From assembly GCA_022072085.1 (NCBI GenBank), contig JAJVII010000034.1:1-64000 (forward strand): 64,000 nucleotides of DNA. Direction: 5' to 3'. The translations under genes were made by a program, and so were the position numbers. The DNA comes from Phycisphaerae bacterium. GTDB lineage: Bacteria > Planctomycetota > Phycisphaerae > JAJVII01. The notes below the pieces were generated by a model. That model was not told where the DNA came from, did no database searches, and worked only from the letters and a program-made list of their open reading frames with translations. This document shows positions 1-64,000 of the stretch, piece by piece (position 1 is the first letter of the stretch; each line of letters begins with the position of its first letter).

Positions 1-122
1 GCGGCTGTCCCCCACCCTTTGCAGCCGCCAAAAATGTACTCATCCCTTTTTCTGCGCCTGCGCGTGGATCAAGGTGAAGCCGTATCATCCGGGAACTGCT
101 GCTCTGTACCATACTTACCTAT

Positions 123-770
123 TCACTTGGACGAGTAAAAATTCTTGCTGTATTTCTCGCTCCTAACAAGCACCCCAGAGTTGATCTGGCTCTGCAGATG
201 CCACGAAACGAATCGCTGCGACGTGATGATCAGTCCTGGCATCCCCCTTGCGTAGAAGATGTCTTCGCCCTGCCAAGTTGCCTCATTAACAATCACTCGA
301 GCATGTCTCAACAGCAATCCCCCCCGACATGTGCCGCAGGTCACTGGCGTCTCAAACTCCGCACCAGAAGCTTCAAGGTCAATCTTGGTTGAGCTAAGGG
401 TAGGTATAGCGACGAAATAGGATGGCAGATCACCCTCCAGGCGAGTTCCACCTCGTCGCTTCACACTGACAATCTCAGCCTTGCTGAGTACTTCGAGGCC
501 GCGCAGCCCCGCTTGACGGAATCTCTCCACAAACCTCTCGGTGAGAAGCAACTCCTCGTAGGGGCCAAAGCCAATATCACCGTATCGATTCGTCCACGGT
601 TCCAGCATGACCCGATAAGGCGGAAGCCACGGCAGCATGCTTATCGGCTCCCCGCACTCAGGACATCGCGTTGCATCACCAAAGTTGGACTTCCCAACTG
701 GCTCGTAGTCCGTCACGGCATACTTGCTGGTGTCATAGCTGGAGGGGTTGTGCAGCACATAGAAGTTCAT
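123..770 (-). CDS. Double-CXXCG (SitI6-like) immunity protein
   Basis: Predicted immunity protein that would neutralise the nuclease-like tip of the RHS protein encoded just upstream. It has two cysteine knuckles, CPECG at residues 36-40 and CGTC at 145-148. This is the layout of the double-CXXCG family known from Myxococcus SitI6-type immunity proteins; the four Cys probably hold a zinc. There is no signal peptide, so it should be cytosolic. Its ATG overlaps the RHS stop by 4 nt (ATGA), which suggests translational coupling of toxin and antidote. It looks less GC-rich than nearby genes, fitting transfer as a cassette. Family membership rests on motif pair, length and position. Binding to this particular toxin is inferred. 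Confidence 0.7.
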   Translation of the reverse strand: MNFYVLHNPSSYDTSKYAVTDYEPVGKSNFGDATRCPECGEPISMLPWLPPYRVMLEPWTNRYGDIGFGPYEELLLTERFVERFRQAGLRGLEVLSKAEIVSVKRRGGTRLEGDLPSYFVAIPTLSSTKIDLEASGAEFETPVTCGTCRGGLLLRHARVIVNEATWQGEDIFYARGMPGLIITSQRFVSWHLQSQINSGVLVRSEKYSKNFYSSK

Positions 771-3268
771 TCAGCACCTCCAAGCCCATTGGGGAACCTG
801 TTGATCAGGTCCGGCTGAGAGTACCGGTGACGGAGGTACGCCTCGAAGTCAGCAGGTGTTGCTTGATGGTTTCTTCGCACCCAATTTGTAACCTCAGCGT
901 CCAGCTCGCGGTGCCACCGTTGATAGCCACGGTGCGAAGGTAGATCCTTGGCTTGTGTGACGAATCGTGGATCACGTGCCTGATACTGCCCCCGAAGATT
1001 GGGGTGGGCTTCGGTTGCTCGCTGAACCTTCGTGGTTACAGCATGATGCTGTTGGCCCGTCAGGTTCTGGGCTCCCTTACTTGGGGCCGTTGCCCGGCTG
1101 GGGGTGGGCACCGGTATCTCATCGCCCGCCTTGACAACCTGCTTCTCCAGCTTCGCCGACGCCTTCTCGCCGGCCTCTTTAACGCCCTTTTCGACAGCTT
1201 CCTTGGTCGCTGTCTGCGCTCCCTTGGCCACCGCGCCCTCCGGCGCCTTGTAGAGCCCCTTTGCGCCTGAGATCGCGGACATCGTGAAGAAAGCAGCCTG
1301 CACGCCACAGAACAAGCCCGCGGTCCAACTGGCCAGGATTACGCTCGCGCCGCCGCCTGACTCTACGGCGGCCTGCGCCGTCAGAAACGCCGCATCCGCC
1401 AGTCCCCACTGCTCGATGGCCGCGGTGGCGTCGCTATAGGTGTCGTAGATGGACCAGGCCGTGCTGGCCGCTTTCAGCAGGATCCAGAACATGCCGCTGG
1501 GATCAGCCCCGTTGATGGGGTTGGAACCCACGTAGCCATAGCCGCCGAGGGTGGCCGGACTGCTCAGGAAACCGCTGAACGGATCCAACTGCGTGAATCC
1601 GCCTGGGCTGGAGTCATAGTAGCGGCCGCGCAGGTAGTGCAGGCCCGTTGAATTGTCAAAGAGCTGGCCTGAGTATAGCACGGCCGTGACGGCCTGGGAA
1701 GCGTCGAAGCCCAACGCGTTGCCGTAAGCATCGTAGGCGAACCGCGAGGCGACGGCCGGCTGGCCCTCGCCGCCGACCGGTTGCTCGCCGGCCGAGTCCA
1801 GCACCAGCCGCGTGCTGCCATGGCCATCGGTGACGAACCACAGGGGCGACCCACCGGCGGCGTCCGGCGACTGCTGGCCCAGGATTGCGGCGCCGATCGT
1901 GTAGCTCCGCGTGACGACCAGGCCGGAATCGCCGGCTTGCTTCTCCTCCAGGACCTGACTGTAGCCCGTCAGGTTGTTGTCATCAACCAGGTAAATGGTC
2001 GCCTTCACATCCTGGCCGTCGTCCACCGTCTGAGCAACCCGCAGGCCGTCGTCGTTGTAGGCAAAGTTGGTGGTCGTGATGCCGCCGCCTCCGCCGGTCG
2101 CATCCACGACGACCTCGGCCAGGCGATCCGCCAGGTCGTACGCATAGGTCGTCTCCTCCAGGACATCGCCGGCGTCGTCCAGTCCCTGGTACACCGTCTT
2201 ACCCGTCTGTTCGGTGCCCGCATCGGAATTGCCGTAGGCGTAGACCGTGAACCGGTCCGCGCCCTCCGTGCTGGAGTCCAGCGTCTCGGTCAGCAGGCGA
2301 TCGTTGGCATCGTAGGTGTAGGTCGTCGACTCCTCGATATCCTGGTCGCTGCCGAGGTCATGGGTCTTGCTCAGCCGATTGCCGTTCAGATCGAAAGCGT
2401 AGGTGTCGGTGTAGTTGAGGGCCTGGCCGGCGGCGTCATAGCCGTCGTAGGCCTCCCGGATGAGTCGTCCGTCATCGTCGTAAGTCCAGGCTATGTTCGT
2501 GACCTGGCCGTCTATCGTCTCCTCGGCGACAATCCGATTGCCGTTGGAGGCCAGCGTGTATTCGAAGGTGGCGAAGGCCGTGTCGTCGGAGTCGTCCCAC
2601 TGCGTGCCGCCATCGTGGGCATTTTTAACGCTGACCAGCCGGTCCATGTCGTCATAACCATAGGTCGTCAGCACGCCGTTGGGCGTGTGGACGAACTCCA
2701 GTTTCCCTTCCAGGTCGTAGCGGTACTCGACGACTTCCGGCGTGGTCAGTGGCGTGTCGTTGCGCTCGTAGACAGCCACCTGGCTGAGCCGGCCGAGGTC
2801 GTCGTAGGCGTAGCGGGTGTCGGTGACCGCCTTGCCGTCGTCAGCTACGCTCTCATGATCGGTATCCGCATCGCCAGTGTAGGTGCGGACAAGCCGATAG
2901 ACGCTGTCGTATTCGTAGTTGATGGCCCCTTCCGGCCGATCGACCCGGACCAGTTCCCACAGGTCGTTGTAGGTGTACGCGGTTGTGGCGGTCGTCTCGT
3001 CGGCAAAGTGCTGAACGACGCTAGTGTTGCGACCCAGGCCGTCGTAGCCGTAGGTGACGTATTCGGCCGGCGTTCCGGTGCCCTGGTCGTAATCCTCGAT
3101 GCTGGCGAAGTATCGCTTCTCCACGATCCGTCCGACGCGGGCCGCCGATTGTCCAGAGTCAGTTGCGGTCGCGATCGACGCCGCGGAAGACAGCGCCCCC
3201 GGACCGTCGATCGGCCCGGGGGCGGATGACGTTGCAGGGAGATGGCGGCGCCCATGCAGGTCGCTCAA
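767..3268 (-). CDS. RHS-repeat protein with C-terminal nuclease-like toxin tip, 5'-truncated
   Basis: Fragment of a polymorphic toxin. Residues about 48-480 are YD/RHS repeats (YDGLGRN, YDYDDMDRL-like units) that form the shell. The RHS core hallmark LHYLRGRYYDSS lies at about 543, and the shell ends at DPSGM near 590. A hydrophobic Ala/Gly stretch (592-670) and a basic linker follow. The last 95 residues carry HH (741-742), SHRGYQRWH (778-786) and a PDLINRFPNG end, resembling HNH/AHH-type nuclease tips of wall-associated RHS proteins. At 833 aa it is short for the family and lacks any signal peptide, PAAR or other delivery module. The first ~45 residues look like non-RHS sequence. The start used is TTG inside the upstream stop (TTGA). 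The true start is uncertain and the 5' part is probably lost. Confidence 0.75.
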   Translation of the reverse strand: MSDLHGRRHLPATSSAPGPIDGPGALSSAASIATATDSGQSAARVGRIVEKRYFASIEDYDQGTGTPAEYVTYGYDGLGRNTSVVQHFADETTATTAYTYNDLWELVRVDRPEGAINYEYDSVYRLVRTYTGDADTDHESVADDGKAVTDTRYAYDDLGRLSQVAVYERNDTPLTTPEVVEYRYDLEGKLEFVHTPNGVLTTYGYDDMDRLVSVKNAHDGGTQWDDSDDTAFATFEYTLASNGNRIVAEETIDGQVTNIAWTYDDDGRLIREAYDGYDAAGQALNYTDTYAFDLNGNRLSKTHDLGSDQDIEESTTYTYDANDRLLTETLDSSTEGADRFTVYAYGNSDAGTEQTGKTVYQGLDDAGDVLEETTYAYDLADRLAEVVVDATGGGGGITTTNFAYNDDGLRVAQTVDDGQDVKATIYLVDDNNLTGYSQVLEEKQAGDSGLVVTRSYTIGAAILGQQSPDAAGGSPLWFVTDGHGSTRLVLDSAGEQPVGGEGQPAVASRFAYDAYGNALGFDASQAVTAVLYSGQLFDNSTGLHYLRGRYYDSSPGGFTQLDPFSGFLSSPATLGGYGYVGSNPINGADPSGMFWILLKAASTAWSIYDTYSDATAAIEQWGLADAAFLTAQAAVESGGGASVILASWTAGLFCGVQAAFFTMSAISGAKGLYKAPEGAVAKGAQTATKEAVEKGVKEAGEKASAKLEKQVVKAGDEIPVPTPSRATAPSKGAQNLTGQQHHAVTTKVQRATEAHPNLRGQYQARDPRFVTQAKDLPSHRGYQRWHRELDAEVTNWVRRNHQATPADFEAYLRHRYSQPDLINRFPNGLGGAE

Positions 3269-4659
3269 TGCCGCAGGTCGCGGGTGGCAGCCGTCAGCGC
3301 CGTCGTGCAGAAGGCGGTGACCATGTCGGGGCTGCCCTCGTTCCAGCGGTCAGCCATGTTCGTCCAACTCCCGTCGTCGTTCTGGAGCGCGTTGAGCTGG
3401 TTGACCAGGTCGGCGCGCCAGTTGTGCTTCTGGCCATCGGGGGTGGTGATGACGTCGGCCGACTTGCCGGCGGCGGCCAGGGCCCGGGCGAAGGTCATGT
3501 AGTAGTAGTAGAGGCCCTGGAGCTTCTGTTTCTCCGGCAGGCCGGGGTTCTGCTGGAGCGTGTAGTTCTCGGCGATCCACTTGAAGGCGTCCTTGACGCG
3601 CGGGTCGTCCATGGTCAGCCCGCTGTAGAGGAAGCTCATGAAGCCCGCATAGGTCATGCTGCCGTAGCTGCGCAGGCCGCTCTTGCTCTCGCCGGGCAGG
3701 TCGACACTGCCTGCCTTGCTCTGTCCGACGGCCTTGGACGGGTCGGCGTCGCTGGCCGGGGCGTATATGAACCCGCCGTCATTTCCGACGGCGTAGGTGC
3801 CGACCTTGTTGCTCTCGCTGCGGTTCTGCGAGTGTTCCAGGAAGACCACGACTTTGCTGAACATGGGGTCGTCGGCCGTGATGTAGCCGGCGCTCTTGAG
3901 GTCGTTCAGTGTGTTGACCGACATGGCCGTGTTGGACATGTCCGGCCGCGTTTCCTTGCCTTTCTCGCCGTAGCCGAACCCGCCGTAGACGGCGTTGCTC
4001 TTGTCCACGCCGTCCTTGCTGTCCCACTGGCAACCGCGGAGGTAGGTGAGCCCCTCCTTGATCTGCGCGTCATAGGGCTTGCCGGTCATCTTCGACTGGA
4101 TGTAGACCAGGGCGCTGAGGCTGATGGAGGTGTTGTAGTTGGCCAGTTCCTGGGTCACGAAGGCGCCCTTCATCTCGCCCTCGGTCTTCTGCGTGGACAG
4201 GACGAACTTGACGGCCTTGGTCACCGGTTCGGAGTCGACCGGTTGGCCGGCTTCGACCAGGGCCTTGACCGCCAGCGCCGTCACCGCGGGCCCGTACTTG
4301 GAAACCCACGAGCCGTCCGGGGCCTGCGACTTGAGCAGGTAGGCCCGCGCCTTGGCCAGCATCTCGTCAGCCCGGGCGACGATCTCCTCGGCCGTGACAG
4401 CCGGCTTGGCTGTCGGTTGGGGCAGCGTCGTCACTGGCGGCGGGGGCTCGGGATTGGTGGCCGTTTCGCCAGGCCCGCCGGTCTTGGCCGTGGTCGTCTC
4501 GCTCTGCTGATCGGTCTGATGGGCCAGCGGCTCAGTCTTGGCGGTACTGGCTGGCGGGATCGGTTCTTGCGATACTTGCTTCTTGCAGCCGGCCAGCGAC
4601 AGGCCCGCGATCACGAGCAAGGCGAGCGTCCAACGGTTCCAACGGGTGCGAGCGAGCAT
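3265..4659 (-). CDS. Lipoprotein with prenyltransferase/squalene-oxidase repeats
   Basis: Exported lipoprotein of 464 aa with lipobox LAGC (Cys25) after a hydrophobic signal. A Thr/Pro-rich linker (30-95) leads to alpha-alpha repeats of the prenyltransferase/squalene-cyclase-like kind: AYLLKSQAPDGSW near 112, GLTYLRGCQW near 205, and LNALQNDDGSW near 428. Such repeats form an alpha/alpha toroid. In planctomycete lipoproteins the fold usually has no known enzymatic activity, and I see no cyclase DxDD motif. A perfect sigma-54 promoter lies 53 nt upstream, and an NtrC-type regulator gene follows that. Function unknown; probably a periplasmic or outer-membrane scaffold or binding protein. Confidence 0.75.
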   Translation of the reverse strand: MLARTRWNRWTLALLVIAGLSLAGCKKQVSQEPIPPASTAKTEPLAHQTDQQSETTTAKTGGPGETATNPEPPPPVTTLPQPTAKPAVTAEEIVARADEMLAKARAYLLKSQAPDGSWVSKYGPAVTALAVKALVEAGQPVDSEPVTKAVKFVLSTQKTEGEMKGAFVTQELANYNTSISLSALVYIQSKMTGKPYDAQIKEGLTYLRGCQWDSKDGVDKSNAVYGGFGYGEKGKETRPDMSNTAMSVNTLNDLKSAGYITADDPMFSKVVVFLEHSQNRSESNKVGTYAVGNDGGFIYAPASDADPSKAVGQSKAGSVDLPGESKSGLRSYGSMTYAGFMSFLYSGLTMDDPRVKDAFKWIAENYTLQQNPGLPEKQKLQGLYYYYMTFARALAAAGKSADVITTPDGQKHNWRADLVNQLNALQNDDGSWTNMADRWNEGSPDMVTAFCTTALTAATRDLRH

Positions 4660-4711
4660 GTGAGTCTCCCTTTCCTGGGTTCACAGCCTGGATTCATCCA
4701 TAATGCCAGCG

Positions 4712-4727
4712 TGCAAACGGCGTGCCA
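4712..4727 (-). promoter_or_regulatory. Sigma-54 (-24/-12) promoter
   Basis: On the minus strand the sequence reads TGGCACG-CCGT-TTGCA. It matches the RpoN consensus TGGCACG-N4-TTGCW at every fixed position and has the preferred C before TGG. Transcription should start near 4701, giving a leader of about 42 nt to the lipoprotein ATG at 4659. The nearly identical site at 42611-42626 differs only in the spacer. An enhancer-dependent activator is required; the adjacent NtrC-type gene is an obvious candidate. Confidence 0.85.
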
Positions 4728-4836
4728 GCGGTGTTGCCGGCGGGACATTCTTCCTAACTCTACTCACGCGAGCGTCTTGTATCAATCGACTGGACTCCGC
4801 GGCCGCCGCCTCAGCCGATCGCTCGGCACAACCGCA

Positions 4837-4850
4837 GTGCAATGCTGCAC
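4837..4850. promoter_or_regulatory. Possible activator-binding dyad upstream of the sigma-54 promoter
   Basis: A small dyad, GTGCA-ATGC-TGCAC, lies about 110 nt upstream of the -24 element, a usual distance for an NtrC-family enhancer site. It is only 5 bp per arm and differs from the dyads upstream of the other sigma-54 promoter, so this is a suggestion only. Confidence 0.25.
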
Positions 4851-4865
4851 AGGAAGAGGTCGCTG

Positions 4866-6299
4866 TTACGCTGAGCCGTCGGAGTCTGCCAGGCCCAGGT
4901 CGCGCAGCTTCGTGCGAAGGGTGTTGCGATGCAGGCCCAGCCGTTCGGCCGCCGCAGACTGGTTGCCGCCGGCGTGGGCCATTGCCCGGCGGATCAGTTC
5001 GCGTTCCAGTTGCTCGACGGCCCGCGGGTGCAGGGGACCGGTCTGCGACTCGATGGCGTCGATGAACCGGGCCAGGCCCGCCTGTGCCTCGTCGGCGGCG
5101 TGGCCGGCGGGCGGGCGGCCGTGCTGGACCGCCTCGGGCAGATGCGCGGGCAGGATTGGGCGGCCGGCTGACGCCACCGCCGCCTGGCGGACGGCGTTCT
5201 GTAGTTCGCGGACGTTGCCCGGCCATGAATACTGCTCCAGCAGCCGCAGCGCCTCGGGCGAGATCGGCGGGGCCTGGCCTCCTGAGGCCAGTGCGACGAA
5301 GTGGCGGGCCAGCGGGCCGATGTCGCTTACCCGGTCGCGCAGCGCGGGCAGTTCGATCTGAATTTCCGCCAGCCGGTAGAACAGGTCCTCGCGGAAGTGC
5401 CCTGCGGCGATGGCTTCGGAGAGATCGCGGTTGGTGGCCGCCAGCACGCGGACGTCCTGCACGGTGACCGAGTTCACTGAGCCCAGCCGCTCGATGCGGT
5501 GACTGTCCAGGAAGCGGAGCAGCTTGACCTGCGCCGGCGGGGGCAGTTCGCCCACCTCGTCCAGGAAGAGCGTGCCATGGGCCGCCGACTCGAATCGGCC
5601 CGGCTTGTCGGCGGCGGCGCCGGTGAACGCGCCGCGGGCGTAGCCGAACAGTTCGCTCTCGACCAGGCTCTCGGGCAGGGCGCCGCAGTTGATCGCGACG
5701 AAGGCGTTGTTGCGTCGGCCGCTGTGCTCGTGGATCGCCCGGGCGACGACTTCCTTGCCCGTGCCGGTGGCCCCGCGGATGAGCACCGAGGCGCTGGAGG
5801 TCGCAACCTTGACGATCTGCTTGTAGACCTCCTGCATCGCCCGGCTGGCGCCGATGATCTGTGACGCCTCGGCGGGGTCAGCCGATTCGCCGGCCCGGGC
5901 GGGCTGGGCGGCCCGGCTGGCGAGGGCCTGCTCGACCAGTTCGCGGGCGCGGTCGAGGTCCAGCGGCTTGACGAGATAGTCGAACGCGCCGCCGCGGATG
6001 GCGCGGGTGACGGTTTCCATCGAGCCGTAGGCCGTCATAACGATGACGCAGGCGTCAGGGTCGTCGTTGCGAATGGATTCCAGCACTTCCAGCCCGCTGC
6101 TGTCAGGCAGCCGCACGTCCAGGAAGATCACTTCCGGCCGATTCTTGCGGTAGAGTGCCAGCCCGCGGTCGCCGGTGGCCGCGACCGAGACGGCGTGGCC
6201 TCGCTGGGCGAAGTAGCGCTGGAATGCGAAACAGATGGCCTCTTCGTCGTCGATGACCAGGATGTCGGCTGCGCGGGTCATGAGTCGTCGCTCCGGCAC
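4866..6299 (-). CDS. NtrC-family sigma-54 response regulator
   Basis: Phosphorylation-dependent activator of sigma-54 RNA polymerase, 477 aa. The receiver domain (12-125) has acidic residues DD17-18, phospho-acceptor D61 and K111. The AAA+ domain (148-385) has Walker A GATGTGKE at 176-183, the sigma-54 contact loop GAFTGA at 223-228 and Walker B LFLDEVG near 244. A Fis-type helix-turn-helix (about 430-470, [20 protein letters not shown]) ends the protein. All parts needed for activation are intact. The first Met or an internal one at residue 7 could start it. It lies upstream of a sigma-54 promoter and is divergent, with a 54-nt gap, from the split permease. The kinase at 7356-8852 is the likely partner. 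Confidence 0.93.
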
Positions 6300-6353
6300 G
6301 AAGATGGTATCTTACCGGAACTACGTCGCTCCGACAGCCAGCCGGACGGGAAA

Positions 6354-6845
6354 ATGCGAATGATCGTGCTCTGGGTCGCCACCGCCGCCTGCCTGCTCGC
6401 CTCCTTCGTCGCCGATCGGCGGCGGACGCTCCGGGCCCTCAAACTCGCCGGGGTCCGGATCGGTCGGATCATGCCGGCCTTCCTCGTGATGCTGGTCCTG
6501 TTCGCGGTGGGCATCACGCTCGTGCCCGAGGCCGTCGTCAGCCGCCTGCTGGGGCAGGAGAGCGGCGTCGCGGGCGTGGCCGTCGCGGCGGCCATCGGCT
6601 CGGTGACGCTGATGCCGGGCTTCATCGCCTTCCCGCTGTCCGGGGCGCTGCTGCGCGAGGGGGTTCCCTACATGGTGCTGGCGGCGTTCACCTCGACGAT
6701 GATGATGGTGGGCGTGGTCACATATCCGCTGGAGCGGCAGTACTTCGGCCGCGGCGTGACGCTCATCCGCAACGGCCTGTGCCTGCTGATCGCCCTGGTC
6801 GTCACCGTCGTCATGGGCCTGGTGTTCAAAGAGATTCACTGGTGA
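6354..6845 (+). CDS. Permease half-protein A (UPF0718/ArsP-type)
   Basis: Integral membrane protein of 163 aa with about five hydrophobic helices, resembling the N-terminal half of PF03773 permeases (ArsP/UPF0718). The family-type loop PGFIAFPLSGALLREG sits between helices. The open frame extends upstream into the regulator gene, but ATG at 6354 follows a GACGGGA ribosome site and begins directly with a hydrophobic helix. Its TGA overlaps the GTG of the next gene (GTGA), so the two halves should be co-translated and probably assemble as one transporter. Substrate unknown; organoarsenical or metal export is known for some relatives. Confidence 0.75.
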   Translation: MRMIVLWVATAACLLASFVADRRRTLRALKLAGVRIGRIMPAFLVMLVLFAVGITLVPEAVVSRLLGQESGVAGVAVAAAIGSVTLMPGFIAFPLSGALLREGVPYMVLAAFTSTMMMVGVVTYPLERQYFGRGVTLIRNGLCLLIALVVTVVMGLVFKEIHW

Positions 6846-7366
6846 AGTGGAGCGGCAGGCAGGTCGGCTACGTCGTTCTGCTGGCTGCGTTCGCCGGCTG
6901 GGTGGGGTATTCGTACTGGCGCGGGCCGCAGGTCGGCCGCGACATGGCCCGCACATTCGCCCAGACGCTGGGCGTGATGCTCAAGCTGCTGCCCTGCGCG
7001 TTCGTTCTGATCGCCCTGTTCGATGTCTGGGTGAAGCGCGAGACGGTCGAGCGGCAGTTCGGCCGCGGCTCGGGCCTCCGCGGCTACTTCTGGAGCATCC
7101 TGCTGGCCGGCATGACCGTCGGCGGGCTCTACGTCGCTTTCCCGGTTGCCTGCTCGCTGTTCCGCAAGGGCGCCAGCCTGTCGGTCGTGCTGGCCTACGT
7201 CAGCCTGGCCGGCGTCTGCCGCATCCCCATGACGCTGTTCGAAATCTCGTTCATGGGCGTGACGTTCACCGCCGTCCGCCTGGCCGTCTCGATCCCCCTG
7301 GTGATCCTTACGTCGCACGTCCTCGGCCGCATCCTCGAACGCCGCGGATATGTCGTCACGGAGTGA
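6842..7366 (+). CDS. Permease half-protein B (UPF0718/ArsP-type)
   Basis: Second half of the split permease, 174 aa, starting at GTG 6842 inside the stop of the first half. It has four to five membrane helices and a loop GGLYVAFPVACSLFRKG that mirrors the PGFIAFPLSGALLREG loop of the first half. This agrees with the internal two-fold repeat of the family. The stop region overlaps the 3' end of the convergent histidine kinase gene by 11 nt. The layout implies an obligate heterodimer in the inner membrane. The link to the flanking two-component system is inferred from position only. Confidence 0.75.
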   Translation: MKWSGRQVGYVVLLAAFAGWVGYSYWRGPQVGRDMARTFAQTLGVMLKLLPCAFVLIALFDVWVKRETVERQFGRGSGLRGYFWSILLAGMTVGGLYVAFPVACSLFRKGASLSVVLAYVSLAGVCRIPMTLFEISFMGVTFTAVRLAVSIPLVILTSHVLGRILERRGYVVTE

Positions 7367-8852
7367 CGCCCGCCGCCGGCAACTCGAACCAGAACGTCGC
7401 TCCGCTGTCGGACGAGTCGTAGCTGATGCGGCCGCCCAGGCGATCGACCGCCTGTCGGCTGATATAGAGGCCCAGGCCCGTGCCGCCGGCCTTGGTCGTC
7501 ACGAACGGGTCGAAGAGGTCCTCGTCGGGCGGCAGCTTCACGCCCTTGCCGGTGTCTGTGACGGCGAAGCGGACACCGCCGTCGGATCGTGACAGCCGCA
7601 GCGTCATCACGCCGCCGTGCGGCATGGCGTCGGCGGCGTTGAGCATCAGGTTGAGCATGACCCCGCGGATCTGGCTGGACTGGCCGCGGGCCGCCGGGAC
7701 CGCCGCGTCCAATCGCCGCTCGATAGAGATGGACTGGTGTCGGCAGCGGCCCTCGATCAGTTGCAGGACCGATTCGGCCAGCCGGGCAAGGTCCAGATCC
7801 TCCAGCCGCGCGCACGCCGCCGCGTCCTGCCCGCCGCTGTCCGAAGCGTTCTCGCTCACCGACGCCAGTTGCAGCAGCTCCTGGAGGTAGAGGTCCATGC
7901 GGTCGATCTCGCGGACGATCAGTTCCAGGCTGCGGTCGGATGAGCCGGTCGGTCCCAGCGCGTCAGCCAACACGCGGGCGTTCATCTTGATCCCGCTCAG
8001 CGGATTCCGCAACTCGTGTGCGACCGAGGCGGCCATCTGCCCCAGCGTCGCCAGCCGGGCCGAGCGGGCGAGTTGGGCGCGGGCCTCTGCCAGCCGGGCC
8101 AGCAAGGCGTCGAACGACCGCCGCAGCCGGACCATCTCCGACGGTCCGGGCGGGCCGTGTCGGCCGGCGGGCTCGTGCTGGGCAGCCGGTTCGGCGTCGA
8201 CTGGCGCGGCCGAATCGCTCTGACGGGCGATGTGGTCCATGCGGTCAGCCAGCCGGCGCACGGGCCTGGAGATCGTCAGCGACACCGTCGAGGCAACGAG
8301 CGTGGCCGCCAGGACCGCCGCCAACGTCAGGCCCGCGATGGTCCACGCGGCGTCTTTCTTGGCCGACGCGAGCTGGGCCTCGGGCACGAGGATGAACAGC
8401 CGCTGCCACGGGCCACTGAGCCCGGGACGATCCGGAATGGAAGTTGACCGCGCGTAGTAGGAATGACCGTCCAGTGCGATCCGTGGAGGCCGACCGGGAT
8501 ACGAGTTGCGGTCGAGGAACGTATTGGACGGTATGCGGCCGTCAGCCAGCATCCGGTCCAGTTGGGCGCGGGCGGGCTCGGGCAGGCTGGCGGCGGCGAG
8601 GGATCGGCCTTCCCCGGGCCCGGCGGCGAACTGGGCGTCGAGGATTTCGCTGAACTGCTTCATCAGTTCGTCGGTCGCCTCCAGCCGCAGCCGCGAGACC
8701 AGGCCGGCGACGTTCACCAGCGGCTGGTCCACCAGCCGCCGCTCGATGCCGCGGCCGGCGACCTCGATGCTCATCCAGCCGACGGCCGCCCCGACGGCGG
8801 CGACCAGCAGGTTCATCGCGACGATCATCCGCGTGCGAATGGACGTCCGCAT
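7356..8852 (-). CDS. Membrane sensor histidine kinase
   Basis: Sensor kinase of 498 aa. TM1 (about 9-27) and TM2 (170-193) bracket a periplasmic sensor of about 140 residues. A HAMP segment (195-255), a HisKA box with phospho-acceptor H279 (SVAHELRNPL) and an HATPase domain follow, with an N box (NLMLNAADAM), DTGKG and GGTGLGL motifs. The open frame begins 13 codons earlier, but ATG 8852 begins at the membrane anchor. It lies on the same strand as the NtrC-type regulator at 4866-6299 but is separated from it by the oppositely oriented permease pair. Kinase and regulator are therefore probably cognate but not in one transcript. The signal is unknown. Confidence 0.9.
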   Translation of the reverse strand: MRTSIRTRMIVAMNLLVAAVGAAVGWMSIEVAGRGIERRLVDQPLVNVAGLVSRLRLEATDELMKQFSEILDAQFAAGPGEGRSLAAASLPEPARAQLDRMLADGRIPSNTFLDRNSYPGRPPRIALDGHSYYARSTSIPDRPGLSGPWQRLFILVPEAQLASAKKDAAWTIAGLTLAAVLAATLVASTVSLTISRPVRRLADRMDHIARQSDSAAPVDAEPAAQHEPAGRHGPPGPSEMVRLRRSFDALLARLAEARAQLARSARLATLGQMAASVAHELRNPLSGIKMNARVLADALGPTGSSDRSLELIVREIDRMDLYLQELLQLASVSENASDSGGQDAAACARLEDLDLARLAESVLQLIEGRCRHQSISIERRLDAAVPAARGQSSQIRGVMLNLMLNAADAMPHGGVMTLRLSRSDGGVRFAVTDTGKGVKLPPDEDLFDPFVTTKAGGTGLGLYISRQAVDRLGGRISYDSSDSGATFWFELPAAGVTP

Positions 8853-8898
8853 GGCGCCATGATAGCGACAGACGCCGGACAATGGGAGCATCCGGCGA

Positions 8899-9666
8899 TT
8901 ACGCCTTGCCCCACTTCTTGAGCGAGTCGAAGCTCATTCGCACGGCCTCCAGCGGCGGACGCTGCGGGCAGCGGTCCTGCTCGACGATGTACCACTTCAC
9001 GCCGACCTCGTCGGCGGCCTTGAATATCGGAGCGAAGTCGATCACGCCGTGGCCGACCTCGGCGAACGTGGGCTCGGCGCCGGCGGTCATGTCCTTGAGG
9101 TGCAGCAGTTCGCAGCGGCGGCCGAGGCGGCGGATCATCTCGACCGGGTCGTGCCCGGCGAACTTCGCCCAGTAGACGTCCAGTTCGGCGGTCACCTTTT
9201 CTCCGGCGGCTTCGAGCAGGATGTCGTACCCGTCGCGGCCGTCGAACTTCCTGAATTCGAACGCGTGGTTGTGATACGCCAGGCCCAGCCCGGCGTCGGC
9301 GAACCTGCGGGCGGCGTCGGCCAGCGTTCGGCCGACCGTCTTGAACCCGTCGGCGGTGTGATACTTCTCGTCCAGCCAGGGCAGCACGACGCGCGTGGCG
9401 CCGACGGCTTTGTGCAGGGCGATGACCTCGTCGGCCTTGTCGCGGATCGCGTCCAGGCCGGTGTGGTTGCTGACGGCCTTGAGGTTGAGCTTCTTCAGCA
9501 GGTCGGCCAGTTGCTGGGGCGACAGGCCATAGGTTCCCGCCAGTTCGACGCCGGCGTAGCCTATCCTGGCCACCTTGGCCAGCGTGCCGGGGAAGTCGGC
9601 CCTGCAATCGTCGCGAAGGGTGTACATCTGGAGTCCGACCGGGATGCGGGTCTTGGAGCTTGCCAT
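8899..9666 (-). CDS. Sugar phosphate isomerase/epimerase (xylose isomerase-like TIM barrel)
   Basis: Protein of 255 aa of the AP-endonuclease-2/IolE-type TIM-barrel family, which isomerises or epimerises sugars and inositols using a divalent metal. Metal-ligand type segments are visible: AGVELAG near 38, ELDVYWAK near 148, HLKD near 178 and a late WYIVEQD near 225. The start was set at ATG 9666, preceded by AAAGGATCC, because the longer frame adds 62 residues without domain character. There is no signal peptide, so it is cytosolic. It stands alone, divergent from the large lipoprotein at 9851. Substrate not deducible. Confidence 0.8.
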   Translation of the reverse strand: MASSKTRIPVGLQMYTLRDDCRADFPGTLAKVARIGYAGVELAGTYGLSPQQLADLLKKLNLKAVSNHTGLDAIRDKADEVIALHKAVGATRVVLPWLDEKYHTADGFKTVGRTLADAARRFADAGLGLAYHNHAFEFRKFDGRDGYDILLEAAGEKVTAELDVYWAKFAGHDPVEMIRRLGRRCELLHLKDMTAGAEPTFAEVGHGVIDFAPIFKAADEVGVKWYIVEQDRCPQRPPLEAVRMSFDSLKKWGKA

Positions 9667-9850
9667 GGCTGGATCCTTTCTGTTGGGCAAAGCGAACAGG
9701 GTAGCAACATCGGCCCCCGACGCAAGGGGGCCTGTTGAACGCCCACGAGCCCGCAGATAGAATCGGTCCGGTTCCGGTCGAATCGCCCGGGCGACCCGGA
9801 CCGAATGCGGCGCATCGCAGGTCCTGCCTTCCCATCCGAAAGGATCCGAC

Positions 9851-12800
9851 ATGTCGCGACACTCTCACTTGCACCTGTCACCGACGCGGGTGCTAACGAC
9901 ACTGGCCGCTCTGCTGATGGCGTCGGCTGCCGGCTGTGTGCGCTATGAACAACCTGACGGGGGCTCAGCCGTCCGGATGCTGCCGACGCCTGTGGCGTCG
10001 GGGGCGCAGGCGGTCCAGCCCCCGCGGGCCTACATGCTCGCGACCGGCGCGCTGACCGTCGCCCACCGCCAACTCGGCCTGCGCTACGCCGTGTTGACGC
10101 CGAGCTTTGACGGCGTGGTGGGCCCGTTCAACCTGCTGGCGCCGGTTCCGCTGAGCGAACTGCTGCGGCAGGTCGCCGACGCGACCAACACCCGCATCAC
10201 GCAGGTCAACGGCGTGACGGTGTTCGAGGGGCGCGGCTCGCCGACGCTTAGCGCGGCGGCGCTGGACGCGGCCGTCGCCGAGTTGGCCAGCCCCGGCCAG
10301 AGCGTGGCGGCGCGCAGCGCTCCGGCCGGAGGAGAGCCGGTCGTGGCGGGGCCGGCCGCCGGCGGGCCGTCGCTCCAGGCGGTCTTCGACGCGGGGCGCG
10401 CGTTCCAGCTTCGCGGGCTGGCGCCGCTGTCACGCCTGACCGACAGCGCCGACGAGCGCGTCCGGACGATGGCCGTGCGGCTGCTGGCTGAAACCGAGGG
10501 CGACCTGATGCTCGCGGAGTGGCCCGGCCGCGTGTCGGTCTTCGAGCTGATCCACGACGATCTGGACACCGAGTCGCTGATGTGGGCGATGGAGCAGGGC
10601 GGCCCGACCGGCGGGCTGGTCTGGGCGTCGGCGCTGAAGGTGCTGGCCTCGTCGCGGCACGCCGTGCTCACGCGGCACACATGGGAATACGTCTTCTACA
10701 AGACGCCGGGTACGATGCAGCTTGCGATGTGGGCCGTCGGACGCGTCAACGACGACTCTGCGGCCCGCGCCATGCGCAACCGCCCGGAAAAGACCTTCAC
10801 CAACTGGGAGTCCGACCGCTGGCTGGCGGCGATCAGCCTGGCGCGGCTGGACGTTGGCCGAATGGTGACGTTGTCCAAGAGCCCCGTTGCGCGGGTTCGC
10901 CAGGCGGCGGTCTTCGGTGCGGGCTTCGCGCCGCACGACCGCACCAGCGCCGCGGGGATCGTCGAACGCGGCCTGAAGGACGCGGACCCGACGGTGCGGT
11001 TCCTGGCCTGCCAGTCGGCGGCCCGGCTGGGCGGTGAGGAATGGGTCAAGCGGCTCAGTTCCATCGCGATGGATCGCACGCTGAGCGACGCGGACCGCAG
11101 CGCGGCCCTGGTCGGGCTGGCCCAGGTAAACGACCCCGGCGCCCGCAAGACCGTCGCGATGGCCTGCGAGGGCCAGACCCCCGCGGTGCGGGCGACGGCG
11201 GCCCGGATGCTGGGCGACATCGGCGGCATCGCGGCGCGCGACACGCTGCTGGGCATGACCGAGGACGCATCGGCGGCGGTGCGGGCCGAGGTCGTCTGCT
11301 CGCTCGGGCGGATCGGCGACAATGCGTCGGTCGCCAAGGCGTCGGCGATGCTGCTGGCGACGGACGCGACGACGGATCTGCGGATCGCGGCGATGATCGG
11401 CCTGGGCCGCGGCCGCAGCCCGGCGGCTGCCCCGGCGCTGTCCAAGGTGGCGCTGGACCCGACGCTGCCGGCGCGGGTGCGCGAGTACGGCATTCGCGGG
11501 CTGGCGGAACTGGCCGACCGGGCCGGCTCGGCAACGCTGCGGCAGATCGCGGACCTCAAGTCGCCGGTGCACGACTTCGAGGCCGTTCGGCACATCGAGC
11601 TGGCGACGCCGCAGCAGACAGCCGATTTCGTGATCCCCTTCCTGACCGCCGGCGACCGCTCGGACGTCTGCGCGGCGGCCAACCGGCTTTCGACGCTGGC
11701 CTACGGGCCGGGCGTGCGGGCGCTGCTGGAAGGCGGCGACGTGTTCGACAACTCCGAACGCATGCAGCACATGTGGGGCGCGGAGCGGTCGGCCAGCCCG
11801 AGCGTGACGGCGATGCTCATCGAGGCGGCGGCGAGCAACCGCGACAGCATCCGCAAGGCGTCGGCCAACTCGCTCCAGGGCGAAATCGACCCGCGGGCGA
11901 TCGACGCGCTGCTGGGGATGTGCCGCGACGGCAACGCCGCGGTGCGGCGGCTGGCGGCCAAGAGCCTTGGCTTCAACCTCGACCCGGCGGCTGTCCCCGT
12001 GCTTATCGACCTGGCGCTCAACGACGCGTCGGAGGCCGTCTACCCGGCGGCCATTCGCGCCCTGAGATGCCGCGACTGGGCCGGTCGTTCCGACGTGAAG
12101 GCCTGCTTCGCGAAGCTGGCCGCCACTGGACGCGACATCGGCGTGATCCCGCCCGAGACCCCTTCGGTCCGCGAGCAGCCGGACAACACCTTCGTCCTGC
12201 GCAAGTGGGCGGCCAACTATGACGATCTGGACGTCACCAACGTGACCTACGAGTCGAGCCTGACCTACGACAGCGACCGTGGCCGCGTGATCCAGTGGGG
12301 CGCCCACGGCCGCCGCGCCGACTCGCCGCAGGACGGGCAGACCTGGTTCTATGACGTCGCGGGCAACGAGTGGGACCGGCTGATCGACACCCGCCAGTGG
12401 CCCAACGGGCTCTGTCTGACCTGGGGAACGACCTACGACCCGGCCAACGAAGTGCTGGTCTCGCCGGTCAGCGGGCACGGCGGGCACGGGTGGGTCAACT
12501 ACCTGCGGGCCAATATGTCGAATTCCATCCCCTGGGTGATGGACGCCCGCACGGACCAGTGGCGCCGGGCCGCCCCACCGGAGGGGTTGGACTATGGCCT
12601 CAACCAGGTGCAGGGCAACTTCGCGCCGCAATACGACACGGTCGTCTTCCACTGGGGGCAGATCCAGACCTATGACGCCTACGACAACGCCTGGACCAAG
12701 TGGCGGGAGAAGAACAAGCGGCCGGCCTACGGCGACTCGGCCGGCTGGGATCCTGTTGTCGGCCGACTGATCTCGCTGTCGCCGGACAAGGTCGGCCGAA

Positions 12801-14068
12801 TGGAGACCTGGTCGTTCGATCCGCGGACGATGCTCTGGACGAACCTGAACGCGGCCAACGCGCCGCCGGGGCTGGTCAGCCGGCTGGTGTACGACTCGAC
12901 CAACGACGTGATGATAGGCTTCGCGTCGCGCGGCGGGCGGTCGAGCCTGGAGCCGTGGGTCTACCACCTGCGGCAGAACAAGTGGGAGCAGCCGCCGCCG
13001 CCCGACCCGGCGCCGCATTTCGGCAGCATCGACAGCGCCTATGACAGCCGCAACAACGTGGTCGTCTTCAGCGGCGGATGGGACAGCGGCTTCAGCGGCG
13101 AGACGACCCAGCGTGAGACCTGGACCTACCGCTACAAGGCCGGCACAGGTTCGGCGGTCCCGGCCAAGCTGCCGGGCCTCCAACTCGCCACCGGCAAGGG
13201 CGGGGCGGTGAACCTCTCGTGGGTCGCCGTCAAGGGCGCCGCCTTCGTCCGCGTGCTGCGCGGCAGCGGAGTCCACGCGTGGGAGGCGGACCTGACTCCG
13301 CTCAAGACGCTCGCCGGCGACGCGGCGGAGTTCGCCGACAACGGACTGGACGTCGCCAAGACCTGGTGGTACCGAGTCGAGGCCCTGGACGCCGCAGGCA
13401 AGGTCGTCGCCCAGTCGCGGCTGGCCCGCACGCGCCCCGCGGCGGTCGCCGAGGTCTGGGCCGGCTACACGGCCGGGGGCGTGCAGGTGAATTGGCTGGC
13501 GTCGGCCAGCGGCGACGTGGCCGGCTATCGCGTCTACCGCGCCGAGGTCGACTGGAAGAACCCCTACAACGAGAACTACCCTGCGTGGGACGTGGGCGCC
13601 AAGCTCAAGCTGGTCAGCGGCGACAAGCTCGTCGGCTCGACGAGTTTCCTGGACACGACCGCTGCCGCCGAAGGCGACGGCGACGAGGTGACCTGGCCGA
13701 TGCTGTCCAGCTACGTCGTCAAGCCGGTGAACCTGTGGGGCGTCGAGGGCGGCGGCTCGCCCGCGGTGGCGGCGATCCCCGACGTGCCCGGCCCGGTCCG
13801 GGTCATCCCCTGGGCCGACGGCCGACGTCTGGTGATCTGGGATCCGCCGCGCAGCGAAGCGACCGTCGGCTTCCACCTGACTCGCATGGACAGTTGGCAC
13901 CCGTACTCGGTCTACCGCTACAACGGCGCGCCGTTGAGTTGCATGGGCTTCTACGACGACGAGCCGTTCCCGACCAACGACCGGCGGCGGTACTACGTCA
14001 TCGGCGTGGACGGGCACGGCGTGATGGGCATCCCCAGCAGCGGCGAATGGAGCCACGGGTTTCCGTGA
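9851..14068 (+). CDS. Giant modular lipoprotein: STN-like, HEAT, kelch and FN3 modules
   Basis: Exported protein of 1405 aa with a lipobox-like SAAGC (Cys29). Residues about 60-125 resemble a secretin/TonB short N-terminal (STN) domain. Roughly 190-760 is a long HEAT solenoid (repeated ARxLGDIG/ARDTLLGM and SLGRIGD-like helices). Residues 800-1095 repeat a Tyr-Asp kelch/galactose-oxidase type blade (YDSDRGRVIQWG, YDPANEVLVSP, YDSRNNVVVFSGG). From 1097 three fibronectin-III-like segments follow (near 1097, 1200 and 1313). All modules are binding folds; I see no catalytic motif. It probably forms an operon with the transglutaminase-like gene 60 nt downstream. Envelope scaffolding or polymer binding is plausible. 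Exact role unknown. Confidence 0.75.
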   Translation: MSRHSHLHLSPTRVLTTLAALLMASAAGCVRYEQPDGGSAVRMLPTPVASGAQAVQPPRAYMLATGALTVAHRQLGLRYAVLTPSFDGVVGPFNLLAPVPLSELLRQVADATNTRITQVNGVTVFEGRGSPTLSAAALDAAVAELASPGQSVAARSAPAGGEPVVAGPAAGGPSLQAVFDAGRAFQLRGLAPLSRLTDSADERVRTMAVRLLAETEGDLMLAEWPGRVSVFELIHDDLDTESLMWAMEQGGPTGGLVWASALKVLASSRHAVLTRHTWEYVFYKTPGTMQLAMWAVGRVNDDSAARAMRNRPEKTFTNWESDRWLAAISLARLDVGRMVTLSKSPVARVRQAAVFGAGFAPHDRTSAAGIVERGLKDADPTVRFLACQSAARLGGEEWVKRLSSIAMDRTLSDADRSAALVGLAQVNDPGARKTVAMACEGQTPAVRATAARMLGDIGGIAARDTLLGMTEDASAAVRAEVVCSLGRIGDNASVAKASAMLLATDATTDLRIAAMIGLGRGRSPAAAPALSKVALDPTLPARVREYGIRGLAELADRAGSATLRQIADLKSPVHDFEAVRHIELATPQQTADFVIPFLTAGDRSDVCAAANRLSTLAYGPGVRALLEGGDVFDNSERMQHMWGAERSASPSVTAMLIEAAASNRDSIRKASANSLQGEIDPRAIDALLGMCRDGNAAVRRLAAKSLGFNLDPAAVPVLIDLALNDASEAVYPAAIRALRCRDWAGRSDVKACFAKLAATGRDIGVIPPETPSVREQPDNTFVLRKWAANYDDLDVTNVTYESSLTYDSDRGRVIQWGAHGRRADSPQDGQTWFYDVAGNEWDRLIDTRQWPNGLCLTWGTTYDPANEVLVSPVSGHGGHGWVNYLRANMSNSIPWVMDARTDQWRRAAPPEGLDYGLNQVQGNFAPQYDTVVFHWGQIQTYDAYDNAWTKWREKNKRPAYGDSAGWDPVVGRLISLSPDKVGRMETWSFDPRTMLWTNLNAANAPPGLVSRLVYDSTNDVMIGFASRGGRSSLEPWVYHLRQNKWEQPPPPDPAPHFGSIDSAYDSRNNVVVFSGGWDSGFSGETTQRETWTYRYKAGTGSAVPAKLPGLQLATGKGGAVNLSWVAVKGAAFVRVLRGSGVHAWEADLTPLKTLAGDAAEFADNGLDVAKTWWYRVEALDAAGKVVAQSRLARTRPAAVAEVWAGYTAGGVQVNWLASASGDVAGYRVYRAEVDWKNPYNENYPAWDVGAKLKLVSGDKLVGSTSFLDTTAAAEGDGDEVTWPMLSSYVVKPVNLWGVEGGGSPAVAAIPDVPGPVRVIPWADGRRLVIWDPPRSEATVGFHLTRMDSWHPYSVYRYNGAPLSCMGFYDDEPFPTNDRRRYYVIGVDGHGVMGIPSSGEWSHGFP

Positions 14069-14128
14069 CCGATGCGGGCCGGCGCTGCTCAAATTGCACA
14101 AACCGCCGGCCGCCGATACCATCATGGT

Positions 14129-15568
14129 ATGAGGCGTGCCGCGGTTTTCGTTGCTCTGCTGCCGGGTTTCCTGGCTGTCTCGGCGCCGGTGAGCGGCCAG
14201 GAGGACTCCAGCCAGACCGTGGTGATCTACTTCGTCCTGACCAATTCCTCCGACAGGCCCGCGACCGATGTCCGCTTCTGGGCGGTGCTGCCGGCGACCA
14301 ACGCCTACCAGGACATCGAGTCGATGACGATCTGGCCCGAGCCGGCGGTCAGCGTGCCCGACCGGCTCGGCCAGAAGCGCGTCGGCTGGTCGCTGGACCG
14401 CATCGAGCCCGGCAGCTCGGTCACCCTGATGGCGCTCATCCACGCGACGACCCACGCCGTGCGGATCGGCCGCGACTCCAAGCCGAAGGACAAGCCGTCG
14501 GCTGAGGAGCAGTTGGACTATCTCCGCGACGACCCGGACTGGTTCGACCTCAAGGAGGTGGCCGGGGCGACCCGGGGTTGGATCGCCCGACCCGCCGACG
14601 ACGACACCGGACGAGCCAGGCAGATCTTCGAATCCATCCGCAAGCAATGCCGCTACGTGCTGGACAACAAGCGTGACACGGCCGTTGATGTCATCCGCAC
14701 CCGGCAGGGCAGTTGCACCGAACTGGCGTTCGTCTTCATCGGCATGGCCCGGGCCAACGGCATTTCCGCCCGGATGTGCACCGGATGGGTCAATCGCAGC
14801 GGCGGTTCGCTGGACACGGTCAACCACCGCTGGGCCGAATACTGGGACGCCCGCTACGGATGGGTTCCCGTGGACCTGTCGCGGGCGATCAACCATGCAG
14901 CCAGCCGACCGGCTACCTACGACCCGAACCTCTACTTCGGCAGAGTGGCCGGGCAGTTCCTCGTCGTCCGCGACGACGGCGTGCAGCGTCCGAACGACAA
15001 CAACTGGAGCGGCTACCGGGCCAGCTTCCGCGGGGCGCTGCTCAACGTCGGACGGGCGTCGGCCTGGCAGGCGACGGGCAGCGCCGACGCCGAGCGCAAG
15101 CTCTTCGCCCAGGCGACGGCTTGCATGGACCAGATCCTCGCCGGCAAACCTCCGCCGTCACTGGGCGACTGGGCAGCCAAGGATTCCCCGCTCGCGCGCA
15201 ACCTGCTGCCGGGATTCCTGGGTTGCGGCTCGGACGCTCTGCGGCGGGAGGCGGCCAGGCGGCTGGCGGAGGGGCCCGATCCCAGCGCGTCAGCGGCGCT
15301 GTTGGCGACCGCCGGCCAGACCGCCGACGCAGTTTATCGGCAGTACCTCGTCGGACTGATCGACGGGATGCTCGCCAACCCCACGGCCAAGTTTCGCGGC
15401 GCGGTGGTCGCGGAGATCGGCCGGGCGCGTCTGGAACTTCTCCGCCCGCAGGCCGAGCGGATGCTTAAGGACGTCAGCCCCCTGGTACGCCAGTCGGCGC
15501 AAAGGACGATCGACCGCCTGGACAAGGCGAAGGCCACCACCCAGCCCGACGGCGGGCAGGACGACTGA
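14129..15568 (+). CDS. Secreted transglutaminase-like protein with HEAT tail
   Basis: Protein of 479 aa with a signal peptide (first ~24 residues, cleavage near VSG-Q). A DUF11-like beta region comes first. The transglutaminase/protease-like core carries the Cys-His-Asp triad in TRQGSCTELAFVF, VNHRWAEYW and WVPVDLS (about residues 190-255). The last ~120 residues are helical repeats like HEAT. Such cores act as proteases or amidases on envelope polymers or crosslink proteins. ATG 14129 was chosen because it begins at the signal peptide; no ribosome site precedes it and a palindrome covers it. It follows the giant modular lipoprotein and is convergent with lpxB. Confidence 0.8.
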   Translation: MRRAAVFVALLPGFLAVSAPVSGQEDSSQTVVIYFVLTNSSDRPATDVRFWAVLPATNAYQDIESMTIWPEPAVSVPDRLGQKRVGWSLDRIEPGSSVTLMALIHATTHAVRIGRDSKPKDKPSAEEQLDYLRDDPDWFDLKEVAGATRGWIARPADDDTGRARQIFESIRKQCRYVLDNKRDTAVDVIRTRQGSCTELAFVFIGMARANGISARMCTGWVNRSGGSLDTVNHRWAEYWDARYGWVPVDLSRAINHAASRPATYDPNLYFGRVAGQFLVVRDDGVQRPNDNNWSGYRASFRGALLNVGRASAWQATGSADAERKLFAQATACMDQILAGKPPPSLGDWAAKDSPLARNLLPGFLGCGSDALRREAARRLAEGPDPSASAALLATAGQTADAVYRQYLVGLIDGMLANPTAKFRGAVVAEIGRARLELLRPQAERMLKDVSPLVRQSAQRTIDRLDKAKATTQPDGGQDD

Positions 15569-15577
15569 CGCGACGGT

Positions 15578-16726
15578 TCAGTGGGGAGCGACGATTTCCG
15601 CGACCAACTCCGCCGTGCGCAGCGAGGCCCGCGACGCCGCCAGCGGCGCGGTCAGGGCCTTCAATTCCTCGCGCAGCCGGGCCAGGCCGCCGGCGTCAGC
15701 CAGCAGTGACGCTGCCGCGTCGATCACTTCGCGGTCGTCGCCGAACCACGGCATGAGTTCGGGCACGAGTTCGCGGGCGGCCAGGATGTTCACCAGCGAC
15801 AGCCACGGCGTCTTAACGACGTGTCGGCCGACCGCGTTCCACTGCCACCGCTTCACGCGATACATGATGACCATCGGTACTCCGAAACGGGCGACTTCGA
15901 GCGTCACCGAGCCGGAGACGACCAGAGCGGCGTCGGCCCAGGCGAGCACGTCGTGGATGCGTCCGGTCGCGACGGTGACGGGGACCTCGGCGGTGGCGAG
16001 GTAGGGGGCGATGTCGATCGAATGGCCGTGGCCCGGCGCCGGGGCCGCCAGCGCGAAGACCGCGTCGGGGTGACGGCGTTTCAACTCGGAGGCGGCGCGG
16101 AGTTGGGTCGGCAGGTGGTCGGCAATCTCGTGCCCGCGGCTGCCGGGCAGCAGGGCGACCTTGGGCGAGCCGGCCGGCAGGTTCGCGGCGGCCCACGCGG
16201 TATCAGGGACGAAGGAGGCCAGCGGCTCGAACAGCGGATGGCCGACAAACTCGGCGTCGATGCCGCGGTCGCGGAAGTATTGCTCCTCGAACGGCAGGAT
16301 GCAGGCGAGCTTGCGAACGCGGGCCCGCAGCCGGGCGGTCCGCCAGGCCCCCCACGCCCAGAGCTGCGGGGCGATGTAGTAGAGCACGGGCACGGCGTGA
16401 CGTCGGCTGCGCCCGGCCAGCGGCAGGTTCACCGTCGGCGAGTCGATCGGGATGTGCAGCGCCACCGGCTCGCGCTCGACGTAGCGGTCGAAGCGGAAGT
16501 AGTGGCCGAGCATCTCCGGCACGCGGGCGAACGAACCTGCCAGCATCGCGGAGCGCGACGTGAGGTCGACCAGCAGTTCGGCGCCGGCGTCGGCCATGCG
16601 CGGGCCGCCCATCGCGACGCAGCGTGCGTCGGGGATGCGGGCGCGGATGGCCCGGATGAGATTGCTCCCGTGCTGGTCGCCGCTGGCCTCGGCCGCGGTC
16701 AGGATGATGAGCGGGCCTTGCGTCAT
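15578..16726 (-). CDS. lpxB: Lipid-A-disaccharide synthase
   Basis: GT-B glycosyltransferase that joins UDP-2,3-diacylglucosamine and lipid X to make the lipid A disaccharide at the inner face of the cytoplasmic membrane. The start MTQGPLIILTAAEASGDQHG is the family signature for the nucleotide-sugar fold. YYIAPQLWAWG, FVGHPL, LLPGSRGHEI and SGSVTLEVA further support it. The length, 382 aa, is typical. A longer frame of 76 Arg-rich residues was rejected. It begins 11 nt after the stop of the TPR/PDZ lipoprotein gene, so the two are probably co-transcribed. It shows that this organism makes LPS. Slightly unusual is the replacement of the usual ENP region by EREPVALHIPIDSP. Confidence 0.92.
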   Translation of the reverse strand: MTQGPLIILTAAEASGDQHGSNLIRAIRARIPDARCVAMGGPRMADAGAELLVDLTSRSAMLAGSFARVPEMLGHYFRFDRYVEREPVALHIPIDSPTVNLPLAGRSRRHAVPVLYYIAPQLWAWGAWRTARLRARVRKLACILPFEEQYFRDRGIDAEFVGHPLFEPLASFVPDTAWAAANLPAGSPKVALLPGSRGHEIADHLPTQLRAASELKRRHPDAVFALAAPAPGHGHSIDIAPYLATAEVPVTVATGRIHDVLAWADAALVVSGSVTLEVARFGVPMVIMYRVKRWQWNAVGRHVVKTPWLSLVNILAARELVPELMPWFGDDREVIDAAASLLADAGGLARLREELKALTAPLAASRASLRTAELVAEIVAPH

Positions 16727-16737
16727 TTGACCCCGGC

Positions 16738-19185
16738 TCAGTTGCCGCCGTGCACCAGCACGGTCATGCGGACGGCGGCCGGCTTGCCGTCCTTGTCCAT
16801 CACCTCGACGACGACGGCGTCGCCCGGGTTGGATCGGCTGAGCACATGGGCGATGCTCGCGGGCGTTCGCGTCGGCACGCCGGTGACCGTCAGCAGCTGC
16901 GCGGGGAAGACAAAGTTGTTGGGCGTGGACAGGCCCGGAATCTGCTGCACCCACAGCCCGTCGTCGCGCTGCTCGATGGTCATCTGGAGCACGTTGATCG
17001 GGCGCAGCACCGGGGCGGCCGCCGTCAGCAGGTCGCGCAGCGTCACGATGCCGCGGTCGTAGGCCGTCAGTCGATCCAGCGACTGGAACGCCGACTCGGT
17101 CTCGGCGTCGGTGAAGGGGCGGGCGAACAGGAAGTTGCCGTAATCCTCGACGGCCTGGTCGTTGCGGCCGGCCTGCTCGGCGGCCCGGGCCGAGAGCAGG
17201 TAGCTGCCCGCTCGGGCGTAGAGCGCGTCCTCCATCGCCTTGAGGACGAACGTGCAGGCCTGCGCCGTCGCGAGCAGCCGCATCTGCTTCTCATCCGGCA
17301 GCGTCAGCGGATCGCCGGGGACATGGTGCTTGGCGTCGGCGTCGACCTGGCGGTCGGTCGCCTGGGCGTCGCCGTTGATGACGCTGTTGACGAACATGCG
17401 TCCGCCGGCCGGGTCCATCAGCTTGAGCGTCAACGTCACCTGCGCGGTGCGCGTGACGATGTGCGCGGGGTAGGTGTACTCCTTGTCGATCGCCTGGTCT
17501 ACCTTCGCCGGCGTGTTGTTGAGGGCCTGCTGTTTGGCGTTCAGTGTGGTCTTGGCGCTGTTGAGCCGGGAGGTCGTGGTGTTGATCTGCGAGTTGAGCT
17601 GCGAGATCGCCTTGTCGCGGGCGGAGGACTGCGGTTGCTTCTGGAGCGTCGCCCGCTGCTGCTGGAGCGAGGTGAGTTGGGCCTGGAGGGTGTTGACCTG
17701 CGTGGCCGCCGCGTCGCGGGCCGCCAGCGCCTTGGCGTAGTCGGGGTTGTCGACCTTCTGCACGCCCTCTTGGTACTGCACCTTCTCCAGCGTGTCCTGC
17801 GAGGCCGTGTTGACGATCACGCGCGTGACCTCGACGCTGCCGACCAGCCCCAGCTCGGCCAGCTTGGGGGCGTTGATTTCGAAGGCCGGCCCGACCATGT
17901 TGGCCGCCAGCAGCCCCTTGGACGCCAGCAACTGCTTCATGTCTCGAGGCGAGAGGATGGCCGCCGCGTCCGGCCGAACCTGGGCGATCTGGTCGAGGCA
18001 GAGTTGCTCGATGCGGGCTGCCGAGTCGGCGCAGGCCGGATCGTTCCGCCGCGTCCCGGCGACCAGGCCGGCGTTGAAGCGGACCCGCTCGTTCAACTTA
18101 ACGACGCAGTCGCGGACGACCCAGTCGCCCACCGTGCCGGCGGCGTAACCGTTGGCCAGCAGGTTGTCCACGAGCGCAGCCATCCACTGCTGTTTCCAGA
18201 ACGCGTTGGTGGCGGCCTGCTTGTATGTCGCCGCGACGGCCTTGCGGACCTTGTCCATCCGCGCGTCCACCTCGCCGTAGCCCGGCAGCAGTTGCTTGCT
18301 CTTGTTGTAGGCCGCCAGCGCGTCGGCTGCCTTGCCGGCTGTCGCGAGTTGATCGCCCTCGGTGAGATACTGGTCGCACACCGACTGCTTGGTCGTCTGG
18401 AGCAGGGCGGCGATCCGTGGCTGGCCGGGGTTGAGCTGGTCGGCCTGCGTCAGCGCGTTCAGTGCGTCTTCCAGTCGGCCGGACGCGATGGCCGCCTGAG
18501 CCATGCCGACCAGCCGATCGGCTTCGCGTCCCTTGGTCACCTGGGTGAGCACCTGGTTGGCTTCGACGTTGTTGCGGTCGTAGGTAAGGGCGTTGCGTGC
18601 GGAGGTCTCGGCCTGGTCCCACTGGGCGGCGGCGACGGCGGTCCGAGCGGCGGCCAGGTGGAAGTTGACGGCTGCGGCGACGATGGCGTTGGCGTCGCTC
18701 TGGCCGCCGGGCAGTTCCGCGTCGATGGCCATCGCCTCGCGCATCTTGGCCAGGGCGGCGTCGAACTGGCCGCCTGAGGTCAGACTGCGGGCCTCGGTGC
18801 GCTTGGCCTCGGCCTGGCCGCGCTGGTCGTTGATCTGCGCGAGCAGTGCGGTGGCCTGGGCGTCGCCGGGGCGCAGTGAGAGGGCGCGGTTGGCCTGCGA
18901 GGTCGCGGTCGCCAGGCGATGGCCGGCCAGCGAACTGCCGGCCTGCGTCAGGTAGTAGGTGGCTGCCTGGTTCTTCGCATCGGCCAGGGCCTGCTGGTAG
19001 AGCGGTTCCTCAGGGTCTTCCTCGACGGCCTTGGAGAACGATTCGATCGCGCTGTCATACTTCTTGGCGGCCAGGTAGTCCTGCCCCTCGCTGTAGTAGT
19101 ACTTCGCGCAGCCGGGCAGCCCGATAGTTGTCGCAGCCGCCAGCGCCAGCAGGATCGTGACGATCAGCCAATGGGTTGAACGCAT
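16738..19185 (-). CDS. TPR/coiled-coil lipoprotein with C-terminal PDZ-like domain
   Basis: Exported protein of 815 aa with lipobox LPGC (Cys26). Residues 28-310 are TPR-type repeats (YDSAIESFSKAVEEDP; LNALTQADQLNPGQP). A middle region of about 200 residues has no recognisable fold. Residues about 500-575 form a Gln-rich coiled coil, a beta-rich segment follows, and the last ~80 residues look like a PDZ domain (GLSTPNNFVFPAQLLTVTG). ATG 19185 follows a strong GGGAGGTC ribosome site; the longer frame is rejected. The gene precedes lpxB by 11 nt. Envelope biogenesis is a reasonable guess from location. Function unknown. Confidence 0.8.
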   Translation of the reverse strand: MRSTHWLIVTILLALAAATTIGLPGCAKYYYSEGQDYLAAKKYDSAIESFSKAVEEDPEEPLYQQALADAKNQAATYYLTQAGSSLAGHRLATATSQANRALSLRPGDAQATALLAQINDQRGQAEAKRTEARSLTSGGQFDAALAKMREAMAIDAELPGGQSDANAIVAAAVNFHLAAARTAVAAAQWDQAETSARNALTYDRNNVEANQVLTQVTKGREADRLVGMAQAAIASGRLEDALNALTQADQLNPGQPRIAALLQTTKQSVCDQYLTEGDQLATAGKAADALAAYNKSKQLLPGYGEVDARMDKVRKAVAATYKQAATNAFWKQQWMAALVDNLLANGYAAGTVGDWVVRDCVVKLNERVRFNAGLVAGTRRNDPACADSAARIEQLCLDQIAQVRPDAAAILSPRDMKQLLASKGLLAANMVGPAFEINAPKLAELGLVGSVEVTRVIVNTASQDTLEKVQYQEGVQKVDNPDYAKALAARDAAATQVNTLQAQLTSLQQQRATLQKQPQSSARDKAISQLNSQINTTTSRLNSAKTTLNAKQQALNNTPAKVDQAIDKEYTYPAHIVTRTAQVTLTLKLMDPAGGRMFVNSVINGDAQATDRQVDADAKHHVPGDPLTLPDEKQMRLLATAQACTFVLKAMEDALYARAGSYLLSARAAEQAGRNDQAVEDYGNFLFARPFTDAETESAFQSLDRLTAYDRGIVTLRDLLTAAAPVLRPINVLQMTIEQRDDGLWVQQIPGLSTPNNFVFPAQLLTVTGVPTRTPASIAHVLSRSNPGDAVVVEVMDKDGKPAAVRMTVLVHGGN

Positions 19186-19358
19186 GGTGTGACCTCCCCG
19201 ATGGGAAAGTGGAGTCGGATATGCCACCGTAGATTCACGATACCCGCTGTCGCCGCGCCGGGCAACGCCAATGTGGGGAGCGACTTGGGAACGCACCGGG
19301 GCGCCGCCGACGGCCGGCGACGCCCCGGGAGCGGGACGCCTTGCCGCGGGGGAATCGG

Positions 19359-19823
19359 TCAGATCGCGCCGGGCGGGAACTCCAGGCGAGTGGGCCGGCC
19401 GGGCGCCAGGCCCAGCTTCGCCAGCAGCCGCCGGACGACGCCCAGCGACTTCCGCCACGTCGCGACGGCCTGTCGCACACGGACGACCGCGGGGTCGGCG
19501 GCGTCGGCGGCGTCGAGCGTCTCGACGCAGCCGGACAAGTTGCCGGTCAGCATCAGTGCGGTTGCGAAGTTGGCCAGCACCTTTGGCGACGCGCCGGGCG
19601 CGATCTGGAGGCCGCCGCGCGGGTAGAGCAGGCGGCGGTAGAGTTCGAGGGCCTCATCGACGCGGCCGAGCCGCATGAGGCAGACGCCGCGGGCGTTTTC
19701 GACGGCCGGCTCGGCGCCGCGGGCCTTGCTCAGCCGGGCCAGGGCCTGTTCGGGATGGTTTCGCTCCAGCAGCGAGGCCGCTTCCCGGAGCAGGGGGGAT
19801 GCGTTCTGGATTGCATGGGTCAT
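19359..19823 (-). CDS. Small TPR protein
   Basis: Cytosolic-looking protein of 154 aa with three to four helix pairs of TPR type: ASLLERNHPEQALARLSKA near 17, GVCLMRLGRVDEALELY near 46, and NFATALMLTGNLSGCVETL near 84. It lacks a signal peptide or catalytic motifs. TPR modules mediate protein contacts. It lies upstream on the same strand as the large TPR lipoprotein but is separated by about 170 nt, so co-transcription is possible, not certain. Confidence 0.65.
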   Translation of the reverse strand: MTHAIQNASPLLREAASLLERNHPEQALARLSKARGAEPAVENARGVCLMRLGRVDEALELYRRLLYPRGGLQIAPGASPKVLANFATALMLTGNLSGCVETLDAADAADPAVVRVRQAVATWRKSLGVVRRLLAKLGLAPGRPTRLEFPPGAI

Positions 19824-19936
19824 GGCGGTCCTCTTCGCGCGTGGACGCGCGAGAATCTCGGCGCGGCGGTTTGATCGTCGGCCGACAGGTCAGGATTGTC
19901 TGAATCACGACGCGGGCGTGCGGACGGGCGAAGCGG

Positions 19937-20284
19937 TCAAATCACGATCTGGCAGTGCAGTTGCAGCAGCGTGGGCGGATGGGGCAGGGGCGAAGTCGCG
20001 GGCCGATCGGCGGACGCGGCGACGGCAGCGGCCAGTGGTGCGAGAACGTTGGCGAAGGCGGGGGCGATCCAGCCAGAGCGTTGAAGTCGCTGCCATGGAC
20101 CGGGCGGCGAGCCGTCGCGGGCGCCGTCGAGGAGGGCCTGCGCCGGCGCGGCGTCCTGGTTGGCGGCGAATGAAGCGGGGCCGTCGTGCGAGGCGGTCGC
20201 GGGCGAGAGCAACGGCGTCCCCGCCGGCGCCGCCAGGTAAGCGAGCGTCAACAGGCAGAGCAACATGCACCGGAGTCGGAGCAT
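19937..20284 (-). CDS. Small secreted hypothetical protein
   Basis: Candidate gene of 115 aa. ATG 20284 is preceded by AAGGT and opens directly into a hydrophobic signal sequence (LRCMLLCLLTLAYLAAPAG). The remainder is low-complexity Ala/Pro-rich with no recognised domain. I do not recognise it. The signal peptide and start context are the only support, so it may be a chance frame in GC-rich DNA. Confidence 0.4.
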   Translation of the reverse strand: MLRLRCMLLCLLTLAYLAAPAGTPLLSPATASHDGPASFAANQDAAPAQALLDGARDGSPPGPWQRLQRSGWIAPAFANVLAPLAAAVAASADRPATSPLPHPPTLLQLHCQIVI

Positions 20285-20354
20285 ACCTTGCGAACCTGCT
20301 TCCCGAAAGAGAAGTGTACCACGCGCGGGCCGCCGGTCAACTCCAGGCCGGGCC

Positions 20355-21767
<1,413 letters not shown>

Positions 21768-21788
21768 GCCTCTGCGCTCGTCGAAGAA

Positions 21789-21981
21789 GGATGGCTCGCA
21801 GATTACGCCGATTACGCAGACTTGCAGGGAGAAGAGCGAACCGCGAATGGACACGAATGAACGCGAATGATGAATCCGAAATCAGAATTCATTCCCATTC
21901 CCATTGGCGTCAATTCGCGTCCATTCGCGGTTCCGTATTCGTTCTCGGCTCAGCGCAATCCGCGTAATCTGTGAGCGATCC
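21789..21981. repeat. Foldback (MITE-like) inverted repeat inside a kinase-regulator operon
   Basis: The two halves of this 193-nt segment are imperfect reverse complements. An outer block of about 29 nt contains GGAT.GCTC.CAGATTACGC. An inner block contains GAACCGCGAATGGAC.CGAAT, where dots mark differences between arms. The left edge is 22 nt upstream of the regulator ATG and the right edge 11 nt from the kinase stop, so it fills the intergenic gap almost exactly. No ORF is inside. It would form a long hairpin in the mRNA. Similar GATTACGC/CGCGAATGGAC intergenic repeats are familiar to me from other environmental bacterial genomes, but a family name cannot be given. Confidence 0.8.
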
Positions 21982-21991
21982 TCTTGGCCTC

Positions 21992-22819
21992 TTACTCCTC
22001 AGCCAGCGGCAGGCGGATGATGAAACTGGTGCCGCGGCCGGGCTGGCTGTGGACCTCGATCGTACCGTCGTGCTCCTCGACGATGCGGCGGGTGGTGGGC
22101 AACCCCAGCCCCGAGCCGCCCTGCTTGGTCGAGTAGTAGGCCTGGAAGATCCGCTCCAGCCGGGCGGGCTCGATGCCCGGGCCGGTGTCGGCCACCTCCA
22201 GGCTGGCCCGCCCGTCGAGCTTCTGCGTGCGAACGATCAGTTCGCCGCCGGAGGTCTCGCTCATGGCCTGCTGTGCGTTGATCAGCAGATTCAAAATCGC
22301 CTGCTTGAACAGATCAACATCGAGTCTAACGGTGAGCGGATCGGGGGTCAACCCGGGCCGCAGCCGCACCCGGGCGGCCGACGCCTGCGGGGCGTAGAAC
22401 TCCAGCAGATCCTGGACCACCTGGTTGAGGTTGACCCGCTCGACGTGCATTTCATGCCGGCCGGCGTAGCGAAGGAAGTCGTCGAGGATGTCATCCAGGC
22501 GCTGGGCCTCGCGGCGGAGCAGGCCGACGCGGTTCAGCCCGCGGCGCTGAAGGTCCTCCAGCCCGGCCGGCGTGGCGTCGCGCAAGTCCTCGGACAGCAG
22601 GTCAAGGTTGATGCGGAGGGTGGCCAGGGGGTTCTTGATTTCGTGCGCGAGGCCCCCGGTGAGCGAGCCCAACTCGGCCAGCCGCTCGGCGGCGCGGGCC
22701 CGTCGGGCCAACTGGTCCGCGCGGCGGGCCGACCGCCGGGCCCAGAGCAACGCCAGCGGCGTGGCGATAAGCAGGGCCAGGGCCGCGCCGAAAAGCACAA
22801 GCAAGAGTGTCTGGCTCAT
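21992..22819 (-). CDS. Sensor histidine kinase (NtrB-like)
   Basis: Short kinase of 275 aa. It has one N-terminal membrane helix (3-26, LLLVLFGAALALLIATPLAL), a basic linker, a HisKA box with H59 (LAHEIKNPL) and an HATPase domain with N box NLLINAQQAM, DTGPGIEP and GGSGLGL. It has no visible sensor domain, so the input may come through the membrane helix or a partner. ATG 22819 was chosen; an in-frame TTG at 22885 would add 22 residues. It is upstream of, and presumably cognate to, the GAYTGA regulator, with the foldback repeat between them. Confidence 0.88.
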   Translation of the reverse strand: MSQTLLLVLFGAALALLIATPLALLWARRSARRADQLARRARAAERLAELGSLTGGLAHEIKNPLATLRINLDLLSEDLRDATPAGLEDLQRRGLNRVGLLRREAQRLDDILDDFLRYAGRHEMHVERVNLNQVVQDLLEFYAPQASAARVRLRPGLTPDPLTVRLDVDLFKQAILNLLINAQQAMSETSGGELIVRTQKLDGRASLEVADTGPGIEPARLERIFQAYYSTKQGGSGLGLPTTRRIVEEHDGTIEVHSQPGRGTSFIIRLPLAEE

Positions 22820-22979
22820 GGCCTGCACCGTGGTGCGGATCGACGGCCGGATCGCGTCGCGGAGGCGGCGAGCGATCCACTGCAACGGACGGGTCGGGAG
22901 CGGTCCTGGGAAGTGCTCGCTCCCCTGCGGTCGCGGCGGAACGTCCGGTCTGCGGGCGTCGCATCAGAATCGCGCCCGG

Positions 22980-23231
22980 TCACTCCCGGGCGGCCGGGTT
23001 CTCAGGGGCGGGCGGGGCGGTTTCGGCGCTCTCTACCGGCCTGACGTTGTGGGCCTGAAGGCCCTTGTCCGTCTGGACCAGTTCGTAATCGACCGCCTGC
23101 CCATCCTTGAGGCTGCGGAACCCGTCGCCGGCGATCTGGGAGTAGTGGACGAAGATGTCCTTGCCCTGCTCGCCAACGATGAAACCGAAGCCCTTCCGGG
23201 TGTCGAACCACTTGACGTTGCCAATGGGCAT
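22980..23231 (-). CDS. Cold-shock domain protein
   Basis: OB-fold single-strand nucleic acid binding protein, 83 aa. The RNP1-type KGFGFI is near residues 13-18 and the RNP2-type DIFVHY near 25-30, both intact. The canonical domain (about 66 aa) is followed by a Pro/Ala/Glu-rich tail. It acts as an RNA chaperone in the cytosol. The ATG follows a very G-rich Shine-Dalgarno region (GGGAGGGAGG), partly inside a small hairpin (23243-23260). A wider dyad lies at 23296-23320, hinting at mRNA-level control. A longer tail than in E. coli CspA is the only odd point. Confidence 0.93.
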   Translation of the reverse strand: MPIGNVKWFDTRKGFGFIVGEQGKDIFVHYSQIAGDGFRSLKDGQAVDYELVQTDKGLQAHNVRPVESAETAPPAPENPAARE

Positions 23232-23242
23232 CAGACGCCTCC

Positions 23243-23260
23243 CTCCCCCTTCGAGGGGAG
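23243..23260 (-). promoter_or_regulatory. Hairpin overlapping the csp ribosome-binding region
   Basis: A stem of six GC-rich pairs (CTCCCC/GGGGAG, loop of 6 nt) lies 12-29 nt upstream of the cold-shock start codon. It sequesters part of the extended purine tract while leaving the proximal GGAGG free. It might tune translation; this is inferred from sequence only. Confidence 0.3.
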
Positions 23261-23295
23261 CGGTATGGAGCCCGAACCGGCCGGCGTGTCGGCAG

Positions 23296-23320
23296 GATGA
23301 CGCACGCGATCGACGTCATC
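23296..23320. promoter_or_regulatory. Dyad upstream of csp
   Basis: Arms GATGACG and CGTCATC (7 bp, perfect) flank an 11-nt centre, 65 nt upstream of the cold-shock gene. It could be a regulator-binding site or part of the 5' leader. The rest of the 23232-23482 gap holds no gene. Confidence 0.3.
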
Positions 23321-23482
23321 GGCCAGCTGCGGATTCTAGAGGCACTGATGCCCTGTACTGCTTAGGCTTCCTCAAGTCCGCCGGCGAACTGACCGCACGC
23401 CGGCAAAGTGTCTTCCGTCGCGGAGGAGCGTTGCCTCCGATTTCTTTCCCCTGTCAACCGAGCGTTGGCCAAAGGCCGTCGC

Positions 23483-25585
<2,103 letters not shown>

Positions 25586-25840
25586 TTTCCTTACCTCTTT
25601 TTCCTTTCCTGTCCTGCCGACCCGTCAAACACATATTCGATTACGCTTGCCGTCTCCGCCGACCGCAACGAAATACGCCGACCCCGTCAGCCTGTCGCAG
25701 GCCTGGGATCCCCACTCGGTTTCCTGCTGGTGGATACCGCTCCCCGGAAGGGGGGCGTGGCTCATGCTGCTTCCTGGCGTCCCCCGGGACCCGCCGATAC
25801 CGATCCTGACTGTCGTCGTTCGCAGCACCGTCACCCGCGT
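25586..25840 (-). other. rpsO-pnp intergenic leader
   Basis: This 255-nt spacer between rpsO and pnp holds no convincing gene; the one open frame has low-complexity content. Several GC-rich stems are possible on the minus strand, for example around CCCCCCTTCCGGGGAG and CCTGCGACAGG. In E. coli this gap contains a terminator and the RNase III-processed hairpin that autoregulates pnp. A similar role here is inferred from position only. Confidence 0.35.
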
Positions 25841-26110
25841 CTACTTTCGCAGCCCCAGCCGGTTGATGATCGCCTGGTAACGATCGCGATCGCTGCGGGC
25901 CAGATACTTCAGCAGCGAGTTGCGCTTGCCGACCATCTTGAGCAGCCCGCGCCGCGAGTGGTGGTCCTTGCGGTGGGTCTTGAGGTGTTCGGTCAACTGC
26001 CCGATCCGCTCGGTCAGCAGCGCGATCTGGACCTCCGGCGACCCGGTGTCGCCGTCGTGAATCTTGAAGTCGCCGACCAGGCTCTGCTTCTTCTCTGCCG
26101 TCAGTGCCAT
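25841..26110 (-). CDS. rpsO: 30S ribosomal protein S15
   Basis: Primary 16S rRNA-binding protein of the small subunit, 89 aa, the canonical length. The signature [16 protein letters not shown] (residues 21-36), [22 protein letters not shown] (43-64) and the end [12 protein letters not shown] are all standard. It is transcribed toward pnp. The upstream 415-nt region, divergent from the parvulin gene, presumably holds its promoter. Confidence 0.98.
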
Positions 26111-26525
26111 TCTCTTTGCTCATCCCGCGGGCCCGATGCCCGTCCCTTGCCGGTTTCCGTTGCCCTGGCCCATCCGCCGCGGGGCCTGCCTTCACGCTTG
26201 ACGCGAACCGCCGGGCCGCCCAAACGCCGCCCGGGAGGCGGATTCAAGCCGCACACTCTAGCAGAATCATCGACAGGTTTCAAGACTTCCGATCATATTT
26301 CAAAGCCTCCAAATCCCTTACGTCCCAACCGCTCCGGGGGGCCGGTCTTCGGCCAAGCCCCGTCGCTTGCGACGGGAATCCATCCCCGCTGCAAACAGCG
26401 GGGCCCGGCTGAAGAAGATGCGAAGGCTCAGGATTCCCCAGCCCGCCGGTGGACAGGCGTCAGCCGGTCTGCTAGAAAATGTCGGTTCAGGTGAGCCTTC
26501 TTGAATACCTCTGGAAAGGACCGTC
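26111..26525. other. Divergent intergenic region rpsO / parvulin
   Basis: These 415 nt lie between two divergently transcribed genes. I see no gene here. Apart from the structured 70-nt repeat at 26345-26414 the stretch is unremarkable. An AT-richer part around 26264-26325 may hold the rpsO promoter. Confidence 0.5.
26345..26414. repeat. Three-stem structured repeat, copy 1
   Basis: This 70-nt element folds into an outer stem (26347-26354 with 26407-26414, 8 bp, one G-U) enclosing two hairpins. Hairpin 1 is CCCGTCG-CTTG-CGACGGG (26359-26376). Hairpin 2 is CCCCGCTG-CAAA-CAGCGGGG (26384-26403). A second copy is at 31365-31434. One outer-stem pair changes from G-C here to A-T there, a compensatory change. 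It ends 111 nt before the parvulin ATG. Confidence 0.85.
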
Positions 26526-26807
26526 ATGGCCCAGGCATCCGCGCGGCATATCCTGGTCGACACCGAAGCCGAGTGCAAGGCGCTCAAGAAGCAGATCGAG
26601 GAGGGGGCCGACTTCGCGGAACTGGCCCGCAAGCACTCCAATTGCCCCTCCGGCAAGCGCGGCGGCGAGTTGGGAACCTTCGGCCCGGGCCAGATGGTCC
26701 CCGAGTTCGACAAGGTCGTCTTCAGCGAGCCGGTCGGCAAGGTCGTCGGCCCGGTCAAGACCGACTTCGGCTACCACCTGGTCGAGGTGACCAGCCGATC
26801 GGCGTAA
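26526..26807 (+). CDS. Parvulin-type peptidyl-prolyl isomerase
   Basis: Stand-alone cytosolic rotamase of 93 aa, the size of E. coli PpiC. Features: ASARHILVDTEAE at the start, the CPSGKRGGELGTFGPGQMVPEFD core (39-61) and a TDFGYHLVEV end. No signal peptide or second domain. It assists folding by cis-trans isomerisation of prolyl bonds. ATG 26526 follows GGAAAGGACC. A structured repeat lies upstream in its probable leader or promoter region. A 72-aa membrane protein follows after an inverted repeat. Confidence 0.93.
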   Translation: MAQASARHILVDTEAECKALKKQIEEGADFAELARKHSNCPSGKRGGELGTFGPGQMVPEFDKVVFSEPVGKVVGPVKTDFGYHLVEVTSRSA

Positions 26808-26821
26808 GACGGGAGTCCGGC

Positions 26822-26918
26822 GTTCGAAGTTCGACGTCGGAGGGGCAGGGCGGCCGCCGGATTTCCGGGACGGTCCTCAGACTTGCGACGTTCCTGTTTC
26901 CGACTTCGAACTTCGAAC
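26822..26918. repeat. Inverted repeat with TTCGAA-rich arms
   Basis: Arms at 26822-26841 and 26899-26918 are reverse complements at 19 of 20 positions and carry the GTTCGAAGTTCGA motif, with a 57-nt centre. It sits between the stop of the parvulin gene and the start of the small membrane protein gene. It may be a MITE-like element or act as a transcript hairpin; no U tract follows, so it is not a classical terminator. Confidence 0.75.
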
Positions 26919-26933
26919 AGCGAACCCATTGCC

Positions 26934-27152
26934 ATGCTTCGCACCGGGAAGATCATCTCGCTTATTTATCGTGGCCTGCTGGTGGCGGGGGTGGCTGCCG
27001 TTCTGCTCAGCGCCCTGGCGGCGAAGTTCCTGCCGGGGTCTGGCGACGCGGGCAGCCGCGACGCCCTCCGCCTGACGCTCTGGATCGCCGGGATCAGCCT
27101 GCTGCTGGGCGCGATCGAGGCCGTGCGCGCGGGATTCTTCGCGAAGAAGTAG
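26934..27152 (+). CDS. Small two-helix membrane protein
   Basis: Protein of 72 aa with hydrophobic helices at about 6-26 and 46-64 separated by a short polar loop (FLPGSGDAGSRDALR), ending in basic FFAKK. ATG 26934 opens directly into the first helix. The longer frame adds residues encoded by the inverted repeat and is rejected. I do not recognise the family. It could share a transcript with the parvulin gene. Coding support is moderate (hydrophobic pattern, codon use). Confidence 0.55.
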   Translation: MLRTGKIISLIYRGLLVAGVAAVLLSALAAKFLPGSGDAGSRDALRLTLWIAGISLLLGAIEAVRAGFFAKK

Positions 27153-27198
27153 GACTCCTGTCCAGCCGCCACGCCGCAGGCGTGGGCGCCCGTCTTTC

Positions 27199-27582
27199 TC
27201 ACTTCCCGATCAGTTGCCCGATCGTGTCGGTGAGTTTCTCCATGCGGAAGGGCTTGTTGATGTAGGCGTTGACGCCGAGGGTCTCGGCGTATTGCTTGTG
27301 CCGCGAGCCGGGGTTGCCGGTGATCATGATCACCTTGGGGGCGGTCGCACCGCGGGGCTTGATCTTCTCGAGGACCAGGAACCCGCTGCGTCCGGGCAGC
27401 ATCATGTCCAGGATGACCAGGTCGGGCTTGAACTGCTCGTGCTCGGTGACGGCCGCCGTGCCGTCGCGGGCCACCTTCACCTCCGCGCCGCTGCCGTCCA
27501 GCGTGGTCTGGATGCTGGTGACGATGTCCGGGTCGTCATCGACCAGGAGGATTCTCCGGCCGTTAAGATCGAGATCAGCCAT
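27199..27582 (-). CDS. Single-domain response regulator (CheY-like)
   Basis: Stand-alone receiver of 127 aa with no output domain. Acid pair DDD15-17, acceptor in LVILDMMLPG (D about 56), a Thr in MITG and Lys in NKPF are all present. It would act by protein contact or as a phosphorelay intermediate. ATG 27582 follows GGAGAAACG. It is divergent from murI across about 245 nt. No kinase is adjacent, so the partner is unknown. Confidence 0.9.
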   Translation of the reverse strand: MADLDLNGRRILLVDDDPDIVTSIQTTLDGSGAEVKVARDGTAAVTEHEQFKPDLVILDMMLPGRSGFLVLEKIKPRGATAPKVIMITGNPGSRHKQYAETLGVNAYINKPFRMEKLTDTIGQLIGK

Positions 27583-27826
27583 GTCGTTTCTCCATTGCGT
27601 CGGCGGGGCCGGCGGAGTAAGTCCTGGGGGCCTGCCTGCAAAGCAAGGCAGCACAATCGATTATAAACACAGCCCGGCCACTGTCAACGGCGGGCTTGTT
27701 GTCACGGCGTTGCGATCCAGATTTACATACGTCGCCGGCGCAGGTAAGTTGAAGGTTTGTTGAGCGTTCGGGCGATGAGCAGTGGGAGGTCCGTTCCCGC
27801 GGCATCTGCATGGAGGCATTCTCAAC

Positions 27827-28678
27827 GTGGCCGACAATCGACCCATTGCCGTCTTCGACTCCGGGCTCGGTGGGCTGACCGTCGTGCGGGCGATCCGCCG
27901 GCGGCTGGCGACCGAGTCCATCATCTACTTCGGCGACACGGCCCGCGTGCCGTACGGCATCAAGAGTTCGCCGACCGTTTCTCGCTTCGCCGTCGAGATC
28001 GTCCGCTACCTCGCCCGGTTCGAGCCCAAGGCCGTCGTCGTCGCCTGCAACACGGCCTCGGCGATCGCGATGGAGACGCTGGCCGACCGCTTCGACCTGC
28101 CGATGTTCAACGTCATCGACCCCGGCGCCCGCGAGGGGGCGCGCATCAGCCGGCGCGGGGCGGTCGGGCTCCTGGCCACCGAGGCCACCGTCGCCAGCGA
28201 AGCCTACCCCCGCGCGATCGGCCGACTGGTCCCGGGCGCCCGCGTGCTGGCGCAGGCGGCCCCGCTGCTGGTCCCGCTGGCTGAGGAAGGCCGCGATGGC
28301 GACGACCCGATCGTTCGCCTGGCCATCCGCGACTATCTCGACAAGCTCCGCGCCCAGAACGGCAGGTTGGCCGGCCTGCTGCTGGGCTGCACGCACTACC
28401 CGCTGTTCCGCGACGCCATCGCCGCCGAAGCCGGCGCCGATATCGAGGTCGTGGACTCGGCCGACGCGACCGCGACGATGCTAGCCGGCGAACTGCCGGC
28501 CGCCGGGCTGGCCGCCGGCGCCGACGGGCCGGGCGAACTGCACTGCCTGGTTTCGGACAACCCCCAGCGGTTCGGCCGCGTGGGATCGCGGTTCCTGGGC
28601 GAGCCGATCGAAGAGGTCACCTACGTCGGTCCGGATGAATTCTTTGCCGTTGCAACCGCCCACGAGCGGGTAAAATGA
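27827..28678 (+). CDS. murI: Glutamate racemase
   Basis: Cofactor-independent racemase making D-glutamate for peptidoglycan, 283 aa. The two catalytic cysteines are in VACNTASA (C74) and LLGCTHYP (C188). FDSGLGGLTV (10-19) and FGDTARVPYG (35-44) are family signatures. GTG 27827, preceded by GGAGG, was preferred over an earlier ATG at 27782. A complete murI supports a peptidoglycan wall, in line with current views of Planctomycetota. The next gene is a HEAT lipoprotein 63 nt on. Confidence 0.95.
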   Translation: MADNRPIAVFDSGLGGLTVVRAIRRRLATESIIYFGDTARVPYGIKSSPTVSRFAVEIVRYLARFEPKAVVVACNTASAIAMETLADRFDLPMFNVIDPGAREGARISRRGAVGLLATEATVASEAYPRAIGRLVPGARVLAQAAPLLVPLAEEGRDGDDPIVRLAIRDYLDKLRAQNGRLAGLLLGCTHYPLFRDAIAAEAGADIEVVDSADATATMLAGELPAAGLAAGADGPGELHCLVSDNPQRFGRVGSRFLGEPIEEVTYVGPDEFFAVATAHERVK

Positions 28679-28698
28679 CGGACTGACTGCGAAGAGAA

Positions 28699-28732
28699 GT
28701 TCACCACAGAGGCGCTGAGGGCACAGAGAAGA
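28699..28732. repeat. CACAGAG-type dispersed repeat fragment
   Basis: The gap between murI and the next gene contains TTCACCACAGAGG and GGGCACAGAGAA, an internally repetitive phrase that I associate with widespread intergenic repeats in environmental bacterial genomes. Only one copy occurs in this window, so its repeat nature is from general knowledge. It abuts the start of the HEAT lipoprotein gene. Confidence 0.4.
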
Positions 28733-28741
28733 TATTGCGAG

Positions 28742-29566
28742 ATGTCCCGAGCCGTTCGCACAATCCGACTGTCGTTGCCGCTGTGGCTGCTGGCGCTGGG
28801 CGTTGCCGGCTGCGACCGGGTCAACCGCGTCGCGGAGGAGAGCTTCGGCCTGCACCTGGTCCAGCGAGAAGGAACCTGGCGGGTCGAGGCGGTCAGCGGC
28901 AGGGAGAAGATCGAGCAGGCCGTCGGATCGGACAACCCCGACACCCGCCGCGAGGCGGTCAACTGGCTGGGCGAGCCGGCCCGCGTGGACCAGCAGAGCG
29001 TGGTTAAGCTGCTGGGGGTAGTGCTGGCCAGCGATCAGGACCCGACGGTGCGATCGGCGGCGGCGCGGGCGCTGGGCCGCTCGATGCGGCCCGAGGCGTC
29101 CGAGCCGCTGGTAGCTGCGCTGGAGGACAAGGACCGCTACGTGCGGCTGGAGTCGACCAACGCCCTGATCGGCCGCAAGAGCGACAACGTCAAGCGGGCG
29201 CTGATGGTTCGGCTGGCGCGGGACGAGTTCGTGCAGGTCCGCGTGGCGGCTGCCCGGGGGCTGGGCGACTATCCCGAGCGGCGCGTGCTCGAGTCGCTGA
29301 TCGCGTCGCTGCGCGATCCCGACTTCGCGGTGCAGTACGAGTCGGAGCGTTCGCTGAACGCGCTGACTGGTTTCGCGTTCGAATACGACCCGGACGCGTG
29401 GAGCCGCTGGCTGAACGGCCTGGGGCCCGACGGCGATCCCTTCGCCCAGGCAGGGCGAATCCCTCCCTCTCTCCAGAAGCCGCAGCCGTCGCTGCTGGAC
29501 CGCATGGGCGATGCGGCCCGTCGGAGCTGGCACTGGTGGCAGGCCGACGAACGCCTTCCGCAATAG
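28742..29566 (+). CDS. HEAT-repeat lipoprotein
   Basis: Exported protein of 274 aa with lipobox VAGC (Cys24). Residues about 55-215 are five HEAT-like helix pairs with the pattern D..VR.AAA.ALG (for example DPTVRSAAARALGRSM, DKDRYVRLESTNALIG, DEFVQVRVAAARGLGDY). The tail is Pro-rich and ends QADERLPQ. HEAT solenoids bind proteins; no catalytic site is seen. It precedes two coiled-coil lipoproteins, and the three look like an operon of envelope proteins of unknown role. Confidence 0.8.
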   Translation: MSRAVRTIRLSLPLWLLALGVAGCDRVNRVAEESFGLHLVQREGTWRVEAVSGREKIEQAVGSDNPDTRREAVNWLGEPARVDQQSVVKLLGVVLASDQDPTVRSAAARALGRSMRPEASEPLVAALEDKDRYVRLESTNALIGRKSDNVKRALMVRLARDEFVQVRVAAARGLGDYPERRVLESLIASLRDPDFAVQYESERSLNALTGFAFEYDPDAWSRWLNGLGPDGDPFAQAGRIPPSLQKPQPSLLDRMGDAARRSWHWWQADERLPQ

Positions 29567-29617
29567 ATATTGCCGCAACGTCGATTGTGCGTTTTAATGG
29601 CGGGCAGGAGAGCTGCC

Positions 29618-30175
29618 ATGATCCGGACGCCATCGCCGCTGCGACTCGGGTTTGGGCCGGCCTTCGGTCTGCTCCTGCTGCTGGCCGGGTGCAACCCGCC
29701 GCCCACCGAACCGGAGAAGGGGGCCGCCGAGTTCCAGCAGTCGCGCCGCGAGGCGGCGCTGTCGGCGGAGGTCGCGACGCTCAAGGCCAAGCTGGACCAG
29801 ACGCAGGCGGACCTGGATTCGCTTCGCAACGGCGCGACCCGCTACGACAAGGAGACGCTCGAGCTCCGCAACTTCCTCTACCAGGAAAAAGAGCAGAACC
29901 GCCAGGCCCGCGAGACGATCGGCCAACTCGTCAAGAAGCTCCAGGACGCCGACGAGGAACTCAAGCGGCTGCGGCCTTCCAACCAGTTGGCGCTGGACCT
30001 TGGCACACGGGTCGATAAGCTGAGCGCCGAGAACAAGGATCTGCGGCTGACCAACTCGGAACTGGCCGATGAGGTCAAGCGGCTGAGACGGGAGAACGAG
30101 GACCTGGCCACCCAGGTCAAACGCCTGCAACAGGAGCTGGAGGATTCACTCCGCCAGGCCCACGCCCATGAATGA
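29618..30175 (+). CDS. Coiled-coil lipoprotein
   Basis: Protein of 185 aa with lipobox LAGC (Cys25). Nearly all of the mature part (35-183) is predicted coiled coil, rich in Leu, Glu, Lys and Gln heptads (SAEVATLKAKLDQTQADLDSL; DEVKRLRRENEDLATQVKRL). ATG 29618 follows CAGGAG. It overlaps the following lipoprotein gene by 8 nt. It could span the periplasm in the manner of Lpp/Pal-like spacers, but this is a guess from shape. Confidence 0.75.
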   Translation: MIRTPSPLRLGFGPAFGLLLLLAGCNPPPTEPEKGAAEFQQSRREAALSAEVATLKAKLDQTQADLDSLRNGATRYDKETLELRNFLYQEKEQNRQARETIGQLVKKLQDADEELKRLRPSNQLALDLGTRVDKLSAENKDLRLTNSELADEVKRLRRENEDLATQVKRLQQELEDSLRQAHAHE

Positions 30176-30794
30176 CCTGCCCTCCCGATCGCCCCGCCGA
30201 CCCGGGCCGGCTGCCCCGCTGCTGACGGCGCTGCTGGCGGCGCTGCTGACGGCGTTGCTGGCGTCCGGCTGCTCAGACCAAGAAGCCGAGCAGCGTCACA
30301 GCCAGGAGGTCGAGCAGCTCAAGGCCCAGTCGGCTGAGTTGGAACGCCAGCTCGACAAGGCCCAGACTGACATCCGGCAGTACCGCAAGATGGTCGAACA
30401 GGACCGGGCCGCCCTGGTCGAGGCCCATGCCGACGCCGACCGCCGCCACCAGGGGCTCCGCGGCATGGTCGGCGGGCTTCAGGACGGGTCGCTCCAGGCC
30501 GAGCAGTTCAACGGCCCCGAGCGCGACCTGGCCGACCAGGTCATGCAGTTGCTTCGCAAGATCGGGCAGTTGCAGGCCGACCTGGATTCCCAGCGCCGGG
30601 CCGCCGTCATCCTCGACGGTCTGATCGGCGATCTGCGCTCCAACAACGCGACGCTGCAACGCGAGAACGACATCCTCCGCGCCGGCGGCGATCCAACGAC
30701 GCAGCCGGACGAACGGAGCCCGGCCACCCAGCCCGACCTTCTGGGAACGCTGCCGAACCCCGTTGCCCCGGCCACCCAGCCGGACCGGCCATAG
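30168..30794 (+). CDS. Coiled-coil lipoprotein with Pro/Thr tail
   Basis: Protein of 208 aa. A repetitive Leu/Ala signal (LLTALLAALLTALLASGC) leads to Cys35. Coiled coil runs over about 42-90 and 120-165, separated by RHQGLRGMVGGLQDGS. The tail repeats ATQPD motifs (about 172-206). It begins 8 nt inside the previous gene, implying translational coupling and a paired function. It resembles its neighbour in design but not closely in sequence. Confidence 0.7.
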   Translation: MNDLPSRSPRRPGPAAPLLTALLAALLTALLASGCSDQEAEQRHSQEVEQLKAQSAELERQLDKAQTDIRQYRKMVEQDRAALVEAHADADRRHQGLRGMVGGLQDGSLQAEQFNGPERDLADQVMQLLRKIGQLQADLDSQRRAAVILDGLIGDLRSNNATLQRENDILRAGGDPTTQPDERSPATQPDLLGTLPNPVAPATQPDRP

Positions 30795-31015
30795 CCGGGC
30801 AGGGCCCGACTCCGCCCTCACCTCTGAAATTTCTTGACCTCGATTTGCCTGCCCGTGGGGTGAATCTTAGTCTTTGATTGTCCGGTCGTGGTGAGTCGAC
30901 CGGCATCGAGTTTGCCCTGGATCGAGACCTTGGCCCGGATCTGCCTCCTCGGGTCGAGGTCTTCTTCTTTGTACTTCGTCCGCGGGCGAGGGCAGGGCCA
31001 TCGCCCCGGCGTCCG

Positions 31016-31055
31016 GCCTGTAAGAGCCTGTAGAAGCCTGCATGGGCCTGTATCG
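31016..31055. repeat. Four 10-nt tandem repeats
   Basis: Four consecutive decamers start with GCCTG (GCCTGTAAGA, GCCTGTAGAA, GCCTGCATGG, GCCTGTATCG). The period equals about one helical turn, so the same face of DNA would be presented each time, as in iteron or regulator arrays. Confidence 0.65.
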
Positions 31056-31272
31056 CAAGGCGTTGTCCGGCAACGCGTTGCAAAACAGGTCGGCCAATGC
31101 GATCTGACGCGTTCGGCCGGCTCGTCTGAACTCCGGGTCGACCAAATCGGCCTCGTCGATTCTACCCCCCTTGGCCTGCGTCTAAACGCAATCCGTGATG
31201 GGGAGCGGTTGCGTTCGGGCTTGCCGTAGAAGAAAGGGGCCGGCGTGATCGGAGCGATCGGCCGGTCCCGGC

Positions 31273-31318
31273 TTGCCCAAGTCCCGAACCGCAGGTTCGG
31301 GGGAGTCTTGTGGGGCAA
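31273..31318. repeat. Two-tier hairpin
   Basis: The inner stem CCCGAACC/GGTTCGGG (31283-31290, 31294-31301) has a 3-nt loop. It is nested in CAAG/CTTG and TTGCCC/GGGCAA pairs. No T tract follows directly on either strand, so it is not a plain intrinsic terminator. It lies 47 nt before the three-stem repeat. Confidence 0.6.
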
Positions 31319-31364
31319 ACGCCTCTAACTCATTTCCCGCACTTGAAGTCTGCAAACGGGAACT

Positions 31365-31434
31365 GTCTTCGACCAAGCCCCGTCGCTTGCGACGGGGGAT
31401 CCGTCGCCACTGCCGGCAGCGGGGCCTGGTTGAA
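31365..31434. repeat. Three-stem structured repeat, copy 2
   Basis: Second copy of the element at 26345-26414. Hairpin 1 with its CTTG loop is identical (31379-31396). Hairpin 2 is shorter (CTGC-CG-GCAG core). The outer stem 31367-31374 with 31428-31435 keeps pairing through an A-T in place of G-C; the terminal pair is lost. It ends 88 nt before the SDR start codon, in the same orientation to the downstream gene as copy 1. Confidence 0.85.
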
Positions 31435-31522
31435 AGCAATTGCTCCGCCGGTTGCAGCGGGCGTCGCGGATGGATACCATGTCGCGCCGAAACCTTTTCC
31501 GGCTGACTGTCGAGGTGTCGAG

Positions 31523-32296
31523 ATGACCGTAGCGAATCCATTCTCGCTGGTCGGTCGCCGGGCCCTGGTCACCGGCGCGTCGCGCGGGATCGGACGGGCG
31601 ATCGCCGAGCAGTTGGCCCGAGCGGGGGCGGCTGTCGCACTCGTGGCCCGCAGCCGGGAGCCGCTGGCTGAGGTCGCGGCCGCCATCACGGCTGGTGGCG
31701 GGCGATCGGCCGTCTGCCCAGCCGACCTGGCCGACCCGGCCAGCGCCGAGGCTGCCGTTGCGCAGGCAGAGATTGCCATTGGCCCGGTCGATTTGTTGGT
31801 CCACGCTGCCGGGACAACGGCGCGGGTTCCGTCGATTGACGCGCCGGCTGCGGACTTCGATCGCATCATGCAGGTCAACGCCGGGGCGGCGATGCAGTTG
31901 GCCCAGGCAGTCGGACGACGGTTGCTGGCCGCGGGCAGGGGCGGGGCGATGGTCTTCGTCGCCTCGCTCCAGAGCCGCGGCGCCAGGCCGACGACGCTGC
32001 ACTACACGATGAGCAAGACGGCCATGCTGGGCCTGATCCGCTCACTGGCGGTGGAGTGGGGCCCGCGCGGAATCCGCTGCAACGGCGTCGCGCCGGGCTA
32101 CATTCGCACGGAGTTGACTCGGCCGCTCCAGGAAGACGCGAAGTTCAGCGACTGGGTGCTCTCGCGGACCCCGGCCGGTCGATGGGGCGAGCCGGGCGAC
32201 CTCGCGGCGGCGGCCCAGTTCCTGCTCTCGGACGCCGCGTCGTTCGTCAACGGCCAGGTGCTCTACGTGGACGGCGGCTGGAGCGCCGCGATGTGA
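31523..32296 (+). CDS. SDR-family oxidoreductase 1
   Basis: Short-chain dehydrogenase/reductase of 257 aa with Rossmann motif TGASRGIG (17-24), NAAG-like HAAG at 94-97 and the catalytic S148-Y161-K165 (YTMSK). The C-terminal YVDGGWSA is typical of classical SDRs. The Arg after the glycine motif and VARSR near 41 suggest NADP(H). ATG 31523 was chosen; the long upstream frame crosses repeats. It pairs in tandem with another 257-aa SDR. The gluconate/2-deoxy-gluconate dehydrogenase branch is the closest by feel. Substrate uncertain. Confidence 0.88.
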
Positions 32297-32399
32297 CGCG
32301 ACCTGTTGCGGCGGCTGCGCCGATCGTTCCCGATTGTCGCGCCAGTCGCATCCGGATAGCATGAAGGTTTGTGACCGTAACAACCCAACGGGAGAAGAC

Positions 32400-33173
32400 A
32401 TGAGCATCCTGGATCGCTACAAGCTGGACGGACGCAGGGCGCTGGTGACCGGGGCGGCCGGCGGGATCGGCCGAGTGATCGCCCGCACGTTGGCTGAGGC
32501 AGGCGCGGACGTGGTCATTGTCGACCTGCCATCGTCGCCGATGGACAAGGCGGCCGAGCTGGTGGCCGCGACCGGGCAAAAGGCCGGCACGGTCGGCGCG
32601 GACCTCTCTCAGCCGGCCAACGTGCCGGGCGTGGCGGAGGCAGCCGAGAAGGCGATCGGACCGATCGACCTGCTGGTTCACGCCGCGGGGATCAACATCC
32701 GCGTGCCGCTGGCCGACGTGCGGCAGAGCGATTACGAGAAGGTGATGCAGATCAACTTCGGCGCGGGCATCCAGCTCGCCCAGGCGGTGGGCAACCGTCT
32801 GCTCAAAGCCGGCAAGCCGGGGAGCATGGTGTTCATCTGCTCGCTGCTGAGCGAACGCGGGCGGGCCGGGGTGCTGCACTACACGGTGAGCAAGACGGCC
32901 CTGCCGGGTCTGATCCGGACCGTGGCGACGGAATGGGGCCCACGGGGAATCCGGGCCAATGGCGTCGCGCCCGGCTACATCAGCACGGAAATGACGCGGC
33001 CTTTGCAGGAAGATCCGGTGTTCAACAAGATGGTGCTCGACCGCACCCCGGCCGGCCGATGGGGCAGGCCCGACGACATCGCCCCCGCGGTGGCCTACCT
33101 GTCCAGCGACGCGGCTTCGTTCGTGAACGGCCAGGTGCTCTACGTGGACGGGGGATGGACGGCAGGCCTGTAG
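32400..33173 (+). CDS. SDR-family oxidoreductase 2
   Basis: Paralogue of the preceding SDR with identical length (257 aa) and matching catalytic positions S148, Y161 and K165. The cofactor motif is TGAAGGIG (17-24). An acidic residue in VIVDLPSS at the end of beta-2 suggests NAD(H) preference, unlike SDR 1. The C terminus [10 protein letters not shown] is conserved. ATG 32400 follows GGGAGAAGAC. The tandem duplication with divergent cofactor motifs suggests consecutive oxidation and reduction of one sugar or acid. This is inferred. Confidence 0.9.
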
Positions 33174-33247
33174 CGGACCGGGCAAGTGGGTGGTCGAGAC
33201 GGACACCTCGCAACGGCGGGCCGCATCGGCCCGAGTGAGAGATTCCG

Positions 33248-34765
33248 ATGCGCTACGGGACACTGGCACTGGCGTTGTGGCTGGCAGTGAGCGCCGGCGC
33301 AAGCTCGGCGCAGGCCAAAGGGAAACTCTACGTCGACATCGGCGGCAACGCCGGCGACGGCGACGGGACCGAACTGAACCCCTTCAAGTCGATCGCAGCC
33401 GGCCTGTTCAAGACCCAGAACCCCGGCGACCAACTGTTCGTGCGCCACGGGCTCTACGCCGGTTCGCTGCGGATCAGCGGCATGCGCGGCTCGCGAGGCG
33501 AGCCGATCGTCATCCGCGGCGATCGCCAGCCCATCCCGGCGGCTGAGGCGAACCAGCCCAACGTCTCGCAGGCCAAGTACTGCCCGGTGATCCGACCGAC
33601 CCAGAAGAACGCGCTGGAGATCGTCAACTCCTCGAACCTCGTGATCGAAGGTTTCATCTTCGAGCCGAGCAAGGAATACGGCATCTACCTGGAGAACTGC
33701 GAGTACGTCACCATTCGCAACTGCGACATCACCGACTGCGTCAAGTCGCTGATCAAGGTCAAAGGCGGCAGGCATATCAGCGTCGAAAACTGCACGCTCT
33801 CGGGCAGCGTGCTGGAGCACGGCGTCCATTACTGGATGAGCGACGAACCCCGCGTTGCATTCTGCCGGATCTTCCAGAACAGCCTGACGGGCGTCTTCCT
33901 TCAAGCCGACAAGCTCAGCGGCGGGCCCGGCATGGTCGCCACCGGCGTCATCGAGGGCAACACGCTCTACGCCAACGGGCGTCTCAAGGAAGGCGGCGTC
34001 CTTCCCACCGACGAGCGAGGCCGGCCCATCCGCCCGCAGGGGCTGCGGTTCGGCGCGGCGGCGATCTCGGCCGACGGACCCAAGAACTGCGTGTTCATGA
34101 ACAACGTCATCCACCACAATTTCAACGGGGGGATCTGCCTTTTCCGTGCCACCGCCGAGAACTTCGGCACGGGCAACCGCGTCTGGCACAACACGATCTA
34201 CCTTCCGGCGAGCACGCAGAAGGCCTACGGCATTCAACTCGCTGTCACCACGTCCGGCACGCAGGTGCGCAACAACATCATCGTGACGGCCGAAGCCCCC
34301 TGCCTGTGGATCGGCAAGGGGGGCAGCAGCGGCATGCAATCGGACTACAACGTCTTCGGACGCAAGGACGACAAGGAGTCGCTTCGCCACGACAAGGACG
34401 ACCTGATGCTCCAGCGGTGGCAGAACATCTACCGACTGGACCGAAACTCGATGCGGCAGATGCCGGTCTTCGTCGATCCGGACAACGAAGACCTGGCCAA
34501 GTGCGACTTCCACCTCAACGACAATTCCCTCGTGCGGCGCTGCCTGCCCGAGCCGGGCGTCCCGCTGGACATCGAGGGCAAGTTCCACAGCCGCAACCAG
34601 GTGACGGCCGGCGCCTATGAGGCACGCCCCTCGTCGACCGATCCGCGCGGCGGGCAGGCCCCGCAGCCTCCGCCGCGCCAGCCGACGCAGCCGCCCAAGC
34701 CCCCGGACGACAAGCCGCCTGACAACCCCGGGCCCGGGCCTATAATCCTTCCGCCGCTGGACTGA
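33248..34765 (+). CDS. Secreted right-handed beta-helix protein
   Basis: Protein of 505 aa with a signal peptide (cleavage near AQA-K, about residue 23). The DUF1565-type opening (YVDIGGNAGDGDGTELNPFKSI) leads into parallel beta-helix rungs across about 100-380 (NLVIEGFIFEPS, YVTIRNCDITDC, HISVENCTLSGS, NVIHHNFNGGI). The tail after 450 is Pro-rich low complexity (PPKPPDDKPPDNPGPGP). This fold is common in pectate-lyase-like enzymes and surface polysaccharide binders; I cannot place catalytic residues. Neighbouring oxidoreductases suggest carbohydrate use. Confidence 0.8.
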   Translation: MRYGTLALALWLAVSAGASSAQAKGKLYVDIGGNAGDGDGTELNPFKSIAAGLFKTQNPGDQLFVRHGLYAGSLRISGMRGSRGEPIVIRGDRQPIPAAEANQPNVSQAKYCPVIRPTQKNALEIVNSSNLVIEGFIFEPSKEYGIYLENCEYVTIRNCDITDCVKSLIKVKGGRHISVENCTLSGSVLEHGVHYWMSDEPRVAFCRIFQNSLTGVFLQADKLSGGPGMVATGVIEGNTLYANGRLKEGGVLPTDERGRPIRPQGLRFGAAAISADGPKNCVFMNNVIHHNFNGGICLFRATAENFGTGNRVWHNTIYLPASTQKAYGIQLAVTTSGTQVRNNIIVTAEAPCLWIGKGGSSGMQSDYNVFGRKDDKESLRHDKDDLMLQRWQNIYRLDRNSMRQMPVFVDPDNEDLAKCDFHLNDNSLVRRCLPEPGVPLDIEGKFHSRNQVTAGAYEARPSSTDPRGGQAPQPPPRQPTQPPKPPDDKPPDNPGPGPIILPPLD

Positions 34766-34820
34766 TCCGCGGCGCGGCGGCAGCCGCGCGTGCTTCCAAA
34801 CCGTTCCTACGGAGAGCCTG

Positions 34821-36404
<1,584 letters not shown>

Positions 36405-36484
36405 CCCCGCAGTCGCGTAGGTGTTGGCGGTGGACCGGGTATCCGGAACGGGTTATCATGAATGGAATAGGCGGGAGCGACACA

Positions 36485-36700
36485 ATGCGCAACGAATTCA
36501 CGGTCATCTTGGAACGCGACGGGAAGTGGTCCATCGGCTATTGTCCGGAGATTCCGGGCGCCAACGGCCAGGGCCGCACCGAAGCCGCCTGCCGCAAGAG
36601 CGTCGCCGACGCGATTCGGCTGATCCTGAAGGACCGCCGGGAAGACGCGTTGCGCGGCGCTCCTGTCAACGCCATCCGCAACACGGTCGTCCTCTCATAA
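36485..36700 (+). CDS. HicB-like antitoxin
   Basis: Small protein of 71 aa with the partial RNase-H fold of HicB/UPF0150 antitoxins: FTVILERDGKWSIGYCPEIPG, then GQGRTEAACRKSVADAIRLIL. It lacks a C-terminal DNA-binding extension. ATG 36485 follows GGCGGGAGCG; a longer upstream frame is rejected. Its TAA stop overlaps what was the start of a hicA toxin, now decayed, so it is an orphan antitoxin. It sits between metabolic genes with no other mobile signature. Confidence 0.8.
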   Translation: MRNEFTVILERDGKWSIGYCPEIPGANGQGRTEAACRKSVADAIRLILKDRREDALRGAPVNAIRNTVVLS

Positions 36701-36884
36701 AGCGGTCATCTCTTCTGCGGCATTTGCGCCGGCATGGCAGTATCCTCAGCGCGAAGGGCGGTCCCATTCCCTGTGGACGAACCCCCGCACCGGTGAGATG
36801 CAGGCCGTACCCCGTCACGCCGAGATCGGCGATCGCCTCGCCGCTCGGATATGTGAACTGCTCTCCGTCCCGCCGGCCAACTGA
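36697..36884 (+). pseudogene. Decayed hicA toxin
   Basis: Directly after hicB the sequence encodes a HicA-like start (KRSSLLRHLRRHGSILSAK). After a -1 shift it continues with GRSHSLWTNP, then QAVPRHAEIGDRLAARICEL and a stop at 36882. The catalytic-type His in GRSHSLW is still present. Two lesions are visible. The expected ATG is ATA at 36697-36699, and one G appears missing in the AAGGGCGG run at 36754-36761. An ancestral TCATGA overlap explains both: G to A turns the hicB stop TGA into TAA and destroys the hicA start. Sequencing error is the alternative for the frameshift but would not explain the start. Confidence 0.75.
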
Positions 36885-36890
36885 ATCCTG

Positions 36891-38198
36891 TCACTTTGCC
36901 GCCGCTGCCGGCTCGTCTTCGGGGATGCGGGGGATCGTGCCGTCGGCCAGGCGGTAGAGCATCTCGCCGGCCTTCTCGACGACCAGCACGCCCTCGGCTT
37001 CACGGTTGCGGTAGCTGTCGATGTCGATCGACGCCGGGTCCATGTAGCCGAGGTTCACCTGGCGGCAGCGGGCCTCGGGGATCCGCGTCGCGAGGATCAC
37101 GTTGCAGCGCGGCTGCTCGGTGTCGGTGGCCAGGTCGTATGTGCCGATGCCCTTGACGTGCGTCGAGTGGGCCATGATGCCGCGCGGCACGTCTGCGAAC
37201 TGATCCATCCGCTTGCGGAAGTAGTCGCGCGTGTGGTAGCCGATGCGGTCCAGCCATTTGCCGTGCGTGTAGCTGATTTCGTCGATGTGCGGGGCGTAGA
37301 TGATGAGGTCCGCGCCGTCAGCCAGCACCGGTTCGAGCTTGTACATCACCTTGCCGGCGGTCCAGATGTCGTCGTACATCGTCGGGGCCAGGCCCAGCAC
37401 GGTGTTGTAGGTGCGGTTCACGTAGATGATGTGCTTCTTGTCGCTCAGGTCGGCGGCGGCGGACCATGCCTCGCGCGTCGGGCCGATGTAGCAGCCGGCC
37501 AGTTTGCCGTAGTGAACGACCAGGGCGATGCACATCGTCGGCACGGTCAGCAGCGAGGCGGCCTTCTCGACCACCGCGCGGGTCACGGTGTCCTTGTGCC
37601 CGTTGATCATCGGGTTGGTCACCACCGCGCCCAGCCAGTGGAAGAAGTGGATGATCTCGTCGCCCGCGATGCCCGGGAACAGATACTTGTGCCCGCCCGA
37701 GAAGCCCACCACCTCGTGCGGGAAGACCGGCCCGAGGATGATGAGCTGGTCGTAGTCGAACACCCGCTTGTTCAGCGCGACGTCCACCTGCTCGCGGAAG
37801 AGCCCGCGGCTGATCCGCTCCATCTCGTCGGCGGAAATGCGGCCGATGCTGCGGAACGTGTCGGGGCGTTCCCACTCGTGGTTGAAGAACTTCACCTTGC
37901 GATACTTGCCCTCGTGCTCGGCCTGGCTGATCTCGACCCGCTGGAGGATCTTCTCGTAGGGCATCGCCGGGTGCGTGCCCAGGGCGATCATGTAGTCCAG
38001 CGCCGCGACCTTGTCGCCGATCCGCTCATAGAGCAGCCGGAAGAACAGCCCGACCGGGCAGGTCCGCGTGCCGTCGGGGATGACCACCAGCACGCGCTTG
38101 CCGTCGAGCTTGATCTTGCCGAACGCGTCGGCCATCACCTTGGCGGCTTCGGCGTCGGTCAAGTACTTGTCCTGGTATCCAAGCGAAGCGTAAAGCAT
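36891..38198 (-). CDS. LarA-like (DUF2088) nickel-racemase family protein
   Basis: Protein of 435 aa resembling lactate racemase LarA, which uses a nickel-pincer nucleotide bound to a lysine. VLVVIPDGTRTCP (37-49), GTHPAM with H76, and VFPHEVVGFSGGHKYLFPG with H161, H170 and K171 correspond to the family's cofactor and catalytic segments. ATG 38198 follows GAGGAG; the frame extends 15 codons further. No larB, larC or larE cofactor-synthesis genes are in the window. Relatives racemise or epimerise various 2-hydroxy acids, so the substrate is open. It lies between the hicBA remnant and pdxB. Confidence 0.85.
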   Translation of the reverse strand: MLYASLGYQDKYLTDAEAAKVMADAFGKIKLDGKRVLVVIPDGTRTCPVGLFFRLLYERIGDKVAALDYMIALGTHPAMPYEKILQRVEISQAEHEGKYRKVKFFNHEWERPDTFRSIGRISADEMERISRGLFREQVDVALNKRVFDYDQLIILGPVFPHEVVGFSGGHKYLFPGIAGDEIIHFFHWLGAVVTNPMINGHKDTVTRAVVEKAASLLTVPTMCIALVVHYGKLAGCYIGPTREAWSAAADLSDKKHIIYVNRTYNTVLGLAPTMYDDIWTAGKVMYKLEPVLADGADLIIYAPHIDEISYTHGKWLDRIGYHTRDYFRKRMDQFADVPRGIMAHSTHVKGIGTYDLATDTEQPRCNVILATRIPEARCRQVNLGYMDPASIDIDSYRNREAEGVLVVEKAGEMLYRLADGTIPRIPEDEPAAAAK

Positions 38199-38298
38199 GT
38201 CGGACTCCTCGGAGACGTCTATCCAATCAATTATATGGGGCAAGGCCTGGGAATAGCTATCCCTGGGCGTTAGGATCGTGCCGCGTCCGTCCTTCGGT

Positions 38299-39468
38299 TC
38301 AAACCATTGCGAACCCCAGGTCCGAGAGCATCCGCGCCGCCTCCGGACGGTCGCCGACCAGGCGGACCTTGTGGGCCGGGAACTCCCGCCGCGTGCCGTA
38401 GTTCTTCCGCAGCCCGTCGAAGTAGGCGCCCTGTTCGGCGGCCGGTCGGGCGGTCATCTCGCGCAGGCTCGCGTCGTCCCACTCGATGTCGTAGGCGTGG
38501 CGGACGGCCAGGGCGGCGATCTCCTGGTCGCTCAGGCCCGCGGTCTCGATCTCGACCAGCGGGTGCCGCGGGCCGGGCAGGTCGCCGGGAATCTGCCAGG
38601 TCGTCGCCAGCCCGAAGTGGTCGCAGGCGGCCCGGTAGATCATCATCGTTCCGGTCAGCTTGCCGTCGAAGCTGTAGCCGGCGATGTGCGGCGTGCCCAG
38701 CATCGCCCGCTCCAGCAACGCCAGGGCGATCGTGGGCTCGTTCTCCCAGGTGTCGACAACCAGGTCCAGCGGCGGCAGGTCGGCGGCGTGCCGGGCGGCC
38801 TGGGCGCCCAGCAGGTCGGCGGTCACCTGCACCGGCCCGCGCGAGCTGTTGATCAGCAGCGTCCGCGGCCCCAGCGTCGCCAGCAGGTCCGCGTCGATCA
38901 GGCCGACCGTCGCGTCCTCACCGTCAACCGTCAGCGGCACATGGAAAGTGACCGCGTCTGCCCGGCTGAGCAGGTCGGGCAGGGCGACGAAGCCTTCCGC
39001 CCCCTCGATCCGCGCACGCGGCGGGTCGTTGCAGAGCACGTTCATGCCCAGCGCCCGGGCCTTGGCGACGACCTTCACGCCGACGTGGCCGACCCCGACG
39101 ACGCCGAGCGTCGCGCCGGCCAGGTCGCGCCCGCGCCGCCCGGCCCAGACCAGCAGGGCCGCGGTGATGTACTCGGCGACGCTGTTGGCGTTGCTGCCCG
39201 GGGCCGAGGCGAAGCCGATGCCGCGGTCAGCCAGGCAGGCTTCGTCCACGTGGTCGGTGCCGATGGTGGCCGTCGCGACGAAACGGATCGGCGAATCGCC
39301 CAGCAGGGCCTCGTTGACCCGCGTGATGGAGCGGACCAGGAGAATGTCGGCGTGGGCGAGTTCGGCCGGCGTGATCCGTCGGCCGGGCAGCGTGCGAACC
39401 TGGCCGAGTGAGGCGAAGGCCTCGGTGACGAACGGGATGTTCTCATCGGCGACAATGTTGAGCGACAC
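38299..39468 (-). CDS. pdxB: Erythronate-4-phosphate dehydrogenase
   Basis: D-2-hydroxyacid dehydrogenase of 389 aa that oxidises 4-phosphoerythronate in the DXP-dependent pyridoxal phosphate route. The start [16 protein letters not shown] is the PdxB signature. [16 protein letters not shown] is the NAD motif; NSSRG, DTWENEP and [16 protein letters not shown] contain the Arg, Glu and His of the active site and the PdxB-specific TPHIAGYS. A PdxB-type C-terminal domain follows. Translation starts at GTG 39468 behind GGAGG. It is divergent from gnd. Confidence 0.92.
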
Positions 39469-39626
39469 GGGCAACCTCCGGTTTGCGGGGATTGTATCGG
39501 CTGGCGCGGTCGGCGGAAAGACGTGCCCCGGCCCGACCCGACGCTTGCCTCTTGAACCCCGCGGAGGCTCGGATACACTACGCGGTCTGTATTCCGGTCC
39601 GGCACGCCAAACGCACAGCATGGAGC

Positions 39627-41207
39627 ATGGCAATGGCCAAGAAAGCGAAGTCCAAGGTGAAGTCGAAGTCGAAGTCGAAGTCGAAGTCGAAGTCGAAGTC
39701 GAAGTCGAAATCAGCGCCGCGCAAGGCCGCCAAGGCCAAGTCGAAGCCCGCCAAAGGCGCCAAGGCCAAGGCCGTTAAGCCGCAGGCTGTGTTCGGCCTG
39801 ACCGGGCTGGCGGTGATGGGTCAGAACCTGGTCCTCAACGTCGCCGACCACGGCTTCCCGATCGCGGTTCACAACCGCACGACCGCGACGATGCAGGAGT
39901 TCGTCGCGAGCGAGGCGGCCAGGACCCGCCCGGCGGCGATCGTCGGCTGCGAGTCGATGGAGGACTTCGTGGCGGCCATCAAGCGGCCGCGCAAGATCAT
40001 GATCATGGTCAAGGCCGGCGCCGCCACCGATGCGGTGATCGACCAGCTCGTCCCGCTGCTGGACAAAGGCGACCTGCTGATCGACGGCGGCAACGCGTTG
40101 TTCACCGACACGATCCGCCGAAACAAGGCCCTGAACGAGAAGGGCCTCCTGTTCATCGGCACCGGCGTCTCCGGCGGCGAAGAGGGGGCGCGGTTCGGCC
40201 CGAGCATCATGCCCGGCGGGCAGCCCAACGCGTACAAGCTGGTGGCGGACATCTTCGCGAAGATTTCCGCCCAGGTCGGCGGGCAGCCCTGCTGCACCTA
40301 CATCGGCAGCGACGGGGCCGGGCACTACGTCAAGATGGTCCACAACGGCATCGAGTACGGCGACATGCAGCTCATCTGCGAAGCCTACTACATCATGGCC
40401 AACGTGCTGGGCATGAGCGCCGCCGAGATGGGCGAGGTCTTCGCCGAGTGGAACCGCGGCGACCTGAGCAGCTTCCTGATCGAGATTACCGCGGACATCC
40501 TGAGCAAGACCGACAGCGTGACCGGCAAGGCGCTGGTGGACGTGATCCTGGACACGGCCGGGCAGAAGGGCACGGGCAAGTGGACCAGCCAGAACGCCCT
40601 GGACCTCGGCGTGCCGGCTCCGACCGTGGCCGAGGCGGTCTTTGCCCGCTGCATCAGCGCGATCAAGGAACAGCGCGTCGCGGCCAGCACGCAACTGGCC
40701 GGTCCGCGCGTGGCCGCCTACGACGGCGACCGGGCCGAACTGATCCGGGCGATCCACGACGCCCTTTACGCCAGCAAGATATGCTCCTACGCCCAGGGCT
40801 TCCAGCTCATGGCCGAGGCGGCGCGGGAATACAAGTGGACCCTGGACTTCGGGGCGATTTCGATGATCTGGCGAGGCGGGTGCATCATCCGCGCCCAGTT
40901 CCTCCAGAAGATCAAGGACGCCTACGATCGCGATCCGAAGCTGGCCAACCTGCTGCTGGACCCCTATTTCAAGCAGATCGTCACCGACGCCCAGGCCAAC
41001 TGGCGGAAGGTCGTCGCCCTGTGCGCCGCCCGCGGCGTGCCGGCCCCGGCGTTCAGCTCGGCGCTGGCTTACTACGACAGCTACCGGACGGCCCGTCTGC
41101 CGGCGAACCTGCTCCAAGCCCAGCGCGACTACTTCGGCGCCCACACCTACGAGCGGACCGACCGGCCTCGGGGCGAGTTCTTCCACACCGAATGGCTGAA
41201 GATATGA
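39627..41207 (+). CDS. gnd: 6-phosphogluconate dehydrogenase with Lys/Ser-repeat extension
   Basis: Oxidative decarboxylation of 6-phosphogluconate to ribulose-5-phosphate with NADP, pentose phosphate pathway, 526 aa. The enzyme proper starts near residue 52: [20 protein letters not shown] (Rossmann), [44 protein letters not shown] (catalytic Lys) and [14 protein letters not shown]. All active-site segments are intact. Ahead of it are about 50 residues of Lys/Ser/Ala low complexity encoded by a hexanucleotide repeat. This is unusual, as the family normally starts at the Rossmann strand. ATG 39627 (or 39633) is the start. A GC-rich terminator follows. Confidence 0.95.
39660..39707 (+). repeat. 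(AAGTCG)8 hexanucleotide microsatellite in gnd
   Basis: Eight perfect copies of AAGTCG encode a (Lys-Ser) run, followed by one degenerate copy. Length change in units of six keeps the frame, so slippage would vary only the tail length of the Gnd extension. Confidence 0.95.
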
Positions 41208-41238
41208 GTGCGTCCGTGATCGCGTGACCGACGACAAA

Positions 41239-41276
41239 GAAAGCCCGGGGCAGAAACGCCCCGGGCTTTTCGTTTT
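41239..41276. terminator. Bidirectional intrinsic terminator
   Basis: Stem AAGCCCGGGGC / GCCCCGGGCTT (loop AGAAAC) is followed by TTCGTTTT on the plus strand and has an A-rich left flank (acaaaga), giving a U-rich run on the minus strand. It lies between the convergent gnd and PEP-CTERM genes and should end both transcripts. Confidence 0.9.
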
Positions 41277-41298
41277 ACTGCGCAAGTGCGCTTGCGGC

Positions 41299-42549
41299 TC
41301 AGGCCGAGCGCCGCCGCCGACGGCTGGCGGCCAGGCCGATGCCGCCCAGGGCCAGCAGGCCCAGCGTTGCGGGTTCGGGGACGGCGACGGTCAGCGGCTC
41401 GAGCACGAAGATGCGGGCGGCGCCATTGGAGATATAGAGCAGGTCTTGCGACGGGCTGTTCGGATCGGGCGCGAAGACCAGGCCGGCAGCGTCGGTCAGG
41501 CTGGTGCTGGCGCTGCCGCTGCTGAAGGTGAAGGTCTGGTAGAGATTCGCGTCGCTGCTGACGTCCACCTGCTGCCAGGCGCCGGTGGACCAGTCGGTGA
41601 TCTCGACGGCCGAAAGGTAGACGTTGCTGTCGCCGGCGCCAGCCGTCAGAAAGAAGACGTACTGTCCGTCGCTGAACCAGGACTTGAAGACGTCGCCGAC
41701 GCCGGAGACCAAGCCGTCCAGTTGGGTGCTGCTCATGAAGAAGGACGCGCTGATCTTGGAGCGGCTACCGTAGTCCTGCATGGGATCAGCGCCGTCGGTC
41801 CGCGGGCCGAGGACGGCGAAGCCCGCGCCCCACTGATTGGGGCTGGTGTAGAAGTTGCCCCAGTCCAGCACATAAATCTTCTCACCGACGGTGCCGGGGT
41901 CGGTCGTCTTGAGGTAGAGCCCGCCCTTCTTGTTGTAGCCGGAGGAGCCCCAGGTGTCGTTGCCGGAACTGGTGATCATCGCCCCCAGTCCGTCCGCGGC
42001 AGTGCTGCCGTCCGGATAGACCAGGAACTGATTGTAGGTCGCGCTGCCGGAGACGGCGTCGCGCGGGCCCCATTCCTGGTAAGCGCCGGAGGAACCGCCG
42101 GTCGGGAACACCCAGGCGTCGTCCAGGTTCATCAGCCCGGTCGGCGGGAAAACCCGCACGACGGTGGCCCCCTCCACGGACGCCTTGCGCCCGTCGTCCT
42201 TGGGGTTCAGGTTGTTGCCGGCATTAATTACCTCGACCAGAGCATTCTGCCCCTGGTAGTCGTCGTATGGGGTGACCAGATTGCGGCTATAGAATCTGAT
42301 CGACGCGCTGTAGGTGCTGGGCTGGCCGTAGACGGCCAGATACTGGTGGCCCGCGCCGGCCCCGGTGTCGACGGGGTTGGGGTTGGTCAGCGCAAGATTG
42401 TTGCTGTAGGCCAGATTGTACCCCGCAATCACGCCCGGCTTGCCGTCCACCAGCTTGAAGGTGTAGTCCGGGATCACCGGCGCCGCCAAAGACGGGACGA
42501 CAAGGATCGCGATCGCGGCCAGCGTCAGCGGAATGGCGAGCTTGCTCAT
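41299..42549 (-). CDS. PEP-CTERM sorting-signal protein
   Basis: Exported protein of 416 aa. An N-terminal signal (MSKLAIPLTLAAIAILVVPSLAA) is followed by a beta-rich body with no domain I recognise. From residue 390 comes VPEPATLGLLALGGIGLAAS, then an Arg cluster, the complete PEP-CTERM tripartite signal (PEP, hydrophobic helix, basic end) recognised by exosortase. It should be cleaved and anchored to the cell surface or exopolysaccharide. No exosortase gene is in the window. Expression is predicted to depend on sigma-54 because of the consensus promoter 62-77 nt upstream of the ATG. Confidence 0.9.
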   Translation of the reverse strand: MSKLAIPLTLAAIAILVVPSLAAPVIPDYTFKLVDGKPGVIAGYNLAYSNNLALTNPNPVDTGAGAGHQYLAVYGQPSTYSASIRFYSRNLVTPYDDYQGQNALVEVINAGNNLNPKDDGRKASVEGATVVRVFPPTGLMNLDDAWVFPTGGSSGAYQEWGPRDAVSGSATYNQFLVYPDGSTAADGLGAMITSSGNDTWGSSGYNKKGGLYLKTTDPGTVGEKIYVLDWGNFYTSPNQWGAGFAVLGPRTDGADPMQDYGSRSKISASFFMSSTQLDGLVSGVGDVFKSWFSDGQYVFFLTAGAGDSNVYLSAVEITDWSTGAWQQVDVSSDANLYQTFTFSSGSASTSLTDAAGLVFAPDPNSPSQDLLYISNGAARIFVLEPLTVAVPEPATLGLLALGGIGLAASRRRRRSA

Positions 42550-42610
42550 CGAGGGTCTCCTTCTCCGCTACGGTCTCTCTCGTTGTGCCAGAACCCGCAC
42601 AATCCTACTG

Positions 42611-42626
42611 TGCAAACGCCGTGCCA
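42611..42626 (-). promoter_or_regulatory. Sigma-54 (-24/-12) promoter of the PEP-CTERM gene
   Basis: The minus strand reads TGGCACG-GCGT-TTGCA, a full match to the RpoN consensus. The start is predicted near 42600, leaving a leader of about 51 nt. It differs from the site at 4712-4727 only within the spacer. In Zoogloea, PEP-CTERM expression is known to need RpoN with the PrsK/PrsR system, so the arrangement has precedent. Confidence 0.88.
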
Positions 42627-42724
42627 CGAAAGACCATTCCCCGCGGGGGAATGTGTAAGTACCGTTAGTGGCACGGGCTACGAAAGAATATTTCTGTTGG
42701 GGTAAGCTCTGTCAAATTCAGCGA

Positions 42725-42779
42725 ATGTTGAGTTTCAGCAACATCTTGCGACCCCATGTTGCAGCACGGCAACATGGGG
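42725..42779. promoter_or_regulatory. Tandem dyads, likely activator-binding (enhancer) sites
   Basis: Two dyads share TGTTG/CAACA arms. One is ATGTTG-N8-CAACAT (42725-42744). The other is CCCCATGTTGC-N6-GCAACATGGGG (42752-42779, 11 perfect pairs). Their centres are 31 bp apart, about three helical turns, and 109-140 nt upstream of the -24 element. This is standard geometry for an NtrC-family enhancer. The surrounding 42550-42951 gap has no gene. Confidence 0.65.
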
Positions 42780-42951
42780 GAGACACTTGGCTGGGGAGGC
42801 ACGGCGGGTGGAGAGCGAATCTGTGGGTCGCCGCCTGGGCCTGCGCCCGGATGGCCTGACCGCGACGCCCGCTTCACATGGATAATGCACGCGCTGCCGC
42901 CGGGGATGGCCGCTACAATGGCCCCCTTCGTCGTTGCAGCCGGAGAGCCCG

Positions 42952-43863
42952 ATGGCCTACGTCGTCTTCACGCTGGTCAGCCTCATCTGGGGGGCCAGTT
43001 TCATCCTGATGAAGCGGGGGGAACTCTGCCTGACGCCGGTGACCATCGCGGCCGCCCGCGTGGCCGGCGGAGCCGCCGTGCTGGCCCTGATCTGGTGGCT
43101 TGGCCGGGGCGGCCGAATCGCCCGCCGCGACCTGCCGCCGATCCTCGTCGTCGTGCTGGCCGGCTACGCCTATCCGTTCGTCGCCCAGCCGATGGTGATC
43201 CGCGCCCTGGACAGCAGCTTCGCCGGCATGATGGTCACGGGCGTGCCGTTGATGACCATCCTGCTGTCGGCGCCGATGCTCGGCGTGCTGCCCAGCCGGC
43301 GGCAGTTGATCGGCGTGCTGGGCGGGCTGCTGTTCTTCGGGCTGATCCTCTACGACCGGGGCGCCCGGCCTGGCGGCTCGCCGCTCTATATCCTCGTCGG
43401 CGCACTGGTGCCGGTCTGCTACGCGATCAGCAATACCTACATCCGCCGCCGGTTTGTGCACGTCTCGCCGCTGGTGCTGACCTGTCTGGCGCTGTCGGGG
43501 GCGGCGGTGCTGTTCGCGCCGTTCGCGGCCGCTCATCCGCTGCGGGCTGGCTACCTCCGCGCCGACCTGCCGCTGAGCGTCGGGGCGATCCTGGTCCTGG
43601 GGGTCGTGGGGACGGGGCTGGCCCAGTTCATGTTCTATCGCCTGATCCGCGACCACGGGCCGCTGTTCGCCGGGATGGTGACCTACCTGATTCCCGTCAC
43701 GGCCGTGGCCATCGGCTGGCTGGACGGCGAGCGGGTCACGCCGCTGCAACTGTTCAGTCTCTGCGGCGTGCTGGCGATGGTGATCGTCGTCCAGTGGGGC
43801 GGGGCAGGCGGCCGATCTACGCGGCCGATCAGCAAGCCGATCCTCAAAGTGAAGACGGATTGA
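42952..43863 (+). CDS. EamA/DMT-family transporter
   Basis: Membrane protein of 303 aa with about ten helices in two EamA repeats (about 1-130 and 145-285). Family-type features are LIWGASFILMK at the start, the repeat-boundary glycine-rich helices, and GTGLAQFMFYRLIRDHGPLFAGMVTYLIPVTAVAIGW in the second repeat. It is probably an exporter of amino acids or metabolites in the cytoplasmic membrane. Substrate not predictable. ATG 42952 follows GGAGAG. Its stop lies 27 nt from that of the convergent TSCPD gene, with a short stem between. Confidence 0.88.
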   Translation: MAYVVFTLVSLIWGASFILMKRGELCLTPVTIAAARVAGGAAVLALIWWLGRGGRIARRDLPPILVVVLAGYAYPFVAQPMVIRALDSSFAGMMVTGVPLMTILLSAPMLGVLPSRRQLIGVLGGLLFFGLILYDRGARPGGSPLYILVGALVPVCYAISNTYIRRRFVHVSPLVLTCLALSGAAVLFAPFAAAHPLRAGYLRADLPLSVGAILVLGVVGTGLAQFMFYRLIRDHGPLFAGMVTYLIPVTAVAIGWLDGERVTPLQLFSLCGVLAMVIVVQWGGAGGRSTRPISKPILKVKTD

Positions 43864-43887
43864 CGCTGCCGGCGGCGCCGAAGGGCG

Positions 43888-44190
43888 TCAGCGAATCTGG
43901 CTGAGGCATTGCCCCAGCGCCTGGCCGCAGGAGCAGGGCCGCGTGCAGGCGGCGTTGGCCAGGGCGTCCACGTCGATCTCGCGGACCAGGCGGCCGCGCG
44001 TCAGGGCGACGATCGTCCGGGGGTGGCCCTTGCAGCCCATCTCCTTGCCGTCCGGTTTGAGACTGGCGGCGATCTCGATGTCGATCACCCGCGGCCCGGC
44101 CTCGGTGGCCTCGGTTCGGACGATCCACTTCTGTTTGCAGGTCCGGTCGGGATTGAACTCGAACTCATGGCTCTGAACGTGGCTGCTCAT
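43888..44190 (-). CDS. TSCPD-like domain protein
   Basis: Small cytosolic protein of 100 aa. The second half (GCKGHPRTIVALTRGRLVREIDVD, then CTRPCSCGQALGQCL) resembles TSCPD domains, cysteine-rich zinc or iron-binding modules found alone or at the end of vitamin-B12-dependent ribonucleotide reductases. Cys residues at about 18, 53, 82, 86, 88 and 95 could bind metal. The N-terminal 45 residues form a beta meander. Role unknown. Confidence 0.6.
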   Translation of the reverse strand: MSSHVQSHEFEFNPDRTCKQKWIVRTEATEAGPRVIDIEIAASLKPDGKEMGCKGHPRTIVALTRGRLVREIDVDALANAACTRPCSCGQALGQCLSQIR

Positions 44191-44231
44191 CGGGGCCTCC
44201 CTGAATCAACGCTGGAAGTGACTCTTCAAGT

Positions 44232-45413
44232 TCAAATCCACGGCGGGGGACTCCCCGGGCGCTCGGGGGCGGATCGGCCCAGCAGGTGGCGGCTGATGAC
44301 CATGCGCATGATCTCGCTGGTTCCCTGGCCGATCTCCATGAACTTCGCGTCGCGCATCCGCCGCTCCACCGCCATGTCCTTGAGGTAGCCGTATCCGCCG
44401 TGAATCTGGACGGCGCCGGTGCAGACGGCGACGGCCGTCTCGGCGGCGAAGACCTTGGCCTGCGCCGATTCCCGCGTGCTCGTGCGTCCGGCGTCCTGGA
44501 GCGCGGCGGCCCGGCGGACCAGCAGGCGGGCGGCGTCGATACGCGTGCTCATGTCGGCGAGTTGGAAACGAATGGCCTGGAAGTGCGACAGCGGATGGCC
44601 GAACTGCTCGCGGCTCTGCGTGTAGCGGAGGGCGTCGGCCAGCGACCCGACGGCCAGTCCGACGGCGATCGCGGCGAAGCTGATGCGGGCGCGGTCGAGG
44701 ATCCGCAGGGCGTCCAGGAAGCCCTCATTCAGTCGGCCCAGCAGCGTCTCGCTGCCGACGTGCATGTTCTCCAGCGTCAGCGGAACCGTGTCGCTGGCGC
44801 GCATGCCCATCTTGTCTTCTTTGGGTCCGACGAGCAGGCCGTCGGTATTGCGCGGAACGATGAACGCCGAGATGCCCCGGTGCGGGTGCTGCGGGTCGGT
44901 CAGCGCGAACAGCACATAGAGGCCCGCGCGGTGGCCGTTGGTGATGAACTGCTTGAAGCCGTTGAGCACGAAGCCGCCCTCGACGGCCGCCGCCCGCGTC
45001 TGGATGTTGCCCGCGTCCGAGCCCACCTTCGGCTCGGTCAACGCCCAGGCGCCGATGACCTGGCCGCTGGCCAGCTTCGGCAGCCACGTCCGCTTCTGCT
45101 CCTCGTCGCCGGCAGCCGAAATCTGGCCGCAGACCAGGGCGTTGTGGTTGGACACCGCCAGCGCGACCGACGCGTCGACCCGGGCCAGTTCCTCGCTGAC
45201 GACGGTCATGGCCGTCAGGTTCATCCCCGCGCCGCCGTAGGCCGGGTCGACCATCACCCCCAGCAGGCCGAGCGAGGCGAGTTCCTCGAACAGTTCGTCG
45301 GGCAGGCTGGCAGCGCGGTCCCATGCGCGGACGTGCGGTGCGATACGCCGCGAGGCGAAGTCGCGCACGACTTCGGCCAGATGCTGTTGAGTGGAATCCA
45401 GTTCGAATGTCAT
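44232..45413 (-). CDS. Acyl-CoA dehydrogenase with Gln at the catalytic base
   Basis: Member of the acyl-CoA dehydrogenase flavoprotein family, 393 aa, with FAD and substrate motifs WALTEPKVGSDAGNIQT (about 124-140), FITNGHRAGLYVLFA, REQFGHPLSHFQAIRFQLADM and QIHGGYGYLKD. The C-terminal motif reads KFMEIGQGTSEIMRMVI; the residue normally Glu in YEGTSEI is Gln363. The alternative Glu position of isovaleryl-CoA dehydrogenases (LDLERL) is LDRARI here, also not acidic. Dehydrogenation may be impaired or use another base. ATG 45413 follows AGGAG. The gene is monocistronic by spacing. Confidence 0.88.
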   Translation of the reverse strand: MTFELDSTQQHLAEVVRDFASRRIAPHVRAWDRAASLPDELFEELASLGLLGVMVDPAYGGAGMNLTAMTVVSEELARVDASVALAVSNHNALVCGQISAAGDEEQKRTWLPKLASGQVIGAWALTEPKVGSDAGNIQTRAAAVEGGFVLNGFKQFITNGHRAGLYVLFALTDPQHPHRGISAFIVPRNTDGLLVGPKEDKMGMRASDTVPLTLENMHVGSETLLGRLNEGFLDALRILDRARISFAAIAVGLAVGSLADALRYTQSREQFGHPLSHFQAIRFQLADMSTRIDAARLLVRRAAALQDAGRTSTRESAQAKVFAAETAVAVCTGAVQIHGGYGYLKDMAVERRMRDAKFMEIGQGTSEIMRMVISRHLLGRSAPERPGSPPPWI

Positions 45414-45502
45414 GTCGTGGGCTCCTGATGCCGCAACGGGAATGTCGCATATCGGCGTGGATTTGTAAAGACGCGAACGCGGGGGCGGCGGCGAGTTCAG
45501 GT

Positions 45503-46660
45503 TCACTGCCCGCGGGCAGGCGGCTGGGCGGGACGGATCAGTTCCATTGCCGAATTCACGATGTCATAGGCCGCGCGGGGGCGTCCGATGCGGCGGGCGT
45601 TGCAGCGCATCGACTCCAGCCTGGCCGGGTCGTCAAGCAGTTGCTCGATCTTGAACGCCAGCGTGGCCAGGCTGCTGGGCTTGATCGCGCAGCCGTTCTC
45701 CAGCAGGAAGTCGCAGTTGCGGGTTTCCTGGCCGGGGATGGGGTTGACCACGACCATGGCCGCCCCGCGTGCCAGGGCCTCGGCCACCGTCAGCCCGCCG
45801 CTCTTGCTGACCAGCAGGTCGCAGGCGGCCAGCAGGTCGCTCATTTGGTCGGTGAATCCGAGCACCTGGCACCGATGTTGCGGCGGGCAGGGGATGGCGG
45901 CCAGGTTAGCGCGAACCTTCCGGTTGTGGCCGGCGACGACGACGATCTCCAGCGGGCGGCGGATGGCCAGCAGGCTGCGGAAGATACGCTCGGTCGGCTT
46001 GATGCCGAACCCGCCGGCCATCTGGACGATGATCGGGCGATCGCCGCCCAGACCCAGTGCGGCCGCCGCGTCGGCGCGGGATCGCGGCTCGGCGAAGCGG
46101 GGGTGAACGGGGATGCCGGTGACGCGGATCGTGTCGGCGGGCACGCCCCAGGCGGCCAGGTTGTGGGCGCCCTCGGCGGTCGCGGTGAAGTAGCGGTCAG
46201 CCGGCTGGTTGATCCAGTAGCGGTGCGTCTGGAAATCGGTGACCGCGATGGCCTGCGGCGTGTCGATCCGTCCGCTGCGGCGCAACCGGGCGATCAATTC
46301 CGCTGCCAGGAAGTGCGTGTGGATCACCAAGTCCCACTGGCCGCGGACGATCTGGCGGATGAGTCGGCCGGCGTTGATGCGCTCGAGGGTGAGGCGGACG
46401 CGGTCGTGGAACTTCAGCCGGGTCGGGGGCTGGTCGGTCAGATCGTAGAGGTAGCCGGCCAGGTGCGGGGCGCGGTGGACCAGGCGGAAATAGGTGTGTC
46501 CGTAGACCAGCCGGAAGACCGCGCTGGTCAGGCCGAGAACCTCGGCGTTCTTCACCTCGGCGTCCGGAGCGACCTCGCGCAGGGCGGCTTCGACGGCCTG
46601 CGCTGCACGCACGTGGCCGCTGCCGACGGCGGCCGACAGGATCAGGATGCGCTCCGCCAT
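45503..46660 (-). CDS. Diacylglycerol-type glycosyltransferase (MGDG synthase-like)
   Basis: GT-B enzyme of 385 aa. The N-terminal ILILSAAVGSGHVRAAQAVEAAL (5-27) is the lipid-acceptor domain of MGDG synthase and UgtP-type glucosyltransferases (PF06925). WDLVIHTHFLAAEL and TDFQTHRYW follow. The C-terminal donor domain has VVVAGHNRKVR, LGFTDQMSDLLAACDLLVSKSGGLTVAEALARG and NPIPGQETRN. It would transfer a hexose from a UDP-sugar to diacylglycerol at the membrane. ATG 46660 was selected. A related MurG role is less likely given the N-terminal signature. Confidence 0.88.
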   Translation of the reverse strand: MAERILILSAAVGSGHVRAAQAVEAALREVAPDAEVKNAEVLGLTSAVFRLVYGHTYFRLVHRAPHLAGYLYDLTDQPPTRLKFHDRVRLTLERINAGRLIRQIVRGQWDLVIHTHFLAAELIARLRRSGRIDTPQAIAVTDFQTHRYWINQPADRYFTATAEGAHNLAAWGVPADTIRVTGIPVHPRFAEPRSRADAAAALGLGGDRPIIVQMAGGFGIKPTERIFRSLLAIRRPLEIVVVAGHNRKVRANLAAIPCPPQHRCQVLGFTDQMSDLLAACDLLVSKSGGLTVAEALARGAAMVVVNPIPGQETRNCDFLLENGCAIKPSSLATLAFKIEQLLDDPARLESMRCNARRIGRPRAAYDIVNSAMELIRPAQPPARGQ

Positions 46661-46925
46661 ATCGTTTCCCGGACCGCCCGGAATCGCGGCCACTATGGGC
46701 CCTGTGGCCGGACGGTTGCGTTGATGTTAGCGAGCGATTCGCCACGGTTCAATCCCCACCCCGTGCGCTAAGTGCGAGCGGGTGTCGTGCTATCGCGTGA
46801 TTGCGTTCACTAACAAACATTTCGCACGCGTCTGGCGGGGCACTTGTATGCGGCGACGATAATTGAAGCGAGAAGAAAAGTGAGGAAGGAATGGGCTGGA
46901 ATGCTGTCTTGAAAGGACACGCGGA

Positions 46926-47243
46926 ATGAGCGGGCCTTTGCGCAGGTCGTTCGGGATGACCCCCTGGGCCGTCCTGGCGTTGACGGCGCTGGTCGTGCTG
47001 ACCGGCAGCGACGATCAGCCTCGGCAGGCGGCCGCTGACGGGTCCGGGTGGAGCGGACGGGTCGTGCCCGGCGGCGAGCCGATGCTCGACGCCGACTGGT
47101 TCAACATGGTCGCGCTGTCCGATACGCAGTACTAGGCCGCGTCCTACCCCATGACCGGCCGATCGCAGACCGACTGGATCCGCAACCAGGTCCAGCCGAT
47201 GAACATCGCGGCAGTCATCCAGGAGGGCGACCTCACCGACGCC
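46926..47243 (+). pseudogene. Broken metallophosphoesterase remnant
   Basis: The frame starts with a signal-like sequence (TPWAVLALTALVVLTGSDD) and reaches WFNMVALSDTQY, the DTQ metal-site motif of calcineurin-like phosphoesterases, then stops at TAG 47133. The same frame goes on with AASYPMTGRSQTDWIRNQV and VIQEGDLTDA, the family's next segment (GD motif), before homology ends near 47243. So there is a single-base nonsense change (TAC or TAT to TAG) plus loss of the 3' part. The dus gene follows 115 nt on. The ribosome site AAGGACACGCGGA is still visible. Confidence 0.75.
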
Positions 47244-47357
47244 GTGCGGGACGCGACGCGTCCCGCTTTCGCCTTGTACGGGGCGGATTGCGGGATGGCG
47301 CGCAGCCCGGCGGCGCGGTATCATGCCGGGGCTCGCGTAGCCGCGGGCGGAGAAGGC

Positions 47358-48416
47358 ATGGACCCCAAACCGCTACAGATCGGATCGCTGCGCCTGGCGA
47401 CCAACCTGCTGCTGGCGCCGATCGCCGGTTACATCGACCTGGCGTTCCGGCTGGTCGTGCGCGGCATCGGCGGGGTGGGGCTGGCAAGCACGGCGCTGAT
47501 CTGCCCGCGCGGCCTGCTGCGGCAGACCCGCAAGACGATGGACCTGGCGGCGACGTGTGAGGAAGATTCGCCGGTCGCGATGCAACTCTACAGCGGGGAG
47601 ATCGATCCGCTGGTGGAAGCGGCCCGCTGGGCCGAGGATCACGGCGTCCACGTCATCGACATCAACATGGGTTGCCCGGTCAACAAGATCACCAAACGCG
47701 ACGGCGGCAGCAAGCTGCTATGCGATCCGGACCGGACACTGCGGATGATCGAGCGGGTCATCGCCGAGCTTCGGCACACGCCGCTGACTGCGAAACTCCG
47801 GCTGGGCTGGGACTCGTCGTCTATCGTTGCGCCGGAACTGGCCCGACGGCTGGAGGAGGCCGGCGTCGCGGCCATCACTATTCACGGGCGAACGGCTGAG
47901 CAGATGTTCACCGGCCAGGTGGACATTGAAGGCATTGCGGCCGTCGTGTCGGCCTGCCGGCACGTGCCGGTCATCGGCAACGGCGACGTGCATTCGCCGG
48001 CCGACGCGGTCCGCATGATGGAAGCGACCGGCTGTGCGGGCGTGATGGTCGGACGCGGGGCCCTGTCGCAGCCGTGGCTGCTGCGCGACACGTGGTCGAT
48101 CCTGACGACGGGCGTCGCCCCGGCGCCGCCGACCATCGAGCAGAAGTGCGGCTGGATGCGGCAGCACTTCCTCAACATGGTCAAGTTCCGCGGCGAGGTT
48201 CCGGCGACGCGCGAGTTCCGCAAGATCGCGAGCTGGTACGCCCGGCAGATGAACCCCTGCCGCGTGATGCGCGACCGCATGCGGCTGGTCTCGTCGGTTG
48301 CGGAGTTCGAAGCCATCCTCGACCAGTTCCTGGCCTGGCGGCTGGAACGCGACGCGCAGATGGATGGCGGACGCCGGCTGCCCAAGAGCGAAGCGGAACT
48401 GACGCCGGTTGCGTGA
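47358..48416 (+). CDS. dus: tRNA-dihydrouridine synthase
   Basis: FMN enzyme reducing uridines in tRNA to dihydrouridine, 352 aa. NLLLAPIAGYIDLAFR (17-32) binds FMN. INMGCPVNKITKRDGGSKLL carries catalytic C106 and the Dus signature. TIHGRTAEQMFTG, VIGNGDVHSPADA and GVMVGRGALSQPWLL are standard. ATG 47358 follows GGAGAAGG; the open frame upstream belongs to the phosphoesterase remnant. DusB subgroup is likely, not certain. Confidence 0.95.
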   Translation: MDPKPLQIGSLRLATNLLLAPIAGYIDLAFRLVVRGIGGVGLASTALICPRGLLRQTRKTMDLAATCEEDSPVAMQLYSGEIDPLVEAARWAEDHGVHVIDINMGCPVNKITKRDGGSKLLCDPDRTLRMIERVIAELRHTPLTAKLRLGWDSSSIVAPELARRLEEAGVAAITIHGRTAEQMFTGQVDIEGIAAVVSACRHVPVIGNGDVHSPADAVRMMEATGCAGVMVGRGALSQPWLLRDTWSILTTGVAPAPPTIEQKCGWMRQHFLNMVKFRGEVPATREFRKIASWYARQMNPCRVMRDRMRLVSSVAEFEAILDQFLAWRLERDAQMDGGRRLPKSEAELTPVA

Positions 48417-48446
48417 ACGCGGCGAAGACTCCGGCGGCGCGATCTC

Positions 48447-49334
48447 CTACGGTCGCGGCTGAACGTTCGGGCCGACGAGGAGCAGGCCGCGGCGGGCGGC
48501 GTAGTCGCGGAGCGCCTTGACCTCCGCCGGGTCGACGCGGTCCATGAGTTCGCTGTGGCCGGCGGCCCGGAAGTCGGGGTGGTATTGACCCATGATGTTG
48601 ATCGTCGCGCCCGGGGCGGCGGCGGCGACGGCCTCGATGACCAGGCGGCTGGCGGCCAGGTCGTTGGGCAGAACGAGGTGGCGGACCAGCAGGCCCCCGA
48701 CCGCGACGCCGCGTTCGTCCAGCCGCAGTTGGCCGACCTGGCGGAACATCTCGGCAACGGCGGCCTGGGCAACGGCGGGGTAATCCTCGGCGTGCGAGTA
48801 GCGCCGGGCGGTGTAGGCGTCGCCGTACTTGAAGTCGGGCATGTAGATCTGGACCAACCCTTCGAGCATCCGCAGCGTCGGGACCGACTCATAGCCGCCG
48901 CAGTTATAGACCACCGGAATCTTCAGCCCTCGCTGGCGGGCGATGCGGATCGCCTCGGCCACGACGTGGGCGATGTGCGTGGGCGTGACGAAGTTGACGT
49001 TCTCGCAGCCGGCCTCGGCCAGCCGAAGGGCCAGATCGGCCAGACCGATGGGGGTCAGCTCACGCCCGGTGATCTGCTGGCTGATGTCGTGGTTCTGGCA
49101 GAAGGCGCACGACAGGCTGCACCCCGAAAAGAAGATGGTCCCGCTGCCGCCGGTTCCGACAAGGCAAGGCTCCTCGCCGAAGTGCGGGCCCGAGCTGGCG
49201 ACCACCGCGTCGGCGCCGGTGCGGCAGTTACCCAGTTCGCCGGCTGACCGGTCCACCTCGCAGCCCTGCGGGCAGAGCACGCATTGGGTCACCAGTTCGT
49301 GCAGGCGGCGAACGTCCTGTTCGCTGTCGCTCAT
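48447..49334 (-). CDS. Radical SAM protein, PflA-like
   Basis: Protein of 295 aa with CxxxCxxC in SGCSLSCAFCQN (C72, C76, C79) for the SAM-bound 4Fe-4S cluster. An N-terminal Cys-rich part (CVLCPQGCEV at 18-27 and GNC at 35-37) precedes it, as in the PflA-like/YgiQ-type family with an extra cluster. NVNFVTPTHIAHVV and PVVYNCGGYES are typical of the group whose members activate glycyl radical enzymes or have unknown roles. No glycyl radical enzyme is encoded nearby. It ends convergent to dus. Confidence 0.9.
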   Translation of the reverse strand: MSDSEQDVRRLHELVTQCVLCPQGCEVDRSAGELGNCRTGADAVVASSGPHFGEEPCLVGTGGSGTIFFSGCSLSCAFCQNHDISQQITGRELTPIGLADLALRLAEAGCENVNFVTPTHIAHVVAEAIRIARQRGLKIPVVYNCGGYESVPTLRMLEGLVQIYMPDFKYGDAYTARRYSHAEDYPAVAQAAVAEMFRQVGQLRLDERGVAVGGLLVRHLVLPNDLAASRLVIEAVAAAAPGATINIMGQYHPDFRAAGHSELMDRVDPAEVKALRDYAARRGLLLVGPNVQPRP

Positions 49335-49350
49335 GCTAACCTCCAGGTGG

Positions 49351-50478
49351 TCAGGCGGTAGAGTCCAGATACGCGACGATCGCGGCGGCCAGGTCCTTCC
49401 CGAACCGGCGGGCCGAGTCGGCGGTCACGGGCACGCCGTGGACGTCGGCATAGGGGATTTCGATGCCCGCGACCAGCCTGTTCTCGTCAAGGCCCGTGGC
49501 CCATCGTGACATCGACAACCCGCCGGCGTAGTTTCCGGCCACGTTCCATGCCTGGCCGAACGGCAAGTTGCCGTCGGCGAAATAGGGCAGAGGCCCGCGG
49601 CGGACCGATTCGAGCACTCGGCCGAAGTGAAGCTGCCGCTCCCAGACGGGCGGCGGCTCCTGGCCGACGATGTAGATCGTCTCGTTCCACGGCTTGCCCC
49701 TGATCCAGGGGCAGTGCAGGTCGATGGCGGCGTGCGGTCGGCCCCCGGCCCACCGGGGCGCCTGCTCGCGGATGGCGGCCGTCTCGGGGTAGATGCGATG
49801 CTCGTAGTCGCGTCCGTGGTCGTGGGGCTTGCGCTGCTTGCCCTGGTCGCCGTCTTCCACGCCGTCGGTGTCGACGAAGGGGACGATCATGAACTCAATC
49901 CGGTCGCGAAGCCTGCGTCCGAGGTCGTTGTTTGCAATCGCAGTCTCGATGAGGCCTTCCATCGCATAGTTGGCCATCATCTCGCAGCAGTGGTGGCGGG
50001 CCGTGAGCAGGACGCCGTGGGGCGCCGTGCCGTCGGGGGCGCCAACAAGCAGACGCCGCACCGGGCGTCCCTTGCGGGACGTGCAGAGCGTGTCGGCCTG
50101 GATGTATGGGCTGTCGCCCACGCGGGCGAGGAACGCGGCCAGGTTGCGATCGGTGTAGGGCATGCCCATCGAGAGGCGGACGTCGTCGACGCCGGCCGGC
50201 ACGTCGTAGCGGAAGGTTGGGCCGTCGACAACGCCGGGTCCCAGCCAGGCCCAGGTCCACCCGCCGTCGAGGCTGGCGGCCGGCCCGCGGCAGGTGAGCA
50301 TGTTATCCTGCGTCATGACGAATCGCAGCGTCCGCCCGCCCGCGCCGCGGACCCGAAGATGCCAGTAGAACCATGTCTGTGATGTGTCGCGGAGGTCGGG
50401 ACGAAAGCGAACTTCGTCGCCCGCGACGGATTCGACGACGGCGTTCCCGGCTGGGATGTCCGTATCAACGGTCACCAT
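49351..50478 (-). CDS. M14-family zinc carboxypeptidase-like protein
   Basis: Protein of 375 aa. Residues 1-130 form a beta-sandwich like that ahead of cytosolic (Nna1-type) M14 peptidases. The peptidase domain has HxxE zinc ligands in ARHHCCEMM (H163, E166), a third ligand in AIDLHCPW (H255) and the general base in AGIEIPYA (E340). No signal peptide is present. All catalytic positions are occupied, so it should be active on peptide or amino-sugar C termini. The HHCCE variant of the usual HPGE is uncommon. It starts 17 nt upstream of the radical SAM gene, suggesting co-transcription. Confidence 0.85.
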   Translation of the reverse strand: MVTVDTDIPAGNAVVESVAGDEVRFRPDLRDTSQTWFYWHLRVRGAGGRTLRFVMTQDNMLTCRGPAASLDGGWTWAWLGPGVVDGPTFRYDVPAGVDDVRLSMGMPYTDRNLAAFLARVGDSPYIQADTLCTSRKGRPVRRLLVGAPDGTAPHGVLLTARHHCCEMMANYAMEGLIETAIANNDLGRRLRDRIEFMIVPFVDTDGVEDGDQGKQRKPHDHGRDYEHRIYPETAAIREQAPRWAGGRPHAAIDLHCPWIRGKPWNETIYIVGQEPPPVWERQLHFGRVLESVRRGPLPYFADGNLPFGQAWNVAGNYAGGLSMSRWATGLDENRLVAGIEIPYADVHGVPVTADSARRFGKDLAAAIVAYLDSTA

Positions 50479-50544
50479 GCCACAACCTCCAGGCGGGCGA
50501 TTGTAGCCTGCTCGGAGGGGCGGGAAAAGGGACCGGCCCGGCGT

Positions 50545-52314
50545 TCACGCCGGGGAGGGGTGGACCATCGAGGCGACGACCCACTGGATCAGGCCGGCCA
50601 TGGTGCCGCCCGCGGCGGGCGTGCCCTGGCGGTCGAAGTTGGCTTCGTAGAACGTGGAAGGCTCGTAGGACCACTGGCCGCCGGCCAGGCGACGGGCCTC
50701 GCGGCGGGCGGCGTGCAGGATGATGCGGCCGACCACCGGCGCCAGGATGCGGGCCTTGAGCCCGAACGCCCGCTTGACCTCGACCAGCATGTCCGACAGC
50801 CTGCGGCTGACGACGGGGTTGTCGCGGAACCAGCGTTTGGCGGCCCACAGGGCGCCGGCCATCACCTTGGCCATGTCCTCGACTTCCCACTCGAACCGCT
50901 CGCGGACCCGCCGCTCGGGATGGTTGCGATACCGCTGCCAGCCGGCCAGCGTGCTGCCGATGACGCGCAGGATGCTGGGTCCGTTGACGTCGAAGTCACG
51001 CTGGAAGGCCCGCAGGAGCATCTCGGTTTCGTCGCCGGCGGGGATGTGCGGGTGGCGGTAGTTGAAACGGTACTGGCCATGCACGTCGGCCGGGGCGATT
51101 TCGTCGTTGGAAAGCATCACGCCCTTGGCCGACAGCTCGGCGTGCAGCGGCGTGCCCGGCGCGGGCGTGTAGAGCATGAACTGGTGGAACTCGGTGTTGT
51201 GGCTGACGGCGTAGTCGATCGCGGCGTCGATGTTCTGCGGCGTGTGCTCCTCCAGGCCGATGATCGTGGAGCCCAGCACGCGAATGCCGTGCGCCTGGAG
51301 GTCGGCGATCAACTGGCGGGTGTCGGTGTTGTTCAGCTTGGCGTACTGGCTGGCTTTGCCTTCCAGGCCCATCCAGACCCAGGAGATGCCCAGGCCGACG
51401 AGTTCCTCGCTGGTGTAGAGCTTCAGGGCGTTGGCCGAACTGAAGACGTAAAGCGCCCAGGGCTTCTCGTTGCGGCGCATCAGCTCCAGCAGCCGCAGGG
51501 CGCGCGGGCGGTGCAGCAGGAAGTTCTCGTCCATGACGAAGAACGAGCGAACCTTCAGCGCCGACTCGAGCTGGCACATGATGTCGAACAGCTCGTCGCC
51601 GGTGCGGTAGAAGTTGACGAAGTTGCCCTTGCCGCCAAACATCGCGGAGGTCGAGCAGAAGTTGCACCCCAGCGGGCAGCCGACCGAAGGGACGACCGTG
51701 GCGGCGATGGAGCGGGGGTTCGTGCTCAGGTTCATGCCCATGGCCCGGCGGCCGAAGCCCGACATGATGTGCGGGTGGCGGATCGGGCGGTCCACGTCCT
51801 CGCCGAGGAAATGGCGCATCCAGCGGATGCCGTCGCCGCGGACGAAGTGATCGGCGTCGATGAGGTCCGGTACGTCCGGGCCGCTGGCGATGTGGCCGCC
51901 GATGACGATCGTCGCGTTGGGCTGAAGGCGGCGGATCATCCGGCACATGGTGCGGACCTTGGCCAGGTTTGGCCTGATCGCGCCGATGCCGATGATGTCA
52001 TATTCGTGGTCGGTCAGCTCCTGCTCGAACCGCTCCAGCGTCGGGAAGTCGAGCAGGACGCAGGGGGCGTCGATGTTGGCCTGGATGAACATGAGGCCCC
52101 AGCTCCGGTGGAACATGCGGAGAGAGAAGGGGCCCTGCGTGCGGGTGACCTGGTTGTGATAGAGTTCCATCGGGTTGATGGCCCGGCTGCCGTGTTCGTC
52201 GTCGCGGCCGTAGGGACCGAAGACGCTGGACAGCAGTACGCGGGCTCGGCTGCGGAGCGGAAAGACGGGTACATCGTCCAGCCCCTGGCTGCCCAACACT
52301 TGAGTAACCTGCAT
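50545..52314 (-). CDS. B12-binding-domain radical SAM protein
   Basis: Protein of 589 aa. An N-terminal cobalamin-binding Rossmann-like part spans about 80-170 (EYDIIGIGAIRPNLAKVRTMCRMIRRL, IVIGGH). A radical SAM barrel follows, with CxxxCxxC at C213, C217 and C220 (SVGCPLGCNFCST), and a helical C-terminal region follows (to 589). This architecture occurs in hopanoid C-2/C-3 methylases, BchE-type cyclases and many uncharacterised methyltransferases. The motif DENFLLHRPRALRLLELM is common to that group. No clear substrate hint from neighbours; envelope-lipid or sterol-like targets are possible. Confidence 0.88.
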   Translation of the reverse strand: MQVTQVLGSQGLDDVPVFPLRSRARVLLSSVFGPYGRDDEHGSRAINPMELYHNQVTRTQGPFSLRMFHRSWGLMFIQANIDAPCVLLDFPTLERFEQELTDHEYDIIGIGAIRPNLAKVRTMCRMIRRLQPNATIVIGGHIASGPDVPDLIDADHFVRGDGIRWMRHFLGEDVDRPIRHPHIMSGFGRRAMGMNLSTNPRSIAATVVPSVGCPLGCNFCSTSAMFGGKGNFVNFYRTGDELFDIMCQLESALKVRSFFVMDENFLLHRPRALRLLELMRRNEKPWALYVFSSANALKLYTSEELVGLGISWVWMGLEGKASQYAKLNNTDTRQLIADLQAHGIRVLGSTIIGLEEHTPQNIDAAIDYAVSHNTEFHQFMLYTPAPGTPLHAELSAKGVMLSNDEIAPADVHGQYRFNYRHPHIPAGDETEMLLRAFQRDFDVNGPSILRVIGSTLAGWQRYRNHPERRVRERFEWEVEDMAKVMAGALWAAKRWFRDNPVVSRRLSDMLVEVKRAFGLKARILAPVVGRIILHAARREARRLAGGQWSYEPSTFYEANFDRQGTPAAGGTMAGLIQWVVASMVHPSPA

Positions 52315-52536
52315 TTGCGCGATCCTTGCCGGCCGGTTGGGCCGTGGGGAGTAAGTCGGCCTCGTTACTGACGCGCGATTTCCGGGTGCGGCAATCGCTG
52401 AGAGGCCCGACAGAGGGCAATCCTTCGCCGGTCGAGGGAGTGCAGTCTTCTAAGGCGGCTACACAGCGGCCGGCTCAGCCGCCGGGGGGTAGCTAACTCT
52501 CATTGCGTCATTATCGCACTGATCCGGCGGCCCGCA

Positions 52537-52585
52537 ACACAAAAAAGAGAATCGCCGGCCGGCTGGGACGGGCCCAGCCGGCCGG
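52537..52585 (-). terminator. Intrinsic terminator after the lyase gene
   Basis: On the minus strand a long GC stem (CCGGCCGGCTGGG/CCCAGCCGGCCGG, 3-4 nt loop) is followed by TTCTCTTTTTTGTG. It begins 14 nt after the lyase stop codon, ideal for transcript termination. Confidence 0.9.
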
Positions 52586-52598
52586 GAGTCGCTTGCGT

Positions 52599-55415
52599 TC
52601 ACTTCACCTCGACCTTGGCGACGTTGCTGATCTCGCTTTCGTTATTGGTCGCGTCGCGGCTCTTGAGGGCAAAGTAGTGCGTCCCGGCCTTGAGGCCCTT
52701 GACGGTGAAGGTCTCCTTGCTGCCGACCTTGGCGGGGGCGGGCTCGCCGGTGCAGTTCTGGGCGGCCCAGAAGCTGACGGACTCTCCGTCGCTGTCCTCG
52801 GCCAGCGTGGCGTCGTCGTACTTCACCTGGTAGACCGAGGCGGCGCCCTTGTCGCCGTCGCCGCCGGGGGCGGTCCAGGTCAGCGTGACCTCGCCGCCGG
52901 CGCCGGAAGCGGCGGCCAGATCCTTCACCGCGGCCGGCGGGGCGGTGTCCGGGCGGTCCTTCAGCCAGAGATAGGACGCGCAGCCGGCGAAGTAGACCCA
53001 CTGGTTGTCGCCGAAGTCGCCGTCATACTGCTTGGCCCGCTCGGCGTCGTAGAACTCCTTCCGGCCGGTCTGGTCCCAGGAGAAGGCGGTGACCAGAGGG
53101 TCGTTGCGGGCGGTGTACATGCTCTTGGGATCGACCTTGGGATAATGCTTGGCCATGCCGATGGCCAGGTCGCGCATTCGCTCGTCGCCGCTGACGTCGT
53201 AGCTCAGCACGATGGCTCGCGAGGTGATGCCGTACATCCAGTTGTTGTTGTAGGGCCAGGCGCCGGCGAGCTTGCGCTGGGCGCGTGCCATGTTCCAGAA
53301 GTTGTCCAGGGCCTTGTCCATGTACATCTGCGTGTCCTTGTCGCCGGTCAGGTCGACGTAGAGCAGGAAGCAGCGGAAGCCCCAGCCCCACGAGCGGGAA
53401 GGATTGGCCGGCTTGTAGGCGCAGAAGCCTCCACCCAGGGCGGCGGGGTACTTCAGCCCCTCGTAGGCCCGCTGGTCGCCGTAGAACAGGTAGCAATAGA
53501 GGGCGCCGTCCAGCGACATGTGCTCCGGGTTGGGCAGCGGCCATTCGGCGCGGCTGTAGCGGCCCTGGCTGTACTTCGTGACTTCGTCGTCGCTCAGGTG
53601 CTTGAACCGCCCCCACTCCTCGTCGATGCTCTGCTGGAGCAAGGCGTCGAAGCTGGGATGGTTCCATCGCGGGTTGTCGCCGACGCGATAGCAGCGGACC
53701 TCGCTGAAGTGCCGCAGCCGCGGATAGGCCAGGTCGCGCCAGCCCCGGGTCTGGGCGTTGATGAACCGCCAGGCGAAGTCGTTGGTGGCGATGGCCTCGT
53801 AGTTCCAGGGGCTGTGCCCGGCGAACTCCTCCCAGCGGCAGCCCCAGCTCTGCCAGCCGTAGGCGTTGCCCTTGAGGTAGTCGGTCATGAAGTAACGCCG
53901 CAGCGTCAGCTTCTCGGGGAAGTCGTCCTCGGAGTGGATCGGGCGATAGGGCCCCACGTCGGCCAGGGCCCCGCAGGCGGCGTAGTGCTCGGGCGTGCAA
54001 AGGGCGTGGAGCGGCGGGTCGACGCTGTCGGCGACGACGTGCGGCCAGGGGCGGTTGCGGTAGAGATTCCACCAGGGGCTGCGGCCGCCGGTGTCGCGGG
54101 CGTAGGTGATGCCCTTGCCCTTGTAGTCCCGGGCGTAGAAGTAGAGCCAGGTCTCCATGCCCGCGCCGCCGCCCTCGGCGATCCAGTGGACCTGCGAGTA
54201 CTCGCGCGGCAGGATGCCGATGCGGACCGAGCCGTCCTGGCTGACCGTGACGGCCTTGGGGAACTTCTCGCGGAAGTATCGCGGCACGATGACCACGCCG
54301 AATTTCTCGCCGCTGAGGTTCACGACGCCCCAGGCGTGATCGCCGCTGGACAGTTCCTGCTCGCCGGCGCCCGTGTGCTTGGTGATCCGGTAGCCGCGGA
54401 AGGTGGAGAGTTTCACCTGCTCCTTGCCATGCTGCTCGATGCCCGGGTTGATCTTCCAGGTTTCCGAACCGTTGGAGTCCTGGTAGACGGTCATGGAGTC
54501 GCCGACCTTCAATTCGCCGTCGATCGGGGCGACGCCGTAGACGCGGTAGAGGGACACCGGCCCGTGGTCGGCGTAGTCGGGGTTGGAGTTGACGGCCGGT
54601 CCGATGTTGACCTTCGTCAGCAGCGAGTAGTCCTCGAACGTCGGGGCGCCGTTGCTGGCGGCCTCGTTGTTCTCGATGACCGGGTCGAACTTCACCATCG
54701 CGCTGTTGGCGAAGAAGTGCATGCGGACCTCGAACCGGTCCATGCCGCGGCTGTAGCCCTTGCCGCCGGCTGCCTTGTGCAGGCCCCGCGCCAGCACGCA
54801 GACCCGCACCGGCCCGGACTCCTCGACCTTCACTTCCTCGGTCCCCTCCGTCGAGTTGTACTTCAGGCCGTAGGTATCCTCGACCACCGACCCGTTGTTG
54901 TCGGACGGGCTGACGATCAACTCGTCGTCGGTGAACTGCCCGTCGCCGTTGGCGTCCAGCCAGGCGCTCTGGATCAGGTTGAACCGCTTCCTGCCGATGA
55001 CGAAACGGGCCGGGCCGGTGTCGACCGTGATCGCGTCGTCCGTCTGCGTGACCTTCAGCGGCGAATCGACCTTCGGATCGCCGCCGTTGGTCAGGTAATA
55101 GGTCTTCCTGCTGAACTCGCCCGTCGCGGCCTGGAAGTCCACAAGCACCCAGCGGATGGAGTTGTCCTTGCGCAGCCAGCGGGCCAGCACGCGGAACTGC
55201 GCGGGCACGACGTTGCCCTTGTCGTCCAGCAGCCGCAATTCCGAAGTCTCGCTGGCCTGCCCGGGCAGCAGCGGTACGCCGTTGCTCACGTCGCTCAAAG
55301 GCCGGTTGGCGCCGTCGTAGTCCTTGACGGTCAGGGGGATCTTCCATTCCGCCGCCAGCGATGTGGCCGCCGAGAGGGCGAGAACTGCCGCAGCGGTCAA
55401 CAGAGTCCTGCGCAT
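52599..55415 (-). CDS. Secreted exo-rhamnogalacturonan-lyase-like (PcRGLX/YetA) protein with FN3 tail
   Basis: Protein of 938 aa with a signal peptide (cleavage near SLA-AEW, residue 22). The N-terminal beta domain (VSNGVPLLPGQASETSELRL, QFRVLARWLRKDNSIRWVLVDF) matches the PcRGLX/YetA-type lyase family. The body to about 840 includes large aromatic-rich segments (RSPWWNLYRNRPWPHV, NAYGWQSWGCRWEEF) as expected for an alpha/alpha barrel sugar-binding site. The last ~95 residues are a fibronectin-III domain (DTAPPAAVKDLAAAS to SNVAKVEVK). It probably degrades pectin-like or sulfated polysaccharide outside the cytosol. Catalytic residues cannot be named. ATG 55415 follows GGAAGGAACG. Confidence 0.75.
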   Translation of the reverse strand: MRRTLLTAAAVLALSAATSLAAEWKIPLTVKDYDGANRPLSDVSNGVPLLPGQASETSELRLLDDKGNVVPAQFRVLARWLRKDNSIRWVLVDFQAATGEFSRKTYYLTNGGDPKVDSPLKVTQTDDAITVDTGPARFVIGRKRFNLIQSAWLDANGDGQFTDDELIVSPSDNNGSVVEDTYGLKYNSTEGTEEVKVEESGPVRVCVLARGLHKAAGGKGYSRGMDRFEVRMHFFANSAMVKFDPVIENNEAASNGAPTFEDYSLLTKVNIGPAVNSNPDYADHGPVSLYRVYGVAPIDGELKVGDSMTVYQDSNGSETWKINPGIEQHGKEQVKLSTFRGYRITKHTGAGEQELSSGDHAWGVVNLSGEKFGVVIVPRYFREKFPKAVTVSQDGSVRIGILPREYSQVHWIAEGGGAGMETWLYFYARDYKGKGITYARDTGGRSPWWNLYRNRPWPHVVADSVDPPLHALCTPEHYAACGALADVGPYRPIHSEDDFPEKLTLRRYFMTDYLKGNAYGWQSWGCRWEEFAGHSPWNYEAIATNDFAWRFINAQTRGWRDLAYPRLRHFSEVRCYRVGDNPRWNHPSFDALLQQSIDEEWGRFKHLSDDEVTKYSQGRYSRAEWPLPNPEHMSLDGALYCYLFYGDQRAYEGLKYPAALGGGFCAYKPANPSRSWGWGFRCFLLYVDLTGDKDTQMYMDKALDNFWNMARAQRKLAGAWPYNNNWMYGITSRAIVLSYDVSGDERMRDLAIGMAKHYPKVDPKSMYTARNDPLVTAFSWDQTGRKEFYDAERAKQYDGDFGDNQWVYFAGCASYLWLKDRPDTAPPAAVKDLAAASGAGGEVTLTWTAPGGDGDKGAASVYQVKYDDATLAEDSDGESVSFWAAQNCTGEPAPAKVGSKETFTVKGLKAGTHYFALKSRDATNNESEISNVAKVEVK

Positions 55416-55642
55416 CTTCGTTCCTTCCTGGTAGGGGGGACGCACTGGCGATGCCGGACACTCGGCCGGCTCTGCGCCAATCGCTCAAACATAGTGACAA
55501 CTGAATCGGCGGGCAAGAGTGGCGTGAACTTCGGGCCAAGTCGGTCCGATCTCGTCGCATCAGAATGCTTGTTCGCGAGCCGGCGAGGCGGCCCGCTGGC
55601 CGCACGCCGCCGCGGAATCGCAACGCCTTTGAACAATTCAAC

Positions 55643-55671
55643 TTGCCTAGATTAACAGGCCGATGTACTAT
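55643..55671 (+). promoter_or_regulatory. Candidate sigma-70 promoter of the Tad operon
   Basis: TTGCCT and TACTAT are separated by 17 nt in the most AT-rich stretch of the 55416-55727 gap, 56 nt before the ATPase start codon. This is a fair housekeeping-type promoter. The rest of that gap shows no gene. Confidence 0.5.
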
Positions 55672-55727
55672 ATTGTTAGAGGTGGTCCCTTTTCCTCGTA
55701 TCTTCGGCCCCCCGGCGGGGTTGATCG

Positions 55728-56975
55728 ATGCGGGAAGTTGTGGTTATCGGTCTGCGCCGTTGGCATGCGGACCGCTTGCGGGTGGCTATGACCAGTGCGG
55801 GCATATTTGCGTACACCGTGGACCATTTCCTGGCCCCGGTGATGCCGTACGTCCGGGACCCGACGGTCACCGAGATTATGATCAACGGGCCCTCGGAGGT
55901 CTACGTCGAGCGCGGCGGGCGGCTGGAGCGGACCGACGTCCGTTTCGCCGACAACGAGGCCTACCTGGCGGCCATCAACAACGTGCTCCAGTTCACCGGC
56001 AAGCGGCTGACCAAGGACAACCCGCTGGTGGACGCCCGGCTGCCCGATGGTTCCCGCGTGCATGTCGTGCTCCAGCCGCTGTCGCGGTTCGGCACGGCCA
56101 TGACCATCCGCAAGTTCTCCAAGGACATGTTCGGCCTGGACAAGCTGCTGGAACTGGGCTCGCTCACCGCCGACGCCGCCGAGTATCTCAAGGTCATCGT
56201 GATGTCCGAGAAGAACCTGCTGGTCAGCGGCGGCACCAGCAGCGGCAAGACGGTCCTGCTGAACGTGCTGAGCAACTTCATTCCGCACTACCAGCGGATC
56301 GTGGTGATCGAGGACTCAGCCGAACTGGAGTTGCAGCAGGAGCACGTCGTTTCCCTCGAGGGGCGCGGGCCTGACCGCTATGGCAAGGGGGCGATCTACA
56401 TCCGCGATCTGTTCAAGAGTTCGCTGCGGCTTCGACCCGACCGCATCATCGTCGGCGAAGTCCGTGGCGGCGAAGCCCTGGACATGATCCAGGCGATGAC
56501 CTCCGGCCACGCCGGCTCGATGAGCACGCTGCACGCCAGCACGCCGCTGGACGCGCTCAACCGCCTTGAGACGCTGGCCCTGATGAGCAAGGTCGAACTG
56601 CCGCTGTATGCCCTGCGGGCGCAGGTGGCATCGGCGATCGACGTGATCGTGCAGGTGACGCGTTTCCCCGACGGCCGTCGCGGCCTGACCATGATCAGCG
56701 AGGTCATGCCGCTGGAGACCGAGTCCGGCCACGAGGGCCGTTATCGCGTGCGGGACATCTTCCGCTACGAGTTGGCGACCGGGCTGGCCGGCAAGCGCGG
56801 CGAAGGGGCGCTTCTGTGGACCCGGCAGCGGTCTATCTTCTCACGTGAGCCGAAGGTCCACGTGCTGTTCGAGCAGATCGAGCGTCCGGCCGTGCGGGAG
56901 ATATTCGACGTGCCGGAACTGGAATCCGCGGACGGTCCCGAGGGGCCGCCGCAGAAAATCAGGGCGGAGGAATGA
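55728..56975 (+). CDS. tadA: Tad/Flp pilus assembly ATPase
   Basis: Secretion ATPase of the CpaF/TadA family, 415 aa, which powers assembly of Flp pili. The N-terminal YTVDHFLAPVMPYVRDPTVTEIMINGP is typical. Walker A is in SGGTSSGKTVLLN (about residues 167-179), followed by the Asp box (RIVVIEDSAELEL), LRLRPDRIIVGEVRGGEALDM (Walker B) and the His box MTSGHAGSMSTLHA. All are intact. ATG 55728 has GGCGGGG ahead; ATG 55788 (395 aa) is an alternative start. The next gene overlaps by 4 nt. The CpaE-type regulator and TadB/TadC platform proteins are not seen upstream or downstream within the window. Confidence 0.93.
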   Translation: MREVVVIGLRRWHADRLRVAMTSAGIFAYTVDHFLAPVMPYVRDPTVTEIMINGPSEVYVERGGRLERTDVRFADNEAYLAAINNVLQFTGKRLTKDNPLVDARLPDGSRVHVVLQPLSRFGTAMTIRKFSKDMFGLDKLLELGSLTADAAEYLKVIVMSEKNLLVSGGTSSGKTVLLNVLSNFIPHYQRIVVIEDSAELELQQEHVVSLEGRGPDRYGKGAIYIRDLFKSSLRLRPDRIIVGEVRGGEALDMIQAMTSGHAGSMSTLHASTPLDALNRLETLALMSKVELPLYALRAQVASAIDVIVQVTRFPDGRRGLTMISEVMPLETESGHEGRYRVRDIFRYELATGLAGKRGEGALLWTRQRSIFSREPKVHVLFEQIERPAVREIFDVPELESADGPEGPPQKIRAEE

Positions 56976-57178
56976 CCATGCTCCGTCGATGGATCAACGG
57001 CTTGTGGAAGACCTCGCGGCGGCTGGCGGCCGACGAGCAGGGCTCGGCGGCGATGGAATACGCCCTGCTGCTGGCGGTGATCGCGATTCCGCTGCTGGCG
57101 GTCTTTCGGATCATGTTCGCGCTGCTGGTCGCAAGGTACCAGATGACGTCGATGCTGAGCGGCTGGCCTTTCCCGTAA
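56972..57178 (+). CDS. Flp-type pilin 1
   Basis: Small pilin of 68 aa. A basic leader ends in G24, followed by SAAMEYALLLAVIAIPLLAVF. This fits type IVb Flp prepilins, with a Gly before the cleavage site and Glu at +5 next to Tyr (EY). The mature part is a single hydrophobic helix and a short tail (YQMTSMLSGWPFP). It would be cleaved by the prepilin peptidase encoded downstream and assembled by the Tad machine. The start overlaps the ATPase stop (ATGA). Proline-containing tail and short length are within family range. Confidence 0.8.
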   Translation: MTMLRRWINGLWKTSRRLAADEQGSAAMEYALLLAVIAIPLLAVFRIMFALLVARYQMTSMLSGWPFP

Positions 57179-57369
57179 CTTGTTGCCAGCCGGCTTGTTT
57201 ACAGTAATGGACTAGGGTTCTGCGGGTCGGGGCGCCGGTGCGGGAATTGCCGGACAGGCCCGGCCGATCGGCCGATAAGTGAAGATGTCGAAATGCCGCC
57301 TCGCCCGATGTTCGAGCGGGGCCGTAGACTGGGCGGGCGTCCGCCCGTATCCACACAGGAGGAGCTTTC

Positions 57370-57594
57370 ATGCTCAGCCGCGTGAAGAGGACGTTGGTCC
57401 GCTTCCTCAACGATGACGGCGGTGACGTCAAGATCGAGTATCTGCTGCTGCTCGCGGTCATCGCGCTGCCCCTGCTCGGCCTGCTGATCTGGTACCGCGA
57501 CGACCTGGGCAAGTGGCTCGGGCAGAAGTGGGAACAGTACCGCACGCCGGGCCAGGGCGACCCGGTCCGTCCGTCGGACTCTCAGGGTCCGTGA
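57370..57594 (+). CDS. Flp-type pilin 2
   Basis: Second pilin-like protein, 74 aa. Leader to G18, then DVKIEYLLLLAVIALPLLGLL, with Glu at +5 and the adjacent Tyr. The tail is longer and charged (WYRDDLGKWLGQKWEQY then a Pro/Asp end). It shares the core but not the flanks with pilin 1, so it may be a minor pilin or pseudopilin. The start ATG 57370 follows ACACAGGAGGAGC, a very strong ribosome site, which suggests high expression. It is preceded by about 190 nt without a gene. Confidence 0.8.
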   Translation: MLSRVKRTLVRFLNDDGGDVKIEYLLLLAVIALPLLGLLIWYRDDLGKWLGQKWEQYRTPGQGDPVRPSDSQGP

Positions 57595-57779
57595 CGCCTG
57601 TTGAGGGCCTGGTCCCGCGAAGGCACTGCCTGATCGCGGCTGCAGCGTGACGTGCCTTCGTCGTGACGAATGACGAGACGCCTCGGGTTCTGCCTGCGCA
57701 GGGCCCGAGGCGATACGATTGGAGCCTGCACGGACAGTCGCGGTCCGGGCGGGCTCGCGGTGCAGGGAGCCGGGACCGA

Positions 57780-58355
57780 ATGCCACCCAGCGTGCAATGG
57801 ACTGCCGACGGCCTGTTGCTGGCGCTGCTGATTGTGGCGGCCGTCTGGGACCTCGGCTTCGGGCGGATACCCAACTGGCTGACCCTCGGGGCGACGGCGG
57901 CGGGCCTGGTCTTCTGGACGCTGGTGGGCCTGTTGTGCGACCTGGGCTGGGCGAAGGGACTGGGACAGTCGGCGGCCGGGCTGGGGCTGGCATTCGTGCC
58001 GATGTTCCTGGTCTGGCTGATCGGCGGCATCAATGGCGGGGACGTGAAGGCGGCGGGGGCGGCTGGCGCGTGGCTGGCCAGCGCCCGGATCGTGATCTTC
58101 ATGCTCCTCTACGCCTGGGTGGTGGCCGGGATTCTGGCGGCGATCGTGATGATCCGCCGCCGCGTTGTTCGACGGACGCTGGGCCGAATCTGGCGGTTTC
58201 TCTGGATGGCGGCATCGGGCGGCAAGCCCGGCTCCCCGTCCGACAGCACCAGCCCGCGGCTGGCCTGGTGCACGGCCCTGCTGGTGGCGACCGCCTGGGT
58301 CATCGCGGAGCGGCGGCTGGACGTTTACTTTCTGGACAAGCTGATCGGCAGGTAG
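57780..58355 (+). CDS. Prepilin peptidase (TadV/CpaA type)
   Basis: Aspartic protease of the A24 family, 191 aa, with about five to six membrane helices. The two catalytic Asp are in VWDLGFGRIPNW (D21) and INGGDVKAAGA (GxGD-like, about D83). It cleaves the leader of the Flp pilins after Gly. No N-methylation domain is present, as is usual for the Tad-type enzymes. ATG 57780 was chosen, giving a start close to the first helix; the longer frame adds Arg-rich residues. It lies directly upstream of the TadE-like gene with a 54-nt gap. Confidence 0.85.
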   Translation: MPPSVQWTADGLLLALLIVAAVWDLGFGRIPNWLTLGATAAGLVFWTLVGLLCDLGWAKGLGQSAAGLGLAFVPMFLVWLIGGINGGDVKAAGAAGAWLASARIVIFMLLYAWVVAGILAAIVMIRRRVVRRTLGRIWRFLWMAASGGKPGSPSDSTSPRLAWCTALLVATAWVIAERRLDVYFLDKLIGR

Positions 58356-58409
58356 CCGGCGTTGGATGACCGAAGCGAGAGGCGTGAACTGGCCCGAGGA
58401 GGTGCGACC

Positions 58410-59309
58410 GTGAGAACATCTCATCACGCAGGTCGTGTCGCCTGGCTGATTGTCGCTGCCGTGGGGGCGGCAGTCTGGGTCGCGTGGCGGATCCTGTCGC
58501 TGCGGCATGACTTCCTCGGCGCCGCCCTGCGCAGTGAACCGTTCATCCGTTGCGGACTGATCGCCGCGGCCTGCGCCTTGGCTCTGGTGATGCTGGTCAT
58601 GCTGATGGTGCGGCGGGGCATGCGGGCCCGCGGCCGCTCGCTGCTGCGTGACACCGGCGGTTCGGTGATGATGGAATTCACGCTGCTGCTGCCGGTGGCG
58701 GTCGTCGTCTCGCTGATCATGATCCAGGCGATGCTGATGATGACCGCGACGATCCTGGTGAACTACGCGGCGTTCAACGCCGCCCGGGCGGCCATCGTCT
58801 GGATTCCGCAGGACCTCAGCGGCAACGTGCCGCAGGACTACGTCGCCGAGCCGGCCAACGTGCTGGCCGACGAGCAGGTCGCCAGCCGGAAGTTCGAGAT
58901 GATCCGCCTGGCCGCCGCCGAAACGCTGCTGCCGATCGCCGGGACGTCCACGGCGTCCAACGCCAAGAACACCCAGGCGATCGTCGACGGCATCCGCAAG
59001 CAGTATGAGAAGTCGGGCAATGGCGTGCCCAACTGGGTCGACCAGTTGACCGGCGACCAGTTCAACTACGCCTGGAGCTACACGACGGTCAGGTTCGTCA
59101 ACTGGGATTCGGCCGGCGGCGCGGTGAAGGAACGGGCTGACGTGATGATCAAGGTGTCGCACGATTTCCAGCTCACGGTCCCATGGGTGGCCTACCTGTT
59201 CGGCACGTCCACCGACCATGGCGTCGTGAGCCCGCTGGAGGCGACCTGCGTTCTGACCAACGAGGGCATCAGCGACGCGATCCCGGAGGACTCGTTCACC
59301 CAGCCGTGA
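58410..59309 (+). CDS. TadE-like pseudopilin/assembly protein
   Basis: Protein of 299 aa starting at GTG 58410 behind GAGGAGG. Two hydrophobic helices (about 10-28 and 49-70) precede a TadE-type segment GGSVMMEFTLLLPVAVVVSLIMIQAM (about 83-108), whose G-SVMME context resembles a prepilin cleavage site. The periplasmic part (from about 120) lacks motifs I know. The two extra N-terminal helices are unusual, as TadE proteins normally start at the pilin-like helix. Possibly it acts as a membrane anchor after processing. Confidence 0.8.
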   Translation: MRTSHHAGRVAWLIVAAVGAAVWVAWRILSLRHDFLGAALRSEPFIRCGLIAAACALALVMLVMLMVRRGMRARGRSLLRDTGGSVMMEFTLLLPVAVVVSLIMIQAMLMMTATILVNYAAFNAARAAIVWIPQDLSGNVPQDYVAEPANVLADEQVASRKFEMIRLAAAETLLPIAGTSTASNAKNTQAIVDGIRKQYEKSGNGVPNWVDQLTGDQFNYAWSYTTVRFVNWDSAGGAVKERADVMIKVSHDFQLTVPWVAYLFGTSTDHGVVSPLEATCVLTNEGISDAIPEDSFTQP

Positions 59310-59369
59310 GAACCCCGCCGGGAACCGGCGGAATGCAACGAAACGACGGATGAGGACAAACAAGAGCGG

Positions 59370-62270
59370 ATGAGCAAGACACCCACAGCATCGGTTCCCG
59401 ACGGCAAGCACGCGGCCCCGGCGCCGGCGGCGACCGGCGGCAGCCAGATCGGCCTCAAGAGCGGCACGCGCCTGGGCAAGTACGAGATCATCGGACGCCT
59501 GGGCATCGGCGGGCAGGCGGTCGTCTACAAGGGCTACGACCCGCTGCTGGACCGCTTCGTCGCGATCAAGCAGATCTCCTCGCACCTGGCCACTGACGAC
59601 AAGTTCATGGACCGCTTCCGCAAGGAGGCGCAGATCCTGGCCCGCCTGGGCACCGACGCCATCCACGTCGTCCAGATCTACGACCTGGTCGAGGAGGAGC
59701 GCGGCCTGTTCATCGTCATGGAATTCGTCGAAGGCCAGACGCTGGACATGCTGATCGAGAAGCAGAACGGCCCGATGGACGTGCAACTGGCGCTGTCGAT
59801 CCTCTGGCACGTCGCGGTCGGGCTCAAGGCCGTTCACGCCAAGGGCATCATCCATCGCGACATCAAGCCGGCCAACATCATCGTGGACACGGACCGGCGA
59901 TGCCGGATCACCGACTTCGGCGTCGCGGCCCGCACCGGCGGCAAGACGAGCATGACGCTGGGGACGACGAAGTACATGGCGCCCGAGCTGTTCACCGGCG
60001 AAGAGGTGGACGGACGGGTGGACATCTACAGCCTTGGCTTCATCATGTACGAGATGCTCGTGGGCAAGGCCCGGTTCAACGACATCTTCCGCGACGTCGT
60101 CCGCGACGAAAAGATCGAGAGCCTGCGGTGGATGAAGTGGCATTCCAACCGCGAGATCATGGCCCCGCTGCTGAACAACGTAAACCCGCAGGTGCCGGAA
60201 ATCCTGGCCAAGATCGTCGCCAAGATGTGCGCCAAGAACCCCGAGCAGCGGTTCGAGTCGGCCGACCACCTGCTGGAGATTCTCCGCCGCCATTTCACCC
60301 AGGCCGGCGTCAAGCAGCAGCAGGCCGTCCAGCGCAGCAAGAAGGTCGCCGCCGCCAAGGCCGCCGAGATGGCCATCCGAAAGCCCGAGCCGATTCCCGA
60401 TCGCGAGGCCGTGCTCGCTCCCGTCGTCAAACCCGAGCCGGTCGTGCTCAAGGCCGACGGCACGCCCAAGACGACCCGGCTGCCCCGGCGCAAGATGACC
60501 CGCCAGCAGCGTCTGATCGTGCTGGGCACGCTGGTGGCCATCATGGCCGCGGGGGTGATCGTCTTCTACCTCATGCAGAACGCCAAGAAGGCGCGTTACC
60601 TCGCGGACGCCAAGAATGCCTACAACGCCGCGTCGGCCTACTGGAGCCTGGCCGGGGCCGACTCGCCCGAGCAGGGCGACCAGACCGCAGCCGACTACAT
60701 GGAGGCCGTGACCAAGTGGAAGCTGGCCCAGCTTGCCCGGGCGCGGGCGATGCTGGAAGAGGTGAAGGCGAAGTATCCCGGCACGATCTACGCCGACAAG
60801 TACGTGGACGCCCGCATGCAGATGATCGACGCCCGGACCGCGCTGGTGAACCGGGACTGGGTCAAGGCCGAGAAACTCGGCAAGGAGATGGAGGCCCGGG
60901 TCAAGCAGGCCAAGGTGGACGCGACGATCATTGCTCTGGACGAGAACGAGGTCCGCAAGTTCAACACCGAACGCGATGTCGACAGGCGGTATTACGTGGT
61001 CGTGGACGAGGCCCGGCAGTTGATGACCGACGGCGTTGCGACGCGCGACCCGGACAAGTTCCGCCAGGCCAGGTCCAAGCTTGAGGAGGCGCTGGAGATC
61101 AAGAAGGACGCCCTGGCCGAGGTGACCAACCTGGAGCGCATGCTGGCTGAGAGCCAGGTGCAATACAAGTATCTCTATGAGTTGGAGCAGGGAGACCAGG
61201 CGGACAACGATCGCGACGACCTGGCAGCCGCCCGCACGCATTATGTGAACGCCCAGAAGATCAAGGACACACCCGAGTTGAAGGCCCGCATGACCGGGTT
61301 GAACCGGCGGGAGGAGTACGCCCGGCTGATCCTCCAGGGCAAGGAGGCCGAGAACGCCCAGAAGGACGCCGACGCCGCCGACATCTACACCCAGGTCCTC
61401 AAGGTGTTCCCCGACGGCGAGTTGACCGACTCGATCAAGGACAAGCTCCAGAAGGCGACGGGACGCTCGCCGGACGAATTGCCCGAGCGGATCAAGAAAC
61501 TGCGGGCACGCGATCTCTATCGCAAGGCGGTGCTGGCCAAGGCGGGCAACGACACCGCGACGGCGCTCAAGTTGATTGCCGACGCCAAGAAACTCGATCC
61601 GAGCATGGGCATGCTGGACATCCTGGAGCGGGAGATCAACGGCAACCTGAAGTACGACGACGCGATCAAGTCGGCTGAGGCGACGATGGCCAAGGGGCAG
61701 TGGGACGACGCCATCACGCAGTTCCGCACGGCCCGCCGCATGGTCCCGGCCAGCAACAACGCCAGGCAGGAAAAGGACCACATCGACCAGCAGATTCGCA
61801 CGTGCGAGTTCCGCCGCCACCGCGACGCGGGCGACCGGGCGTGGCGGACGAAGGATCTGAACACGGCCGAGCAGGAACTCCGCCAGGCGTTGAACTATAC
61901 CAGTGACACGAACGATCAGACCCGGATCAACCGGACGCTGGACCAGATCAAGACCCAGCGGAACTACCTCGACCTGATGAAGCAGGGCGACGACCTGCTG
62001 GCCCAGAAGGACTTCAACGAGGCGATCAAGAAGTGGACACAGGCTGGCGTCGTCTTCGGCAGCCAGAACACGGAGATCAAGGAACGGATCAACGAGGCCT
62101 ACTACCAGGACTACCTTGGACGCGCGAAGGACGCGATCGACGCCAAGGCCTGGGACATGGCCAAAGCCTGGTTGAACAAGGCCGGCGACAAGAAGAACAC
62201 GCCGGAGGTCAACTCGCTGCTCGATTTCGTGCTTGAGCAACTGGGCAAGCAGGGCAAGACCTCGGGCTAG
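59370..62270 (+). CDS. Membrane Ser/Thr protein kinase with TPR-like extracytoplasmic region
   Basis: Hanks-type kinase of 966 aa. The kinase domain runs over about 38-312: glycine-rich GRLGIGGQAVVYKG, K67, E86, HRDIKPANI with D164, TDFG with D182 and the activation segment TTKYMAPEL. All catalytic positions are intact. A basic linker leads to a single TM helix (about 382-402, LIVLGTLVAIMAAGVIVFYL). From about 415 to the end are helical TPR-like repeats with many charged residues (for example EKLGKEMEARVKQAK, RTAEQEL-like units), facing outside. It probably senses envelope or pilus status and phosphorylates cytosolic or Tad proteins. It sits between tadE- and tadG-like genes, 60 and 80 nt away, on one strand, so it is likely part of the pilus operon. 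Confidence 0.92.
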   Translation: MSKTPTASVPDGKHAAPAPAATGGSQIGLKSGTRLGKYEIIGRLGIGGQAVVYKGYDPLLDRFVAIKQISSHLATDDKFMDRFRKEAQILARLGTDAIHVVQIYDLVEEERGLFIVMEFVEGQTLDMLIEKQNGPMDVQLALSILWHVAVGLKAVHAKGIIHRDIKPANIIVDTDRRCRITDFGVAARTGGKTSMTLGTTKYMAPELFTGEEVDGRVDIYSLGFIMYEMLVGKARFNDIFRDVVRDEKIESLRWMKWHSNREIMAPLLNNVNPQVPEILAKIVAKMCAKNPEQRFESADHLLEILRRHFTQAGVKQQQAVQRSKKVAAAKAAEMAIRKPEPIPDREAVLAPVVKPEPVVLKADGTPKTTRLPRRKMTRQQRLIVLGTLVAIMAAGVIVFYLMQNAKKARYLADAKNAYNAASAYWSLAGADSPEQGDQTAADYMEAVTKWKLAQLARARAMLEEVKAKYPGTIYADKYVDARMQMIDARTALVNRDWVKAEKLGKEMEARVKQAKVDATIIALDENEVRKFNTERDVDRRYYVVVDEARQLMTDGVATRDPDKFRQARSKLEEALEIKKDALAEVTNLERMLAESQVQYKYLYELEQGDQADNDRDDLAAARTHYVNAQKIKDTPELKARMTGLNRREEYARLILQGKEAENAQKDADAADIYTQVLKVFPDGELTDSIKDKLQKATGRSPDELPERIKKLRARDLYRKAVLAKAGNDTATALKLIADAKKLDPSMGMLDILEREINGNLKYDDAIKSAEATMAKGQWDDAITQFRTARRMVPASNNARQEKDHIDQQIRTCEFRRHRDAGDRAWRTKDLNTAEQELRQALNYTSDTNDQTRINRTLDQIKTQRNYLDLMKQGDDLLAQKDFNEAIKKWTQAGVVFGSQNTEIKERINEAYYQDYLGRAKDAIDAKAWDMAKAWLNKAGDKKNTPEVNSLLDFVLEQLGKQGKTSG

Positions 62271-62350
62271 CGGCGACCACAAGCAACGGTTGACGTATTG
62301 TGCGTGGAGCGGGGAACGGGCGAGGCGGCAGGGCCGCCAGGAGTCCAGCC

Positions 62351-64000
62351 ATGACAGCCGGTGGAATCACTCGCGGGCGTCGGTTCCCGAGGCGTCGCAG
62401 CGGCCAGGTGCTGGTGATCGCGCTGCTGGCCCTGTTCCTGCTGGCCGGCATGGTCTTCTACGTCTACAACCTCGGCGACCAGGTCAACCGCAAGGTGCTC
62501 ATGCAGAACGCGTCGGACTCCGCGGCCATGAGCGGCGCCACCTGGATGGCCCGCAGCATGAACGTGGTGGCGATGAACAACGTCGCCCAGACTCGGCTGA
62601 TCGGCCTGGTCGCAGTGCTGGACAGCCTGCCGTTGGCGACGCAGATGGCATACGAGGAGATCACCGAATGGGTCCGCGGGCTGGACGCCCAGTTGGCCGC
62701 CGGCGTGCCCGACCAGTGGCTGCGGTCTGGGCTGACCTCCATGACCGACCGTTTCCATACCGAGCAGAGCAAGCTCCAGCCGCTCTACAACGCGCTGATC
62801 ACCAGCGGTTACGACGTGACCGAGGCGACGTTCTATCGCCGGTCCGGCGCGGGCGGCCCGCCGCCGCACGGCTCGCTCTGGGTGGCGGCCAAGGCCCTGG
62901 AGGACTTCAACACGGCCACCGTGCAGCAGGCGGGTTACCTGGCCCAGATGAACGCGACCCGCATGGGCGAGGTTTCCGGCCGCGACGAGAATCTGTATAA
63001 CGCCGGCTATCCGACGACCAGCTTCATCCTGCCGGTGCTGCCGGAGCTGCCGGCCGTGCTGGGCACATTCATGGATTTCCAGAAGCCGGTCATGGAAGGC
63101 CGTCCGCCGGAATATTACACCGGCGGTCTGGGCGATCACATCCGCCGCGGGCCCTATGACCAGCTCTACGAGTGGCGATATCCGCGTTACGACCAGAGCC
63201 AGACGATCAGTTGGCCCATCGGAACGGTGCAGGGCACCGCGGGGCCGGTCCGCGGCGGGCCGGGGTTCAACCTCGGCGGCAAGCAGGTGGGCAGCTCGGT
63301 CGTCGGCGGCCCGCAGGACCACACGATCTACGCCAGCCGGACCGTTCACGGCCCGCAGACCGGCTGGAGCACCTACGGCGTCTACACCTGGATGGTGACC
63401 AACCAGATTCACGACTCGGGCATCGCCGAGTGGGTCGGCGACAACCTGCGCGACACGAACTGGATGCGCTACTTCCAGCAGATCAGCAAGGCCAAGACCG
63501 ACTATATCTGGGGCAACAAGACCATCCAGTCGATCCACAACCCGCACTGGATCAGCGTATACCCCGAGGCCAAGGAGGTGGCCGAGAAGCACATGATCAC
63601 CGTGGCGGGCGTCAACGGCCAGCCGCCGACACAACAGTCGGCCACGGTGAAGTACACCATGTTCTACATGGTGCAGACCAAGAGCAGCATCGATCCGGAC
63701 GCGGCCTCCTTCCGCTCGCCGGGCACGTTCATCACCAACAGCGACGACCCCAAGGCGATCTGGCTCACCGGCTGGGTCGACCCGGCGACGTGGGAATCCA
63801 ACCCGTCGATGAACGCCAGGATGATCTCGAACTACATCTGGCAGGTGGACTGGACTTACCAGACGACGTTCGATGAGACCATCGGCCTGCCCCGGTCCGG
63901 CGGCTACATCATCCAGCCCGACGGGACGCAGGTTCCCGTCTGGCACACGGTCTACATCCGCGAGCAGTACGTCTTCGGCGGAATCGACATCGGCGACAAC
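62351..64000 (+). CDS. TadG-like pilus assembly protein, 3' end beyond window
   Basis: Open for 550 codons to the last base, so partial. It starts at ATG 62351 with a basic leader, then a single hydrophobic helix (GQVLVIALLALFLLAGMVFYVYN, about 19-41) and NRKVLMQNASDSAAMSGATWMARS. This is the typical opening of TadG/TadE-family proteins, in which an Ala/Ser-rich stretch follows the helix. The large extracytoplasmic part has WGN, Tyr and Trp-rich segments and no known domain. It is the last gene of the Tad operon seen here and may be anchored with its C-terminal part outside the membrane. Confidence 0.85.
   Translation, partial: MTAGGITRGRRFPRRRSGQVLVIALLALFLLAGMVFYVYNLGDQVNRKVLMQNASDSAAMSGATWMARSMNVVAMNNVAQTRLIGLVAVLDSLPLATQMAYEEITEWVRGLDAQLAAGVPDQWLRSGLTSMTDRFHTEQSKLQPLYNALITSGYDVTEATFYRRSGAGGPPPHGSLWVAAKALEDFNTATVQQAGYLAQMNATRMGEVSGRDENLYNAGYPTTSFILPVLPELPAVLGTFMDFQKPVMEGRPPEYYTGGLGDHIRRGPYDQLYEWRYPRYDQSQTISWPIGTVQGTAGPVRGGPGFNLGGKQVGSSVVGGPQDHTIYASRTVHGPQTGWSTYGVYTWMVTNQIHDSGIAEWVGDNLRDTNWMRYFQQISKAKTDYIWGNKTIQSIHNPHWISVYPEAKEVAEKHMITVAGVNGQPPTQQSATVKYTMFYMVQTKSSIDPDAASFRSPGTFITNSDDPKAIWLTGWVDPATWESNPSMNARMISNYIWQVDWTYQTTFDETIGLPRSGGYIIQPDGTQVPVWHTVYIREQYVFGGIDIGDN

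Follow-up and report, generated by a model that had tools for sequence, protein, structure and literature searches.

The known orphan toxin–immunity modules have neither initiation nor export signals and can recombine onto a main gene (PMC3150448, PMC3967940), and an orphan Rhs of Salmonella has been shown to act as an internal toxin-antitoxin (PMC7043789). In Myxococcus xanthus, MXAN_0049 confers immunity to the AHH nuclease MXAN_0050 (PMC6627406, PMC12077131). The table of Zhang et al. 2012 gives Imm11 together with Tox-AHH in planctomycetes; it also lists the pair of Tox-URI2 (Y and KxG motifs) and Imm39, for proteobacteria only (PMC3482391). Here we describe an RHS frame of 833 aa with a TTG start (767-3268, minus strand), followed by a coupled immunity gene, in a stretch of 64,000 nucleotides (the window) from a Phycisphaerae bacterium. 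The locus is probably an orphan, that is, displaced, RHS C-terminal cassette of which the toxin is silent and the immunity protein is made, and further cassettes on another contig of the genome (C12) very likely belong to the same array.

The larger part of the frame is a shell remnant of YD repeats and an Rhs core (about residues 34-600; 1469..3169, minus strand), delimited by profile matches and by alignment to relatives. Profile searches matched RHS_repeat (PF05593) at 5.1e-13 over six stretches, YD repeats (TIGR01643) at 3.4e-14 and, in residues 512-593, a complete Rhs core (TIGR03696) at 5.8e-15; the DPSGM motif was also found. The frame, its repeats, the core DPSGM region and the coupled immunity gene, as described in a previous reading of the sequence only, are all present. 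Since residues ~34 to 597 align with relatives without a frame break, the frame is more than a chance opening. The best relatives among 61 genomes were a frame of 4,419 aa in G022 (42% over residues 61-593) and one of 5,943 aa in G025 (39% over residues 33-597). The match sets in at about residue 3,379 of the G022 frame and about residue 5,131 of the G025 frame, which places the start of RHS homology near residue 34 of our frame. A profile search of the frame found no N-terminal delivery domain and the relatives run 3,400-5,100 residues further upstream, in line with the proposed absence of the delivery half. The sequence-only reading had named as adverse outcomes an RHS gene continuing upstream in another reading frame and relatives that begin at the same residue; upstream of the 833-aa frame no such continuation was found, and among the relatives compared none starts at residue ~34. 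In a wider search of genome contigs, the sole named RHS relative was a weak one in a proteobacterial MAG. Judging from these alignments, we conclude that the 833-residue frame represents the 3' portion of an RHS gene of far greater length.

The neighboring upstream gene encodes an unrelated lipoprotein of 464 aa with squalene-hopene-cyclase-like repeats (3265..4659, minus strand; PF13243, 6e-8). It has relatives in 47 of the 61 genomes, and the long ones match to residue 453-463 of 464, so the gene is intact. The TTG of the RHS frame overlaps its TGA stop codon (TTGA), and about 100 bases separate this stop from the start of RHS homology. Residues 1-33 of the frame, which are not RHS-like and by eye not hydrophobic, come from translation of the lipoprotein gene's 3' flank. 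This flank includes a terminator-like hairpin without a T run, with a 13-bp GC-rich stem, 40 bases past the lipoprotein stop (3194..3224, minus strand), and codons 15-25 of the RHS frame read through it. The junction between flank and RHS remnant lies approximately at 3169..3193 (minus strand), with homology to the 5,943-aa relative from residue ~34, and no convincing repeats that could mark an insertion were found there. The proposal of an orphan tip–immunity cassette that adjoins an unrelated, undamaged gene is supported by the intact lipoprotein gene and by the position at which RHS homology sets in. Farther upstream, beyond the lipoprotein gene, the genes for an NtrC-type response regulator and a sensor kinase (4866-6299 and 7356-8891, minus strand) apparently form an ordinary two-component pair, as judged by eye from the translations.

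Behind the core, a linker (residues ~601-735; 1064..1468, minus strand) leads to the toxin tip (residues 736-833 plus stop; 767..1063, minus strand), which carries the motif HH...DPRFVT...HRGYQRWHR. Linker homology ends near residue 735, and near residue 736 there is a sharp boundary at which third-position GC drops from 0.80 in the linker to 0.54 in the tip. The corresponding values are 0.82 for the shell, 0.63 for the immunity gene and 0.90 for the lipoprotein gene.

The tip had no significant match in Pfam or NCBIfam. Tox-AHH (PF14412) was considered as its family and rejected: there was no Pfam match, and in a profile comparison with an alignment of AHH domains from relatives, 12 columns around HH aligned with a probability of 0.3%. 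Nor was any PF14412 match found in the same genome. In the structure model of the tip (pLDDT 90), HH lies beside a strand (4-6), a second strand spans 34-36, and a helix (40-63) bears the conserved H and WH. This layout is reminiscent of HNH-type nucleases, and nuclease activity is predicted; a fold search of the model in PDB and BFVD returned no match. The tip is rare, being found in 6 of 392 genomes of the phylum and 3 of 397 genomes of the class. Wherever most of it is intact (four of four places: the window, C12, G038 and G402), the immunity gene is adjacent, and in G402 the tip, which comes after a HINT remnant, is truncated as well. Relatives of the tip were not found in viral contigs, and plasmids held relatives of neither tip nor immunity protein. 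Similar tips presumably end myxobacterial wall-associated/RHS proteins, which we take as a lead only. A decayed copy of the tip, in which similarity stops after HRGY, was seen in another genome of the phylum (L099, G360:C196, 2829-3221), and the immunity protein had no match in that genome.

The immunity gene (123..770, minus strand; 215 aa) begins in an ATGA overlap with the stop of the tip. The protein has two CXXC pairs (C36/C39 and C145/C148) in the motifs CPECG and CGTCR, only the first being a true CXXCG, and its four Cys are invariant in six relatives; it occurs in 7 of the 392 genomes of the phylum. It had been assigned to the double-CXXCG family, which proved overstated: it scored 16.6 bits against TIGR02264 (cut-off 100.15) and 15.4 bits against PF09535 (cut-off 25). 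With scores far below the cut-offs and CGTCR as the second motif, membership in the SitI6 double-CXXCG family was rejected, and no TIGR02264 match above the cut-off was found among the 392 genomes. Imm11 (PF07791) did not match the window protein and matched two of the six aligned members, best the G300 relative (3.7e-8). The further suggestion that a planctomycete partner would extend the range of the family is weak, as Imm11 with Tox-AHH is already listed there (PMC3482391). The structure model (pLDDT 80) matched MXAN_0049 (6A4C; E 1.8e-7, probability 1.00, TM 0.56), and the next structure match had an E of 0.5. Its predicted fold relates the protein distantly to the SitI6 family; by profile test it is not a member. 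We tentatively suggest, with more doubt than confidence, that the tip represents a toxin family that neither Pfam nor NCBIfam covers (HH...DxRFVT...HRGYQxWHR), that its partner is a four-Cys immunity protein with the fold of MXAN_0049, that it sits on more than one chassis (RHS and HINT), and that this genome keeps only an orphan array of it, an immunity store lacking a delivery gene to match.

The window opens at the extreme end of contig C17, where the assembly cuts the locus. The first bases of contig C12 fall within another copy of the tip, 94% identical to that of the window over 78 residues, and another immunity gene, 83% identical, comes next. After this pair, the linker recurs with 96% nucleotide identity over 242 bp, covering residues 649-736 of the window frame, and is joined to a different tip. 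This third cassette (L005, G000:C12, 1081-2063) pairs a Tox-URI2-like tip, which has Y and KVG motifs, with an Imm39 gene (2.2e-20). The window cassette is thus one of at least three in the genome. Orientation and order fit C17 running into C12; as both contigs end at breaks, the single array is an inference, and we consider it very likely. Directly after the cassettes on C12, a short frame (L005, G000:C12, 2204-2524) resembles the start of an IS transposase by eye and had no profile match.

Divergence between the copies differed along the cassettes. Synonymous divergence (dS) was 0.25 for the tip and 0.28 for the immunity gene between cassettes 1 and 2, and 0.07 between the linker copies of cassettes 1 and 3, from which it follows that the linker was duplicated or exchanged more recently. 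The dN/dS between copies (0.11 for the tip, 0.29 for the immunity gene) argues that both are, or at least once were, functional. The sequence-only reading had offered a tip acquired by swapping as one option, and this is supported: the same linker carries different tips, and third-position GC drops at the boundary. On sequence grounds, we conclude that this is tip swapping at a sharp boundary in what is very likely an orphan RHS cassette array.

In the relatives G022 and G025 a full RHS gene is followed by displaced 3' RHS fragments, which is likely to be the parent architecture of the window array. The 4,419-aa gene of G022, with its displaced 3' fragments and the main gene in place, occupies 2131-19071 (L038, G022:C54), and one of these fragments bears an AHH tip (PF14412, 7.0e-13). 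In G025 (L039 and L040, G025:C24), a displaced RHS fragment of 323 codons comes after the 5,943-aa frame, close to where the contig ends. The earlier account of an orphan cassette was largely right in kind and missed both the C12 cassettes and such arrays behind intact main genes. It had also proposed looking in this genome for a full-length RHS gene with a homologous shell. None was found in the assembly by a search that recovered the expected relatives in other genomes. Residues 1-648 of the frame have no other copy in the genome, and the upstream shell pieces of the relatives matched nothing in it. As no main gene with a matching shell was found, the genome may hold immunity only, or the main gene may lie in an assembly gap. 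Two long RHS-type frames are present elsewhere in the genome (L042, G000:C29, 7801-17212, and L043, G000:C32, 2-4516; 2,161 and 2,503 codons); only the C32 frame resembles the window gene detectably, and only in its core (39% over ~90 residues), which makes both unlikely recombination partners.

What the locus expresses was assessed from its translation signals. No usable Shine-Dalgarno sequence was found at the TTG of the RHS frame or at GTG49, GTG164, GTG199 or ATG208, and the TTG is merely where the open frame begins. The immunity gene has the Shine-Dalgarno sequence GGAGGTG inside the tip coding sequence (775..781, minus strand), 4 nt before its ATG, and the same sequence stands before the C12 immunity copy. 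Promoter evidence at the locus consisted of weak consensus matches only. These signals are compatible with the following scheme. About 2.4 kb from the 3' end of a giant RHS gene, with its immunity gene, would have been placed behind an unrelated lipoprotein gene. As the frame is without start and export signals, the toxin is probably neither made nor exported from this locus. The immunity protein is probably made from its own strong ribosome-binding site and would, given the predicted neutralization, protect against relatives carrying the same tip. With shell and linker in common, the tip and its immunity gene could be transferred by recombination to an intact RHS gene. Two points count against the orphan reading: the shell piece that remains (~560 residues) exceeds that of many orphans, and the assembly yielded no main gene with a matching shell.

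By analogy with the Salmonella orphan Rhs (PMC7043789), an internal toxin-antitoxin role is possible, in which a low level of tip would be made from an internal start and the module kept for addiction or growth control in its own cell. Such a start would be provided by an in-frame GTG at residue 680, which is preceded at 5 nt by GGAGG and lies in a linker stretch common to C12; a 5-nt match, however, easily arises by chance in such GC-rich DNA. The low dN/dS of tip and immunity gene favors this role, but it reports past selection, possibly in another host, and promoter support is limited to the weak consensus matches. We regard this role as unlikely. Less likely still is a chimeric join in the assembly, with the true, full-length RHS gene located elsewhere. 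The assembly is a draft of 72 contigs, and repeats adjoin the locus, which sits at a contig end, but the junction itself is 3.2 kb inside the contig. Moreover, with residues 1-648 single in the genome and the relatives' upstream shell pieces unmatched there, no repeat is present at the junction to cause a false join.

The stop and start codons do overlap (TTGA) and no stop interrupts the frame, so that the whole 833-aa protein might be made by translational coupling from the lipoprotein gene and act as a short working RHS effector. This would have to proceed without a Shine-Dalgarno sequence and through 33 initial codons that read the hairpin in the lipoprotein 3' flank; no relative starts there, and the shell is part only of the homologous repeat region. 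We consider such an effector highly improbable. The displaced orphan cassette is the explanation that we prefer: the window shows a 5'-truncated RHS gene with core and tip, no start signal, and a linked immunity gene with its own Shine-Dalgarno sequence.

Like the orphan rhs-CT/rhsI of Salmonella Typhimurium LT2 (STM0292; PMC3967940), the window locus comprises a core end, a tip and an immunity gene without initiation and export signals, and has core sequence in common that would be usable for recombination; unlike it, the window keeps a larger shell piece behind an unrelated gene, with no main gene found in the assembly. The succession of fragment-plus-immunity cassettes, with toxin parts that have no start signals and immunity genes that are translatable, resembles the orphan cdiA-CT/cdiI arrays of E. 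coli EC93 and EC869 (PMC3150448), whereas the window array is RHS, not CdiA, and is split over two contigs. The predicted immunity fold and the pairing with an HH-motif tip recall MXAN_0049/MXAN_0050 (PMC6627406, PMC12077131), although identity is 12% and the window tip is not of the AHH family. As in SitI6 (TIGR02264), which accompanies SitA6 AHH toxins (PMC8546572), four Cys form two pairs and there is a weak profile match in the C-terminal half; the score is far below the cut-off, the second motif is CGTCR, and the carrier is RHS, not a lipoprotein toxin. The third cassette on C12, with its Y...KVG tip and Imm39 at 2.2e-20, is like the Tox-URI2/Imm39 pair (PMC3482391).

The locus offers a testable toxin–immunity pair, with a toxin unnamed in Pfam and an immunity protein that links to the Myxococcus nuclease-immunity fold. 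The arrangement, of which the locus is a well-preserved example, is already known from enterobacterial orphans and leaves the understanding of orphan RHS modules unchanged. Beyond the well-studied enterobacteria, the locus clearly documents tip swapping: two unrelated tips, each with its matching immunity gene, follow the same linker, and the swap boundary is visible in sequence and composition alike.
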